DNA of 64,000 nt from Citrus sinensis (Eukaryota; Streptophyta; Magnoliopsida; Sapindales; Rutaceae): positions 37,405,501 through 37,469,500 of the forward strand of contig NC_068558.1 in the NCBI RefSeq assembly GCF_022201045.2, written 5' to 3'. Positions 1 through 64,000 of the stretch are shown in pieces. Numbering within the stretch: position 1 is the first letter of the stretch; each line of letters starts with the position of its first letter. The position numbers were made by a program, and so were the translations under genes. The notes under the pieces were generated by a model. The model saw only the letters and a program-made list of their open reading frames with translations, ran no database searches and had not been told where the DNA came from.

Positions 1-315
1 AATCTCAGAGGGAATTATAAAATGTGAGTTTTATTGAATAACTGAATCTGAAGTTATCAAAACAATGACAAGGCCTCTCTATTTATAATAGAGGAAACCC
101 ACTTCCTTTAACTTAAAAAAGAAAACTAAATCACAATCATAATGGAAATAAAATACTCCTTATCTAAGTTAACTAAATCTCATATCTTAATTGACTCTAA
201 TAAAAATAGAAAGTTCTAAAATAATAAACTACCATAATTGACTCCAATTAAAATAAAAAGTCTTAAAATAATAAAATTCTAAAATCTTAAAATTCCTAAA
301 TTAACTTCCTACATC
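1..315 (-). mobile_element. Possible LTR fragment (copia-like) at window edge
   Basis: Read on the minus strand, the segment starts near a TGTAGGAAG-like end (about 315), has a TATA-type motif in a short palindromic context (around 80-105) and an AATAAAA polyadenylation-like signal near 35, which is the usual order in a plant copia LTR. No internal region, primer-binding site or target duplication is visible because the window ends here. Treated as a fossil; family assignment is tentative. Confidence 0.35.
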
Positions 316-1166
316 ATCTTGACATCATAACATGATTATCTTTTCTTTCTTTTCTTTTCTTTTTTTTTCAGGTCAAGATGTTGAATGCAATTTCATTTGT
401 TGTGGGTGATAAAATAATTGAATTTATAACATCTCTTGAGTTGAAACGAAACTATGGTGTACGAACCTCGCAAATCACATGAGTGAAAGCCTATAAAACC
501 ACCCTACCTCTATAAGCTCTGATGAAACAAACTTACAAATAGTTTCTTCATGTGCTCAAGGTTTTTAATTCATGAAACTGTTAAGTAATTAATTCTTCAT
601 CCTAATTTTAATGCCAAGTTGAAACTGAAAGCTACAAACTCGAATTAGAAGAACTATAGGAAATCGAAGCAACGCAGAACACCAATTCTATTATCTTATA
701 AATTAAATTTGTTAAAATTTTTTCTTTAGTAGAATCACCCTAAAAAAAAAATCGTTAAATTCAACAGTACGTGAATTAACAATATCATAAGATTAACTTT
801 GTGATCTTCGGCTTCTGCGATGGTACTTATTTATGATTTTTTTTTCCAAGACCATGGTAAATTGCTGGAAACTCGAATATGGTGGTATGAACAACATAGC
901 CAGTTTAAAGACAGATACATGAAAGGATAATATTTTGAATAGTGAATCTGGACGCAATTCAATGCTAGATTGGACGTAAGGAATAATTTTGAAGTCCTTA
1001 TGCATGCATGTAATCTGCCCTTTTGCGAGCTCCCCTAATCAGGGTTTACCATTGATTAATTAATTATCGATGTTGTAAAGATTTCATTTCTTTAGCTAAT
1101 TAATGTACTTAATTGAGTATGAGAGAGTGGGTTAAATTCATAAAGCTTCATTAATTACTTATCTTT

Positions 1167-1209
<43 letters not shown>

Positions 1210-1314
1210 TCAAAAAGGATATCCTTGGAATTGGAGGTGATGAGAAAAAACGAAAGGCATAAGAATGGGCCAAAAAATTATTCTCCAGACTTGATCTTTC
1301 CCAGCATTCTGACT
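316..1314. other. Intergenic, AT-rich; no gene seen
   Basis: No convincing coding or RNA gene. A pure (AG)n microsatellite lies at about 1170-1205, upstream of the MIR395 promoter. The small minus-strand ORF at 793-1005 has no recognisable domain. Confidence 0.6.
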
Positions 1315-1322
1315 AGATACAT
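1315..1322 (-). promoter_or_regulatory. EIL/SLIM1-type site candidate upstream of MIR395
   Basis: AGATACAT matches the reverse complement of the EIL-family consensus AYGWAYCT, about 140 bp upstream of the TATA box. SLIM1/EIL3 is known to control miR395 under sulfur starvation, so the position is suggestive. One 8-bp degenerate match can easily be chance. Confidence 0.25.
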
Positions 1323-1460
1323 ATATCAGTGACTTAGTTCCCTTGAGTGGATTTCTATCATCTTCAAAGTTCTATCATCCGTGGTCCCTTAATTGCCAAA
1401 TGCATGGCTGGCTATAGCTGAACTCTTCATGTGAAGTAATATGAAGGTAGAATCCTTCAC

Positions 1461-1468
1461 TATAAATA
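1461..1468 (+). promoter_or_regulatory. TATA box of the MIR395 gene
   Basis: TATAAATA, about 60 bp upstream of the base of the miR395 hairpin. Transcription would begin near 1490-1500. This is the only well-placed core promoter in the first 3 kb on this strand. Confidence 0.7.
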
Positions 1469-1520
1469 GTGAGGGCTGCAGCAGCAAGTAATAAGAAATT
1501 AACCGTGAGAAAAAAATTCA

Positions 1521-1631
1521 GTCAGTTGTCTCCGGGAGTTCCTCCGATCACTTCATTGGGGCTATATGATCATTTAGAGAAAATTTGTCACCCCACTGAA
1601 GTGTTTGGGGGAACTCTGGGTGCCACCTGAC
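1521..1631 (+). ncRNA. MIR395: MIR395 precursor hairpin
   Basis: The 21-nt sequence at 1596-1616, reading CTGAAGTGTTT then GGGGGAACTC, is identical to canonical miR395 as I know it. The miR395* strand lies at about 1538-1558 on the 5' arm. Arms 1521-1561 and 1591-1631 are each 41 nt and pair along their whole length with no bulge in a gap-free alignment, only scattered mismatches and G-U pairs; the loop is 29 nt. A TATA box lies 60 bp upstream. miR395 guides cleavage of ATP sulfurylase (APS) and SULTR2;1 transcripts during sulfate limitation. Plant miR395 genes are often clustered, but I see no second copy here. Confidence 0.96.
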
Positions 1632-2089
1632 ATTACATTGTTCAATTGGGTTTTACTATTTCTTTGTTTGGGTTTTGAGAGTGATTTTAGTAAGGTTAAT
1701 GTTATCTTCCCATCTCGATTTATTAATAAATTGTTTTGTAGGGTAAATATGCTTATTTAGTTAATAGGTTTTGATTCAATTATTGTTATTTTTTTTATAT
1801 ATTTTTTAAAATTACCCTAATGTCTTAGTTTTATATCTATTTTCATTAAATCTACTTAATTATTATCTGTTTTTACTGTTATATTAAGTTAGGTTTCTTT
1901 CAATCTTAAGTTGTAATACAGAAAAGAAAAATTTATCCTCGAAAAGTTAGATCACGTACTCAACATATATCAAAGTAGCAACAAGGACATTCTACGTAAT
2001 TTTTTAAATGCATAGACTAATTAGGTAATTGGGTCAAACCCTAAGCACTAAAGGAGAATTTGTCTTCTTTTTGTGGGGTAATGTTTCAA

Positions 2090-2300
2090 CCCAAAATTTT
2101 TAGAATAGTGTTATACATTTCAAATTTTTTATCCCAAATAACTATCCCAAATGATATGGTATTCATCAATCATTTGTGAGATAATACAATTAATTTACTT
2201 ATATTTTGTAAAGAATTATTAACCAACTAATGAATGCCAAATGATTTAAGCTAGTTATTCAGGATAAAAAAAATTGGGATGTCTATCATTACTTGAATTT
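2090..2300. mobile_element. MITE-like inverted-repeat element
   Basis: A left arm around 2100-2165 (with ATCCCAAATAACTA and GGTATTCAT) is repeated in inverted orientation around 2230-2300 (with TAGTTATTCAGGAT and ATGCCAAATGA). It has the size and AT content of a MITE. The outer ends are blurred by the tandem repeat that begins in the right arm, so I could not define a target duplication. Confidence 0.5.
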
Positions 2301-2452
2301 TTAATAGGCACCTCACTTTTAAGAAATAAAAATTGGGATGTCTATCATTACTCGAATTTTTAATACCCACCTCACTTTTAAAAAATAAAAATTGGGATGT
2401 TTATCATTACTCAAATTTTTAATACCCACCTCACTTTTAAGAAATAATGATA
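2268..2452 (+). repeat. Tandem repeat, 59-bp unit, 3 copies
   Basis: AATTGGGATG recurs at 2272, 2331 and 2390, an exact 59-bp spacing. Each unit continues through TATCATTACT, a T-rich stretch and CACCTCACTTTTAA. The unit overlaps the right arm of the MITE-like element, so the repeat probably grew from that end. Confidence 0.85.
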
Positions 2453-2664
2453 ATAAGTTAACATTATTTTTTAAAAAATACATATAAAAAAGTTTGGAGA
2501 TTTAATGAAATCAAATTTATTACCTAAAGTCTTAGATACAATTAAAAGCTCATATTTTTAAGGCAATTGGGTTATTTTATATTATTAGGGTAAAAAAAAT
2601 CAAATAAAACTTATTCAAAATAATTTTACTATTCAAATATACATAAGCAATACATATACATATA

Positions 2665-2666
<2 letters not shown>

Positions 2667-2736
<70 letters not shown>
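2667..2736 (+). repeat. (AT)n microsatellite
   Basis: About 70 bp of nearly pure alternating TA. Confidence 0.95.
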
Positions 2737-2737
<1 letters not shown>

Positions 2738-3289
2738 TCTTAAAATAACCTTCATTTGTTGTACTTTCTTAATAAACCCCTGTGTAGTACTTAAAATAAA
2801 ATAATAAAAAATTACGTCAGGGCACGCTCTGTCACTCATCTCTTGTTTCAAACTTTTAATTTCTTCTTTGCTATAGCATTAATAAATTTCTGATTTTAAT
2901 CCCCATATCTTTGTTTTTCTTAGTAGGTAATAACCTAAATATATAAATAAAGCAGACAAGAACGCGCATATGCATATTTGAAAAAAAAAATTGGCTTAAG
3001 TAAACAAACTTCACCAAATAATCTTTCCTATAAAAATTTAGTTTGTATTTAGATCAACTTCCTATTCTATGACAATTCATTATTTTTTTTCGAATTTTGT
3101 AGATTTTAAAGTGTTTATAATGGAGAAAAAGACTGTGAAAACAATATAGGTTAGTTTTATAATTATTTTAAGAAAATCAGATTTAGGAATAATCGCTTTG
3201 TAATTTGTCATTCCACCTTTAGTTTTACAAACTAATCTTATGGCTGAGATTAAATGCATCCAACGGCTGGTGCATGCAGTATTTGGACC

Positions 3290-4570
3290 TTAAAGCTTTA
3301 ACTTGCTTTTATTCCATTGCAGCTTTAATTTGCTCGGTGGCCAATGCCAATAATGAGAACAGACGGCTAGTATCATCTCTGCAGCTCCCATCCAGTGTGT
3401 GTGAACAGCCTTTTCATTGATCATCTTCATCAAAACTCCACTTCTCTTTTTCTCTGACTTGGAGGTCTCCACGTTGATTGCTTTACACTATTGTTTCGGT
3501 TCATCAACATTCATCCCCAAATCAAGCATAGCCCAAGAAAGAATTGCCTTCTCAGTTGGGCTACCAGTAAACTAAGTAGTCGATTCAGAATTCGATTTGT
3601 AAACATTACAAATGGTGTTTAAACCAAATGCTTCTTGCAGCAACTCGTACAGATTATGTGCTAATTTGAGGAACTAGCATCGCCCTTCATAGCTTATTTT
3701 CCAATCCAAAACTCTGTAACTTTCATTTGATTTCCGGTGAGAGTGCCTGTTTTGTTAGTGCAAATGGTTGTTGCGGAGCACAAAGTCTCACAAGCAGAGA
3801 GCTTTCTTATGATAGCATATGATCATTCATCATTTTTTCTTTTTTTTTATCGAACAAGCCAGCGTAAGAGTAACAGCAAGAGGCAAGCCTTCAGGAATTG
3901 CCACAACAAGAGTAACAGCAAGAGGCAGGCCTTCAGGAATTGCCACGACAACAATGGTTACAGCAGCAGCAATAATGTAGATCACATCATCGACCTCCGT
4001 GTTTGTCCCAAGAAATTCTCTGTTTCCCATCTCATCTCTTGTGCTTCATGTGAAGTACCGAATCAACATAGCGGCAAGCAAAAGCACAGCCACTTTTAAT
4101 CCAATCTTCCCAACGCAAGAAGTCTGCTTGTTGAGCCGAGCTTGCAGTGGCGTCTCCTCATTCAGCTCATGGCTAAAAGAGCTCATCATCTTACCCCAAG
4201 CAGTGCTCATTCCAACAGAAGTGACAAGCAGGAAGCCATAGCCATCGGTCACTTTCCCCAGTCATGCTACACTCATCAACCTTCAAGGAATGGCCATTCA
4301 AGAACAACCCGTCGGCCGGAATTTGATCGCCAGTCTTCAAACAAACAACTTCGCCAACAACAACATCAAAGATTGACAAACCCCGGCGCCTGCCTTCTCT
4401 CACAACTTACAACTCTTATATCACTGCTCTCGTTAGCAAGAGCCTGGAATTGTCTACTCTGCTTGAAATTACTGACAGCAGAGACAATGACAACTAAAAA
4501 AGCACAGCAAATATAACGCTACCGCCACAGAACCAGCCTTCTCTCAAGCCCTCTTGTTTAAGGATAAGAT
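3290..4570 (-). pseudogene. Autoinhibited Ca2+-ATPase pseudogene, copy 1 (truncated)
   Basis: Minus-strand fragments match plant plasma-membrane/endomembrane type IIB Ca2+-ATPases (ACA12/13-like). In order: actuator domain (DVVVGEVVCLKTGDQIPADG, then SMTGESD) at about 4400-4250; TSVGMSTAWGKMMSSF and LNKQTSCVGKIGLKVA at 4250-4050; transmembrane PEGLP region at 4030-3830; the phosphorylation motif region, reading [17 protein letters not shown], near 3760-3700; and SEKKRSGVL through HTHWMGAAEMILA at 3470-3340. Homology stops near 3290, so the rest of the nucleotide-binding and hinge domains and the C-terminal membrane segments are missing. Several stops and frameshifts separate the pieces. The phosphorylated Asp is Asn, and a 42-bp segment encoding the PEGLP motif is duplicated. 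It cannot make a working pump. A second, longer broken copy is at 8300-10210. Confidence 0.9.
3867..3950 (-). repeat. 42-bp tandem duplication over the PEGLP motif of the Ca2+-ATPase pseudogene
   Basis: The segment starting AGAGTAACAGCAAGAGGCA occurs twice, 42 bp apart. On the coding strand this gives VVAIPEGLPLAVTL twice in frame. PEGLP is the conserved helix-breaking motif that forms part of the Ca2+ site. Copy 2 of the pseudogene has a single unit. Confidence 0.85.
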
Positions 4571-5316
4571 TAGTGGAAACCAAATATCAACAATCAGTTT
4601 ACGTGTGTACGTATTTTTCTTTTTCAGTCATCATATGAACCGCATTCAATTAAATTAATTTTATATTATTAAATAATGATTTTTTTTTTAAATGTAAGAA
4701 TTGAATTGTTGATTACACTTCAACACATATAGTTGTAATTGAATTAATTTAATTACAGTAAGAAGTTCTTAGATGTTCAAATTAATTCAGTTACATTATA
4801 ATTTATATTCTAAAAGAAACGTATGATTATGTCACTAGTTCTCATGGGTTGGGTCAACCCACCATAGCCAACCCGATATTGAACTAGCCACCCATGCCCA
4901 ACAAAAACATTTCAATGCTTTTTAATAAAAAAATTCTTGGATCCCAAATGACCCACGCATGTAACTTGCATTGGTGGTAATGTTTATCATCTTCAACAGT
5001 GTTTGACCCCTTTATGTTCACTTAATCACTGGTTGATACTTGATTGTATTTGATATAATACAATGCAATTAATTTACTCCTTGCGTAATTATAGGCCATT
5101 GTCTTGGGTTGGGTGTATAAAGCCCAAGTTGTGTTGGGTAATTTGTTTGTTAGGCTTTTAAAAGCCCATGATGTATATACAAATTTAGAGCCCATTAATG
5201 AACTTCCAAACTTCTGTGTCAAGCTAAGCGAAGATGCAAAAAGTTAGCCGTGTACAAATTGGACGGAACACGGAAGTAGTACAAAGTGACTATGCTTTAT
5301 AATTATCGCAATTATT

Positions 5317-5348
<32 letters not shown>

Positions 5349-6753
5349 TATATATTAACCACACACCATCTTTCATTCCACTCTAAATTAATTAAATGTA
5401 TTCCTTAATCTTGATCCTTTGATCAATTGCTCTAATTAGGCTATCGTTTGAAAATAAGAACTGCAAGATGGGATCGAATAGAATCAACAGCTACCAAATT
5501 CAATGTACTCTATTTGGATCCATTTAAATTTGACAAAAAATAGTAGGTTTTTTGAACTAATGCACACGCAAAACAACCCTTACATCGTTATATATTTAAT
5601 TTGAAAAATGATTTGGTCCGATGGAACGCCATGAGTCGGATCATTCGATTCCTTTCTTGGAATATGTGAATTGTAATGTAAGAGTCTAAGGGGGATCGAA
5701 CGATCCGACTCATGGGGGACCCACCAACTTTCTCGCAATTGAAAAGCATGAAAAGAAAAAGAAAATTGAAGAAAGCAATTGTCTGTGTCTCGGCCTTGGA
5801 TATATCCGATCGACAGTTGGGCTTTTGGCTATACTTAAATACAAAATTTATTACTCTTTGTGAATGTTGACTTATACAGCATATAAAATCTAGACTATAT
5901 AAATTATGTACGAACGTGATTTTGACGGCTTGGTAATAATAACACAACTTCTCATGGCACTTGGCATGGAACCGTATTGGAGTGGGGAGAGGTCATGGCT
6001 GCGACTGTTGATCAATGGATTTTTCTTATGATGCTGCTCTTATTGAGGCTGAGGCCTAAGGCGTTAGGCGTTGGCTTGCGACTCACCAACAAGATTCGTT
6101 TATCTCCACCAGTGATAAGAGTCGGATTCATTACAAGGGGTTCAATTTATTTCCAATAAAAGCTTACACATACAATGGATTTTGTTAAATTATTTCAGTG
6201 ATTCAGATGCTGCGTGCCGTAAGTCATAATTTCAGAGTTCTTACATATTTCAAGGGTTTGTTATTCAACAGTTGATATTTTAATTAAATTTGCTCTTCGA
6301 TGTTTTGAATTTTCATATTGATAAGAAAATTATCAAAACTTTGAAATATATTACCCATTTTATTCCAGAAAAAAAGAAGAAATGATAATAAGGCAACATT
6401 GTGGAATAACTCATTCGATCCGAGAGTTCGATAGTTGGGAACAAAGGCGTGCCAATCTAGATGGGTCACTGGAGTTTGAAAAATTGGGAGCATAGACCGC
6501 CTACCCTTTTCCTTCCCTTTGTTATTATTATTTAATAGAAGGTGAGTAGGAAGCAACGTCATTGCACTTCTCTCGTGAAATCGAACTCATTTCGGATCCG
6601 AACATTTCCCCCAATAATCAACATTGACAAATCATTCTAAAGTTAAAAGAGCCACACAATCACATAGGAAACTAGGAACAGCCACTAGACAGTCAAATAG
6701 GAAGGGACACAAATGGTTCAAACTCAGACCGAAGAAGATCCGACTAGTCTCCC
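4571..6753 (+). other. TM4 upstream module 1
   Basis: This is the upstream part of the duplicated TM4 unit. Pieces recur elsewhere: TTGATCAATGGATTTTTCT (6010, 13755, 21325), GAGGCTGAGGC-like text near 6045, 10793 and 21360, and ATCCGATCGA-type sequence with GTTGGGCTTTTGGCTAT at 5805, 18190 and 21070. A (TTA)n/(TA)n run lies at 5313-5355. No open reading frame with a domain is present. The hairpin at 5630-5714 is listed separately. Confidence 0.65.
5630..5714 (+). repeat. 23-bp inverted repeat (hairpin), 39-nt loop
   Basis: Arm CATGAGTCGGATCATTCG plus ATTCC (5630-5652) pairs with 5692-5714 with only two G-U wobbles on the RNA. The right arm is kept at about 18065-18095 and 20945-20970, the left arm near 13470. 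Either a degraded MITE end or a transcript hairpin; no small RNA family recognised. Confidence 0.7.
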
Positions 6754-6761
6754 TATAAATA
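6754..6761 (+). promoter_or_regulatory. TATA box of TM4 copy 1
   Basis: TATAAATA 102 bp before the chosen ATG. The same motif sits at 14392 and 18739 before the other two copies, 100-111 bp from their ATGs. This placement is why the upstream in-frame ATG at 6713 was rejected. Confidence 0.75.
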
Positions 6762-6862
6762 AAGCAGCATCATCACATGGCTTAGTCACGGCATTTACAA
6801 AACCAATTAATACCCAATTTTTCACTAAATCAAGCCCACCAAAACCAAAACCCAAACCCTCC

Positions 6863-7324
6863 ATGGACGAAGAAGCCAATAATCAAGTCTTCGAATGGCA
6901 GAACGTGATCATGGCGTTCTGCTTTTCATCAGCCCTCCAGATCGCTATCCTGTCTGCTGAAACTAAAAAAGAACTGTCCCCTTCTTTCTGCGTGCTCTCA
7001 TTTGCCATCTTCGTGACCTTCCTTTTTCTCTTTGTTTCTAAGCTTATTGCCCACAAGTTTGCTGCTGCATCCCAAGCGCTAGAGAAAGCTGCCATCGTCG
7101 TTGCAGCCACTACACTGGTTTTGGCCACTACAATTCCATATGTCGCCAATTCCGCAAAGCTCAAGTACGCAGCCTGGGCTCTCTACGCCTTCTCCTTGCT
7201 TACCATCTTCGTCTGCAATTTCATCGATGAAATTGTCAACCTCGTCAAAAAGGTTTTGACCCCAACAGCCTCTTCTCCTGTCTCCTCCTTTCTTAATAAA
7301 TATGTTTGTTCCAGTCAATCCTGA
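6863..7324 (+). CDS. TM4 copy 1: unknown four-helix membrane protein
   Basis: I do not recognise this family. The 153-residue product has a short acidic N-terminus (MDEEANNQVFEW) and four hydrophobic segments at about residues 14-31, 41-63, 76-97 and 101-122. A conserved FEWQNVIM motif precedes helix 1, SAETKKELSPSF lies between helices 1 and 2, and a Ser/Thr-rich tail ends in KYVCSSQS. There is no cleavable-looking signal peptide; it is probably an integral membrane protein of the secretory pathway or plasma membrane. The start at 6863 is chosen because a TATA box lies 102 bp upstream and copy 3 starts at the same place; the longer in-frame ORF from 6713 would begin before the TATA box. Single exon. 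Almost identical to copy 3 and more diverged from copy 2, so the array has at least two duplication ages. Confidence 0.75.
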   Translation: MDEEANNQVFEWQNVIMAFCFSSALQIAILSAETKKELSPSFCVLSFAIFVTFLFLFVSKLIAHKFAAASQALEKAAIVVAATTLVLATTIPYVANSAKLKYAAWALYAFSLLTIFVCNFIDEIVNLVKKVLTPTASSPVSSFLNKYVCSSQS

Positions 7325-8199
7325 GACGACTATCTATCCAAACGAGTTTAAGCTTCCATGTAAGGCTGAGGCAGTGATACCGTTTGTGTTTGATGAGTAT
7401 ATTATGGGTTTGTTGTTGCTGGGGAGCTTATCAGTGCAGCACCACCCCAGCTGCGTGGGTGTCAAGCTTCCATTGAAGTAGGGAGACCACTCTTCATTGT
7501 TGTTGTATAACTTGTGTTGCTTTAAATACGCTGTACTTCTTTCATTAATATGTGAATCTTATGTTGTTGTGTTGTATTATGAAATTGAATACATAAAAGT
7601 ATTATCAATCTTGAGTGCTTTAATATTTTATAATTTCAATTCAATTTGCTGCTGCTTATGTTATCCCAAAACTAGCAGATAGCCCACGACTCAAAGCCAG
7701 CGAATATCCGATTTGACTTCCCTGATATATTAAAGTTAGTTGCCTTATGTTCGGAAAAATTTTGGGTCACTGGCTAAGAAAAGACAAAAAACCAAAAACG
7801 ATGAATAATAATAATAATATAAATAATATAATGAATATGAAATTCGTATTTCGTGTTTTTGATTTCGAGACGACACGTTTATCATGGACTCGGATATCCG
7901 CGACGAGCTTTGGCAAAACGTGTTCTTGTATTGAGTAAAGAAATGTAATTAGATTCTAGGCTTCTTTTTTTTTTAAAAAAAAAATTATTTTTATCTCAAT
8001 TGAAACCTGATTTTTTTTTTAAAACAATTTTAGAAGCAAAGACGACATCGCATCCTCGTGTTTCTGGTGCCTTTGATGGGTTCTCAAGCTTGCACTCGGG
8101 AGTAATCTTTAATTCCATAAATTAGTCGTGTCATTCTGTTTATGAGAAATAGAGTTTGTAGGGGAAAATAAAATAATTTTTAAGGAATGAAAATACATT
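7325..8199 (+). other. TM4 copy 1 3' flank
   Basis: Probable 3' UTR and downstream spacer, repeated after the other TM4 genes (14960 on, 19320 on). It carries two PHR1-type (P1BS, GNATATNC) matches, GAATATCC at 7702 and GGATATCC at 7892. No coding potential seen. Confidence 0.6.
7702..7899. promoter_or_regulatory. Paired P1BS-like motifs (GNATATNC) after TM4 copy 1
   Basis: GAATATCC at 7702-7709 and GGATATCC at 7892-7899. The pair is also found after copy 2 (15317 and 15448, plus 15884 in a local duplication) and after copy 3 (19689 and 19882). GNATATNC is the PHR1 phosphate-starvation site. The conservation may only reflect recent duplication. Confidence 0.3.
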
Positions 8200-8305
8200 C
8201 CCCACCCCCCTCCCCAAAAAAAGTTCTATTTATTTTTTCAAAATTAATTTTTTCAAGAATAAAATTATACTAATAAGCATCTAATCTTGGTCTGGGCTTA
8301 TTGGC
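8200..8305 (+). repeat. Truncated copy of the FRF-A promoter, cut by the Ca2+-ATPase pseudogene
   Basis: The AAGTTCTATTTA...AATAAGCATCTAATCTTGG...GGGCTTATTGGCT run matches 31465-31550, 17290-17385 and 20140-20225. It stops at about 8305, where homology switches to Ca2+-ATPase pseudogene copy 2. This is a rearrangement junction of the array. Confidence 0.75.
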
Positions 8306-10210
8306 TCGAATTTCTGAATTTCTGAACAGCAGCAAAAATGTTGACGATAAGAGCAGCAAAATTGACTGTGAGCTGAAATTGAAGGCATTTCTGAATGTTG
8401 TTGTTGACACATCTGCCCCATCTCTGATCTGTCACCACAGAGGTGAAGTTATCATCCATAATGATGATATCTGAGCCCTCCTTTGCCCACTTAGTTCCTT
8501 CAATTCCCATCCAGGGTCCAATATCTGCTACCTTTGGAGCAGGAGCATCATTTGTGCCATCGCCAGTCACTGCCACAACATAGCCTTTCGGCTTCAAGCT
8601 TTGTACCGTCAGAAGCTTGTCTGGTACGGAAGACCTTGCCGTTACTCTGATATTTTCAATCTTTGCCACTCCTTCTTCAGCTGAGAGATTTCTAAATTGC
8701 ACACCTTCGATTACTTCATCATCAGCTTCTGCAACTTTGGTGCGAGCAAAAGCCATGCATCGCAAGCTCTTGGCTGCAACGTCCTTGATAACTATCTAAA
8801 TTTACTCTCTTGCTTGACCATCCAGGACTCTGATTGTCCCACTTTTGACATAATAATGAGAACAGATGGCTAGTATCATCTCTGCAGCTCCCTTCCAGTG
8901 TGTGTGTGAACAGCCATTTCATTGATCCTCTTCATCAACACTCCACTTCTCTTTTTCTCTGAATTGAAGGTCTCCACTTTGATCACTTTACAGTATTGTT
9001 TCGGTTCATCCCCAAATCAAACACAGCCCAAGAAAGAATTGCCTTCTCAGTTGGGCTACCAGTAATCTCAGTAGCCGATTCAGAATTCGATTTGTAAACA
9101 TTACAAATGGTGTTTAAACCAACTGCTTCTTGCAGCAACTCGTACAGATTATGTGCTAATTTGAGCAACTAGCATCGCCCTTCCTTGCTTATTTTCCAAT
9201 CCAAAACTCTGTAACCTTCATATGATTTCAAGTGAGAGTGCCTGTTTTGTTAGTGCAAATGGTTGTCGCGGAGCACAAAGTCTCACAAGCAGAGAGCTTT
9301 TTTTTTTTTTTTTTTCTTTTTTTGATTCAATAGGGGCTCTGTTAAAAGAGCTACAAGGACACTATTCGGGGGTGAGCCACCCCCTACATCTCGTGAAGAA
9401 GAAAAGGAATGACAGAGAGCAGAGAGCAGAGAGCTATAAGGACACTATTGGCCTGCACAATTCAAGCAGAGAGCTTTCTGATGATAGCATATGATCATTC
9501 ATCATTTTTTTCTTTTTTTAATCGAAAAAGCCAGCGTAAGAGTAACAGCAAGAGGCAGGCCTTCAGGAATTGCCACAACAATAATGGTGACAGCAGCAGC
9601 AATAATGTAGATCACATCATCGACCTTCGTGTTCGTCCCAAGAAATTCTCTGTTTCCCATCTCATCTCTTGTGCTTCATGTGAAGTACCGAATCAACAAA
9701 GCCGCAAGCAAAAGCACAGCCACTGTTAATCCAATCTTCCCAACGCAAGAAGTCAGCTTGTTGAGCCGAGCTTGCAGTGGCGTCTCATGGCTAATAGAGC
9801 TCATCATCTCACCCCAAGCAGTGCTCATTCCAACAGAAGTGACGAGCACGAAGCCAGAGCCATCGGTCAGTTTCCCCTGTCATGCTACACTCATCAACCT
9901 TCAAGGAATGGCCATTCAAGAACAACCCGTCGGCCGGAATTTGATCGCCAGTCTTCAAACAAACAACTTCACCAATAACAACATCAAAGATTGACAAACC
10001 CCGGCGTCTGCCAATCTCTCACAACTTACAACTCTTATGTCACTGCTCTCATTAGCAAGAGCCTGAAATTGTCTACTCTGCTTAAAATTACTGACAGCAG
10101 AGACAATCACAACTACAAGCACAGCAGATATAACGCCATCGCCATCGAACCAGCCTTCTTTCGGGCCCCTTTTTTTAAGGATAAGATAGTGGAAACCCAA
10201 TATCAACAAT
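8300..10210 (-). pseudogene. Autoinhibited Ca2+-ATPase pseudogene, copy 2
   Basis: A longer broken copy of the pump at 3290-4570. Minus-strand order: EGWFDGDGVISAVLVVVIVSAV (helix 2 region, 10150-10080); actuator domain with SIFDVVIGEVVCLKTGDQ and ECSMTGETD (9997-9880); AWGE-to-KIGLTVAVLLLAALLI region to 9690; one PEGLP segment near 9560; [10 protein letters not shown] region near 9250; GSPTEKAILSWAVFDLG near 9050; then MRCMAFARTKV, VTGDGTNDAPAPKVADIG and MDDNFTSVVTDQRWGRC (8765-8300). Part of the P domain is deleted, and the C-terminal helices are absent. Multiple frameshifts. Phosphorylation Asp is Asn as in copy 1. A 162-bp retroposed sequence interrupts it at 9301-9462. Confidence 0.9.
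9286..9477 (-). mobile_element. Short retroposed insert with poly(A) and 15-bp TSD
   Basis: CAAGCAGAGAGCTTT is present at both 9286-9300 and 9463-9477 and once in copy 1 of the pseudogene, which lacks the insert. The 162-bp insert (9301-9462) begins with a T-rich run, which is a poly(A) tail on the minus strand. The body contains two copies of a GAGCTAyAAGGACACTATT motif and a GGGGGTGAGCCACCCCC hairpin. I see no clear tRNA-type A and B boxes, so it may be a SINE of another type or a retroposed transcript piece moved by LINE machinery. Confidence 0.8.
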
Positions 10211-11380
10211 CAGTTTGCGTGTATATGTATTTTTCTTTTATAGTTATCACATGAGCCACATTCAATTAAATTAGTTTATATTATTAAATAATGTTTTGTT
10301 ATTTTTAAAAAATGTAAAATTGAATTATTTATTACATTTCAACATATATGGTTGTAATTGAATTAATTTCATTACAATAAGTTGTTGTTCGATGTTCGAA
10401 TTAATTCAACTATACTATAATTTATATTCTAAAAGAAACGTATGATTATGTCGCAAATTCTCATATCCCAAGTGACACGCGTATATAACTTGCATTGATG
10501 GTAATGTTTGTCATCTTCAAAAGAGTTTGATCCTTTATGTTCACTTAGTCACTTCTAGGTTGATTGTATTTGATAAAATACAATGCAATTAATTTACTAC
10601 TTGCGTAATAATGGGCCATTGTCTTGCATTGGGTGTGTAAGGAGTAAAGCCGAGTTGTATTGGGAATATGTTTGTTGGGCTTTTAAAAGCCATGGTGTAT
10701 ATAAAAATTTAGAGCCCACTAATGAATCTTCTAAACTTCTGAGGCAAGCTAAGCAAAAATGCAAAAAGTTGTCTTGCATACCAATTGGCTGAGGCCTGAG
10801 GCGTTATGCTTTGGCTTGCGACTGGCCAATAAGATTCGTTTATCTCAATTAATGATGGGAGTCAGATTCACTACAAGCGGTCCAAGTTCTGTCCAATAGA
10901 AGTTTTACATGCAATGGATTTTCTTTAGATTATTTCATAGATTCAGGTGCTGCGTGTTATAAGCATAATTTTAGATATCCCAAGGCTATGTTATTCAACA
11001 GTTGATATTTTAATTAAATTTGCTCTTCGATGTTTCGAATTTTTATATCGATTCGAAAATTATCGAAACCTTTTTACTTTTTCTTTGGAATATATTACCG
11101 TTTTATTCCAAAAAAAAGAAATGATAATAAGGCAACATTGTGTAATGACTCAATATTCGATGTGAAAGTTCGATAGTTGGGAACAGAGGCATGTCAATTT
11201 TTGACGGGTTACTGGAACTGGAGTTTGAAAGATTGGGCTTCCAAGATATTGTCAGGTAACCACTCATTTATTTTTATTTTTATTTTTTTAAAAATTTTTT
11301 GGTAGAAGGTGAGTAGGAAGAAACGTCATTTCACCGCTCTCATGAAATCGAACTCGGGATCCGAAACATTTCTTCCCATG
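10211..11380 (+). repeat. Orphan TM4 upstream module (no TM4 gene)
   Basis: 10440-10790 corresponds to about 4800-5265 of module 1, then jumps at CAATTGG|CTGAGG to the equivalent of 6045-6600. It therefore carries an internal deletion of roughly 0.8 kb and ends without a TM4 gene. The track ORFs here have no domain. Confidence 0.7.
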
Positions 11381-11523
11381 CTCAACCCTCAACATTTAAA
11401 CATCTAATTTTCATGATTATTTTTAATATTATATTAGTAATTATTAAATTTAATATAATAAAATAAAGTAATAAATAATTAAATATTTAATTTTATTAAT
11501 TAATTATTAAATATACAAGTAAC

Positions 11524-12957
11524 AAAAATTTAGGGTTATTCTATTATGCCATGATTAAAATTATGACATCAATATTGTAATTAAATATAAATTATGTAAA
11601 TGAAATATAAAACTTGTAAATCAACATTAACTGTAAAATAAAACGTAAATTTTAGAAATTAAAATATAAAACTTGTAAATGAAAAATAAAACGAGTAAAT
11701 TAATATAAAATTAGTAAATTGATGTCTTATTAGTAAATAAAACAAAAACTTGAAAATATAACATAAAACTCGTAAAATAACATTAAGTGCAAAACAAAAC
11801 ATTAATTTTAGAAATTAAACATAAGATTTGTAAATAGAAAATAAAACAAGTAAATCAATATAAAACTAGTAAATTGATGTATTATTAGTAAACAAAATAA
11901 AAACTTACAAATACAACTTAAAACTAGTAAATTAACATTAATTGTAAAATAAAGCACAAATTTTGAAAATGAAACAAAAGACTTGTAAATAGAAGGTAAA
12001 ACAAGTAAATTACTATAAAATTAGTAAATTGATGTATTACTAGTAAATAAAATAAAAAGTCATAAATATAATATAAAACTAGTAAACAACATTAAGTGCA
12101 AAATAAAACATAAAGTTCGTAGATTATGCCTAAAACTTATGAATGAAAGGTAAAAGAAGTAAATTAATATAAGAGTTACTGCAAAAAGAAAATCACAATT
12201 GTAAAACAAAAACTCGTTATAAGGTTTATTACCTTATATATTTATTAAATTTTTTATTTAAATTGAATAATGTTAGTTTTGCATTTATATAATACATGTG
12301 ATGTTTTATTAAGGATGAAATTTATGCTCAAAATCGGATTTTAAAAAATATTATTTTAATATCTTTCATAGTTGTTGTAAGAAATGAGGTTATTTTGTGT
12401 CTTTCTACACTTTCTCAACAACCTTAAATGGTCTCTAAATACAAGTAAAAATTTGAAAACTACATAAAGTATACATAAGACTCAAAATTAGATATAATTT
12501 TATTGATATGTCATATATGTGTCTAGTAATATAAGAATATTTTTTTTATTTTGTTTTTAGTTGATCCACATCAAGTAAATAATTGCACTTAATTAACATG
12601 TGTAATAAATAAATATCATTATAGAAAATGGGGCAAAAAGTATATGAATGTCCTAGAATAAAAATATAGTTTATGGTAACCAATTCAATAAAATGTATTC
12701 CACTATTTTTAATATAATTTTTTAATTAATGAGTAATTTTTTTAATTAAAGAAATTTTTTTTTGTAAATGAATAGAATATTTTTTACTAAAATTTTGTAG
12801 AAACAATGTTAATTATTTAAATATTAATAATCTTGTATGAATTTACTGATTTTACTTTACATTTATTAGTTTTATGTGTAATTTATAATATTTATGTTTA
12901 TCATAGTATTGATGTCGTAATTCTCATTACGACATTATACAATTTTCCAAAAATTTA
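11524..12957. mobile_element. Non-autonomous Mutator-type element, 1.4 kb
   Basis: 9-bp TSD AAAAATTTA at 11524-11532 and 12949-12957. Ends GGGTTATTCTATTATG and, reverse-complemented, GGAAAATTGTATAATG; the inverted arms can be followed for about 65 bp with roughly three quarters identity. The 9-bp TSD and TIR length suit Mutator. The body holds no ORF but has diverged tandem repeats at about 11590-12180, built of phrases such as AGTAAATTGATGTATTA and GTAAAATAAAACATAA with about 120-130 bp spacing. Confidence 0.8.
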
Positions 12958-14391
12958 ATCTCAAAAGTTGGTAGGAGTAACAGTACCATTTTGATTAGAT
13001 CATATACAATAAATAAAAATAAATTTTAAGTTAATTATAATAAAAAATTAATTAATTAATTAAGTAATCGACCAATATTAAGCAAAAATGCTGTAAGTTA
13101 GCTCGTGGTCAAGCATCTTGGACGGAACACGAAAATAGTACAAAGTGACCATACTTTTTGATTATTACTATTTTTTTTTAACTATACACCGGCTTCATTC
13201 CAGTCTAAATTAATTAAATGTATCTTTTAATCTTGATCCTTTGATCATTTGCTCTAATTAGATTTTCTTTTGAAAATAAGAACTATAAGATTGGATAGAA
13301 TTGAATCAACGGCTACCAAATTCTTTTTTTTTTTTTCACGAGAAATTCAATTTATTTTTGGATCCATTTAAATTCGACAAAACTTAGTCAATCTGAACAA
13401 ATGCACACGTAAAACAACCAGTACATCATTATATATTTAATGTAAAAGCGATTCGTCCGATCTAACGCCATGAGTCGGATCATTTGATTTCTTTCTTCGA
13501 AATGTAATGTATGAGAATTTTCAATCAAATGCTCTGTGGCTAGGACCCATGAAGCCACCAACCTTTTGCCAATTGAAGGAAGCTATTGTCTCTGTGTCGG
13601 ATCTGTCCGATCGATTTTGGGCCTTTGGCTGTATCTTACAAGATTTATTTAATTTCATTCAAATTTATTAAATTCCCCTAGCTATTAATTTCTTTCACAA
13701 CATATATAAATCGATACTGGGGAGAAGGTCATGGACTCATGGCTTTGAGTGTTGATCAATGGATTTTTCTAATGATATTGCTACTATTGAGGCTCAGGCG
13801 TTAGGTTTCGCCATGCATCTTATCAATAAGATTCCTTTATTTCCATTGGTGGTGGAGTCGGATTCATTACAAATGGTTCAACTTATGTTACAATAAAATC
13901 TATACATGCAGTGAAATTTCTTGGACTGTTTCAAAGATTCAGGTTCTGCATATTCCAAGACATAATTTCGGAGTTCAACATATTGCAAGGGCTTGTTATT
14001 TTACCTCTGATATTTTAATTAAGTTTGCTCTTTGATGTCTTGAATTTTTATGCTGATGGGAGGATTATCAAAACCCTTTTTCTTTTAATTTACTTTATCC
14101 CTGAAATAAATTACCCCGTTTTATTCCAAAAAAGAAACAATAAAAAGTCAGCATTGTGGAATAATAACTCAGTATCCGATCCGCAAGTTCGATGGTTGGG
14201 CACTGTTTATAAGTTCGAAGAAAATCCGACTCCACGTCATCCCAATTTTCTCCCAATTGAAAAGCAAGAAAAGAAAGAGAAAATTTAAGAAAGCAATCGT
14301 CTTCGTACCGGACATCCGACAATCGGATGTATCCGATTGTTTCAACAACTATAAAGTTTAAGAAAGCAAGCGGATATATCCGATAAATCAC
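12958..14391 (+). other. TM4 upstream module 2
   Basis: Resembles module 1 from about 5230 onward (GGACGGAACACG, AGTACAAAGTGACC, CTCTAATTAG, ATGAGTCGGATCAT, TTGATCAATGGATTTTTCT). Several small deletions. It leads directly into TM4 copy 2. No other gene seen. Confidence 0.65.
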
Positions 14392-14399
14392 TATAAATA
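14392..14399 (+). promoter_or_regulatory. TATA box of TM4 copy 2
   Basis: TATAAATA 107 bp before the ATG. Upstream are several ATCCGAT-type repeats (14320-14380). Confidence 0.75.
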
Positions 14400-14498
14400 T
14401 AAGAGCATTAGAGCAAGCAGCAACATCATCTTATAACTTACTTAGTCTGGCATTTACAACACAATCAATACCCAGTTTTTCACTAAATCAAGCCCGCC

Positions 14499-14957
14499 AT
14501 GGCCGGAGAAGCCAAAAAAGTGTTTGAATGGCAAAATGTGATCATGGGGTTTTGCTTTTCATCAGCCCTCGAGATCGCTATCCTGCCTGCTGAAACTCAA
14601 AAAGAACTGTCCCCTTCATTCTGTGTGCTTTCATTTGCCATCCTCCTGACCTTCCTTTCTCTCTTCGTCTCAAAACTTATTGCCCACAAGTTTCCCGCTG
14701 CATCCAAAGCGATAGAAAAAGCTGCTATCTTCGTTGCTGCCACTACGTTCGCTTTGGCCACTACAATTCCACTTATCGCGAAATTCAGAAAGCTCAAGTA
14801 CGCAGTCTGGGCTCTCTACGCCCTCTCGTTGCTTATCATCGTCGTCTGCAACTTCATTGATGGAATTGTCAAGCTCATCCAAAAGGTTTTGACTCCAATA
14901 GGCTCTTCTCCTGTCATCTCCTTTCTTAATAAATATGTTTGCTTCAATCAATCTTGA
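14499..14957 (+). CDS. TM4 copy 2: unknown four-helix membrane protein
   Basis: 152-residue paralogue of copies 1 and 3, beginning MAGEAKKVFEWQNVIMGFCF. The same four hydrophobic segments are present, with the SAETKKELSPSF loop here reading PAETQKELSPSF, and the tail ending KYVCFNQS. It is the most diverged of the three (for example IAKFRKLKYAVWALYALSLLIIVV in helices 3-4, given in two parts: IAKFRKLKY and AVWALYALSLL), yet it keeps a full open frame, which argues that the protein is or was under constraint. TATA box 107 bp upstream. Function unknown. Confidence 0.75.
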   Translation: MAGEAKKVFEWQNVIMGFCFSSALEIAILPAETQKELSPSFCVLSFAILLTFLSLFVSKLIAHKFPAASKAIEKAAIFVAATTFALATTIPLIAKFRKLKYAVWALYALSLLIIVVCNFIDGIVKLIQKVLTPIGSSPVISFLNKYVCFNQS

Positions 14958-15993
14958 CACAACTATCTACTGATACAAGTTTCCACGTAAGGCCTAGGCA
15001 TAGATACCATTTGTGTTTGGTGAGTATATATATCGTTCTTGGGAAGCTGATCAATGCAGCAGCACCCGCAACTGCACGCATGTCAAGTTTCCATTGAAGT
15101 GGGGAGACCACTCTTCATTGTTGTTGTATAACTTGCGTTACTTAAAATACGGTGTACTTCTTTCATTAATATGTGAATTTTTTGTCGTTGTGTTGTATTA
15201 TGAAACTGAATTACTTAGTAGTATTATCGATCTTGTGTGCTTTAAAATTTTAATTTAATTGTTGCTGCTTATGTTCTCTCGAAGCTAGCAGTTAGCCCAC
15301 ATGACTCAAGGCTGGCGAATATCCGATTCGATTTCCTTAATGTATTAAAGTTAATCGCTTTATGATCGGAAAAATTTTGGGTCACTGGCAAAGAAGACTC
15401 AAGACAAGAAACCAAAAACTATAAATAATAATAATATAATATATCTCGGATATCCGCATCGAGCTTTGACTAAGCTCGTTCTTTTATTGACCAAAGAAAC
15501 ATAATTAGATTTATGGGCAAAATTAGATTTTAGGTATTCTTTTTCCTTTTTTATAACTATTTTTATCTCATTTGAAACCTTATTTTTTATTTGTAAAAGT
15601 TTAAAGGCAAAAACGACTCCGACAAAAGCTTGGATTTAAAATTTGCATGACTTGTTTAAATTTGTGAATTTGTGAATATGTGAATTTAAAAATCACACGT
15701 GTGTCTTGAATTTAAAATTCACTTCTTTCATTAATATGTGAATTTGTGCTACCGTGTTTGTATTATGAAACTGAATTACTTAATAATGTTATCAATCTTG
15801 TGTGCTTTAAAATTCTAATTTAATTTGTTGCTGCTTCTGTTATCTCAAAGCTAGCAGGTGGGCCCACGTGACTCAAAGCTATCGAATATCCGGTTTAATT
15901 TCTCTAATATATTAAAGTGGGTTGCTTTATGTTCGGAAAAATTTTGGGTCATGTGGGCTAAGATGACTCAAGACAAGAATCCAAAATCAATAA
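14958..15993 (+). other. TM4 copy 2 3' flank with internal duplication
   Basis: The 3' spacer is partly present twice: the ATTAATATGTGAATTT...TGCTTTAAAATT...GCTAGCAG...GAATATCC run occurs at about 15165-15325 and again at 15728-15891. No gene. Confidence 0.65.
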
Positions 15994-16901
15994 ATAATAT
16001 AATGGGTAATTTTTAAAAACCTCCCCTGAGGTTCGAAGCTGTTGCAAGTAGATGGCCAAAATCGTTTTATTTGTAAAAGACCCCTTACGTTTTAGTTCCG
16101 TTTGATTGCCGTTTGACTAATTAGGGGCATTATTGACATTTTATATTGTCATAAAAAAGTTGCCGTTTTATCAAAAAGTTCCTTTTCTCTCTTGGGCAAC
16201 TCCAACAACATCTTGAGATTGGTGCTTGCGGGTCAATGGAAGGGGTAGTCAACAACACCACGGGGGCGTTAGGAGGAAGAGATGAATATCAGCCATAAAT
16301 TTTTCGAAAAATTACATCTGATCCGGAAACCAAAACAAAAAAGGAAACAAGATACAAAAGAACAAAACAAATCAGGAAAGAAATTCTTGTGAAATTTCCT
16401 TCTTTCTTTTGGCTTTGAATATCGCATTTCCGCACATCAACCAGCCAAAACTTCAAAAATTGTCTTTGTTACTTGACTTACATCCACTTAAAGCAGCCAT
16501 GGGTCAGCCTTGTCAACTACAACAAGATCAAGCTCCGTCGCCTTTGCTGTTTTTCTTGGGTGAATTCTCCGGCGAAACCAAGAATGCAATTTATGATCCT
16601 CTAAAGAAAGCATTCTCAGTTGTTGATTTTCCAGAACTCAGTTTCCAACTCCAATGCCTTGCCTCAGGACAGGGATGGTTACTTATGCTTTCGCGAAGAA
16701 CGGCTTCTCTCTTCTGCTTTCGCGAAGAACGGCAACTTTTTGATGACAATATAAAATGTCAATAATGCCCCTAATTAGTCAAACGGTAATCAAACGGAAC
16801 TAAATCGTAAGGGGTCTTTTACAAATAAAACGATTTTGGCCATCTTCTTGCAACAGCCTCGAACCTCAGGGGAGATTTTTAAAAATTACCCATAATATAA
16901 T
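15994..16901. mobile_element. Pack-MULE-like element with captured F-box-like fragment
   Basis: 10-bp TSD ATAATATAAT at 15994-16003 and 16892-16901; element 16004-16891 (888 bp). Terminal inverted repeats about 160 bp, starting GGGTAATTTTTAAAAACCTC and ending in its complement, highly similar (one end reads CCTCCCCTGAGG, the other CCTCAGGGGAG). The uninterrupted sequence survives at 19815 (CAATATAATGCAAAC). Long TIRs plus a 10-bp TSD indicate Mutator. There is no transposase; the interior has a gene-like fragment at 16499-16765. Confidence 0.9.
16499..16765 (+). pseudogene. Captured gene fragment, F-box/KIB (DUF295)-like
   Basis: In-frame ATG at 16499 opens an 88-codon frame: MGQPCQLQQDQAPSPLLFFL, GEFSGETKNAIYDPLKKAFS, then PELSFQLQCLASGQGWLLML. 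The pattern of 'aIYdP...f.v..PEl..q..CLaS..GWLLml' resembles the start of the beta-propeller region in plant F-box/kelch or KIB proteins. The C-terminus runs into the terminal repeat (RQLFDDNIKCQ). A partial copy carried by a MULE; it is not a full F-box gene. Assignment rests on motif memory only. Confidence 0.45.
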
Positions 16902-17289
16902 GCAAATAAAATTTGTATTTCATGTTTTCGATTTTGAGACGACACGTGTATCTTGAACTCGGATGTCCGCAATGAGCTTCGACAACACGCGTTTTTTATT
17001 GACTAAAGACGCATGGTCAGATTTCAGGGATTTTTTTTTTTTTACCATTTATATCTCAATCGAAACCTGATTTTTTATTTTAAAAATTTTAGAAGCGAAA
17101 ACGACATTACATCCTCGCGTTTCTGCTGCCGTTTAATGGGTTCTCAAGCTTTCAACCCGGAAGTAGTTGGTTGTCCAAAAGAAAATAATCTTTAATTTCA
17201 CAAATTAGTGATGTTATTCCGTGTATAAGAAGTGGAGTTTTTATGAAAGTAATTTTAAAAGAGTTGCAATACTGATAAAATAAGATTTT
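16902..17289 (+). other. Remainder of TM4 copy 2 3' flank
   Basis: Continues the spacer interrupted by the MULE; matches 7840-8170 and 19830-20130 (GAGACGACACGTGTATCTT, GAAACCTGATTTTT, CATCCTCGCGTTTC). No gene. Confidence 0.6.
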
Positions 17290-18030
17290 TTAGCTAAAAA
17301 TTCTATTTAATTTTTCAAGATTAATTGTTTTAAGAATAAAAATGTACTAATAAGCATCCAATCTTGGTTTGGGCTTATTGGCTTGTTTGGATCCAAGAAC
17401 AAAATCCACACAAACTCAGACCCGATCCTGAACCGTATTTGAAATACAGTGGCGTGTCGCTATCTCGAGAAAAGAAAAGTGGCATCAAATGATTGGAAGT
17501 CCACCAAAATCTTTCTTACACCCTGCTCCACTTTCTCACTATTCTTGAAACTCCCAAAATACCCCCATAAAAACAAAATTTAATTAACAAATTTCCTTCA
17601 AAAATTTTTAATTTACGCCAAATTTCAATTTTTAGAGCCAATATCTGTAAATTACGAAGAAGATCTACAATAACATTCCCGAATTCTGATTCTTCAATCC
17701 AATAAGTTCTAGTTTTGTTTCTTTTTCATTTAAGCCCTTGTTGTTGAAATTGCTTTTCCTGAATATGTTTTGTTTGGTGTATTGATTTAGATGGAAACTA
17801 AGATTCTAGAGTAAAAAGAGCTTGAATTGAAATGGGTTTAATTTATATTGAGTTGTTTGGCTTTGTTTTGAGATAAAAGAGTGTACTTTTACCTGCTTAT
17901 GAAATGCTTTGCTGCGTTAGAATTAGAGTGATTGAATAAGTTTCAAAAACTTATTATTTATTTGGGGTTTCTATTTTATCTATTTCAACTGTTATTGGAT
18001 ATCATGGTGTACTTCTCACTTACGTTTGTT
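17290..18030 (+). repeat. Duplicated FRF-A promoter, exon 1 and part of intron 1 (copy 1)
   Basis: Colinear with 31465-32225: promoter (GGGCTTATTGGCTTGTTTGG, ATCTCGAGAAAAGAAAAGTG), exon 1 (CGAAGAAGATCTACAA, TTCTTCAATCCA) and the first 350 bp of intron 1 (GGTGTATTGATTTAGATGG, TATATTGAGTTGTTTGG). In this copy the exon-1 donor reads ATAAGT, not GTAAGT, so it should not splice as in FRF-A. Near 18030 homology switches to the TM4 upstream module. Confidence 0.85.
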
Positions 18031-18738
18031 TGTTTTTTTTGTTTTTTGGATGCATAATGTAATGAGTCTAAGAGAAATCGAATGATCCGACTCATGCGGA
18101 ACCACCAACTTTGTGGCAATTGAAAAGCATGAAAAGAAAAAGAAAATTGAGGAAAGCAAAGCAATTGTCTCGGTCTCGGTCTCGAATATATCCGATCGAT
18201 AGTTGGGCTTTTGGCTATCATTTTTTGCGAATGTTGACTTACACAACATATAAATCTAGACAATATATATCATAGAGTAACGTGATTTTGGCAACTTGTT
18301 AATGATAAGACAACTTTTGGTGGCGTTTGATATGGAACGTGTTGCGATGGTTCTTTTGGTGCTGTGACTTGTGTTAGGGAGAGAAGAAGGCCGTGCCAAT
18401 TTTGATGGTTTAGTGGAGCTTGAAAAATTGGGCTTCCAAGATGTTGAAAGGTAACATTCATTTCTTTATTCTTTTTTTATTGATAGAAGGCTGCATTCAT
18501 TTTGAGTCTGGTAAGAAACTTTTTCGTTTCACGACGATTTTTTCTCCAATTAAAAATTAAAATTGGTGGAACCCATTGTTCACTACTCTCATTAAATCGA
18601 ACTTATTTTGTATCCGGACATTTCTCCCAATAATCAACATCGACAAATCATTCAAAAGTTGAAAAAAACACACACGACATAGGTAGGAACACAAATTGTT
18701 CAAACTCAGTCCGAAGAAGATCCGACTACGTGTCACTC
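18031..18738 (+). other. TM4 upstream module 3
   Basis: Starts with the right arm of the hairpin (ATCGAATGATCCGACTCATG), then the same sequence as 5715-6700. Leads into TM4 copy 3. No other gene. Confidence 0.65.
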
Positions 18739-18746
18739 TATAAATA
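18739..18746 (+). promoter_or_regulatory. TATA box of TM4 copy 3
   Basis: TATAAATA 111 bp before the ATG, in the same context as copy 1 (CACTCTATAAATAAAGC). Confidence 0.75.
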
Positions 18747-18849
18747 AAGCAAAATCATCACATGGCTCAGTCACGGCATTTACAAAACCAATTAATACCC
18801 AATTCTTCACTAAATCAACCCCACCAAAACCAAAACCCAAACCCGCCAT

Positions 18850-19284
18850 ATGGACGAAGAAGCCAATGATCAAGTCTTTGAATGGCAGAACGTGATCATG
18901 GCGTTCTGCTTTTCATCAGCCCTCCAGATCGCTATCCTGTCTGCTGAAACTAAAAAAGAACTGTCCCCTTCTTTCTGCGTGCTCTCATTTGCCATCTTCC
19001 TGACCTTCCTTTTTCTCTTTGTTTCTAAACTTATTGCCCACAAGTTTGCTGCTGCATCCCAAGCGCTAGAGAAAGCTGCAATCGTCGTTGCAGCCAGTAC
19101 ATTGGTTTTGGCCACTACAATTCCATATGTCGCGAATTCCGCAAAGCTCAAGTACGCAGCCTGGGCTCTCTACGCCTTCTCCTTGCTTACCATCTTCGTC
19201 TGCAATTTCATCGATGAAATTGTTAACCTCATCAAAAAGATTTCTGACTCCAACAGGCTCTTCTCCTGTCTCCTCCTTTCTTAA
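18850..19284 (+). CDS. TM4 copy 3: four-helix membrane protein with frameshifted tail
   Basis: 144 residues. Residues 1-130 are nearly identical to copy 1 (MDEEANDQVFEW, four hydrophobic segments). After NLIKK the frame differs: a single-base insertion relative to copy 1 near 19242 (AAGATTTCTGACTCC against AAGGTTTTGACCCC) replaces the LTPTASSPVSSFLNKY tail by ISDSNRLFSCLLLS. The original tail remains in another frame up to 19312. All four helices are intact, so a protein could be made, but the conserved Ser-rich C-terminus is lost. May be an early pseudogene. TATA box 111 bp upstream. Confidence 0.65.
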   Translation: MDEEANDQVFEWQNVIMAFCFSSALQIAILSAETKKELSPSFCVLSFAIFLTFLFLFVSKLIAHKFAAASQALEKAAIVVAASTLVLATTIPYVANSAKLKYAAWALYAFSLLTIFVCNFIDEIVNLIKKISDSNRLFSCLLLS

Positions 19285-20139
19285 TAAATATTTTTGTTCC
19301 AGTGAATCCTGATACGACTATCTATCCAAACGAGTTTAAGCTTCCATGTAAGGCTGAGGCTGAGATACCGTTTGCGTTTGATGAGTATATTATTTGTTTG
19401 TTGTTGATGGGGAGATTATCAGTGCAGCACCACCCCAAAAGCGTGCGTGTCAAGCTTCCATTGAAGTAGGGAGGGCACCCTTCATTGTTGTTGTTTAACT
19501 TGTGTTCCTTTAAATACGCTGTACTTCTTTCATTAAAATGTGAATTTTGTGCCACTGTGTTGAATTATGAAACTGAGTTAATAGTATTATACTATTATTG
19601 ATCTTGTGTGCTTTTAAATGTCAATTTAATTTGCTGCTGCTAATGTTATCTCAAAGCTAGCAGATAGCCCACATGACCCAAAGCTAGCGAATATCCGATT
19701 TGATTTCCCTGATATATTAAAGTTAGTTGCTTTATGTTCGGAAAAATTTTGGGTCACTGGCTAAGAAGACTCTTAAGACAAAAAGCCAAAAACGATAAAT
19801 AATAGTAATGTAACAATATAATGCAAACAAAATTCATATTTCAAGTTTTTTATTTTGAGACGACACGTGTATCTTAAACTCGGATATCCGCTGTGAGCAT
19901 TGACGAAACGCACTAAATAAGCATAATTAGAGCATAGGGATTTTTTTTTTAAAACTATTTTTATCTCAATGGAAACCTGATTTTTTATTTTTCAAAAATT
20001 TTAGAAGCTGAAACGACATTACATCCTCGCGTTTCCGGTGCCACTTAATTCCACAAATTAGTCATGAGAAATAGAGTTTTTAGGGGGAAAAGAAAAATTA
20101 AAGGAATGAAAGTACTAATAAAATAAGATTTCCCCCGAA
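19285..20139 (+). other. TM4 copy 3 3' flank
   Basis: Near-identical to 7325-8199 after copy 1, including both P1BS-like motifs (19689, 19882). No gene. Confidence 0.6.
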
Positions 20140-20910
20140 AGGTTCTATTTAGTTTTTCAAAATTAACTTTTTTCTAGAATAAAAATATACTAATAAGCAT
20201 CCAATCTTGGTTTGGGCTTGTAGGCTTGTTTGGATCCAAGGCCGAAATCCAGAAAATCCCAAACCCGATCCCGAACCATACTTAAATTATAGTGGCGTGT
20301 TGCTCTCTCGAGAAAAGAAAAGTGGCATCAAATGGGTGTACACCCACTATTATCTTTCTCACGCCCTGATCCACTTTCTTAAAACTCCCAAAATAGCCAC
20401 ATAAAAACAAAATTTAATTAGCAAAGTTCCTTAAAAAAAATTGAATTTACTCCAAGTTTCAATTTTTAGAGCCAGTATCTCTGAATTAGGAAGAAGATCT
20501 ACAAGAAGTTACCTGAATTCTAATTCTTCAATCCAGTAAATTACAGTTCTTTGGACAACTTTAACACTTACCCATTAAATTTTGTTTCTTTTTCATTTAA
20601 CCCCTTGTTGTTGAAATTGCTTTTGCTGAATATGCTTTGTTTGGTGTATTGTTTTATATGGAAACTAAGAGACTAGGGTAAAAAGAGCTTGAATTGAAAT
20701 GGATTCAATTTATATTGAGTTGTTTGGCTTTGTTTTGAGATAAAAGAGTGTAATTTTAGCTGCATATGAAATGCTTTATTGCTTTAGAATTAGAGTGACT
20801 GAATAAGTTTTAAAAACTAATTATTTATTTGGGGTTTCTATTTTATCTATTTCAACTGTTATTGGAAATGATGGTGTACTTCTTACTTACGTTTGTTTGT
20901 TTGGTTTTTT
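20140..20910 (+). repeat. Duplicated FRF-A promoter, exon 1 and part of intron 1 (copy 2)
   Basis: As 17290-18030 and 31465-32225. Exon 1 ends TTCTTCAATCCA and the donor GT is kept (GTAAAT), weaker than the GTAAGT of FRF-A. Followed at about 20930 by TM4 upstream sequence rather than by the FAR1 exon. Confidence 0.85.
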
Positions 20911-20929
20911 TTTTTTTTTTTTTATGCAT

Positions 20930-22488
20930 AACGTAATGAGTCTAAGAGAAATCGAATGATCCGACTCATGTAGGACCCCCCACCAACTTTCTGGCAATTG
21001 AAAAACATGAAGAGAAAAAGAAAATTGAAGAAAGCAAAGCAGTTCGTCTCGGTCTCGGTCTCGGATATATCCGATCGATAGTCGGACTTTTGGCTATACA
21101 TCACAAAATTGATCTAATTTCATTAGCTATAATTTTTTGCGAATGTTGACTCATACAACATATAATTCTGGACTATATATATATGATAGTAACGTGATGT
21201 TGACGGCTTGGTAATAGTAAGACAACTTTTCATAGCATTTGACAGGGAACGTGTTGCGATGGTTCTTTTGGTGCTGTGATTTGTATTAGCGAGGAGAAGG
21301 CCATGGCTGTTACTGTGGTTGATCAATGGATTTTTCTAATGATATTGCTATTATTATTAAGGCTGAGGCATGAGCCATTGGGCTTTGGCTTGCGACCTAC
21401 TGACAAGAATTGTTTATCTCCATTAATAATATATTGACAATTTAGCTCGATTTTATTTTTAGTCCGATTGATCCGACCTTAATTTTTAAGATTTTTACCC
21501 AAATTTTTAAGTTTAGGGTCGGGTTAGGGCCAAATTTTTAAGGCCCAAATAAATTTAGGGTCAGGGTCGGGTTTAATGCCGACTCGACCCTACACATCCT
21601 CACAACATCACACATTGTGTATTTTTAATTTAATTGCATTGTGTTTTTATTTGTATAAGACATGAGTTTTTTTTTATTTTTTATGTTGGGTTGTTGAATT
21701 GAATTGTGTATGACTAAAATGGTTGTAGAATTACATTATGTGTTTTTAATTTAATTACATTGTGTTTTTATTTATATAAGACATGAGTTTTTTATTTTTT
21801 ATTTTTTATGTTGGGTTGTTGAATTGAATTGTGTATGGGTAAAATGGTTGTGGAATTACATTGTGTGTTTTTAATTTAATTGCATTGTGTATTTTTCATG
21901 TTGGATTTTGGAATTGATTTGTGTGTGGGGTTGAAATAGTTGTGGAATTGGTTGAAATGGTTGTGGAAAGTGGAATTGAATTGTTTTTGAAATTGTTGAG
22001 TAATTGCCGAATTGGTTGAAATGGTGGTGGGAAATGGGAATTGAATTGTGGGGTTAACTATTTTGGTAGGGTCAGGTTGGGCCCGACCCGATGTTGGACC
22101 GATTCGGCCCGACCCTAACTAAATAGTGTTTGGGCTTTTTTAGGGTCGGGTTTCAAATTTCTTTTGATCGGATCGGGTAGGGCTTAGCCAAGCCCGAGCC
22201 CGACCCGACATTTTGCCATTCCTACTACAAATGGCTCAACTCATGTTCAATAGAAGCTACACTTGCAATGAATTTTCTTGAAGTATTTCAGAGATTCAGG
22301 CGCTGCATATTCCAAGCCCATCATTTCGGAGTTCAAAAAATCCCAAGGGCTTGTGTTTTCTACCTCTGATATTTTAATTAAGTTGCTCTCCGATGTTGTC
22401 AATTCTTATAGTGATAGGAGGATTATGAAAGCCCTTTATCTTTTACTTTATCCCTGAAATATATTACCTTTTTTATTCTAAAAAAGAA
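20930..22488 (+). repeat. Orphan TM4 upstream module with a non-autonomous hAT-like insert
   Basis: 20930-21425 and 22225-22488 are one TM4 upstream module, split by about 800 bp. The insert ends GGGCTCGGGC-rich sequence then ATTTTGCCATTCCTA, which resembles the TAGGRATGGCAA terminus of hAT elements, and is full of GGGTCGGG phrases at both sides. Its left end (near 21427) is degraded. The middle (21610-21900) has about three diverged direct repeats with TTAATTTAATTGCATTGTG and ATGTTGGGTTGTTGAATTG. No TM4 gene follows; the module is interrupted again by the MULE at 22499. Confidence 0.6.
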
Positions 22489-23518
22489 ATAATAGTAAGA
22501 AAATGCTAGGGAGCGAAAGGAACAAGGAATGACGAGAGAAACGGCAGCAGTTGCTGCCGTTTCGCTTCTCGTTCTTCTCGCTCGTTAAAACATTAAAAAA
22601 ATAAAAGAATGAATAAAGAAATCGGTGCGTGCGGAGGGAAATCCAAACCTCATCTACCTTATCTCTAACCCTGACTTTCCTCTCTCCCCCACGCTCCTCT
22701 CTCACGCAAATCACCATCACCTCCTCACGCAAATCACCATCTTCTCAACTGGTCGGCAACTCAACTGGTCACGGCTTCTCTCTCTAGCCAGCAACTGGTC
22801 ACGACTCTTCCCGCTCTAGCCGGCAACTTGTCACGACTCTTCCCTCTCCAACCAACAGCTGGTCATGGCTTCCCTCTCCAGCCAGCAACCACTCACGACT
22901 TCTCTCTCCAGCTAGCCTTTCATAGCAAGCAGCACTGTTTCCTCTTCTCTCTCGGCTCTCTCGACAAAATTAAGTAAGCAAAATTGTGCCTTTTTTCAAC
23001 TTGTTCTTTTTCTTGTACTTTTCTTGCATTTTCTCGGCAAACATTAAGTAAGCTTGGTTGGAGAATCATAGGAGAGAGAGCTTAATCGATTAATTGATTT
23101 GTATCTAAATCTGATTTGGGTTTTAGCGTTTTAGTTTGTAAGAAATTGGTATGCAAAATTGTTTTGGAATGTAATGAGAAGTTTGAATCTATAATTTGTT
23201 GGGTTTTTGTTTTTGTATTCCATGTGCTTGTTAAAAGTCGTATCTTTCAGTATAAATGAATAGCAAATTCAACTTAATCGATTAATTGCATGCTTGCTGT
23301 AATTTTTGCTCTGTTTTTAACAATCGATTAATTGCATGGTTGCTGTAATTTTTGCTTTGTTTTTAACTTCCAAGATTGCATGCTTGCTGTAATTTTTGGT
23401 GCTTGTGATTATCTTTGGAAATTTAAAGGGGAAAGGCTTTTATATTGTCTTATGAGGGCTTTGTGTTTTAATGCTTTGTTTTTTATATTTTGGCAGTTTA
23501 AGTAGTTTATGAATAACA

Positions 23519-23884
23519 ATGTCATCTAGTACAAATGAAACTCGGAATTCATTGCAAATATGTAATGAATGCAGTGAACAAATGGAGTTGTTTACGTCAC
23601 GTACTACAAAGAATCCAAATTGTAAATTTTGGAAATATAGAGGATGTAAGAACTTTGAATGGGCAAAAGAATATAAATGCAGTTAATAGAAAATTGATTT
23701 GTTAGTGCAAGAAGTTAAAAAGTTATCATTGGAGATTGAATGCTTGTCTGTTAAGTTTCAATTATGTGAAGCCCATAAGGGATTGTTTAATGATGAACTT
23801 CAAAAAAGACAAACATCATGTTATGATTTGATTAGAATACTTGTAATTATTTTACTATGTTTTATATTCAAGAATTTTTTTTAA
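23519..23884 (+). pseudogene. zf-GRF protein gene inside the MULE (interrupted)
   Basis: ATG at 23519 begins a 55-residue frame with a degenerate GRF zinc finger: ICNECSEQMELFTSRTTKNP, then CKFWKYRGCKNFEWAKE. The pattern C-x2-C, R-T-x2-NP, F, C, C-x-F-x-W is typical of GRF fingers, although one Phe/Cys position is altered. After a stop, the same transcript region continues at 23693-23884 with a coiled coil (VQEVKKLSLEIECL) and a C-terminal hydrophobic anchor (IRILVIILLCFIFKNFF). Plant zf-GRF proteins often have this finger, coiled coil and membrane-tail order. They are frequent passengers of plant transposons; function unknown. Confidence 0.7.
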
Positions 23885-24014
23885 GTTCTTTTAATTTGTA
23901 CTATGAACTGAAAAAACTTGTAATTTGGTTATAAATTGTTCTAATTTGGTGATACATTCATTATGCAACAAAATTGTTCTTTGCTTTAAATCCTAAGTTG
24001 AATGTTGTGGCTCC

Positions 24015-24311
24015 ATGGATGCTATTGAATATGCTAAGAAGCACAACATGCCTGTTCCTGTAACAAAAAAATCCATATTTAATCTCTCTAATTCTTTTAT
24101 ACTTGTGGCATTGAAGGGGGACATCTTGGAAGATCCAGAAAATGAGTCGAAAAAAGATATGTACATGATGTCCGTTGATCCAGAAGATGCACCTAACATC
24201 TCTAGTTCATTCTGTAGTTTTTAATTTATATTTACTTTCTCTTGCATGTACTCTATTTTTGTAGATACGTTGAAATTGGTATAGTCTTGGGAATTCCTGT
24301 TGAAATTTGTA
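24015..24311 (+). pseudogene. Captured argininosuccinate synthase fragment
   Basis: MDAIEYAKKHNMPVPVTKKS, GDILEDPENESKKDMYMMS and VDPEDAPN match the plant argininosuccinate synthase core (DAIEYAKKHNvPVPVTKKSI ... GDiLEDPaNEpKKDMYMMSVDPEDAP) as I know it. About 65 bp on, after an AG at 24263-24264, comes YVEIGIVLGIPVE, the next piece of the same enzyme, so an intron seems retained and capture was from genomic DNA. The expected YSRDRNLWHLSHE stretch between the two blocks of the first exon is replaced by unrelated residues (FNLSNSFILVALK). The ATP- and citrulline-binding N-terminus is absent. This is a passenger, not an enzyme gene. Confidence 0.85.
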
Positions 24312-25387
24312 CATGCAAGCCATGGAATGAAAGTAAAATACTTGTAAACATTAACACAAATATTAGTGAAATGATAGTGAAAATAATCGAAACAAGTTCA
24401 AGTCAAACATGAATTTGTCGTCTCAAGTCAAATCTAACTGAAATGATAGTGAAAATAATCGAAACAAATACAAGTCAAACACCAATTGTGGCGATTGTTG
24501 TCTTCATTACATTGTTGATGTAACAATTGTTGAAAATTCTCACTTACAGATCCTTCATGCGTCATCGAAGGAGAAGAATAATGTGACTACAAAGCATACG
24601 GTGGGACTGGTTGCTATAATACACAAGAAATTAAAATATCATTATACATTTTAAAAATTTGACAACGAAAATATAAGTATGCATTAATAAATTTATAAAT
24701 ATAAGTATACTTGTCGTGTGCCAGCTATAAAGAATTGGCTGGTAAATATTATTTCCATCAACTTCAAATGGGTATACATGTACCTAAAAAAAATTATAAA
24801 ATTCATATTAAAATTTTAAAATTAAAATTTACTTGTGAATTTGTTTCTTACATTATAATAGCCTAAACTCTCGTGCTGATTGAGATTTGCACTTACAGTG
24901 CTTCCTTCGTGAAACGTCTACATATATTCAACAACATACTTAATTACATATGTTCAAAATAGTTGAACTAACATTAATAATAAAAACTCACAAAAATATA
25001 CCATGGCCATGTTGCTCTGATGTATGTTGCTCTACTGTGTGGAGATTTCATTAGTTATTTCAAAAGACGCTGAAGCATTTTCTTGCAAATCCTGTAAAAT
25101 TATAATATACAATAAAATTAAGATAAAATGAAATTATAAAACATATATATGCATTTAAACAAACCTTATTTTTTTCGGCTGTCTTGTTCTTTTGGGTAGG
25201 TTTTTTTTTTTTTTTGGAGTGAAGATTGTTTCCTCAAACAAGGAGGATGCCCTTTACGACGTGCCACTACTTGATCATTAATTATATGTTCAATGTTGTT
25301 GCAGCTACAACTTACTTCACCAATAACAGTTGTTTCCACACTTGCACACCGAATTTGTTTGGACAGATCATTCATTGTTTTATTAAT
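24312..25387. other. MULE interior without a clear gene
   Basis: AT-rich sequence between the captured fragment and the transposase. Two near-identical short phrases (TGAAATGATAGTGAAAATAATCGAAACAA) occur at about 24366 and 24438. The region may hold the 3' end of the minus-strand transposase transcript (25160-25380). Confidence 0.5.
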
Positions 25388-27250
25388 CTAATCCAACACA
25401 AATTTGAAATTACTCTCATCATCAGTAGCTATGTTTGCAACCTCGGTGAAATCAGTATACATTTTGTCATATCTCTCCTGCTGAATGGATAAATTATGCA
25501 CACCATAACTAACTTTCACTTTACTATAACATCTCCTCACATCTTTTATCCATCTTGATAAAATGTACATCTCTGGAAGTATTTCAATACCGTGCCGTAT
25601 CAGCACTGAAAGGGCATGTCTACAAAGAATTCCCATAAACTGAAACTTTGAGCAAATACAGCTAACTTCACATTCAGTTTCATCAAAAACAACCTCAAAG
25701 TTTTTTTTTCTTTCCTTGCCTAAGTGATTCACTGATTTCATATATTGACCCAAATAGAATCCACTATATCACAATACATTAGTGCAGTTAATTCTTGCTG
25801 GAATTCTTTGAACTTAGCAATTGTGTACAACTTCTTAACTTGTTTCTTCATCTTATGTCTTGTTACATATGGAGTGTTTTTACTGAAACACTTGGCATTT
25901 GCTTGCCATTCTAATTCAGCTTTCATTCGTAATGCATTTTCATATTGCTTCACAAACTGCTTTAAATTTGTTTTTAAGTTAACAACCCCATCAAAAAATG
26001 CATTCATACTTTCACTTCGCTGAATTGTTGACATTACCGCCCAAAAATTGTCTTTCAAATAGCATGGAATCCAATGATACCTCTCATCATATAAACCATT
26101 TAACCAAGCATTATCTCATAAATCATATGTTGTAATCATGTCATGCCAATCTTCCTCAAATGCAACAGGGCTCAATGAATTATAAATAGCAGAAAACAAC
26201 GAAGAAATAATACATTCACGTTCTTTAAAAGCCACTAACTTCTCAGGCATCTTCTTTATTATATGCCACAAACACCATTGATGCCTAGTTGTAGGAAAAA
26301 CATTCTCAATTTTCTTTTCTATTGTTTTATCTTGGTCAATAATAATACCAATGGGAGAAGAATCGGACATGCATGATAGCCATGCCTCAAATAGCCACGT
26401 AAATATCTTCGTATCCTCGTGAGAAATCAAGCCGCATCAACAAAATAGATTGCCTATGATGATTAACTCCAACAAAAAGGACAAACGACATATCATACTT
26501 GTTCGTAAGATACGTGGTGTCAAATGTGACAACGTCCCCAAAATATTTATAAGCTGTCATGCTCCTTAGATCTGCCTAAAATACATTCTTCAATCGATCC
26601 TGCTCATCCAAGTCAATGCTAAAAAAAAAACCATCGCATTCTGCTTGTTTTTTCTCGAAGTACTTTAAAATTGTCATAGCATCTCCTTCTCCAAGCTGTA
26701 ATCGTCTTGCTTTATCAACAAGATTTCTACAATCTTTTTTCTAAAAATGACACATTTTCATGCCTACCAGCTTTGACAACAATATAATTAAAATTTTGGG
26801 CAATGTTAATTCTCGCAAAATCATTCATTTCAATTCTCTTTTTTACACTTGTACTAATTCTACGGTTACAAGGGAAATATCTTGCTTTGTCCAAACTCAA
26901 TCCATGATTATGTTGAATGTTTAAAGTTTGAAGAATCCATTTTCGCTCTTCATTTACACAACCTCCGATTTTAACTTCACAACCAGTTTTCACAATAGGT
27001 TTCAGTTTCACATATTAGTAGATCTACTATCTGATTTGCCGCTACAGTCACATGCAAAAGTCGCATATTTTACAGGCTCATCGCTCCCTTTCTTACTCGT
27101 TAGCTTCTTCACGGGAAACCCTTCTTGTCTACCGTACGCTTTGTAAAACTCAAACATTTCCTCATAACCATCGAATAACATACCAAGAGTTGACTCAAAT
27201 TTTTCTACTGGCACATCTTCAATTGCACGCTCATTTTCAAAATTTTTCAT
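25388..27250 (-). pseudogene. FAR1-type MULE transposase, decayed
   Basis: Minus-strand pieces, in order: FAR1 DNA-binding domain (GMLFDGYEEMFEFYKAYGRQ, EGFPVKKLTSKKG; 27250-27010), continuing KTGCEVKIGGCVNEERKWIL and HNHGLSLDKARYF (27011-26730); MULE transposase core with FDTTYLTNKYDM (about 26500) and IIIDQDKTIEKKI, CLWHIIKKMPEKL (26430-26116); QRSESMNAFFDGVVN (26058-25738); SWIM zinc finger CICSKFQFMGILCRH (about 25650). The full FAR1/FHY3 architecture is thus present, at family length, but the frame is broken at five or so places, including a stop upstream of the catalytic FDTTY block. Not active as it stands. This family gave rise to the host FAR1/FHY3/FRF genes, four of which lie downstream. 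Confidence 0.88.
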
Positions 27251-27520
27251 TCCTACAAAATAATTAACATTTATATTCAGTTTAAAAAAATTAAATTTAC
27301 AAAATTTCTAAACCAAATAGAATTCAAATAAAACAAAATTCATAACATAAATCGCAACAGCTCCAGAAGCAGAATCATTTTCAAAATTGACATATGACAT
27401 TGCATGCAGAAATAGATAACCAAAAATAAAGTATCCTTGTGAAACAGGAAATTTACAGAGCATTAACTGCTAATGTTGTCACTTGATAAACACACAAACT
27501 TATGGAAACAACAAAGTTGA

Positions 27521-27780
27521 ACAAGCTCAGCAACTTAGCTTATTACATTACTTAAATTCAAGAAGCTTAAATTCCAACGAGAACCACCAAAATAACAAGC
27601 TTAAATTCCAGCAACTTAGCTTATTACATTGCTTAAATTCCAGAAGATTAAATTCCAACAAGACCCACCAAAATAACAAGCTTAAATTCCAGTAACTTAG
27701 CTTATTACATTGCTTAAATTCCAAAAGATTAAATTCCAACGAGACCCACCAAAAGAACAAGCTTAAATTCCACAAGACGT
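27521..27780 (+). repeat. Tandem repeat, 81-bp unit, about 3 copies
   Basis: AACAAGCTTAAATTCCA recurs at 27594, 27675 and 27756, exactly 81 bp apart; a partial first unit begins near 27521. Units contain ACTTAGCTTATTACATTGC and CCAACRAGACCCACCAAAA. The unit is a multiple of three, which explains the open frames here, but no protein family is evident. Confidence 0.9.
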
Positions 27781-28337
27781 GCCAGATCTTTCACATAATA
27801 GAAAAGTAAAAGAAAAAGAACAAGCTGAAAAAAAGCCACCGCTCACTTAATGTTTGCCGAGAGAGCCGAGAGAGAGGGGGAAACAGTGCTACTTGTCGTG
27901 AAAGGCTGGCTGGAGAGAGAAGTAGTGACCGGTTGACCAGTTGTTGGCTGGAGAGGGAAGCCGTGAATAGTTGCTCTTGCTGGAGAGGGAAGCCGTTATC
28001 GGTTGCTGGCTGGAGAGAGAAGTCGTGAACAGTTGCTCTGGCTGGAGAAAGAAGCCATGAACAGTTGCTAAGTTGAGAAGATGGTGATTTGCGTGAGTCG
28101 AAAGGCTGGCTGGTCAAAAGTCGTGAGTAAACGATAATGGTGATTTGCATGAGAGAGGAAAGTGAAAGCCTGCGTGCGGAAAGTGAAACCCTGCTAGATT
28201 TCACGCGCCATTTCTTTATTAATTTTTTTAATGTTTTAACGAGCGAGAGGAATGAGAGGTGAAACGACAGCAATTGCTGCCATTTCTCTCGTCATTCTCC
28301 CGTCCCTCTTGCTACCTAACAATACTCATAATAGTAA

Positions 28338-29095
28338 AGGTAACATTGTGGAATAACTCAATATTCAATCCGAAAGTTCAATGGTTTGAAACAAAAGCGT
28401 GCCAATTTTGATGGGTTACTGGAGCTGAAAAATTGGGCTTCAAGATGCTGATAGGTTACATTATTTTCTTTTTTCTTCAGCTCTGGACTTGGACCTGGAC
28501 TAAGACTAAAATGAATAGTTGATTTGTTTGTTGTTGTGCAAGTGGAAATTACTGAGAAGTACTATTACTTAGACTTTTATTTTTATCTTTTAAAATAAAC
28601 TCATTTCGATATGAAATTTACTAGACTCTAGCTAGATTTAAATATTTTACATTATTGTATATTCTTTGACTTTAAATTTCTCCATTAGTTGAGATTTATC
28701 TTCACACATTTTGAGATTTGAATTCATATGATTCTTTTTCTTTTGTTTTTTTTCCTCAAATGCACTATCATCAAGATGCAGCCTTTAGTAGTGATTCGTT
28801 TTTTCAGCTTAGAAGTTATTCAAGCTTATGATTGGTTGTATTTAATTTTCCATCTCATAATTGATAAAATGGATTATAACTAAAATGAAATGTGTTGAAA
28901 AGTTTGATGATTTATTTAATAAGATTAACTATTGTTTCTACTGTTTATCTTATTCTAATGACAATGTGGGAGTGCAATAGGTAAAGTTTTATCTTATTTA
29001 TTTTTCTTGGCTTTATAAATTTAATTATTATTTCCTTAACAATACTACAAATTTGCTATATATTTGATATTTTGAAATATAACAGTGACTATTAT
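28338..29095. other. Tail of TM4 upstream module, then AT-rich spacer
   Basis: 28338-28470 continues the interrupted TM4 module (CATTGTGGAATAACTC, GTGCCAATTTTGATGGGTTACTGG). From 28480 on no homology to the array is visible and no gene is seen. Confidence 0.55.
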
Positions 29096-30910
29096 TAGTA
29101 TTGTGGGTCTGCCTACCGTGCAACAGTTGCACGGTACCACTGAATTTTGTCTGTTTCCAACAATTACACTACACTACCCTATATTTATAAGAAAGCTGAA
29201 TAGATACTATAAGTTACAAATCTTTATATATAGGTCCTTTTCTCTGGATAAAATTATAAAATGACTTTTGAAAAAAATTTAACTGTTATTATTATTATTT
29301 ATTAATGTCATTATTATTATTATAATATTATTAAAATTTATTATTTTAATTGTTATGATTGCTTTAATTAGTTATTATTATTATTATTTATTGATTTTAT
29401 TACCATCACTATTTTTAAAATATATTAAATTTATTACTGAATTATTATTTTATTACTATTAATAAATTTATTAATCTTATTATTCTAATTATTATATTTA
29501 TATTAATGTTGTCGTCGTCGTCGTCGTCATCATCATCATTAAACTTTATAATTTTTTTTTGTTTGACTATTAAATAATACCACTGTCATTATTATTATTT
29601 TGCCTTAATTAAGCATTACATATATTTTAATTATTTTTTATTTTTATTATAATAAAAAATAAATTAATTAATTAATTATACTATAATATTATTTTATTAT
29701 ATCATATTATATTTATTTAAAAATAATTAATATGAAAATAATAATTTAATATAATTAATAATAAATTTAAATAATTTTAGTTTAATATTAGTACAAAATT
29801 AATACTGTACAGGATAATACCAATTACCAAATGTTGCATAATTTTATTATAATTATTATAATATACTGCTAATGTAATATAATATAATATAATACATGTG
29901 CATTACATAATACAATATAATATAGTGTGTCAAACGGACCTTTAACTTTTTGAGTGATGATGGTCTAGAGGGATGTAGAGAAAGTAAAAATAATCCTAGT
30001 AGATCTTTGACAATGGTTGATTAGCTATCATCACAAAGTTTAGGCTAATACAATAAAAATTAACCAAGTACCCTACATTTAAAAGAGCATTTGGAAATCA
30101 ATAAATTTACTGTTCAATTATTTTTAATCAAGAATAAATAATAAATTATCATTACAACAAGATTCACAAGATCAAATATCTTAAAAAATGATAATTCTCA
30201 AGAAATATGAAGCTCAAATGCTTTTGAAATATTCTTAAAAAAATAAACTAACTTCCTTTTATGTTATTCTTTATTTATCTTTCTATAACTTTGTTGGGCT
30301 ATATATATATTGATATTTTATAGGTAAATTAACATATTGTATGTATAAATAAACTAACATGTCAACTAATGCTAAAAACAAAAATGTAATAAAAAAGTAA
30401 AGTTTTGTAATATTAAAATAATAAAATTTTACAATCTAAGACTTTTTACATGTTTCTTATTTTGAAATTTCACTTTTTTTATTTTATAATTTTCTAAAGT
30501 ATAAAGGTTAATAACCTATATTCTTAAAACATATTCAATTTATTTATTTTACATTAAATATATATTATATAACAAAAAATATTATTTACATTTATCAAAT
30601 TTTCATGTGTTTAAAAATTTTATGTGATATTACATTATTATATTTACACCATCAATTATTTTTATGATCAAATTAAGTCAATGGATCAAACTTTAAAAAA
30701 TTTAAAACAACAAAAATTATGTAAGTGAATATTTAAAAACTTTTAACTTTTATGATTTTGTAATAAACAGTAAGGACTTAAGTGTTAATAACCAATTGAA
30801 CACATCCTGGCCGTTGAACACTTTAACCATTGATCCATTGGCTGAGTTGAAAAAAGACAAAAAATGGGATACCGTGCAACTGTTGCACAGTAGGCAGACC
30901 CTAGTATTGT
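29096..30910. mobile_element. Non-autonomous TIR element, 1.8 kb, with hairpin ends
   Basis: 9-bp TSD TAGTATTGT at 29096-29104 and 30902-30910; element 29105-30901. Ends GGGTCTGCCTACCGTGCAAC and its complement, about 32 bp with one mismatch. Each end also holds its own palindrome (left: CCGTGCAACAGTTGCACGG). The body is very AT-rich, has no ORF, and contains a (GTC)n(ATC)n run at 29513-29541. TSD size suggests Mutator; hAT would give 8 bp. Family otherwise unknown. Confidence 0.88.
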
Positions 30911-31464
30911 AGCACGTTAATATCATTTTATTTACTTTTGGTGCAAGATTCTTGTTTTCTAGGCGACAAAGATAAAATGAAGATAATTAAAGAAATTATC
31001 TTGGTTTATAACTTGAATTTTAATTACTGTTATTTGTATTGTTAAGAATTCATAATTTGGTATTTGGATGACTGTATATTTAATTTTAGAATATAGTTGG
31101 ATTAATTGTATTTTGTAGGATAATTTGTGGCTTTTTTATATTTTATTTTGCTTAATTTTGTTTATTAATTATATTTTTCTAAATGAATCTAGATTCGATT
31201 CGATTCGTTATGGGTTTATAATATGATAAACGAATAATAAATAAATTCGAATTCAATTCAATTCAATTAAATTATTATTTCTATTAAACGAATTAAACGA
31301 ATCAAACCGAATATTTATTTAATAAACGAATTGAATCCAAATCCTGAGATTTTGATTCGATAAATGAATCAAATCCGAATCAATAGAACTCTGACCCAAT
31401 TCATTTACGATTCGATTCAAAATTTAATTCATTTTTTTGCTTTGCCACCCCTAATTCTTCCCCC
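30911..31464. other. Spacer before FRF-A promoter
   Basis: AT-rich. 31190-31440 has many ATTCGATTCG/AAACGAATTAAAC phrases (simple palindromic repeats, probably a degraded non-autonomous element ending in TTTGCCACCCCTA, an hAT-like end). No gene. Confidence 0.5.
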
Positions 31465-31760
31465 CCAAACGTTCTATTTAATTTTTCAATTTTTTTTTCA
31501 AGAATAAAATATACTGGTAAGCATCTAATCTTGGTCTGGGCTTATTGGCTTGTTTGGATCCAAGACCAAAATCCAGACAAACCCAAAACCCGACCCCGAA
31601 CCGTATTTAAAATATAGTGGCGTGTCGCTATCTCGAGAAAAGAAAAGTGGCATCAAATGAGTGGACATCCACTATAAACAATCTTACACCCTGATCCACT
31701 TTATCACTATTCTTAAAACTCCCAAAATGCCCCCATAAAAACAAAATTTAATTAACAAAG
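31465..31760 (+). promoter_or_regulatory. FRF-A promoter region (source of the array copies)
   Basis: Upstream of exon 1. Contains AATAAGCATCTAATCTTGG, GGGCTTATTGGCTTG (a CCAAT-type reverse motif) and ATCTCGAGAAAAGAAAAGTG. It is kept, with good identity, at 17290, 20140 and in part 8200. Confidence 0.55.
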
Positions 31761-31868
31761 TTCCTTCAAATTTTTTGAATTTACGCCAAATTTCAATTTT
31801 TAGAGCCAATATCTGTAAATTACGAAGAAGATCTGCAACAAGGTTCCTTAATTCTGATTCTTCAATCC

Positions 31869-34800
31869 AGTAAGTCACAGTTCTTTGGACAACTTTAACG
31901 CGTACCCATTAAATTTTGTTTCTTTTTCATTTAACCCCTTGTCGTAGAAATTGCTTTTGCTGAATATGCTTTGTTTGGTGTATTGTTTTAGATGGAAACT
32001 AAGAGACTAGAGTAGAGAGGGTTTGAATTGAAATGGATTCAATTTATATTGAGTTGTTTGGCTTTGTTTTGAGACAAAAGAGTGTACTTTTAGCTGCATA
32101 TGAAATGCTTTGCTGCTTTACAATTAGAGTGATTGAATAAGTTTTTCAAAACGAATTATTTATTTGGGTTTCTATTTTATCTATTTTAACTGTTATTCGA
32201 TATTACGGTGTACTTCTCACTTATGTTGTTTTGTTATTATTATTATTATTATTTTTGAATGTGACTCTAATTATTCATAAAATTGTTTAGAAGGGAGTTT
32301 ATTTTTTATTTTTTTGGCCTTTGATAATTGCCATATCTGTACATCTCTGCTCGCCGTCTAATTGCTGAAAAACCATTTCTGCTTCTTTGGTGCAATTTTA
32401 TGTTTGAAATAGATTTTTATCAAGGTTTTCAACATTTGAAACTTTTTGTATTTTTTCCCCTATTTTTAACTCCTAGCTTTGATTAATAATGCTTTTCAGT
32501 TCTCCGGTAAATGACTTCAGTGGTTTTTACTTCCTTAAAAATAAAAAGAAGAGAAGAAGAGAACCTGCTCTCCAAATTGGGACACACACACACACACAAA
32601 AACTCATGTATATAAGTTTAGTTTTGGAATCTGAATAAAAGTTACAGCTGATGTTATTGTGTGGCAGTGGATTCAGATGAGGGAGCTGGAGCAGTAGAGG
32701 GCTCTGCTGGAAGACAGTTGATTATATTCGAAGGAGATTCAATTAGAGAGCCATGTGAGGGAATGGAATTTGATTCAGAAGAGGCTGCCAAGATATTCTA
32801 TGATGAATATGCACGGAGAGTAGGGTTTGTCATGCGTGTGATGTCTTGTCGTCGTTCAGAAAGAGATGGTAGGATTCTTGCACGTAGACTTGGATGTAAT
32901 AAAGAGGGTTATTGTGTTAGTATCCGAGGGAAATTTGGGCCAGTTCGAAAGCCTAGACCGAGCACAAGAGAAGGTTGTAAGGCAATGATTCATGTAAAGT
33001 TTGATAAATCTGGAAAGTGGGTGATAACTAAATTTGTAAAGGAACACAATCATCCACTTGTGGTGGCGCCGCGTGAAGCTCGTCAGACTATGGTAATGCC
33101 TTTTGTTTATAACTATTAACAGTAATTCATTGTGACGTTGTTATTTTCTTAATTCATTTGATGTATGGCTTAGTGCATCATTCGGTTCTCCAAATTCAGT
33201 AATTTTAGGAGTAATGTATTCATGGGTGTTTGTATCATTATTATTCCGAATTTCTCATGATCTTTGGCTTGTATTATTGAATTCATTGTGATATGCCATT
33301 TACTTTGTACAAAGAATAAAAAAGAAGTTTAATGCATGTAAATGAATAAATGGATAAATTTATGTGTAAATGAATAAATGACAACCTGTTGTAATAAATA
33401 ATGTGTCTTAGAGAGGCATAGGTGCATTTTCTTGGGTCTCATTGGGTTGCGGAAGTTCAAGGGGGTTTCTTTCTTCATTATTTATCAAACTTGGAAAACT
33501 GCTTTCTAATGATGTTTATGTTTTGGGTTCTCTTCCTGTTTTATTCATATTTTGTGGACTGGTGGTACAACTTTTTGTAATTTCCTTTTTTATTAATATG
33601 TTTTATTTTATCTTATTTTAAAAAGAAAAAGAAAAAGAAAAAAGAAAGGGAAAGGCATAGATTCGGTGCAATTGAAAATTTGAGTCTGGTGTGGGATAAT
33701 TAGTATGCTAATGTGAAAATTGCCGGATCAAGCAGAGATTGATTACTATAAGAAGGATGTTAGCCCAAAGTAGATTAATGGTGTGTGAAAAGTATTTGTA
33801 TAAACAATAAAATGAGAAGTCTCTTCAGAATCTGCATTGTCTTATTGAACTAATTGACTGTTTCCAGTTCAGATTGACCAAAATTTTCTTTAGAGGTTGC
33901 TGCTTATCACAGTTATTTATGTTGTGTGGATTTGCCAACTAGTTCATTGGGTGCTGAATGAGCAGCTGATAAATAGATGCTTCTCAATTAGCTGAGAATG
34001 AAGCCTATAGATAAATAAGATAGAATTCCGGCAACGACATTTACTTAAAGCTTGAGTTGTCTACTTCTTTGATAATTTAAGCACATTGTGCACTTTTTAT
34101 AGGTACATAAGTATCTGTACCAGTTGCTGGAGTTGAGTGATGTATTTTCATGTTGAGGGTCTTAGCTAAGACTTCGCTAGTACCAAAACAAGAAGTTGTT
34201 GACAGAGTTTTATTGTGCTGCCATTAGTCATTTAGATGCTGGTTATCAGTTGTTTAGAAGCTAATAGAAGTTATTAGCAGTAATTTGCTGTAATTTTCTA
34301 TTTTTGTTACTAATTTGATGTTTAAATATGTTAGTCTTACTCTTTCTGAGTTGTCTGATTCTTCATGCTGGGGTATTGACAGTCTTTTAAGAAGTAACGT
34401 ATCTATTCAGTGTAGTTTTTGTATTAAATCCTTACTTTCTATTTCTTGGATATTTCTCTCATTTGGCTGGAATTATTGAATCCATTATGATTAAAAAAAA
34501 AATTGATACAAGGATAAAAACCAAAGAATTGGGATGCATATATGCATGGCTAGTCCAGAATCAGTTTGATAAATTTATTTTGCTTAAAAGACAAAACAAA
34601 ACTAGAAGTCTCTTTAAACCTGCTCGGTCTTATTAAATTGAACAACTTTTTTAAACTCAAATTGACTAAAATTTTCTTTTAGAATTGCTGCTTTTCATGG
34701 TTATCTTTGTTGTATGGATTTACTAGGAAGTCGGTAGAGTATTGATTGAACAATAGATATGTAGATATTTCTCTATAATAAAAAATGAAGCCTGCAAAGA

Positions 34801-36487
34801 CAAAAGAAGAATCCAAGAAAATACAGTTAGCATAAGTCTGAATAGTATGTGTAAGTGATAATGTCAACAGTTTTTAAGTTTCTTAAAAAAAAAATAATGT
34901 AAACAGGTTTCCACTCTTTGATAGGTAAGGAGTTTGTAAGCTGTAGGATTTGATTAATAGATTTTTATGTCGAGGTCTTTGCCAAGGTTTCGCTAATACT
35001 GTAATTCACAAGTTGTTTGAAATCTACTGGGCAATGCAGATGCCAGTTCCTAGTCACCAATGTTCTCTTCACTCTAGGAGAAAAAATATTTAATGTTTAA
35101 TCTGTTGTGATTAACTTTTTTTAATTATTTAATTTTTATTTTATTTTGTGGCACATGATGAATATCACATGCAACACATGTCAACATTGTCATGTGAATG
35201 TTGTGTGGACTAAGTCAGGTTTTAGACATTTCTTTGGTAATCACTTTATACAAAACCAATTCACCATGATTTCCTGGAAAATCTTGACGACTCAACAAAT
35301 TTTCACATACCCAGCAACAAAAACGAGAAATTTACGTGACAAAGAGTTGAAACAGTAATGATAGAGCTACAAACACTTTGTACAAATGAGTGTGTACAAA
35401 CTGACGTCGTATGAGGAGCATGAGGAGATTGGTTGGAAAAAACCATTATAGGGCACATATAATTGAAAAAAGTAACCGTTATTACTTTTTATACTTTTTA
35501 GCCAATCTCTTCATGCCACATCAATTTGTAAACAATTTTGTACAAAATGGTTTGTAGCTTTATCATTTTTGGAGCTGAAGATATTGAAACTAGCAACGAT
35601 TTAGTCATCTCAAGAAGTGAAAACTCATCATAAGGTAAGGGTGAGTGGCAGTATTTGTGTTCAAAAAATGGGACTTTAGTGTAGTAATTTTTTTTTTTTG
35701 TTTAATAGTCCAAGAAAATAATTTGATATAGACAACCATAAGGTTAACAATGAGCAAAATAAAAATTGTGGTACGTCTTAGTGTCTGGTAGATAGAGATT
35801 GTTTCCAGTTACCTGGTTTTACTTCAGTGCAGTTAACTGTCAGCAGAAGAAGTAACAGCAAAGGGTTTATCTGTCACTTATTTTGCCCACAGGTCTGCAT
35901 CTGATACAATCATCAAACGTTGGGGGTCCATGTGTCATTTACCTTATTGTTTATTTGTTATGTAGATAACTTTTGATATATAAGCATTTTTTCCTGTTCT
36001 CTTAATAGAATGACAACCTCATCTGCATTCGAGAAGCCCTGACTTCACTATTTGTTTTCTCCACCTCTTTTGTTTATTAGTTGTCTTTTCTAGTCTTTGC
36101 AGACACTCATGAACATACAAATACAGTGCATTTACTTTCCCATTGATGGAATCAAGTCATCAATTGGTCATGCATAGTGTTTTCTTTTACATGCATCTAT
36201 GTGCTTTTCTCCAAACAAACGGTGCATAGCTTTTTACTTGTCAAATTTGGTTTTAATTGTTTGTTTTGCTTAAACTTTTATAGGATGAAAAAGATAAGAA
36301 GATTCAGGAATTGACAGTAGAGCTTCGAAATAAGAAACGGCTTTGTGCACTGTATCAAGAACAGCTAACAACTTTTATGAAGGTTGTGGAAGTGCATAGT
36401 GACCACCTATCAAAGAAAGTTCAGAATGTAATCAACAATCTCAAAGAATTTGAATCTATAGAGAAGGAGCTTTCGCGCAACAGATAG
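31869..36487 (+). CDS. FRF-A: short FAR1-related protein
   Basis: Spliced gene. Exon 1 is 5' UTR ending CAATCCA at 31869; intron 31870-32667; exon 2 32668-33092; intron 33093-36283; exon 3 36284-36487. The ATG is formed across the first intron (A|TG GAT), giving CCATGG context; exon 2 has no other in-frame ATG before the domain. Protein 209 residues. FAR1 zinc-finger domain at about 35-131 (GMEFDSEEAAKIFYDEYARR; C77, C104, H127, H129 as likely Zn ligands); C-terminal coiled coil (DEKDKKIQELTVELRNKK) at 143-209. No transposase core or SWIM domain, so it is an FRF-type factor, which in Arabidopsis are thought to modulate FHY3/FAR1 light signalling by binding the same DNA site. Nuclear role inferred. 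Confidence 0.88.
35344..35580. mobile_element. MITE in FRF-A intron 2
   Basis: Element about 35353-35571. Left arm AGTAATGATAGAGCTACAAAC and right arm (reverse-complemented) AAAAATGATAAAGCTACAAAC, followed in both by TTTGTACAAA. Imperfect 9-bp TSD, GAGTTGAAA against GAGCTGAAG (7 of 9). Same family as the better-kept MITE at 58172-58373. Older by its divergence. Confidence 0.7.
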
Positions 36488-37579
36488 CCATGAACTCCTG
36501 AAGTGGCTACTCCAGCGCCACTTAAAGTTGGTAGTACATTTTTTTTTTCCCTTGTACCATTTCAGGTCTACATATATATATTTTTTACGAAGTTGTGTCT
36601 AGTAGAGATTTAGGTGTTAGTAGGTTACTCTAGATGATCTGATATAAAAATGTACAATATGGTAGGCAGCTTTGAAGATTTGCTTTGGCAATTGTTGCAT
36701 AAGCACCCATTTATTTTCTTTTACCATTAGAATGTTCCTCCCTGACCATATTCTGAAGTGTTGTAACAAAAGGCAGTTGGTGCCGTGTAGGCAGCTGCTT
36801 CAGCTGGACAGGATCTTGCGTAACGAATGACTTTGTAATCATTTCTGGTAATGTTAGCTAAGCCAAGAGCTCCATTGCAATTGTTGTTTTAGCATATGTG
36901 GTTCTTCTCTCTTTGTTGTTCCCTTAAATTAGTTTTTGCGAAATTCCATCGTTAACTACTTCCTTTTCATAGACTCTGTTACGGATGTGTTCTGATAGCG
37001 TCTTCTGACCTAAGGGCATGTTTCTGGTTGTAGAAGAAATAGAGTTTCAACGCCATGTTGATCCAAAATGCATGTTCAAGTTTCAGCATAAGGTTGGTGT
37101 TTTGGCTTTATGAGAGTTTATTTCAAGAGTGCAGAGAAAGGAAGGAATTTGATAAACTGCTTTGATTTAAAGTATTATGTTACATGATAGTGGTATAAAT
37201 GTATAAGACAAAAAATTCGTAGACATGAAAATTAAGAACGGTAATCAAGTAATTTGAGACGTAAATGCAAAACGTGTTACTTGAACATCAAACACCAAAT
37301 GGGTAATATGCGGAACTTCAAACATGAAAGCTGCGTTATGATGATTAACACGGGAACTACGGCCATTCTCCAATGTGCTCCCTCTGGCTTGTCCTGATGT
37401 TATGGAGCTAACCTCTAATCAGCATCAGCTATCCTAAGATTTAATCTCAATAGATAATTAGACTCTCCTTGTTCTAGAAATAAATATCTAAATTTCTTTC
37501 AGAATTCTATTAATGAATTTCGTCTAATTTGATATAAACAAGAGTGTTATTATTATACTAATGTCCATCAAGATGATGT
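36488..37579. other. FRF-A 3' UTR and spacer
   Basis: No gene seen. The first few hundred bases are presumably 3' UTR. Beyond about 37000 no structure was noticed. Confidence 0.5.
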
Positions 37580-37966
37580 ACAATGATTAGGGATGGCAAT
37601 TGGGAGTAGGGATGGCAATAGGGAGGGGAGGGGAGGGGACCAATCTCCCCATACTCATCTCCGATATTTTGCATATGTCCCCGTCTCCGTCAGAATTACT
37701 TGAGAGAATCCCCATCCCCTCCCCGAATAATAACAGGGGATCCTCGAGGGTCCCCGGTCCACGAATAACTAATAGTCTAATACATTATTTTTATTTTTGA
37801 TTTTAAATTAATCATATTAAAATAAAAAATTCAGATAAAAATAAAATTCAAAATATATCTTACATTAATATTGATCCATTGCAAAGTCACATTCAAAATA
37901 TAAATTATTAAAATAATTATAAAACAATGAAAATGATATAAGTAAAGTAACTTATAAGTGCAAATC

Positions 37967-38239
37967 TTAATAACTGTATAATATAATCACAATGTAAAAT
38001 AAACTCATACTGTTATTGTAAGCTCGTAACCAACTTTGACAGCACATTAAGGCCTCCAATGTGCTTGGATGAAGTTTGTTACGGTGTGGGCTCACAACTC
38101 TACCACCGGTGCTAAAAGCTGATTCAGAAGCAACTGTTGTAATTGGAATTGCCAAAATATCTCTAGCAATTCGAGCTAATGTAGGATACCTATTAGCATT
38201 TAATAATATAAATATTTTGATATTTATTATTTTTAACAA
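37967..38239 (-). pseudogene. hAT transposase dimerisation-domain remnant, copy 1
   Basis: Reads NANRYPTLARIARDILAIPI, TTVASESAFSTGGRVVSPHR and NKLHPSTLEALMCCQSWL, the hallmark hATC region (ILAIPxTTVASESAFSTGGRV). Nothing N-terminal to it is kept, so it is a relic of a larger transposase. Inside the non-autonomous hAT element at 37588-39607. Confidence 0.85.
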
Positions 38240-39140
38240 TATTTATAATTTTGTTATTTATTTATTAGTAATTTTAAAAATAAAATTAAAATTAAAAATT
38301 AAAATGGGGAAATGGGTAGGGGATGGGGATTCCACCTCATCCCCGTCCCCTCCCTGAATAAAAAATTGGGTAAAAAATTTTCCCCGTCCCCTCCTCGAAT
38401 AAAAAATTGGGTATAAAATTATCCCCGTACCCTCCCCGAATGGGGAAAATCCCCGAGGGTACCCGTCCCCGTGGGGATTTTTGCCATCCCTAATTGGGAG
38501 GGGAGGGGAGGGGACCAATCTCCCCATACCCATCCCCGATGTTTTGCGTATGTCCCCGTCCCCTCCCCGTCCCCGTCAGAATTGCTTGAGAGAATCCTCA
38601 TCCCGTCCCGAATAATAACAGGGGGTCCCCGAAGGTCCCCGGTCCCCAAATAACTAATAGTCTAATACATTTTTTTATTTTCGATTTTAAATTAATCATA
38701 TTAAAATAAAAAATTCAGATAAAAATAAAGTTCAAAATATATTTTACATTAATATTGATCCATTACAAAGTCACATTCAAAATATAAATTATTAAAATAA
38801 TTATCTTTGTCAATGACTCAATCTTCATAATCCTACAATAAAAAGAAAAAAAATTATTTTTATATCGGTAATAAAATAAATAAAATAAATGTAGATACTT
38901 AATTAATATTTTTAATAAAACTATTTACCTCCTGCTCGTCCTGCTCGTCCTACTCGTCCTGCTCGTCCTGCTCGTCCTGTTCTTCCTCGAGAAATGTGGC
39001 AAATTGAGAGATAGCCTCAGATTTCAAACCTAAAACAATGAAAATGATATAAGTAAAGTAACTTATAAGTGCAAATATTAATAACTGTATAATATAATTA
39101 CAATGTAAAATAAACTCATACTGCTATTGTAAGCTCGTAA

Positions 39141-39350
39141 CTAACTTTGACAGCACATTAAGGCCTCCAATGTGCTTGGATGAAGTTTGTTATGGTGTGG
39201 GTTCACAACTCTACCACCGGTGGTAAAAGCTAATTCAGAAGCAACTGTTGTAATTGGAATTGCCAAAATATCTCTAACAATTCGATCTAATGTAGGATAC
39301 CTATTAGCATTTAATAATATAAATATTTTGATATTTATTATTTTTAACAA
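39141..39350 (-). pseudogene. hAT transposase dimerisation-domain remnant, copy 2
   Basis: Near copy of the remnant at 37967-38239 (ANRYPTLDRIVRDILAIPIT, TVASELAFTTGGRVVNPHHN). It has several substitutions in the SESAFST motif and a stop after CCQS. The divergence between the two gives a relative age for the internal duplication. Confidence 0.85.
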
Positions 39351-39615
39351 TATTTATAATTTTGTTATTTATTTATTAATTAGTAATTTTAAAAATAAAA
39401 ATAAAATTAAAAATTCAAATGGGGAAATGGGTAGGGGATGGGGATTCCACCTCATCCCCGTCCCCTCCCCGAATAAAAAATTAGGTAAAAAATTTTTCCC
39501 GACCCCTCCCCGAATAAAAAATTGAGTATAAAATTATCCCCATACCCTCACTGAATAGGAAAAATCTCCGAGGGTACCCGTCCCCATGGAGATTTTTACT
39601 ATCCCTAACAATGAT

Positions 39616-40676
39616 GTATATTCCCATCTAAATACACGTATATCTCAATCGAAAATATTTTGAATATCCATTTTTAAAAGAGTCCCTTTGCTCTTAAATC
39701 AATATTTAACGTTTTGGGCAATTCCTTTTTCTCTTTCATGATTTGTTATTGATTAGAGGGGCCATAATTCTTTTCACTACTAAACCTCCCAAGAAGATAT
39801 GATTATGAAGTATGAATTCTCTCATCTTCCAGCCATGGCCTTCAACTCATGTGAAAAGGACGCAGTTTTAATCAAAGGAGGGCAATGGGGTAAAATTGTT
39901 GCTATTATTATTAAAAAAATATATATGTATATTTGAGAGTCCGTGATAACGTGGTGAGGGCGCCCTCACAGTAAAAACATCACCACCTTCTTCATCATCC
40001 TCATTTAAGTACTGAAAACAGCGAGTTAGCAGTTAAGTCACCTCTCTCAATTCAATCATCACAATCCGCAGTGTCTCGCTCTATTTATAATAAAGGTAAG
40101 CAAAAATTTCTTTTTTTTTTGGTTAAAAAAATTGAATTGTCATGAAATACTTGTTATTTTGGATACCGCATGATCTTTGTTGTCCATCTGCAGTTTCTGC
40201 TATTTTTATTTTTTTTTCATTGAAAAAAAAAAAAAGCTCCCATTTCATTCTATGCACAGGGGTTACCATTAAACCCTAGGCTCTATATTGGAAATGGGCG
40301 GCAAGAAGAATCAAAATTTTATCTTAAAAACCTGTAAAATGACTTGAATTGGTTAACTCTTTTAGTAATTAGGGTTTAGGTTTTTAATTATCTGCAGTTT
40401 CCCATTATTGATTAATATATATATTTTTTAATTCAGGTTTTAGACATTAGTGTGACAAAACATCTTTCTAGAGCCAGTGATTTTCATTTATATGAAGTTA
40501 ACTAGTTTTAGCTGTTATTTACATATCTATTTGAGCTAAGTTTCTTTCATTAATTTGAGAGATGCAGATGGTTGCCTAGTTCATTAATGTTGACATATTA
40601 GCATGCTACCCATTTGAGAATTGAATCAGGTTTTTGAAGTTCATTATTGTTGTTCATTGGATTCAGAAGTGGCTGA
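39616..40676 (+). other. 5' region and non-coding exon 1 of the type I membrane protein gene
   Basis: Exon 1 probably ends at 40095 (TAATAAAG|GTAAGC); intron 40096-40676 ends in TTCAG. 39990-40095 is a plausible 5' UTR. No other gene in the spacer. Confidence 0.5.
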
Positions 40677-40698
40677 GTAACGGGCGTTCCTCTGGTCT

Positions 40699-41847
40699 AT
40701 GATGATTCATTTGCGAGCTCAAAAGTTGCTGATTCTGCTGTATATACTGGTTTTTTTCAGCAGCAGCCTAACTTTGAGTCAAGGAGACATGTCAGTAACT
40801 CAGTAAATAAAAATTGCAGAATGTCATCGTCTTGAGTAGCTGGTGCTTTAACTGGATGGTTGATTAGATTACTTTCTTTCTGTTTTTATAGGTTTGAAGG
40901 AAAGGTTCTCAAGGTAGGGGAGGAGCTATGGAAGGAAACTTTACCATTACATATGGGTTCTCGATTGTACCAGCTCCAAGGGCTGAAATCTTTCAATTGG
41001 TACGAAGTGAAGATCTCATATCCAGCTTCTGTATGTAATTTTCTATGTGTTTGCGTTGTTGCTTGTTGCAGCATTCTCTAGCTGAATGCTTATTTACTCG
41101 CCTTTTTGTTTTGTGGGGTGTGAATTACAGGTACCTGCTAGCTTTACGTTACAATTGAAGAAAGGCAATTTAGACATAGGGCTGAACAAGAACAGAAGGT
41201 TACTCAATACTGAAAAGTTGATTTTCAAGACTGAGAATCTTGATGTTCTTAATGATCAGGTTCGAAAATATCCCTAAACTTTTATATATAATGTTTCGTA
41301 TTTGTTGAGTTCAAGTTTGGTGATCTGCACAGGGTGGAATGCATGTTTTAGTTACTGTGGAGCCTGAGGGAGTTGTTGCAATGCCGAACGTAGAGGAGAG
41401 AGAGTTCATCTTTAATATTGGTAATTTGGGTTCATATAATCTTTCAGATCATCAATTCATATAAATTCCATTACTCTTGCACTTGAAAATATTGGTTTCA
41501 AGGTTCCACAGTGGAGGCAGTTTGTGGCTACCTAATTATTTGTGAAATGTACAGGTTCTGTATTTTCTCAATCATTTCCGCCTGTCTGAGTTCTTTTCTT
41601 CTATATGTAATGTTCATTATGGGATTCTTTCAGCAGCATATTACTTGTAACTGATCAATCTTGTTGGTCCTTAACAGCTTGTGATGAACTATTGTTGGGC
41701 ATCCCGTACAAAGCTTGGTGGGTTGTTGTCTTTGTGTTGTTATGTTTGGGATTGGCGTTGATCACCCCTTATTTTCTTCCATCTTATTTGCTGCCGAAGA
41801 ATGGGGGCTTACCCTCGGATCTACGGAATGTTTCAAAGGAATCTTGA
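40699..41847 (+). CDS. Type I single-pass membrane protein, unknown function
   Basis: Five coding exons, all with GT-AG ends and consistent phase: 40699-40790, 40892-41030, 41131-41259, 41333-41420, 41678-41847. The product is 205 residues. Residues 1-28 are a clear signal peptide (MMIHLRAQKLLILLYILVFF). A lumenal or extracellular domain follows (about 30-160), with a likely beta-rich fold (YEVKISYPASVPASFTLQLK; VLVTVEPEGVVAMPN). Residues 163-183 are a transmembrane helix (WWVVVFVLLCLGLALITPYF), leaving a short C-terminal cytosolic tail (PKNGGLPSDLRNVSKES). I do not recognise the family. The single-exon ORF calls at 40860 and 41086 are parts of this gene. Start chosen because it supplies the signal peptide and joins in frame; an M is rebuilt at the first junction. 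Confidence 0.85.
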
Positions 41848-42890
41848 TATTTAATTTAGAAGTTAAACTTTGCTGCTGATGTTGTTGAGGCTATGGTGCT
41901 TTTTTGACTTGGTTTCTACTGTACAAAAATTCTTTGGTTGTTTCAATTCAATAGAATCAAATGTCTTTTAACCATTTTACAATTTCTTAGGACCTGATTC
42001 TTGATATTTGGGAATTTGAAATGGAAATGTTCAGAAGTTATTTGAAGATCTCCATTTCTGATTCTTTAATCGCATTTTTCCTTTTTCAGAAATTTATGAT
42101 TTTTCTTTTTGTTGGGAAATCAAAATTTAAGTATAATATTTAATTATGTAACAATAAATTGATGTTATCTATTAACACCTCTTGTATCTACAGCCGCGAA
42201 CTCAAGTTTGTTATACTTAAAAGCTGTTTAGATAGTCCTATAGAAGTTTAATTTTCTTTCAAATGTTTAAAAGTAAAATATGTTGCCCTATTTCGATGGG
42301 TAAAAGAATCCGCAACTCAAATTGTGTGGGTTATTTGGGTTAAGAAAACTTTAGCCACAAATGACAAAACGCGGCTCAAATTTATAAAAGTATTTTTATA
42401 CATAAAAGAATCTCACATGTTGAAAAAAAAAATGGATTCTAAATACTATACTCTTCACCTTTAAAACTTGTTCTACTTTGTGCTTAATGATTATTATTCC
42501 ACAATATATTTATATATATATAAAATAATTTTTTGGTCCGAGATCATAAAGTGTGTGGAAAATATCTGGTAAAATTTTAAAATCGTGAAATTTTAAAAAT
42601 TTAAAATTTAAAGCGCTTAAACTGTATCGTTTATGTATTTTTTTTTGGATATTTCCACATTTTATAAAATTCTGAATTAAAACTATATAATGTACAGAGA
42701 CCATTAAACGTAATGTACAACTCTTAATTAGTCATTCTTTTCATAGATTTACACTAATAAAATGACCAAATTTTTAAAAAAAAAAAACAAAGGAATCTAA
42801 CGGCTCATATCGACCTTGAAGTTTTGTACAATAGCTGAAAAGTGGGACCCATCTGTTAATGTATCACAGCCTTTTGCTGTTTTTTTTTTT
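41848..42890. other. Intergenic spacer
   Basis: 3' UTR of the preceding gene to about 42000, then AT-rich sequence. No further gene or repeat seen. Confidence 0.5.
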
Positions 42891-43037
42891 TTTGGAAAAA
42901 TTCCTTTCCGTTGCTTGTTTCTTCTTGAACGGCTGCGAGCCTGCGACTAACCACCACGGGTAACAGCATCAGAGGCGACCCACGAAGATTAATTTCACAA
43001 ATAATTTTTTTTTCTTTTCACGTAAAAGAAAGCAACA

Positions 43038-45880
43038 AGTAAGTCCCTTTACTATTCAATTGTTGTTTTTTTTTCAATTATTGAATGTATATTTTTGTTA
43101 TTTTTACCGTCGCAAAAATCGACAAACTGTTTGGTTCCCCGAAGGATTAGGGAAAATAAGAGAAAATTTAAAAAAATGATTTTTTTTTTGTTTATTTTCT
43201 GTTTAGTTGAGCTTAGTAGTTCCTTTTTTTGTTTGGATCTACGGAATCTGTTTATTTATTTTATGTAGGATCGGGATTTAGTTTTATGCTATCAATTTTT
43301 TAGGGCTTAGAACAATAATGATAATAATTCACTATTTTAAGTACTCATACTTCCATATAGGCCATGCCTTGATCAATGTAAAAAGTTTTCATGAATTTCT
43401 GTAATTTACTAGCAAGGGCACTGTGTCAAAGAGAATTCGGATAGCAGTAGCTATTTAGCTTAGGCATATTATTGATCCTATTAGGATAGGATTGCGATTT
43501 GATGACATTGGAAGCTTTTTTTCAGGTGTGAAGCTTTTTTTCAAGTTGTTATATGTTGTTTTTAGCTCATATTATTGCTTTTCAGTGGATTTGGAAGCCC
43601 CTGCAGAAGAAACGCCTGCTGAAGAGAAAACTGTGATAACAGAAAGTCCTACAGGAGGTGAATCTGATGTTTGTGAAATTGACACTAGACGCGAACCATA
43701 TGAGGGTATGGTGTTTGAGTCGGAAGATGCTGCCAAAATATTCTATGATGAGTATGCCAGACGCGCAGGATTTTCGACACGAATTATTTCATCGCGTAAG
43801 TCAGAGCGTGATGGATCGATCATCTCTCGCCATCTTGCATGTAATAAAGAGGGATTTAATGCTAACCGTCGGAAGTCCGGACGGGTTCAGATTCGAAAGC
43901 GAGAGAGCATACGGGAAGGTTGCAGGGCAATGATATTGGTGAAGAGAGAGAAGCCAGGGAGGTGGGTTGTGACGAAATTTGAGAAGGAGCATAATCACCT
44001 ACTATTAAGTTCTGGAAAGGATGGGCCATCTCCAGTAAGTACTCTTCATGTTCATTAAACCTGTTAATTTTATTAAACTACCAATCTCTCTGCTACACTC
44101 ATGAATTTTGCACATCAAGAAATTGAGATCGATGGTTACTTTTTATGCCATAGGACATCCCTTTTGTGAAAAAATGTGGAAAGAATGGAAAGCCAAAAAT
44201 TTCCAAAAGTTTTAAGTGGTGATCCTCCTTTTAATATATTGAGGGTCTCTTAAACCCATAGGTTGTTCTTGAAGACAGGGAAAACTACCATCTAGCCTTA
44301 GTCAATTTAGAGGCAGTTCACAAAAGCACTTAAGAGTATGTGAGAACACCATTCCATTTTGGAAACTGCAAGAGACCTTCCTTTTTACCCTTGGAGTATT
44401 TTATTAGATGCTGTTTATTTTATCCATATGAATTGCAATTTTGATGACTATGTTGACTTGTTATATTAATTTAAAAGTATTTGAAAGGTTGATGGTGATC
44501 CAGTGGATCAATTATGACCATAGGTGGAGAATAAAACTTGAGCTTGACTGGGCTGTTAAAGAAAATTTATCTTCCAATCAATCTAGTAAACTTTGAAGGA
44601 GTTTCTCTTAATTGAAGGGGATTGATGCAATCTAAGTTATTAATGTTACTTTCAGTAATTTCTCAACCGGGTCTGGGTGAATTGTAATTTGCTTAGTGTA
44701 CTTGATGGGAAGTAGTCCTATCTTCACATGGGTAAATAGAATCAGGGAGCTTCTCATCTGTACCTTCTGGGTGGAATGCGGTCCCAGGCCTGGCTACATT
44801 AAAACCTTATACAACATATGAAGTTGTTTAGGGTTATGACTGTGAATTTCAAAATGTAATTAGTTACTTCTTCTCAATTATAGAGAAATTGTAAGATATT
44901 TATACCTTTTCAGTGTTTGCAAAATCCTCAACTGCCACAGACCCAGATAGCTAGTGAAATTTTTTAACCTTGTGAATAGCCTTTTAAGACTGTTCTTAAA
45001 GTGAACCAGGTAATGTACTAATGGACATTTCTCAACATTAGCAAAATCATGCCATATTTGAATTGTCAGACTTTGGGTGAAGGGAAAATAAGTATTCATT
45101 TATTAGTTACTTTATTACCGGGGTAATTATAGCTGGCTCTTTTAGTTTAGATGAATATCTGAAATTGAAAATTTACACATATGTTGTACCAAGGACTGCC
45201 TTACTGTATGGTACCGTTGTACTGATACATATTGTATACTAAATTTTGAGTTCTTTAAATCCTGAAGAATCTTCAGCCAGCTTCTGCTATGTGAAGCAAT
45301 TGGTTGTTTTGGTGAAACTTTCCCTGTAGATGTTAGGAAAATGGTATAGCCTCTGTGATATTTAACTCCAATGCGAGACTTGTTCTGATGCATTTTCTGA
45401 TTAGGATGATTTATGGACATGCATTTCTTAACACCATGCAGCTCCTGGTGTGACAAAAGCAAATGTTTGATGATTAGATCTTGTGCTGAACCCTGCAATT
45501 TTGAAATGCCCATTACAGGTTAATAATCAAAATCAATGAATAAGTAGCATTTCATGTGGATTCGATGTGTAGCGTTATCATATTTTTGGCTTCTATCTAT
45601 ATTCCAATGCCTAACCAAAAAAACTTTAGAACACTCTGTACATTTGGATCTTCACAACTAAATCATCTGTATTTTGATGTCTTAGGACGAGAAAGATAGA
45701 AAAATTCGAGAGCTATCTATGGAGTTGCATCGTGCAAATCAAAAGTTGGAAGCATGCCAAGAACAGCTGCAAATAGTTATGTCGTATATCGAGGAACACG
45801 CTAAGTGTCTGTCGAAAACAGTTGAAGAGGCAGTTAAGGATATCCAAAAGGTCGAATCTGGAAAACAAAAGGAACCCTAG
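43038..45880 (+). CDS. FRF-B: short FAR1-related protein
   Basis: Exon 1 is 5' UTR (about 42890-43038) ending AACAA; intron 43039-43585; exon 2 43586-44034; intron 44035-45685; exon 3 45686-45880. As in FRF-A the start codon is split (A|TG GAT TTG), giving AACAATGG, a good plant start context. Protein 214 residues: acidic N-terminus (1-38), FAR1 domain about 40-140 (GMVFESEDAAKIFYDEYARR; likely ligands C86, C113, H136, H138), coiled-coil exon DEKDRKIRELSMELHRANQK. The ORF from 43492 that runs through the intron is not the protein start. Closest relative in the window is FRF-A. Confidence 0.88.
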
Positions 45881-46900
45881 GTAAGCTGTGGCATTCCTGT
45901 AACTGATTTTATGCCTAGAATTGTTAACCATTTTCAATTTCTAGAAGAGTATTGTGTATAGTAGTGTGACAAAAGCCTTTTGTTAATTTTAGCTGAGCTG
46001 TAACAATTTACAAAGTATCTACATTCTATTATTATATTTGAGGAGGGATTATAAATATTAGCTGTGCATTGAATTTGACGGCTGTATTAACTAAAATCAT
46101 ATGATTTTACTATCCTAATACATTTTGGACAATGATTGATGCTTATATTCTGATCATTGAGGACGGTTACTTATCCATGTTTCTAAAGGTTCCCAATGAC
46201 TTGACATCAGTGCATGATGGTGGATCGATGAAATTTATTTTTCTAAAGAAATTTTCGCATTCAGATATTCATTTTCAATTATTGGAATCGAACTCGGGAC
46301 CAGCAAAATAAAGCTGCTAAATTTTTTTATCATTCAGATACCAGGATTTTATCTTACGTTACATGAAGATAAGTTTGATAAAGTTCAGTAACTAGATATG
46401 TAATAGAAATTAGATCAGTTAAAAATCAGGTTCGTAAGTATTTCAGCCATTTTTCTGAACGTATACCTTGAAATTATTTTCTTTGATAATCTAAATCCAA
46501 GAGTTTTAAACACGTTTTATTATGGGAATTACCATTTTAATATTGATTTTTACCATCACAATTCGACAACACGCAGTTAATGGGTGAGGTTTGTCGTCGA
46601 GTGTAAGATTTAAAGTATAGAAATATTTGAACTATAAAACTTGAAAATTGAAATTTTATCATTTATGTTTTGTACATGTTAAATAAGAACAAAAATAATA
46701 AATTTAACCAATTTTATTAAATAGATCTCTAAAATTAATGAAATTACTCCTTTTAGCATTTGGGTTTGCCTACGTCAAAAATCAAAGAGTCAAACCAGGT
46801 TACCATACCGTCCATACCACTAGCCGACGAGCGGCTAATTTGATAAAAATGACGAATTATGACGTTATTTTATAAATCATTACAAATCAGGGACTTAAAC
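45881..46900. other. Spacer between FRF-B and FRF-C
   Basis: 3' UTR then AT-rich spacer. No gene or repeat recognised. Confidence 0.5.
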
Positions 46901-47621
46901 GAAAAAAATCCAAAAGGCCTTTTTTATTATTGTTTTATTTTTTTGGTTTTATGGCAAATCAGTAACAGCGCCGCTACGTCACTTTCATTTCTGGGCCTTT
47001 GGCTCTTGTGTCCCCGATGCGAAGTGCAGAAACAGTTTAGAAAACACACAAGAATTCAGAAACAATTCCAGTAACATACAATAAAATAGGTAAAGCTCTG
47101 CTCAAATATCTGAAAAAGATCCAGCGTTTTTCTGGGTTTTAAATTTTCATTTTTATCCTTTTCTGCTGTTGTTTTAGACAGCACATTTCAGCTTCAGGTG
47201 CATTCTGGCACGAGCATATAATTTAGTTCAATTAATCTGTTTTGTTTTTTCTGTATGATTTTGCTTTCTGGGTTGTTTTCTTTTTCTGTTCATTGAAATG
47301 TTTGTGGTGTTGAATTTCATAAATTAAGCTCGCTTAAGTGAATTCTGAGAAAAATAAAACTTGTAAAATTTGATACTTCATCGTTAGGTAATCCAGTTAT
47401 GTGTAGTAATTAAAAGAGCTTCCATATTAAAGTCATGTACATAAATTTGACATAATCTAACAAACATTGCCAATGGTGATTGTTGATTAATGATTAATAA
47501 TTATATCTTAAGGGTAATCACAAATTTGAATTTTTGTCATCTACTGTATGCCTGCAGTTTTGTTGTGTGATCATGTCTAAGTTTATGTCTTGATATTTTT
47601 TAATGTTGTGATAGGGTTGTG

Positions 47622-50600
47622 ATGGGAAGCACCTCTGGTGAACAATTTGATTTGGGCAGAAATTATAGACAATGGTTAGCTGAAACTTTTGATGGTCATG
47701 AAACAGGAGATGATGAATTATCGGATCATTTTAATGGAAGTGATAATTTCACCCAACCATCTGATGGGATGTTTCCATTAACTTCTGAATCTACAGAGCC
47801 ATATATTGGTATGGAGTTTGACTCAGCAGAGGATGCAAGGGAATTTTACGAGATGTATGGAAGGCGTGTGGGGTTTACGATACGAAATAATCGTACACGT
47901 CGGTCTCTAAAAGATAATTCAATAATTGGTCGAGAATATGTTTGCTCTAAAGAGGGATTTCGTACAGGAAAGTGCACAAATAGAGGTAGCAGAGTTCTCC
48001 TGCCACGGCCTGCCACCAGGGAGGGGTGCAATGCCATGCTGAGAATAGCTGCAAAGGATGGAGGGAAGTGGGTTATCTATGGTTTTGTAAAAGAACACAA
48101 TCACGAGCTGAATCCAAGTAAAATACCGCCTCGACGATCTCATAGAATTGCATTCTCTGAGGTATGGTAGGAGATTGTGTTTTTATGACATGATGCTATT
48201 TGAGTGCTTATTATCTTAATGGTTTCTTTAGAATTTGGAAATATGAGAAAAAGGATATGCTTGTTCAATTGACATGACCGAAGAACCACATGTGGTTTAA
48301 TGGAACTTAAAGAACTAAAGTTGAGTTATAGATTCAATGACCGTCATGCATCAGTGCCATAGATGGAAACCTTTTTAAAATGTATATTTGGGAGACTTTT
48401 ATTGGCAAGCAACAAAAAGAGCAAGAGGAGGACCTGAAAGTTACTTAGCTAATTTAGCTAGGATTTGAGGTTTGAAGGACATACATTTTCAGCTTGATTA
48501 CAGAAACCATTTCCATCTTTGTGTTTACAGCTTCAGAGAGATTGGTGTCTACTAAAAATCATGTATGACTAGAAGCTGTCAGAACTTTGGGTGCAGGAGC
48601 CCAAAAAATATACCAGTGATGAGCCATGAGTGATCAAGAGTGATATGTATAGAACCTTTTATTAGCACAATTGAGTGATCAAGAGTCATATGTATAGAAC
48701 CTGGTCTTAGCACAATTTAGGAGAGGGGGTGGGCATACGTAATTTGATGATTTAACCAGAAATTATCCTAAGGAATAACATGATTCAGGAACTTTCCACT
48801 AGCATGTAGGAACAAGAAGAAAATGCACTGATATGGCAAGTAAATTATGACAGGAGTTTTGATATAGCTAAACCCCAAATGGTGAAGAAAAAAGTTATTT
48901 GCATTGAGCTGAGTTTATTTTAGAATCGAAGTCTTGAGAATAATAAATTGACATGTTTGTGTTTTATGGTTGGAATAAGTGAATATGGAACAGAAAATTT
49001 GAACAATAAAGCACGCTAAATCTCTTGACAAGATTAAGTTCATTAATAGATGGGTCCCTCTTCCATTATTGTAATGGGTTGGTTGGTTTTATTAAGAGTT
49101 ATGGGTGCAAGTTATATGTTTTGTACTTTATATCCAAGCAGGTTGCTCCAAAATAACTTGTACTTAAATGCAGCATTAGCTGTAGCAATGGCATCGAAGA
49201 ACAGCTAGTACTTGAATTAACCATAAATTAAGCCATTGTTTTCTTGAATTGCTTTAAGCCAGTTTAGTTTAGTTTCTTCATATGCAAGTTCTGTGGCCTA
49301 TTTTACTCTTTGCCGACACTTACCAAGCAGTTTAACATGAATAAATAGACATCTTTTTACCTCTATAAACTGGTGCAAAGCTGTTACAGCTGTATAATTG
49401 ATGTTTGATAATGCGAGTGAATGTTTTGAATTGAGGTACAAGGAAAGAGTTTCATGAATCACAAGATTGACTTGGGTAAGCCGTATTATAAGGTCAATTA
49501 GGAATTTGTGTGACTGGAGTTATTCAATGTCTATGAACATCTTTTGCTATCAGTGTAGAATATATGAGGTTTGATAAGAAGAGATTCTGGTTGTCCGCTT
49601 TGCATCATTGTGGTGTTTCAGCTGCTTTTTTGTTTTTGTATTTGGTCAGAAAATCACAATGTCACATTTGAAAAGTGCAATTATTGCAATTTCAAGTGCA
49701 CAAGCACCTCTAGGAGCTTGCTACGGAAATGGAGGGTGGAGTAGCTGTGCCTAGTTTCACCCTAAAACATGTCATATTTTTGTTTATTTTATGGTTAAAT
49801 TTCTAACCACCTCTCTTGTAAAATGACAATCTTCAAAATACTCCAAACTATTGGAAACCTCAAGTTGCCCTGATTTTTGTTCAAAAGATAAGGGAAAAAT
49901 GGGGGCAGAAAATTTTTTTATCTTAAAAAAAATGGGGGTAAGTTGAGGTTTACAATAGTTTGGGGGGTAGTTGAAGAATAATCCTTATTTTATTTTATTC
50001 TCTTTCACCATTCAATCTAATATTTGGAAAATTTCTTAACTATGTATTATTATCCAAGCGGAAAGCTGTTTTTTTGGGACTTTATTATCATGTTCTTGTC
50101 TTATTCAAGTGCTGGGTTGCTTTGGGGTTTAAGATTGTACACTCTACTTTGTACAACTTTTCATATACATTTTGATCGATAGAAATTCCCCGCCTCACCA
50201 TTTTGGATGCATAGAGACCTGGTTGGATGACCAGAATAGTTCTCTCACTATGGGCCTTTTGTCTAAGATTTCGCCCATTTCCCCAAAAATAGTTGGAAGT
50301 AATCATGTTTTGAGAACAAACCTTGCGAGTTATGCCCACATTTGGCTATGAGCCAACAAGGCGACATGGGCTTACATTTTCTTACTTCAACATTCTTATA
50401 ACGCTTCTATTTTAACGATTGCATGCAGGATGTGAAGGATCTTAAAATTCGAGAACTATCCACGGAGCTACATCATGAAAAAAAGAAATCTGCAGCTTAT
50501 CAAGAACAACTATGCATGGTCTTGAAATTTATTGAGGAACACACTCAGCGGATGTCTTTGAAAGTTCAAGTAGTGACTAATAATATGCAAGAACTGGAAT

Positions 50601-50632
50601 CTGAAGAGCGAGAAAGTTCGTACCCTGACTAG
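47622..50632 (+). CDS. FRF-C: short FAR1-related protein
   Basis: 5' UTR exon probably ends at 47089 (AATAG|GTAAAG). Exon 2 from 47615 with the ATG seven bases in, at 47622, to 48161; intron 48162-50428; exon 3 50429-50632. Protein 247 residues. N-terminus about 60 residues, acidic and Gly/Ser-rich; FAR1 domain about 62-161 (GMEFDSAEDAREFYEMYGRR; likely ligands C108, C136, H159, H161), then basic PPRRSHR; exon 3 gives the coiled coil (DVKDLKIRELSTELHHEKKK). FRF-C and FRF-D share the RLAAKDGGKW-type motif and longer N-terminus, so they form the second pair. Here the start codon is whole. Confidence 0.9.
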
Positions 50633-51720
50633 AGTGAGTTTTTCTTGGATCATCTTTGTTTAGTATAAAATGCCAGATGCTTTATATATTTGAATAACCT
50701 CATCTACCAACATTGGCTTTGAAGGTGATTTAGCGAATGCGACTTCGATAAAAATTGTCCAATCCAATTAGATAAACATCGAAAGGAGTATGGAATTTTC
50801 AAAAACTCTGGCTAGACGCATGTGATCACTGTGAAAAACTTGTTATGATTAGATTTAGATCCTGAAATTTCAATTAGGTAACATGTGTTGATCAGATCCT
50901 CCTTCACCAGTGAAGTGCAATGTCGTCTGGGCATTGATACCGGGATATATCCATTTCCTGCATTGTTGAGCTTCTACTTGTGGAACTTGAGACAGTACAA
51001 GACCTTCGACAATTACCAGATGCAAGCACCAAAGACAACATGGCCTCACAGCTAAGTAAGAAGGAAGCAGCTATCACCAAGGAGTGGCTCTGCAAGCTTG
51101 CCATAATGGTTATATGTATTGTCAAACGTTTGGATGAATGATAAAATCTTTATTTATAAGATGAGAAATGGTTGATTATGAAATTTCAAAATGTAATGCG
51201 TGTTGCGTCTCTGTCTCTTCCATTTGGCATCTATAAAAGTTAATTTAATCTGAACCAATGCATTTGAATTTAATCTATGGTTATTTTTAAATTACAACTT
51301 TGTTCAAATATTTAACGCTTCCAATGAATGTGGAAGCTGCTGTGGTTAATGACATAATCTGATTCACAATTTATTAGACGTGACAGTGACTAATATGTTG
51401 TCAAATGAGTCCAATATAAATTATTTATGAGAATGTGAAACCGACTAATACTAAACAATATTATTAATACCATAAATAAACAATATTATTATCGTTATTA
51501 TTATTAGTTCCCGCAAGACACCCCCAATTCAAGTCCCCCAGAAAGCAAAGAGAGCTAGAACAGTAGTAAACTGAACGTCCCCACATTATCGTCATCCTGC
51601 ATCGCGGTCGTTGGTCTGTTCGGTCACGTGGCTACATACCAGCCCTTCGATCTAGAACAAAAACTCAACTCGTAGATCTGTGATCTGACACGGATCTCCC
51701 TTCAGTCAGCTCCTTCTCCG
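50633..51720. other. Spacer between FRF-C and FRF-D
   Basis: 3' UTR then spacer. (TTA)n near 51485-51507. The minus-strand ORF at 50904-51125 has no domain. No gene recognised. Confidence 0.5.
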
Positions 51721-52262
51721 TACTCACTACGCACGAGTGACGAGCCCAGACTGTAACATAAAACAGTTCAAATTTCAGAAGCTCAAAATCAGGTCAGCTA
51801 AGCTGCAGCTGCAGCTGCTTTTATTCACTTCATATCTTTAATTTCAGCTTCTGCTTCAGTTTTTTTTTTTAATATTTCTTTTGGTGGGGGGGTCGAATTT
51901 ATTTATTATTTATTTATCTTTTCACTATCGGTGAACTAGGTTTCTTGTGAATTTTGTAAAGGAAATGAAAAGATGATGTTAAGTTAATACCAAGTGCATT
52001 TTTGGAATTATGTTCAAAACAAAACCCTGCAAAATATTTCATGTCGTTGTTTGGGAATTGTTGCATCAGTGTGAATGTAACTGCAATGTGGGATAAATTA
52101 GGGAGTGTGTGTTTATTAAATTTGGATATTATTGGATTATCAATATTTAGCACTTATACAGATGCATGATGGAAATGTTAGATTCTATGACCACAAAATG
52201 TACAATGATTAGAGGAACTGGCAATAATTTTTGGATGTCGTTCTATCTGTAGGAACATCATA

Positions 52263-53683
52263 ATGGCCTGTTCTGCTGGACATGAATTTATAGATGGTGA
52301 AGGCTGTTCGGATAACGATACATTGGAAAGCTTTGATGAACATGATACCACAGAAGATGGGCTGTTGCAGAATTACAATTCGCACGATGTTATAAATGAT
52401 GAATTGAATGTGGTGATCCCTTCGATGGAAGGATTCACGGCTGACAGCTCAGAAAGTTTAGAACCATGCATGGGAATGACTTTTCCATCACTAGAAGATG
52501 CGAGGGATTTCTATTACGAATACGCCAAGCGTACAGGTTTCACCATACGAACAAACCGAATCCGTCACTCACTAAAGAATATGGCTATTATTGGCCGGGA
52601 CTTTGTTTGTTCTAGGGAAGGTTTTCGTGCTGCGAAGCATGCGCTTAGAAAAGACAGGGTTCTTCCTCCAAGACCAGTTACCAGAGAAGGCTGCAAAGCG
52701 ATGATAAGGCTGGCAGCAAGGGATGGAGGTAAATGGGCTGTTACCAAATTTGTCCGAGAGCACAACCACAAATTGCTGACTCATTGTAAATTCCCTGGGG
52801 AGCTTCCAATTGTCAATATACTCAGTGAGGTAAGTCTGGGGTTACTTCTTGATAAAATGGTAATATGGATCAATTTGCATTGTTTGTTTATAAATATCTA
52901 GGTGTTACACCTCTTATCTTTTAGTACTATCTTATTTTTTTAATTTTTTTTTTTAAAGCTAACTTTTATTATTTAATGGAACTGTTAAGGTGTCTGAGTG
53001 CAAAATTTGAATTGAACATCATTATTAATCATAAACTTATTAGAAGATCCTCTGGAGAAGTTTAGACCATTGCTAACAGAGCTCATTCTGTCTTTGGATC
53101 TTGAGATGACCTAGCTTTAGATTTATATGGATTGCATACAAAGTTTGATTGATTTTTAAGCAATACCCTTTCTTATTGGCTGGAAAGTGGTTAATGGTCA
53201 TATGGGTTCCACATTCCTAAACAGTCTGAATACAGTAAGTGTGCTTACTCAATTTGTGGTAAGAAATCCCTACTACAAAGCATGTACCTCTACCTTTTCA
53301 ATGCATGCTTCTGCCATTAACATAGCACTTCTAACATAGGTCTTATGACAAAATTTACATACCACATGGCAATTGGCTGAGAAAGAGATTCATGCATATC
53401 TTGAAAGTCTTTATTGTAGGAATTGTTAATGAAAGTTCTATTTACTCAGTTTTATTATCATTTGAATTTAAAAATGTTTGTTTTCATGAAAATGCAGGAA
53501 GAAAAGGACAAGAAAATACGGGATCTCTACAATGAACTTCAGCGTGAAAGAGAGCGATCTGCAGCAATTCAACAACAACTACGGTTGATTCTCAAAGATC
53601 TAGAAGAGCATGCTGAGATCATGTCTATAAGAGTTGAAGACATTGTTAACAGCTTGAGAGAAATTGAACTTGATGAGTTGTAG
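52263..53683 (+). CDS. FRF-D: short FAR1-related protein
   Basis: 5' UTR exon probably ends at 51792 (AAAATCAG|GTCAGC). Exon 2 starts 52253, ATG at 52263 to 52829; intron 52830-53497; exon 3 53498-53683. Protein 250 residues. Acidic N-terminus (1-66, rich in Asp/Glu), FAR1 domain about 70-170 (GMTFPSLEDARDFYYEYAKR; likely ligands C116, C144, H167, H169), coiled coil (EEKDKKIRDLYNELQRERER) in exon 3. Phase-0 junction at the same point as in FRF-A, B and C. The gene is the one nearest to the CML gene. Confidence 0.92.
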
Positions 53684-55193
53684 TTTCTCAGAACGTGGAA
53701 GTAGGAGTATAAGTTTTTGTAGCAGATGGGTTATTCAATCCTAATTTCCTGACAACCAAATTAGAACATCAGACCACCATGTCAGGTGTGCTGTAAGGCT
53801 GAATTTATCAGTAGCCATTGGGACGAGTTGACTGCAAATGCAGCTTAAGATACCCCACAGTTGAAAAAATGCATGTTGGGGTTGTCTCTAGGGTTTCTCC
53901 TCCAGTAGAGTTCAGCACATGTTACTGGCAAAGGTGATTTCATTTCCAAAAATGTTTGTGGAAGCTTTGGAAATGTTTGTGGTTCTCTAATCCATTGATT
54001 TTAAGTTTTTCTTACACACCAAGGCAATTAATTCTGTTAGCGAACTGCAGCAAAGGTGATCCATACAAGCAGAGATTGCCCGTTGATCTTTAGCAGACTT
54101 GAGTCAACTTAAAGTCCCTAAATCTTGGATATTTATGTTGCTGCTGGTGTTGATCAATAAGACTGCCTGCAACCTTAAGGTTGGTTTTTGTTGTTTGAAG
54201 ACATTTTCCCTTATTAACCGCATCGCTTGTAGACTCCTTCTTGAAGTTCCATTTAATGCCATCAAATTCAGTGTGTTCATGTTAATAGTATCCAAGTGAT
54301 ACTACCACAATTTGTAGCGTTTAGATACATGTGATAAAAATTCATTAGGCCGATAACTCTTAGTATTTAAAGATATGAGTAAACAATTTGATTTGCAGTT
54401 CTGGGTTTATTAATTATGCTTCCGAAATTCTCACAACATTGCCATTTTTTTTTTTTCTGTCTTTGGAAATTCTGCTACCCATTGCAAATGGGAAAGGAAC
54501 TCCAGCGAGAGGTCGCCACATGGGCCGTCGTTCTCCATAAGGAGAGTGACGTCTCGATGAAAACCCGTAGTTTATGTAGTCCATATCAATTTACATCACC
54601 AGTAACCTCAGGAAAAAAAAAAGAGAAACGATGACAATGTGGAAAACAAAAGCAAAGAATACTAAAAACAATAAAACCAAATAATCTTAATTCTTAAATT
54701 ACATGAATGAAGAATATAAAAATTAAAATCGCTTTTCTTGCAAGTGTAAATTGTTTCCCCCTGCACGCCATTACCCAGAAGACCAACATCATCATCACCA
54801 CGGACATCCGACACGTGTTCGCAACCCAAGCATTGCATGTCTCCCTAGTCCACTTGTCTAATAAAACTTCGTCGCATATACATTCAACTTCTATAAATGA
54901 TTTTGTTTCAAAAATATGTATATCGTAGTATACATGACATGATTTTAATAGATAGTTGTAAATATTACCCGACTGACACGACACGACACGACACGACGTC
55001 TCCCTTGACATGCGGCGAAAGCCATTGGCGTTACGGCGTCGGAATGATCATCAATCATCATTATCATCATCATCATCACCGTCACCCAAATCGTATGATT
55101 GTAAGTTTCGGAAATTTTATATTTACAACAACAAATTGATTTCATTGATTATGATGGAATAAAAAAAAGACAAAATCCTTTCTCTAAATTGAA
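53684..55193. other. Spacer between FRF-D and the CML gene (tail to tail)
   Basis: FRF-D 3' UTR, then spacer shared with the CML 3' end. An (ACACG)n run lies at about 54974-55000 and (ATC)n at 55055-55080. Small ORFs at 54099-54299 and 54694-55139 show no domain. Confidence 0.5.
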
Positions 55194-55805
55194 TCAAGTC
55201 AAAGCACTGAACCCACCGCCTTTCATCATCTGCTTGAACTCCTTGTAATCAACCATGCCGTCACCGTCCACGTCGACCTTCATGATCATCCGCTTGCAAT
55301 CCTCTACGGTCCGGCCTTGCTTGAGCCCCAGGGACCCCAACACGGATTTCAACTCGTCAAACGTGATGAACCCGTCGCCGTTCTGGTCGAACACGTTGAA
55401 CGCTTCCTTCATGTCTTCCTCCTCGTCTTTCTCTTCCATGATGGACTTGTACAGCGCCCCGAACTCGTCGATGTCGACGCAGCCGTCTCCGTTGACGTCG
55501 ATCCGCTCGATCATCTGGGTCAGCTCCACGTCCGGAATGTATATTCCCAGGTTCTCCAACGAGTCGTTCAGCTCCTTCTTCGATATCCGCCCGTCTCCGT
55601 TGTGGTCGAACATTTGGAAAACCCGGTCCAGCTCTGCCTGGTCCATTGTCGATCGCGTCGGGTTCGTGTTGGACTGTGACGACAGGCTGGGGCCCAGAGC
55701 GGGGGCGGGGAACCAGGAACGGGGGAGGAAGCGACGGAGCTTCTTTGGGAGCAAATGAAGGATGAAAGTGTAAAGAAGGAAAATTCTCAACAAAATGGAG
55801 CGCAT
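55194..55805 (-). CDS. Calmodulin-like protein with N-terminal membrane anchor (CML3/4/5/7 type)
   Basis: Intronless, 203 residues. Four EF-hand loops with all acidic ligands: D67-E78 ([12 protein letters not shown]), D103-E114 ([12 protein letters not shown]), D140-E151 ([12 protein letters not shown]), D178-E189 ([12 protein letters not shown]). The first 20 or so residues ([20 protein letters not shown]) form a hydrophobic segment, then a basic KKLRRF, so a signal-anchor. Arabidopsis CML4 and CML5 with such an end are reported to sit on endosomal membranes. A second in-frame ATG (residue 54, [10 protein letters not shown]) would give a soluble 150-residue calmodulin-like form. Ca2+ sensor; partner unknown. 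It is the only strongly GC-rich gene in the window, which is usual for intronless CMLs. Confidence 0.93.
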
Positions 55806-57133
55806 TTGAGGAACAAAATATATGATGAACGCTTAAATTAGGGGCGCTGCGGGGGAGGACGCTATTGATGGTTCAGAAAATTGTGGGGGGGTGACAGTGT
55901 GTAGCGTATGGCTTAATATAGACAATGGAACCGTTACGAAAAAGATTTCATGGGACTTGAGATTTGTAATTTGTAAAAATTATCACAATCACAGCAAAAT
56001 TCAAAAAAAAAAAAAAGAACAACACTTCGATTGATCATTGTTTCCGTTTGTGGATTGCCTTTTAGAGCTGGCAATTGTGGGGGGACCCGGTCTATCAATT
56101 TTACGCGTATTACAGACTGTGAGTTAATTTGATTAATTAACATTTATAATAAGAGGAGAGAGAGAGAGAGGGTTAGGTATTTCAGGTATGTCCACGTGTA
56201 CTTGTCAATCAATGTATTAGTCAGTAGTTATATGCGTGCAAAAGAATCCAGCAAGTGTGTAATTATTAAGCTAGGCTATAGCTAATACGTACCAACAAGT
56301 ATTGATTGTTAACATGTGATTAGTTTGACTTTCATCATTTTTTTTTAATTTTTGGGTTAACATAACTAATAATTAAATTTCATTACGCCTACGTGAGTGA
56401 CATTTGAAATTCAATTTTTTTTTTTATATATATCAGCTCAATAGATTTTAATCTCTACCTCATAAAATAATTACTGCGTAATATATCTTTGTATGTAGAT
56501 TTCTACATAATATACAGTAATTTACGGTTGAATTTTTTTTTTTTTTACAATGATGTATAAGTTTGTATTTTATGAATTACAGATAACCTCACTCGATGAA
56601 CATAATGGCATATCAATATTTCAAATTAAAATGAATCAAAAAAAAAAATATTCGATGATGTACAATTAATAAGTATATAGACGACCTCTTTTTTTTTTTT
56701 TAATTGGGGATTATTGTAACGATAGTTGTAGTACTAGACTACTAGTAGGACCTTTTATTATTATAATTGTTATCATTTATTTTTTCAAAGACGCGTTGTT
56801 ATTATTGTTGTTGTTTGGTGCGTGTTTGGTCTTTTTTTTTTAAAAAAAATTTTATTCAAGTTACAACTTTACTTTATTTGAACTTTTCTTCTTTTTCATT
56901 TAAAATAAATGGACCGTTGATAACGGATCTGAAACAAGAGAGACGTTGGGGACTGCAACGCGCCAAAAGATCAGGCCGGCTGATGACGACCGTTGGATTG
57001 TTCTTAACGGCTACTTCCGCGTGATTGGTGGAGTTCCGACACGTGGCGGGTGTTTGATAAAATGGTGGTGCTGTCGGTATCTTGTTGCGTCAATTTCTTC
57101 TTGGAATTTTTTTTGGTGAAGTCCCGGACGGCC
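55806..57133. other. CML promoter side and spacer
   Basis: A short (GA)n run at 56154-56171. Long T runs. No gene recognised. Confidence 0.5.
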
Positions 57134-57292
57134 TTGAAAATGTGGCAAAATTATGTTGCAACTGTGTTATAATGCTACAGTTATTTTTAACTGTTGGATC
57201 CACAGTTATATAATTACATTAGTTGAATTTAATAGCTGAAAATAATTGTAGTAACATACCACAATTGCAACATAACTGAACTCTTGAAAATG
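57134..57292. mobile_element. MITE, 141 bp
   Basis: 9-bp TSD TTGAAAATG at 57134-57142 and 57284-57292; element 57143-57283. Arms TGGCAAAATTATGTTGCAAC and (reverse-complemented) GAGTTCAGTTATGTTGCAAT, pairing for roughly 55 bp. Mutator-size TSD. No coding content. Confidence 0.8.
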
Positions 57293-57660
57293 ACCATCAA
57301 TGATTCAATGGTGGGAAAAATCTCATTTTCCTAGAGCAATGATAAAGAAAATATGAACTATGTAATTAAAGTAGTTTTGCATTAAGAAAATGATTCCATT
57401 TAATGTTAACATCCAGTCAACAATTATTGTATTGAATTCTCGATTAAGACATCAACACTTAAAAACTTTTAATTTGGAAAATAGAAAATGACCATCAAAT
57501 GATTCAATGGTGAGAAGGAAGTTCTTATTTTCATAGAATAAGAATCAAAATACGAATTGTGTAATTAAGTATTTTGAATTAAGAAAATAATTCAATTTAA
57601 TGGTAATATTTGCTCAACAATTATTGTACTGAATTCCGGTTAAGACATCAACACTTAAAT
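57286..57660 (+). repeat. Tandem duplication, 198-bp spacing
   Basis: GAAAATGACCATCAA at 57286 and 57484 begins two diverged copies; both continue with GATTCAATGGTG, ATTAAGACATCAACACTTAAA and so on. It starts inside the right TSD of the MITE. Not coding. Confidence 0.85.
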
Positions 57661-58162
57661 TTATAAGTTTGAAAATGAAACTTTTATTCACTCTCATTAG
57701 CACCATAGATTTAAAATCATGAGAAAGACAAGGGGCAGTATGCAGTTATCCTTAAAAAAAATCTTTTGATTATATTGAGCAATTTCCTACCATAATATGA
57801 TCATTATATTATACATTTATCCTTTCAAACATTTCGGATTACAGTATTGGAATGTGAAAAATTCAAATGATTATCCATCATGACCTCCACTAATACAGTA
57901 GAGTACCAGAGAAGAAATCTAGTTGAGGTTCGCACCAAACACCTGAGTTGGGACATTTCAGAAGCAAAGCAGTTGAGTACAGTTGGTTTCATTGGACTTC
58001 AGTAATCAAATTGTCTCCAGCTTACACTCCACTAGATTAATGAGGCCAACTGTAAACCCAAATCTGCCTAAAATTGGACTATGGGAGAAATTGCGTTAAA
58101 GCCCTTGATCATGGAACTTCCCTTTTAGAGATACGTTGGCAAAGAAAAGAAATGTACAGTAT

Positions 58163-58382
58163 TTTTTCAAGGAGTAATGATATAGCCACGAACTCTTGTA
58201 CAAACTTATTTTGTACAAACTGATGTGACGTTAATTCATTGGTTGAATTAAATATCTCTTGATCCACATGATTTATTTCTATTATTTTATATTTTCATTC
58301 AACCAATGAATTAATGACACATCAGTTTGTATAAGATAAGTTTGTACAAGAGTTTGTGGCTGTATCATCACTCTTTTTCAAG
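58163..58382. mobile_element. MITE, 202 bp
   Basis: 9-bp TSD TTTTTCAAG at 58163-58171 and 58374-58382; element 58172-58373. Arms GAGTAATGATATAGCCACGA and (reverse-complemented) GAGTGATGATACAGCCACAA, extending for about 75 bp through CTCTTGTACAAACTTAT and TTAATTCATTGGTTGAAT. Same family as the MITE in FRF-A intron 2. Confidence 0.9.
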
Positions 58383-60570
58383 TATAGCTTGATTAAGGAC
58401 CAATGCTCATCTAATGTTTTTGCTGATTTTTAAAAGGTATAAGTGGTAGTTATTATATAAGAATATATAAATAATTAAATCTCGACCGTATAATGTAAAA
58501 ATATACATATGACTGAAGATTGTAAAAAAATTAGTATAGAAAAGATCACCAAAATGTAAATTCATCTTTAAGAGATTGAATTTTATTCGGGTCAAGGCTA
58601 ATTAGAGATGTGTGCTTGTGCGTTGTGAGTTTTATTTTTTAACTTTTTTTTTAAAGATGTGTTTTTTATACTGAAGAGTGGGAAAAAAAGAAAAGAAGAA
58701 GAGAAATCATGTGTTTAAATGCATCAATTAACCGACATTAACGTTTAACGCGTACAACTCATTGTTTGGCCTAACTAGGTAGCTCATAATACTTTTGTGA
58801 TTAAAGCATAAACAATTATTGAAGATGTAACGACACAAAGTCCACAAATCACTAGTAGTTATGCTGCCTTCGCATAGATTGTTGTTGCAAGGTCAACACC
58901 CTCAATCTTATAAATAAGGCATGCTTACCATCACTTGCAAAAACAAATCATCCAAAAATTCTCCACTTTTTCATTAACATTACTAAATAAAATCAAGTCT
59001 AAATTGTTCCTACAGTGAATTCCTTTGAAATATGAGAGCCGCCTTTTGTATTTCATTGTTTGACCTCGAAAGTTTAGGTAATGATAAATATTATGTTAAT
59101 TAGTTCTAGTTGGATTAGATTATGTTGATTATCAATAAAATTAAGAAAAAAAAAAGACAAAGTATTAGAATCTGTCAGTTCTCCAACTTATGTGTAGATT
59201 ATTTATTTATTTATTTTTGCGGATAAAGTTCTTAGTTCATCAAGAATAATTTGATTGTTAGAAATATAATTATTATCGATAATTTATGAATTTGACTAAA
59301 ATATTCCACAGGGAAGAGACAAGATATGCTTTTTGCTAGCCATTTAAATTACAAGTTTCCATGTATTCATGTATTTAGGAAACATATCTGTCTTCAATCG
59401 ATTCTCTTTTTTAATTTTCAATTAGAAAATAAATTAATGTCTTACATTTGGATCTCCCTAATAGTAATAGCCACCCTTCAATCATGTCCTCGCACACGCT
59501 GCAAACCTAAAGATGATAAGACAAGCACATTGGTTAAGCAGCACACAGATGATTTGTTTTCATTTGCTTTTCCTTTTTTCGCCCAAATTGTTTTTTGATA
59601 TGATAACATATAAAAATCTATATATATTTTTCCAATAAAGCAGGTGTGTAGACAGCATATTCTTTGGTTTAGGGTTTATTCAATAATACTATGAAATCAA
59701 TTTTAAACAATAATAATTATATAAATTTAAAAGATTTATCAGACTTTGATATATCTTTACAAATTTTATTGAGTTTGTGGACCATTAAAAGTTAAATTAA
59801 TGTTAATATTTATGGGCTATATTCAAGTTTGCAAAGCCCAATTCTTTAAATTTGTATTTCAAAATTTCGGATGTGAGGAAAGTGTAAATATATTGGGGGC
59901 CGGAGTGTAGTTTATTGGGGACCTGAATGAAAACTTAACTAAACTTAAATGATTTTTTTTCATCACTTGAGTCCCCTCAGGCCGCAATTTGAATCCGCCC
60001 CTGCAATTATCAATAGCCACTAGCCCAGTATACCAATATTCAATTAAATAGACTTAAAAATCTATTTTCTTCATTTATTAAAAAATTAATTTAATTTGTC
60101 TTCGCAACTTATGTTCATAAATTTACATAATCAAATTTAATCTACAAATTATCCTAAATCCTAACTCGTGAACTTTTAATCAATCCAATCCTTAAATTTG
60201 ATTTCATCAATCCCAATCAAAACTAATTAGCAGTCTCACAACCATTACTGCCACTGCAGCTTCGGCCAAACTCATCGAGAGTTGCAACCACCACAAGACT
60301 CCTCAATGGCTGGTCTTCAGTAGATGGTTGAAGAATTTTGAGATGGAGGATATCAGTGATGAAGGATTTGAACAAAAAGCTTGCTGGGTTTTGATTCTTT
60401 TAATTTTATTTTATTAATTATGATGTAAAGTAAAAAAAAAAAAACCCTTAAATTTAAGGGTGAAATGGTTACTTTACTCAAAACTTGTTAAATATTCTAA
60501 TAGTTTTTATGTTTTGGTTGATGATTGATTCAATTACAAATAAATTCAAACTTTTGTGGTATCTTGCTAA
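58383..60570. other. Intergenic, no gene seen
   Basis: AT-rich. A 100-bp stretch at 59312-59420 (AGCCATTTAAATTACAAGTT) is repeated at about 61818-61915. 59870-60005 has short inverted GGGGGCCGGAGTG/GTCCCCTCAGGCCGC-like arms, perhaps a relic end. The ORF at 59326-59598 shows no domain. Confidence 0.5.
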
Positions 60571-60579
60571 TAGGTAAGC

Positions 60580-61018
60580 TCGACGGGAAGAAAAGCATCT
60601 ACACCGCGCATGGTCTACTGAGGGAAGCATCATTAGCTAAGTGGAAGTATAGTGGACCCTACCAGCAGAAGCAATGGTGAATAATTACCAATAAATAAGT
60701 GATAAGTGTGTGGTGTCACATATATTGTGCTGTAAAGTAAATTCCTTAGATATAAGAATATACAATGTAATGTAATGTAAAATAGTGATGAATTATAAAG
60801 TAGATTCTTTTGGAATAAGATGTAATGATGTAAATAGTAAAAAGAGATTTATTTTATACCTATAAAAGGGACTCCCTACTAGTGCGTTGGATCATTGAGT
60901 TTGGAGTCTTGAGTTGTAATAAGAGTGCTTGGGTGGAATCTTCTATTCTCTTTCTCTTATAATAAAATCAGCCTTTGTCTTTTCTTTTCTTGTGTGTGTG
61001 TGTGTGTGTGTGTATTAC
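60580..61018 (+). mobile_element. Possible solo LTR
   Basis: Order typical of a plant LTR: a TATAAAAGG motif at about 60882, a downstream GAGTTTGGAGTCTTGAGTTG stretch, TTATAATAAAAT as polyadenylation signal near 60957, then a (TG)n run and TTACA. I could not find a clear target duplication or internal region. Fossil; boundaries and family unsure. Confidence 0.35.
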
Positions 61019-61019
61019 A

Positions 61020-62151
61020 AGGAATTGGTTTGAAAATTTGGAGAGGCTCTGGTAACATGTTTCATATATAGTTTGATCTCGAAACCTTAGCGTAAGTAAG
61101 AATCAATATTGTATTAATTAGTAAATAAGCGATTTTTTTTATTGGAACCCTAGTTTATTAGTATTTTAGAATAATAATAGGCTAAGGGGAAATGACTAGT
61201 TTATTAGTACAAAGCTAGCTATTCCCGAATGCCAGAAGCAGAAGAATGAAATAAAATCATCAGGAAATGACAAGTCAGGGCCACGTTTGGAGCCCAGGTG
61301 AAATGGGAAGAAGTCATTCAATTCAACCGAGAAAAGAGCGCAAAGTATTTTTCATTGTTAAATAATTAAATTTTCTTTTTAAATGGAAAGATAAAGAATT
61401 TAATGATTTGTTAAAAAAATAACAATTGATGAACTGGTTAGACAATATTATAATTATAGTCCTCTAATATTAAGATTATTAAATATAGAATTTATATAAA
61501 AGTATCTTTATTGTAGGATAATTATTACTTTTCGAACTGTATGTAATTTAAAAAAATTAATAACTCAAGTATTATTATAAAAAATTGAAAATACTAAAAA
61601 ATGAAGCTTTTCAATGATATGAGACGTAAGGTGGCTAACTAGTTTGTGAATACTTAAAGACGGTCCTATTTCCTAACTGCATTAAATTTTATTAATTATA
61701 TTAAATTCTATTAATTATAAATAAAATTAACCAAAAAATATGTCAGTTGTGCAAAACTAACACTATTAAGAAGAAGATAATTGATGAATTTGATGACTTC
61801 AGAAACTGAAATGTTCGCAGGGAGAAGACAAAGTCAACTTATTGTTAGCCATTTAAACTACAAGTTTCATGTATATAGGAAACTATCCGTCTTTAAAATG
61901 ATTTTCTTTTTCTTTTTTTCTTTTTTTGCTAATCATTCATAAATTAAATAATTCAAAATGATTTATATCGTTTATTTGAATTATCCACATTTATCATGGA
62001 TAAAATCTGTCAAATTGAGCCAACAAAATTGAAAAGCAAAGATGTAGTAATGAGATATTTTACAAACTATATGATGTAGAGAACATTTACCGTATGTATA
62101 ATATAAATAGGAATAATGTTGTACAAATGCAAACGCAGTCACAAATAACCG
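61020..62151. other. Intergenic, 3' side of the hAT-like gene
   Basis: AT-rich. Holds the second copy (61818-61915) of the 100-bp repeat. No gene seen. Confidence 0.5.
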
Positions 62152-63951
62152 CTAATTTTCAGCGCTACTCAAAATTCCTTTTAAGCATAGCAAATGCGTT
62201 ATTATCTCGGGTAAGTCACAAAATTTAAATTTATAATTAATATATTCTAAGTCGCACAGCAGGTCCATCAAGGCACCCTCAACATCAAAAGTTATTTCTA
62301 ATGCTAAGTAATCACGAGCCATTCTTGCGAGGGTCGGATAGAATGGAGCATTGCCACGCCACCAAGCTAGTATGTTAAACTGTTCGACTGCTGGTACTTT
62401 AAGCTCTTTCATATACAGATCAAGTTCTGATTTTGGTGATGAAGTGGCGTCTAGCATTCGATATGACTTTGAACTGCTGGTGTCGGTTGCTGCATATGCA
62501 TCATAAACGTCTCTAAAATCTTTATTCACTTTCTCAATGTATATATCAGCATCACTGCCATAAATCTCCTTGTAATGAAGTCGCACACCATCCATTTTGA
62601 GCCGTGGGTCAAGAATTACTGCAATGACTCTAACCGAATAATTTTTGCTAAAAAATAGATCAATAGCTTCCTTCATCACTTTTTGGCAAAAAAGACAATC
62701 TTCAATTGTGTGGTTGCATCGATCCTTTAATATCTTATGCACGTACGGGAGATCTACAATTATTGGAATATCACCTTTAGTCCAAAAGAAGCTGATATCA
62801 CGATACAAGAATTTCAAATGCTCGAACGTGGCAGTTACCTCATCCCATTTTTGTTTACTTAAATTAATTGACCTAAACTCGGAATCGAATTGCTCCAGCG
62901 CTGAAAATACTTCTTTCACGCCCACTGCAGCCTCAAAATACCAATAAAAACCCAAGAAACGAGTACCAGAAGGACCATCTTTGAGTATGGAAATCTTAAT
63001 TTCTACGAGACTGTCCAACTGAATTAGTTTATCTGATGTTGACTGGTTATGCACATAAGCAGCACACTCCTTTAAGGACCGTATCCCATCCCTCACGTAA
63101 TCTTCGGAGAGCAATACGGAATCAACATACTGCCATAAATAATACGTATCAAGTAGGCACCCGGCAAAAGGAAGTGAACGTCGTTGACTAAACCAACTTT
63201 CCATCTTTCCAATTTCGTTATCCAGACCGTCTGTTGTATCAATTGGAAGAGAAAGAAGTAGAGAGCATATATTCGTGTCGATCTTCCAATCCATACATGA
63301 TTGTTTCACAGCTTCTGTCAAATTCTTGATATGATCATGAGGACACTGCCAAAAACTAATAATCTTGCTCTGCCGTTCCCAACTATCATCAATATAGTTT
63401 ACTTCCAAGAGACATCCATCATCCAAATCGGAGTCGCAGTAAGCAAGTCGTAAAGTGAAACGACAAGAGAGGTTATTAAGAAATTGGCAAAGTTTTTCCT
63501 TCTCTTCTTGGTAGAGTTGGAGTATTTCATCATTTCTCGAGTTTAACACCCATGGATCCAAATCCGGCCAATCCTCGCATTCCTCATCACCAGTATGTCC
63601 TTCTGGGTCGAACCAGTGCTTGATCAGACCACGAAGAGATTTTTCTTTAATAAGACTGGCTAACTCTTTTGTTTTGATTGATGCGGACAGTGATTGATGT
63701 TGATCATCCCTATCACGACCATCAGATCCACTTTTTCTCTTATTGTTATTAGCTCGGCATCTCTGTAAATGATTTTTGAGATGTGTGGTTCCTTTCTTGC
63801 TTGAACCGTCAAACGTCTTCTTACAATGTTTGCATTCGGCCTTCACTTTTCCATCTGCCTCTATGTGCTTTATCATCTCCTCCCAAACCGCTGAAGGCTT
63901 TTTCCTTTTCTTAATAGCTGATGGTGATGAGCTTCCTACATTCGGATCTCC
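62152..63951 (-). CDS. BED zinc-finger hAT transposase-like protein (5' end outside window)
   Basis: One long open exon of 599 codons after an acceptor at 63952-63953 (TATGTAG|GGAGATCCG); the first coding exon lies beyond the window, or translation starts at the ATG at 63876. Residues near the start hold a nuclear-signal-like KKRKK and a BED finger (ECKHCKKTF...HLKNHLQRC). The middle matches the hAT-like RNase-H fold region (WDEVTATFEHLKFLYRDISF, VILDPRLKMDGVRLHYKEIY). The end begins as hATC (NILAWWRGNAPFYPTLARMA, RDYLALEIT) but lacks SESAFSTGGRV and instead reads FDVEGALMDLLCDLEY and an unrelated tail. It is either a domesticated gene (DAYSLEEPER/RICESLEEPER-like class) or a young non-functional transposase. 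No stops in 1.8 kb. Confidence 0.8.
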   Translation of the reverse strand, partial: GDPNVGSSSPSAIKKRKKPSAVWEEMIKHIEADGKVKAECKHCKKTFDGSSKKGTTHLKNHLQRCRANNNKRKSGSDGRDRDDQHQSLSASIKTKELASLIKEKSLRGLIKHWFDPEGHTGDEECEDWPDLDPWVLNSRNDEILQLYQEEKEKLCQFLNNLSCRFTLRLAYCDSDLDDGCLLEVNYIDDSWERQSKIISFWQCPHDHIKNLTEAVKQSCMDWKIDTNICSLLLSLPIDTTDGLDNEIGKMESWFSQRRSLPFAGCLLDTYYLWQYVDSVLLSEDYVRDGIRSLKECAAYVHNQSTSDKLIQLDSLVEIKISILKDGPSGTRFLGFYWYFEAAVGVKEVFSALEQFDSEFRSINLSKQKWDEVTATFEHLKFLYRDISFFWTKGDIPIIVDLPYVHKILKDRCNHTIEDCLFCQKVMKEAIDLFFSKNYSVRVIAVILDPRLKMDGVRLHYKEIYGSDADIYIEKVNKDFRDVYDAYAATDTSSSKSYRMLDATSSPKSELDLYMKELKVPAVEQFNILAWWRGNAPFYPTLARMARDYLALEITFDVEGALMDLLCDLEYINYKFKFCDLPEIITHLLCLKGILSSAEN

Positions 63952-64000
63952 CTACATAGTTAACAATTCTCAAATAAGATAAGGATTCATTGCATTAACT
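63952..64000 (-). other. Intron of the hAT-like gene, cut by window end
   Basis: Minus-strand intron sequence with a pyrimidine-poor tract ending in TATGTAG. The upstream exon is not in the window. Confidence 0.45.

Follow-up and report, generated by a model that had tools for sequence, protein, structure and literature searches.

We found that the start codons of two FRS-RELATED FACTOR genes of Citrus sinensis, FRF-A and FRF-B, are apparently split by an intron (A/TG, with the slash marking the intron), a reading that the sequence supports and under which translation of the full-length proteins would need that one splice. The split start codon recurs in a clade of six FRF genes, where it is very probably real and inherited, and of an already-known kind. 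FRF-A and FRF-B both lie in the window, the whole 64,000-nt stretch of DNA that we analyzed, and the clade was defined on 36 loci examined in the Citrus sinensis genome.

In each of the two genes, the last base of exon 1 is an A followed by a GTAAGT donor, and the FAR1 exon begins with TGGAT directly after CAG (Table 1). Splicing in silico yields CCATGGAT for FRF-A and ACAATGGAT for FRF-B, with start contexts CAATCC-ATG-GAT and GCAACA-ATG-GAT, respectively, reproducing the coordinates and the spliced ATG proposed in the first-pass annotation. Its statement that the 5' exons hold no ATG was not confirmed, as this depends on where transcription starts. The closest ATGs upstream open reading frames of 3 codons (at 31727 in FRF-A, 142 nt from the donor) and 34 codons (at 42859 in FRF-B, 179 nt from the donor); both are out of the spliced frame and end before the donor is reached. 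A TATAAA-like site at 31673 is a hint only of a transcription start for FRF-A. The context of the FRF-A split start has T at -3. The FRF-A frame leading into exon 2 is open only from 32652, which places an in-frame stop just upstream of the acceptor. A Pfam scan of exon 2 alone gave FAR1 (PF03101) as the sole match in both genes, over the cut-off (E 2.5e-29 for FRF-A and 1.8e-30 for FRF-B), and exon 3, judged by eye, reaches its stop after a short tail. A sequence search with FRF-A, at E values up to 10, found no solved FAR1 structure.

Table 1. Predicted parts of the FRF genes in the window, comparison exons, and clade members elsewhere in the genome.
Feature	Position	Strand	Remarks
FRF-A 5' UTR exon (predicted)	31700..31869 (start arbitrary)	+	ends ...CAATCCA; last A would be the first start-codon base
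FRF-A intron 1	31870..32667 (798 nt)	+	GTAAGT...CAG; splits A/TG; 12 ATGs inside
FRF-A exon 2	32668..33092	+	TGGATTCAG...; acidic N-tail and FAR1 domain
FRF-A first whole in-frame ATG (GMEF Met)	32763..32765	+	context GGA-ATG-G
FRF-A exon 3	36284..36487	+	coiled-coil-like tail DEKDKKIQEL..., stop TAG; boundaries by eye; aligned with B, C, D
FRF-B 5' UTR exon (predicted)	42960..43038 (start arbitrary)	+	ends ...AGCAACAA
FRF-B intron 1	43039..43585 (547 nt)	+	splits A/TG; 10 ATGs inside
FRF-B exon 2	43586..44034	+	TGGATTTGG...; N-tail and FAR1 domain
FRF-B first whole in-frame ATG (GMVF Met)	43708..43710	+	context GGT-ATG-G
FRF-B exon 3	45686..45880	+	DEKDRKIREL..., stop TAG; boundaries by eye; aligned with other FRFs
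FRF-C exon 2 (comparison gene)	47615..48161	+	whole ATG at 47622, 7 nt past acceptor
FRF-D exon 2 (comparison gene)	52253..52829	+	whole ATG at 52263, 10 nt past acceptor
E (outside window)	C3:37386432		clade member
F (outside window)	C2:22542767	-	clade member
G (outside window)	C2:22545867		clade member
C6a (outside window)	C6:2730989	-	clade member

Splice sites were scored with unfitted matrices. When the sequence upstream of each acceptor was scanned, the proposed donors scored best among those giving any in-frame start; donors scoring at least 3 give an in-frame start in 8 of 20 cases for FRF-A and 8 of 16 for FRF-B. Three donors that would supply no start outscore the split donor of FRF-A (two ending the exon at 31516 and 32506, and a third some 2.16 kb upstream), and of the five clade genes scored (A, B, E, F and G), start-less upstream donors outscore the split donor in A, E, F and G. 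The FRF-B split donor ranks top in one donor scan, with 43525 (60 nt before the acceptor) slightly higher in another, and the acceptors 43526 and 43304 both outscore 43586. An A at donor position -1 is the minority state, and it is present in all six clade genes. TG follows 13 of 264 plus-strand and 17 of 277 minus-strand pyrimidine-rich YAG sites. Recurrence in relatives is a weightier control on chance than these counts, and a chance origin of the split is unlikely given that it recurs at four more loci.

To place this recurrence, we examined 36 of 150 scored FAR1 matches (from 341 first-look candidates) and one truncated copy; in the searches with A and with E (150 scored places each), all places ranked above H are among the loci examined. 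A CMA/GTRAG donor and a CAG/TGGA acceptor that join to A/TGGA were found in all six intact clade members (A, B, E, F, G and C6a), across first introns of 547-1057 nt, the donor motif having been widened after the extra loci had been seen. The same pair of motifs occurs near one of the 30 other FAR1 loci examined (S3), where it is out of reading frame. The truncated seventh relative, at C2:22480638 and found by the searches with A and E, has no A/TGGA-type junction. FAR1 domains within the clade share 44-66% identity. From the acceptor on, the predicted frame of the N-tail is open in all six genes, whereas stops interrupt one or both of the alternative frames in every gene, and both of them in five, FRF-A among them. 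An in-frame pairing of a donor after A with an acceptor before TG, with no other in-frame exon 1 ATG before an in-frame stop, is present in A, B, E, F and C6a; G carries a further whole ATG, in frame and 24 nt upstream, within its predicted exon 1. The 5' end of G is the least clear in the clade. In F, two whole ATGs follow the split one in frame, 12 and 13 residues further downstream, and C6a needs an additional, putative intron after the split exon and ahead of FAR1. At the non-clade locus C3b, an in-frame CAG/TGGA lies downstream of a whole ATG without the donor motif, so the acceptor half by itself can arise by coincidence. Prokaryotic contigs scanned with patterns from A-D yielded no relative.

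In the tree, the split genes A, B, E, F, G and C6a group together, with support of only 88/76 when C6a is included, and C, D and H, which have whole ATGs, form a separate clade (100/98); five of the split genes are set apart from C, D and H by one change (100/98). The whole ATGs that the first-pass annotation had placed shortly past the FRF-C and FRF-D acceptors are indeed there. Its suggestion that the intron had slid or the ATG had moved between the A/B and C/D pairs compares members of two separate clades, and we rejected a recent slide between them on the basis of the tree. In S1, a full-length FRS relative, a whole ATGGAT follows immediately after a TAG; if this TAG serves as the acceptor, a one-base slide is possible. 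Two of the six clade genes lie within a paralogous block on another contig. The EF-hand gene adjoining D has an 81% identical copy adjoining H on C2, and A groups with G, also on C2, with support 99/89; together these suggest that the start codon was split before the C2/C3 block was duplicated.

The explanation that we consider highly probable as a whole is an inherited start-codon intron with the AUG assembled by splicing. FRF-A and FRF-B would be ordinary three-exon genes, with a 5' UTR exon, a FAR1 DNA-binding exon and a coiled-coil-like exon, in which intron 1 falls within the start codon, exon 1 contributing the A and exon 2 the TGGA. Splicing would build the initiator AUG, cap-scanning ribosomes would initiate at the joined codon, and the resulting proteins would start with MD (MDSDEGAG... 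for FRF-A and MDLEAPAE... for FRF-B). The split would most likely have been present already in the ancestor of the six-gene clade and have outlasted several duplications, and its retention would follow from how difficult it is to lose either a start codon or an intron position, regulation not necessarily being the reason. What the analysis shows is the sequence at the six loci, the tree and the paralogous block; splicing in vivo, the site where transcription starts, use of the split AUG for initiation, the ancestral state and its age are inferred.

Intron 1 could instead be an ordinary 5' UTR intron, with translation starting at the GMEF or GMVF Met and the TGGA match meaningless. The first-pass annotation had placed this first in-frame ATG inside the FAR1 domain; in both genes it lies 11 residues before the Pfam match, so a protein begun there would retain the whole match. 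In FRF-A and FRF-B alike this Met has G at -3 and +4, so a shorter FAR1 protein is conceivable, and the N-tails barely align from gene to gene. However, all six clade members have an open frame from the acceptor on as well as the A/TGGA junction, E and C6a carry Q in place of the Met, and in C, D and H the equivalent position is an internal Met or Leu. The EP..GM.F motif that precedes FAR1 stays in frame and begins 5' of the first exonic ATG in FRF-A and FRF-B, which argues that coding should begin further 5'. We therefore regard a downstream start as very unlikely. Slightly less probable still is a start supplied by an alternative first exon or an intron-internal promoter. Whole in-frame ATGs would be given by donors at 30720, 32424, 32522 and 32607 in FRF-A and at 42272, 42299 and 42329 in FRF-B, but every one of these scores below the split donor. 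FRF-A intron 1 also contains a TATATAA at 32609, and exon 2 could be entered from open stretches starting at 32400 or 32511, although a transcript beginning unspliced near 32645 would first present out-of-frame ATGs at 32651, 32677 and 32753.

The remaining alternative, which we give little credence, makes the intron a regulated gate, with retention or alternative 3' splicing switching these FRFs off at translation. The first-pass annotation had proposed that translation of FRF-A and FRF-B depends on one intron and that its retention would silence the full protein, which fits as far as the full-length product goes. None of the ATGs in the first introns of FRF-A (12) and FRF-B (10) is both in frame and open into the gene, and use of the higher-scoring FRF-B acceptor at 43526, 60 nt upstream, would lose the ATG. 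The effect is not special to these two genes, however: the first introns of C and D hold 10 and 15 ATGs, so retention should hurt C and D too. Also against a gate, E has an in-frame ATG inside its intron, 9 codons upstream and open into the gene. Comparison by blastn of the six introns with their preceding 250 nt gave no match at E 0.01, even between the sister genes A and G, so we see no conserved regulatory element in intron 1 at that threshold among these six genes. A conserved gate, in which controlled splicing of intron 1 decides whether the clade's FRFs, possible competitors of FHY3/FAR1-type factors, are produced at all, and which has been kept since before the C2/C3 duplication, is very improbable.

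An inherited split start codon would leave the known picture of translation unchanged. Its consequences would lie in annotation and gene evolution: gene finders requiring a whole ATG would mis-start this clade, at the internal GMEF Met or through a false upstream exon, and annotated FRF proteins of this kind may miss the acidic N-tail. The six paralogs could be used to ask how long a split start codon lives and if slides by one base take place, as between the TAG abutting ATGGAT in S1 and the A...CAG/TGGAT of the split genes. Our literature search, with partial journal coverage that makes it no proof of absence, turned up no account of FRF genes with split start codons. The genes resemble subgroup 6 of the FRS-FRF family, whose members have a FAR1 DNA-binding domain but neither the MULE transposase core nor the SWIM domain, in their FAR1 domain and, judging from the exon 2 scan and the reading of exon 3 by eye, probably in lacking the other two; split start codons are absent from the consulted text of that source (PMC6000157); the coiled-coil-like character of exon 3 is our reading by eye of the present sequence. 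The portion of a barley FRF paper available to us gives intron numbers and leaves the start codon unmentioned (PMC10847358).

In Arabidopsis and moss, 5' UTR introns are described as clustering near the ATG and being longer than coding introns (PMC1482700, PMC3729371), with about 75% of those in A. thaliana lying less than 65 bp from the ATG (PMC3729371). As described there, such introns precede the ATG, as in FRF-C and FRF-D, whereas the intron of the split clade lies inside it. The Tiberius paper names a class of 'spliced start codons' and states that the program cannot predict such genes (PMC11645249); the passage concerned gives no gene list, and the FRF genes would provide a concrete clade that such a tool would mis-start. 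Start-codon introns are known from the yeast Yarrowia lipolytica, with 47 one-base first coding exons and, in a 2026 paper, a class of 42 introns with the 5' splice site after the A, T or G of the start codon (PMC2911113, PMC13309789). That class is not confined to A/TG, and the parts of these papers that we consulted describe no shared gene clade, whereas in Citrus sinensis six plant paralogs have a common split, with introns of 0.5-1 kb.

At the start of their FAR1 exons, FRF-A and FRF-B, two FRS-RELATED FACTOR genes, carry no start codon; an upstream A joined to TGGAT would make one, just as the first-pass annotation had proposed, and the sequence agrees base for base. Both in-silico junctions (MDSDEGAGAVEG... 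in FRF-A, MDLEAPAEETPA... in FRF-B) read on through a FAR1 domain, matching Pfam PF03101 at E 2.5e-29 in FRF-A and 1.8e-30 in FRF-B, to a coiled-coil-like last exon that can be aligned across both genes and the window's two comparison genes, FRF-C and FRF-D (exon 3 boundaries were set by eye). The whole ATGs of FRF-C and FRF-D indeed lie 7 and 10 nt past their respective acceptors. The first whole in-frame ATG of the FAR1 exon had been placed inside the FAR1 domain, but this methionine (GMEF in FRF-A, GMVF in FRF-B) precedes the start of the Pfam match by 11 residues and is outside the domain as Pfam draws it. The claim that the 5' exon contains no ATG holds for the 142 nt (FRF-A) and 179 nt (FRF-B) before the donor and fails at exactly those distances, where each gene has an ATG that is out of the spliced frame and closes before the donor.

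Judged on the window by itself, the sequence makes a fair case that the split start is real. The exon frame upstream of the acceptor is soon closed in FRF-A and lacks an ATG in FRF-B, and in an alignment of all four window genes the EP..GM.F residues around the exonic methionine are conserved in frame. Some start is given by 8/20 candidate donors in FRF-A and 8/16 in FRF-B, among which the proposed donor ranks best in both. Donors giving no start outscore the split donor upstream of FRF-A and of loci E, F and G (described below), and in FRF-B the model donor is outscored by one lying only 60 nt short of the acceptor, and the model acceptor by two others. Since the donor and acceptor matrices are unfitted, we place little weight on these ranks, for or against. 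A higher-scoring FRF-B acceptor lies at 43526 (TTTTTTTCAG/GTGTG; slashes mark candidate splice sites), 60 nt upstream of the model acceptor; its use would lose the ATG and leave the frame open. Intron 1 of FRF-A contains TATATAA at 32609-32615, about 55 nt 5' of exon 2, which is a possible internal promoter whose product would start at GMEF.

The weightiest evidence for the predicted split comes from the remainder of the genome, outside the window. We examined 32 other FAR1 loci, making 36 of 150 scored FAR1 matches with FRF-A to FRF-D, in the 300 Mb, 11-contig assembly (the window being contig 3, 37,405,501-37,469,500). YAG/TGGA leads in frame into the FAR1 exon in FRF-A, FRF-B and three further loci, E (contig 3), F and G (both contig 2). 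These form a clade with C6a (contig 6), outside which in-frame YAG/TG occurs at 5 of 30 loci (C3b, S5, S7, S13 and S15), always downstream of a whole ATG, as coincidence in coding sequence would produce; at C3b it reads CAG/TGGA, and no donor motif was found within 1700 nt upstream of that locus's FAR1 match. C6a has no in-frame YAG/TG in its FAR1 frame. It groups with E in the tree (100/99), and its FAR1 match begins 455 nt after a predicted acceptor (TTGCTGCAG/TGGATTCTAGG), which in turn has a donor (ATCACCCAA/GTGAGT) 1057 nt before it. A nearby pair of donor and acceptor motifs is found in all six clade members versus 1 of the 30 other loci (S3, out of frame), a contrast that is partly post hoc because the donor motif was broadened to GTRAG once F and C6a had been seen. 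E, F, G and C6a played no part in the original observation.

Individual clade members have weaknesses. Predicted exon 1 of G contains a whole ATG, in frame and 24 nt upstream, and in F the split ATG is followed by whole ones after 12 and 13 residues. The C6a model requires one more predicted intron, with twelve splice choices preserving the frame, and support for the clade including C6a (88/76) is under the tree tool's star. A truncated seventh relative (contig 2, 22480638-22480877; 51% identity to FRF-A over residues 4-84), in which the later part of FAR1 is gone and no split junction was seen at the locus, is probably a decayed FRF copy.

FAR1 domain identity within the clade is 44-66%, the N-terminal tails are barely alignable, and blastn among the clade introns plus the 250 nt before them gave no match at E 0.01. 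FRF-A is sister to G (99/89) and FRF-D to H (98/65), a contig 2 gene, and the EF-hand gene adjoining FRF-D has an 81% copy adjoining H. These sister pairs and the EF-hand copy suggest that contigs 2 and 3 share a duplicated block containing FRF genes of both kinds, split and whole, which would make the split older. The ancient eudicot triplication is a candidate origin of the block, and citrus is not known to have had a later one; with that origin, the split would be >100 million years old. F and G stand head to head and may share a two-way promoter, since only about 1.0 kb separates the ends of their predicted first exons (22543888 and 22544893).

Elsewhere in the window, part of the tandem repeat resembles what we take to be a hAT transposase fragment, and the domains of the 599-aa open frame mark it as a hAT transposase or a relative that has been domesticated. 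A Pfam scan of two of the three membrane-protein-like open frames gave no match, nor did one of the hand-spliced protein of the gene between FRF-A and FRF-B, whose first 108 residues matched only their own locus in a genome search at E 0.001.

Features of the window, the contig 2 block and the predicted spliced starts
Feature	Position	Strand	Sequence or content
FRF-A exon 1 end	31869	+	...CAATCCA/GTAAGTCA
FRF-A FAR1-exon start	32668	+	...GTGTGGCAG/TGGATTCAG
FRF-B exon 1 end	43038	+	...AGCAACAA/GTAAGTCC
FRF-B FAR1-exon start	43586	+	...GCTTTTCAG/TGGATTTGG
Spliced start context, FRF-A			AATCCATGGATT
Spliced start context, FRF-B			GCAACAATGGATT
Spliced start context, E			TTTTCAATGGATT
Spliced start context, F			CCATCAATGGATG
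Spliced start context, G			CATGCAATGGAAT
Spliced start context, C6a			CACCCAATGGATT
Paralogous block of window FRF cluster	contig 2, 22,541,000-22,573,300		F, G (split), H (whole ATG), then EF-hand copy
Tandem repeat, two near copies	37617-39608		88-97% by segment; unit roughly 0.9-1.1 kb; GGGGA-rich ends
599-aa open frame, stop to stop	62152-63951	minus	BED zinc finger, hAT RNase-H-like, hAT dimerisation domains
Three similar open frames, by eye membrane-protein-like	6701-7324, 14487-14957, 18814-19284		FEWQNVIM... near start
Gene between FRF-A and FRF-B	40080-41870		MEGNFTITYGFS...; by eye C-terminal membrane helix, 5' UTR intron, whole ATG

The mechanism is most likely nothing exotic: intron 1 would be removed like any 5' UTR intron, that splicing would assemble the AUG in the mRNA, and scanning ribosomes would begin there. 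The start context is good in FRF-B (ACA-AUG-G) and weaker in FRF-A (T at -3). Intron 1 carries 12 AUGs in FRF-A and 10 in FRF-B, which ribosomes would reach first if the intron were retained; not one of them is in frame with an open path into the gene. It is conceivable that the split start codon acts as a regulated gate; since the introns of FRF-C and FRF-D carry 10 and 15 AUGs, this burden is general to long 5' UTR introns, and for that reason we do not think that the split itself adds control.

At S1 (contig 8, 88041), a full-length FRS gene, a whole ATGGAT follows a TAG with no base between them; if this TAG is an acceptor, S1 is one base off the split state, which suggests a one-base intron slide. 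In Yarrowia, 47 genes have been reported with a one-base first coding exon, the A of the initiator (PMC2911113), as have 42 introns whose donor comes right after the start codon's A, T or G (PMC13309789). Arabidopsis 5' UTR introns are enriched at positions 1-40 nt upstream of the ATG (PMC1482700), and the Tiberius gene finder is stated to be unable to predict spliced start codons (PMC11645249). In light of these precedents, the FRF split start is a fresh example of an already known phenomenon, here common to a gene clade.
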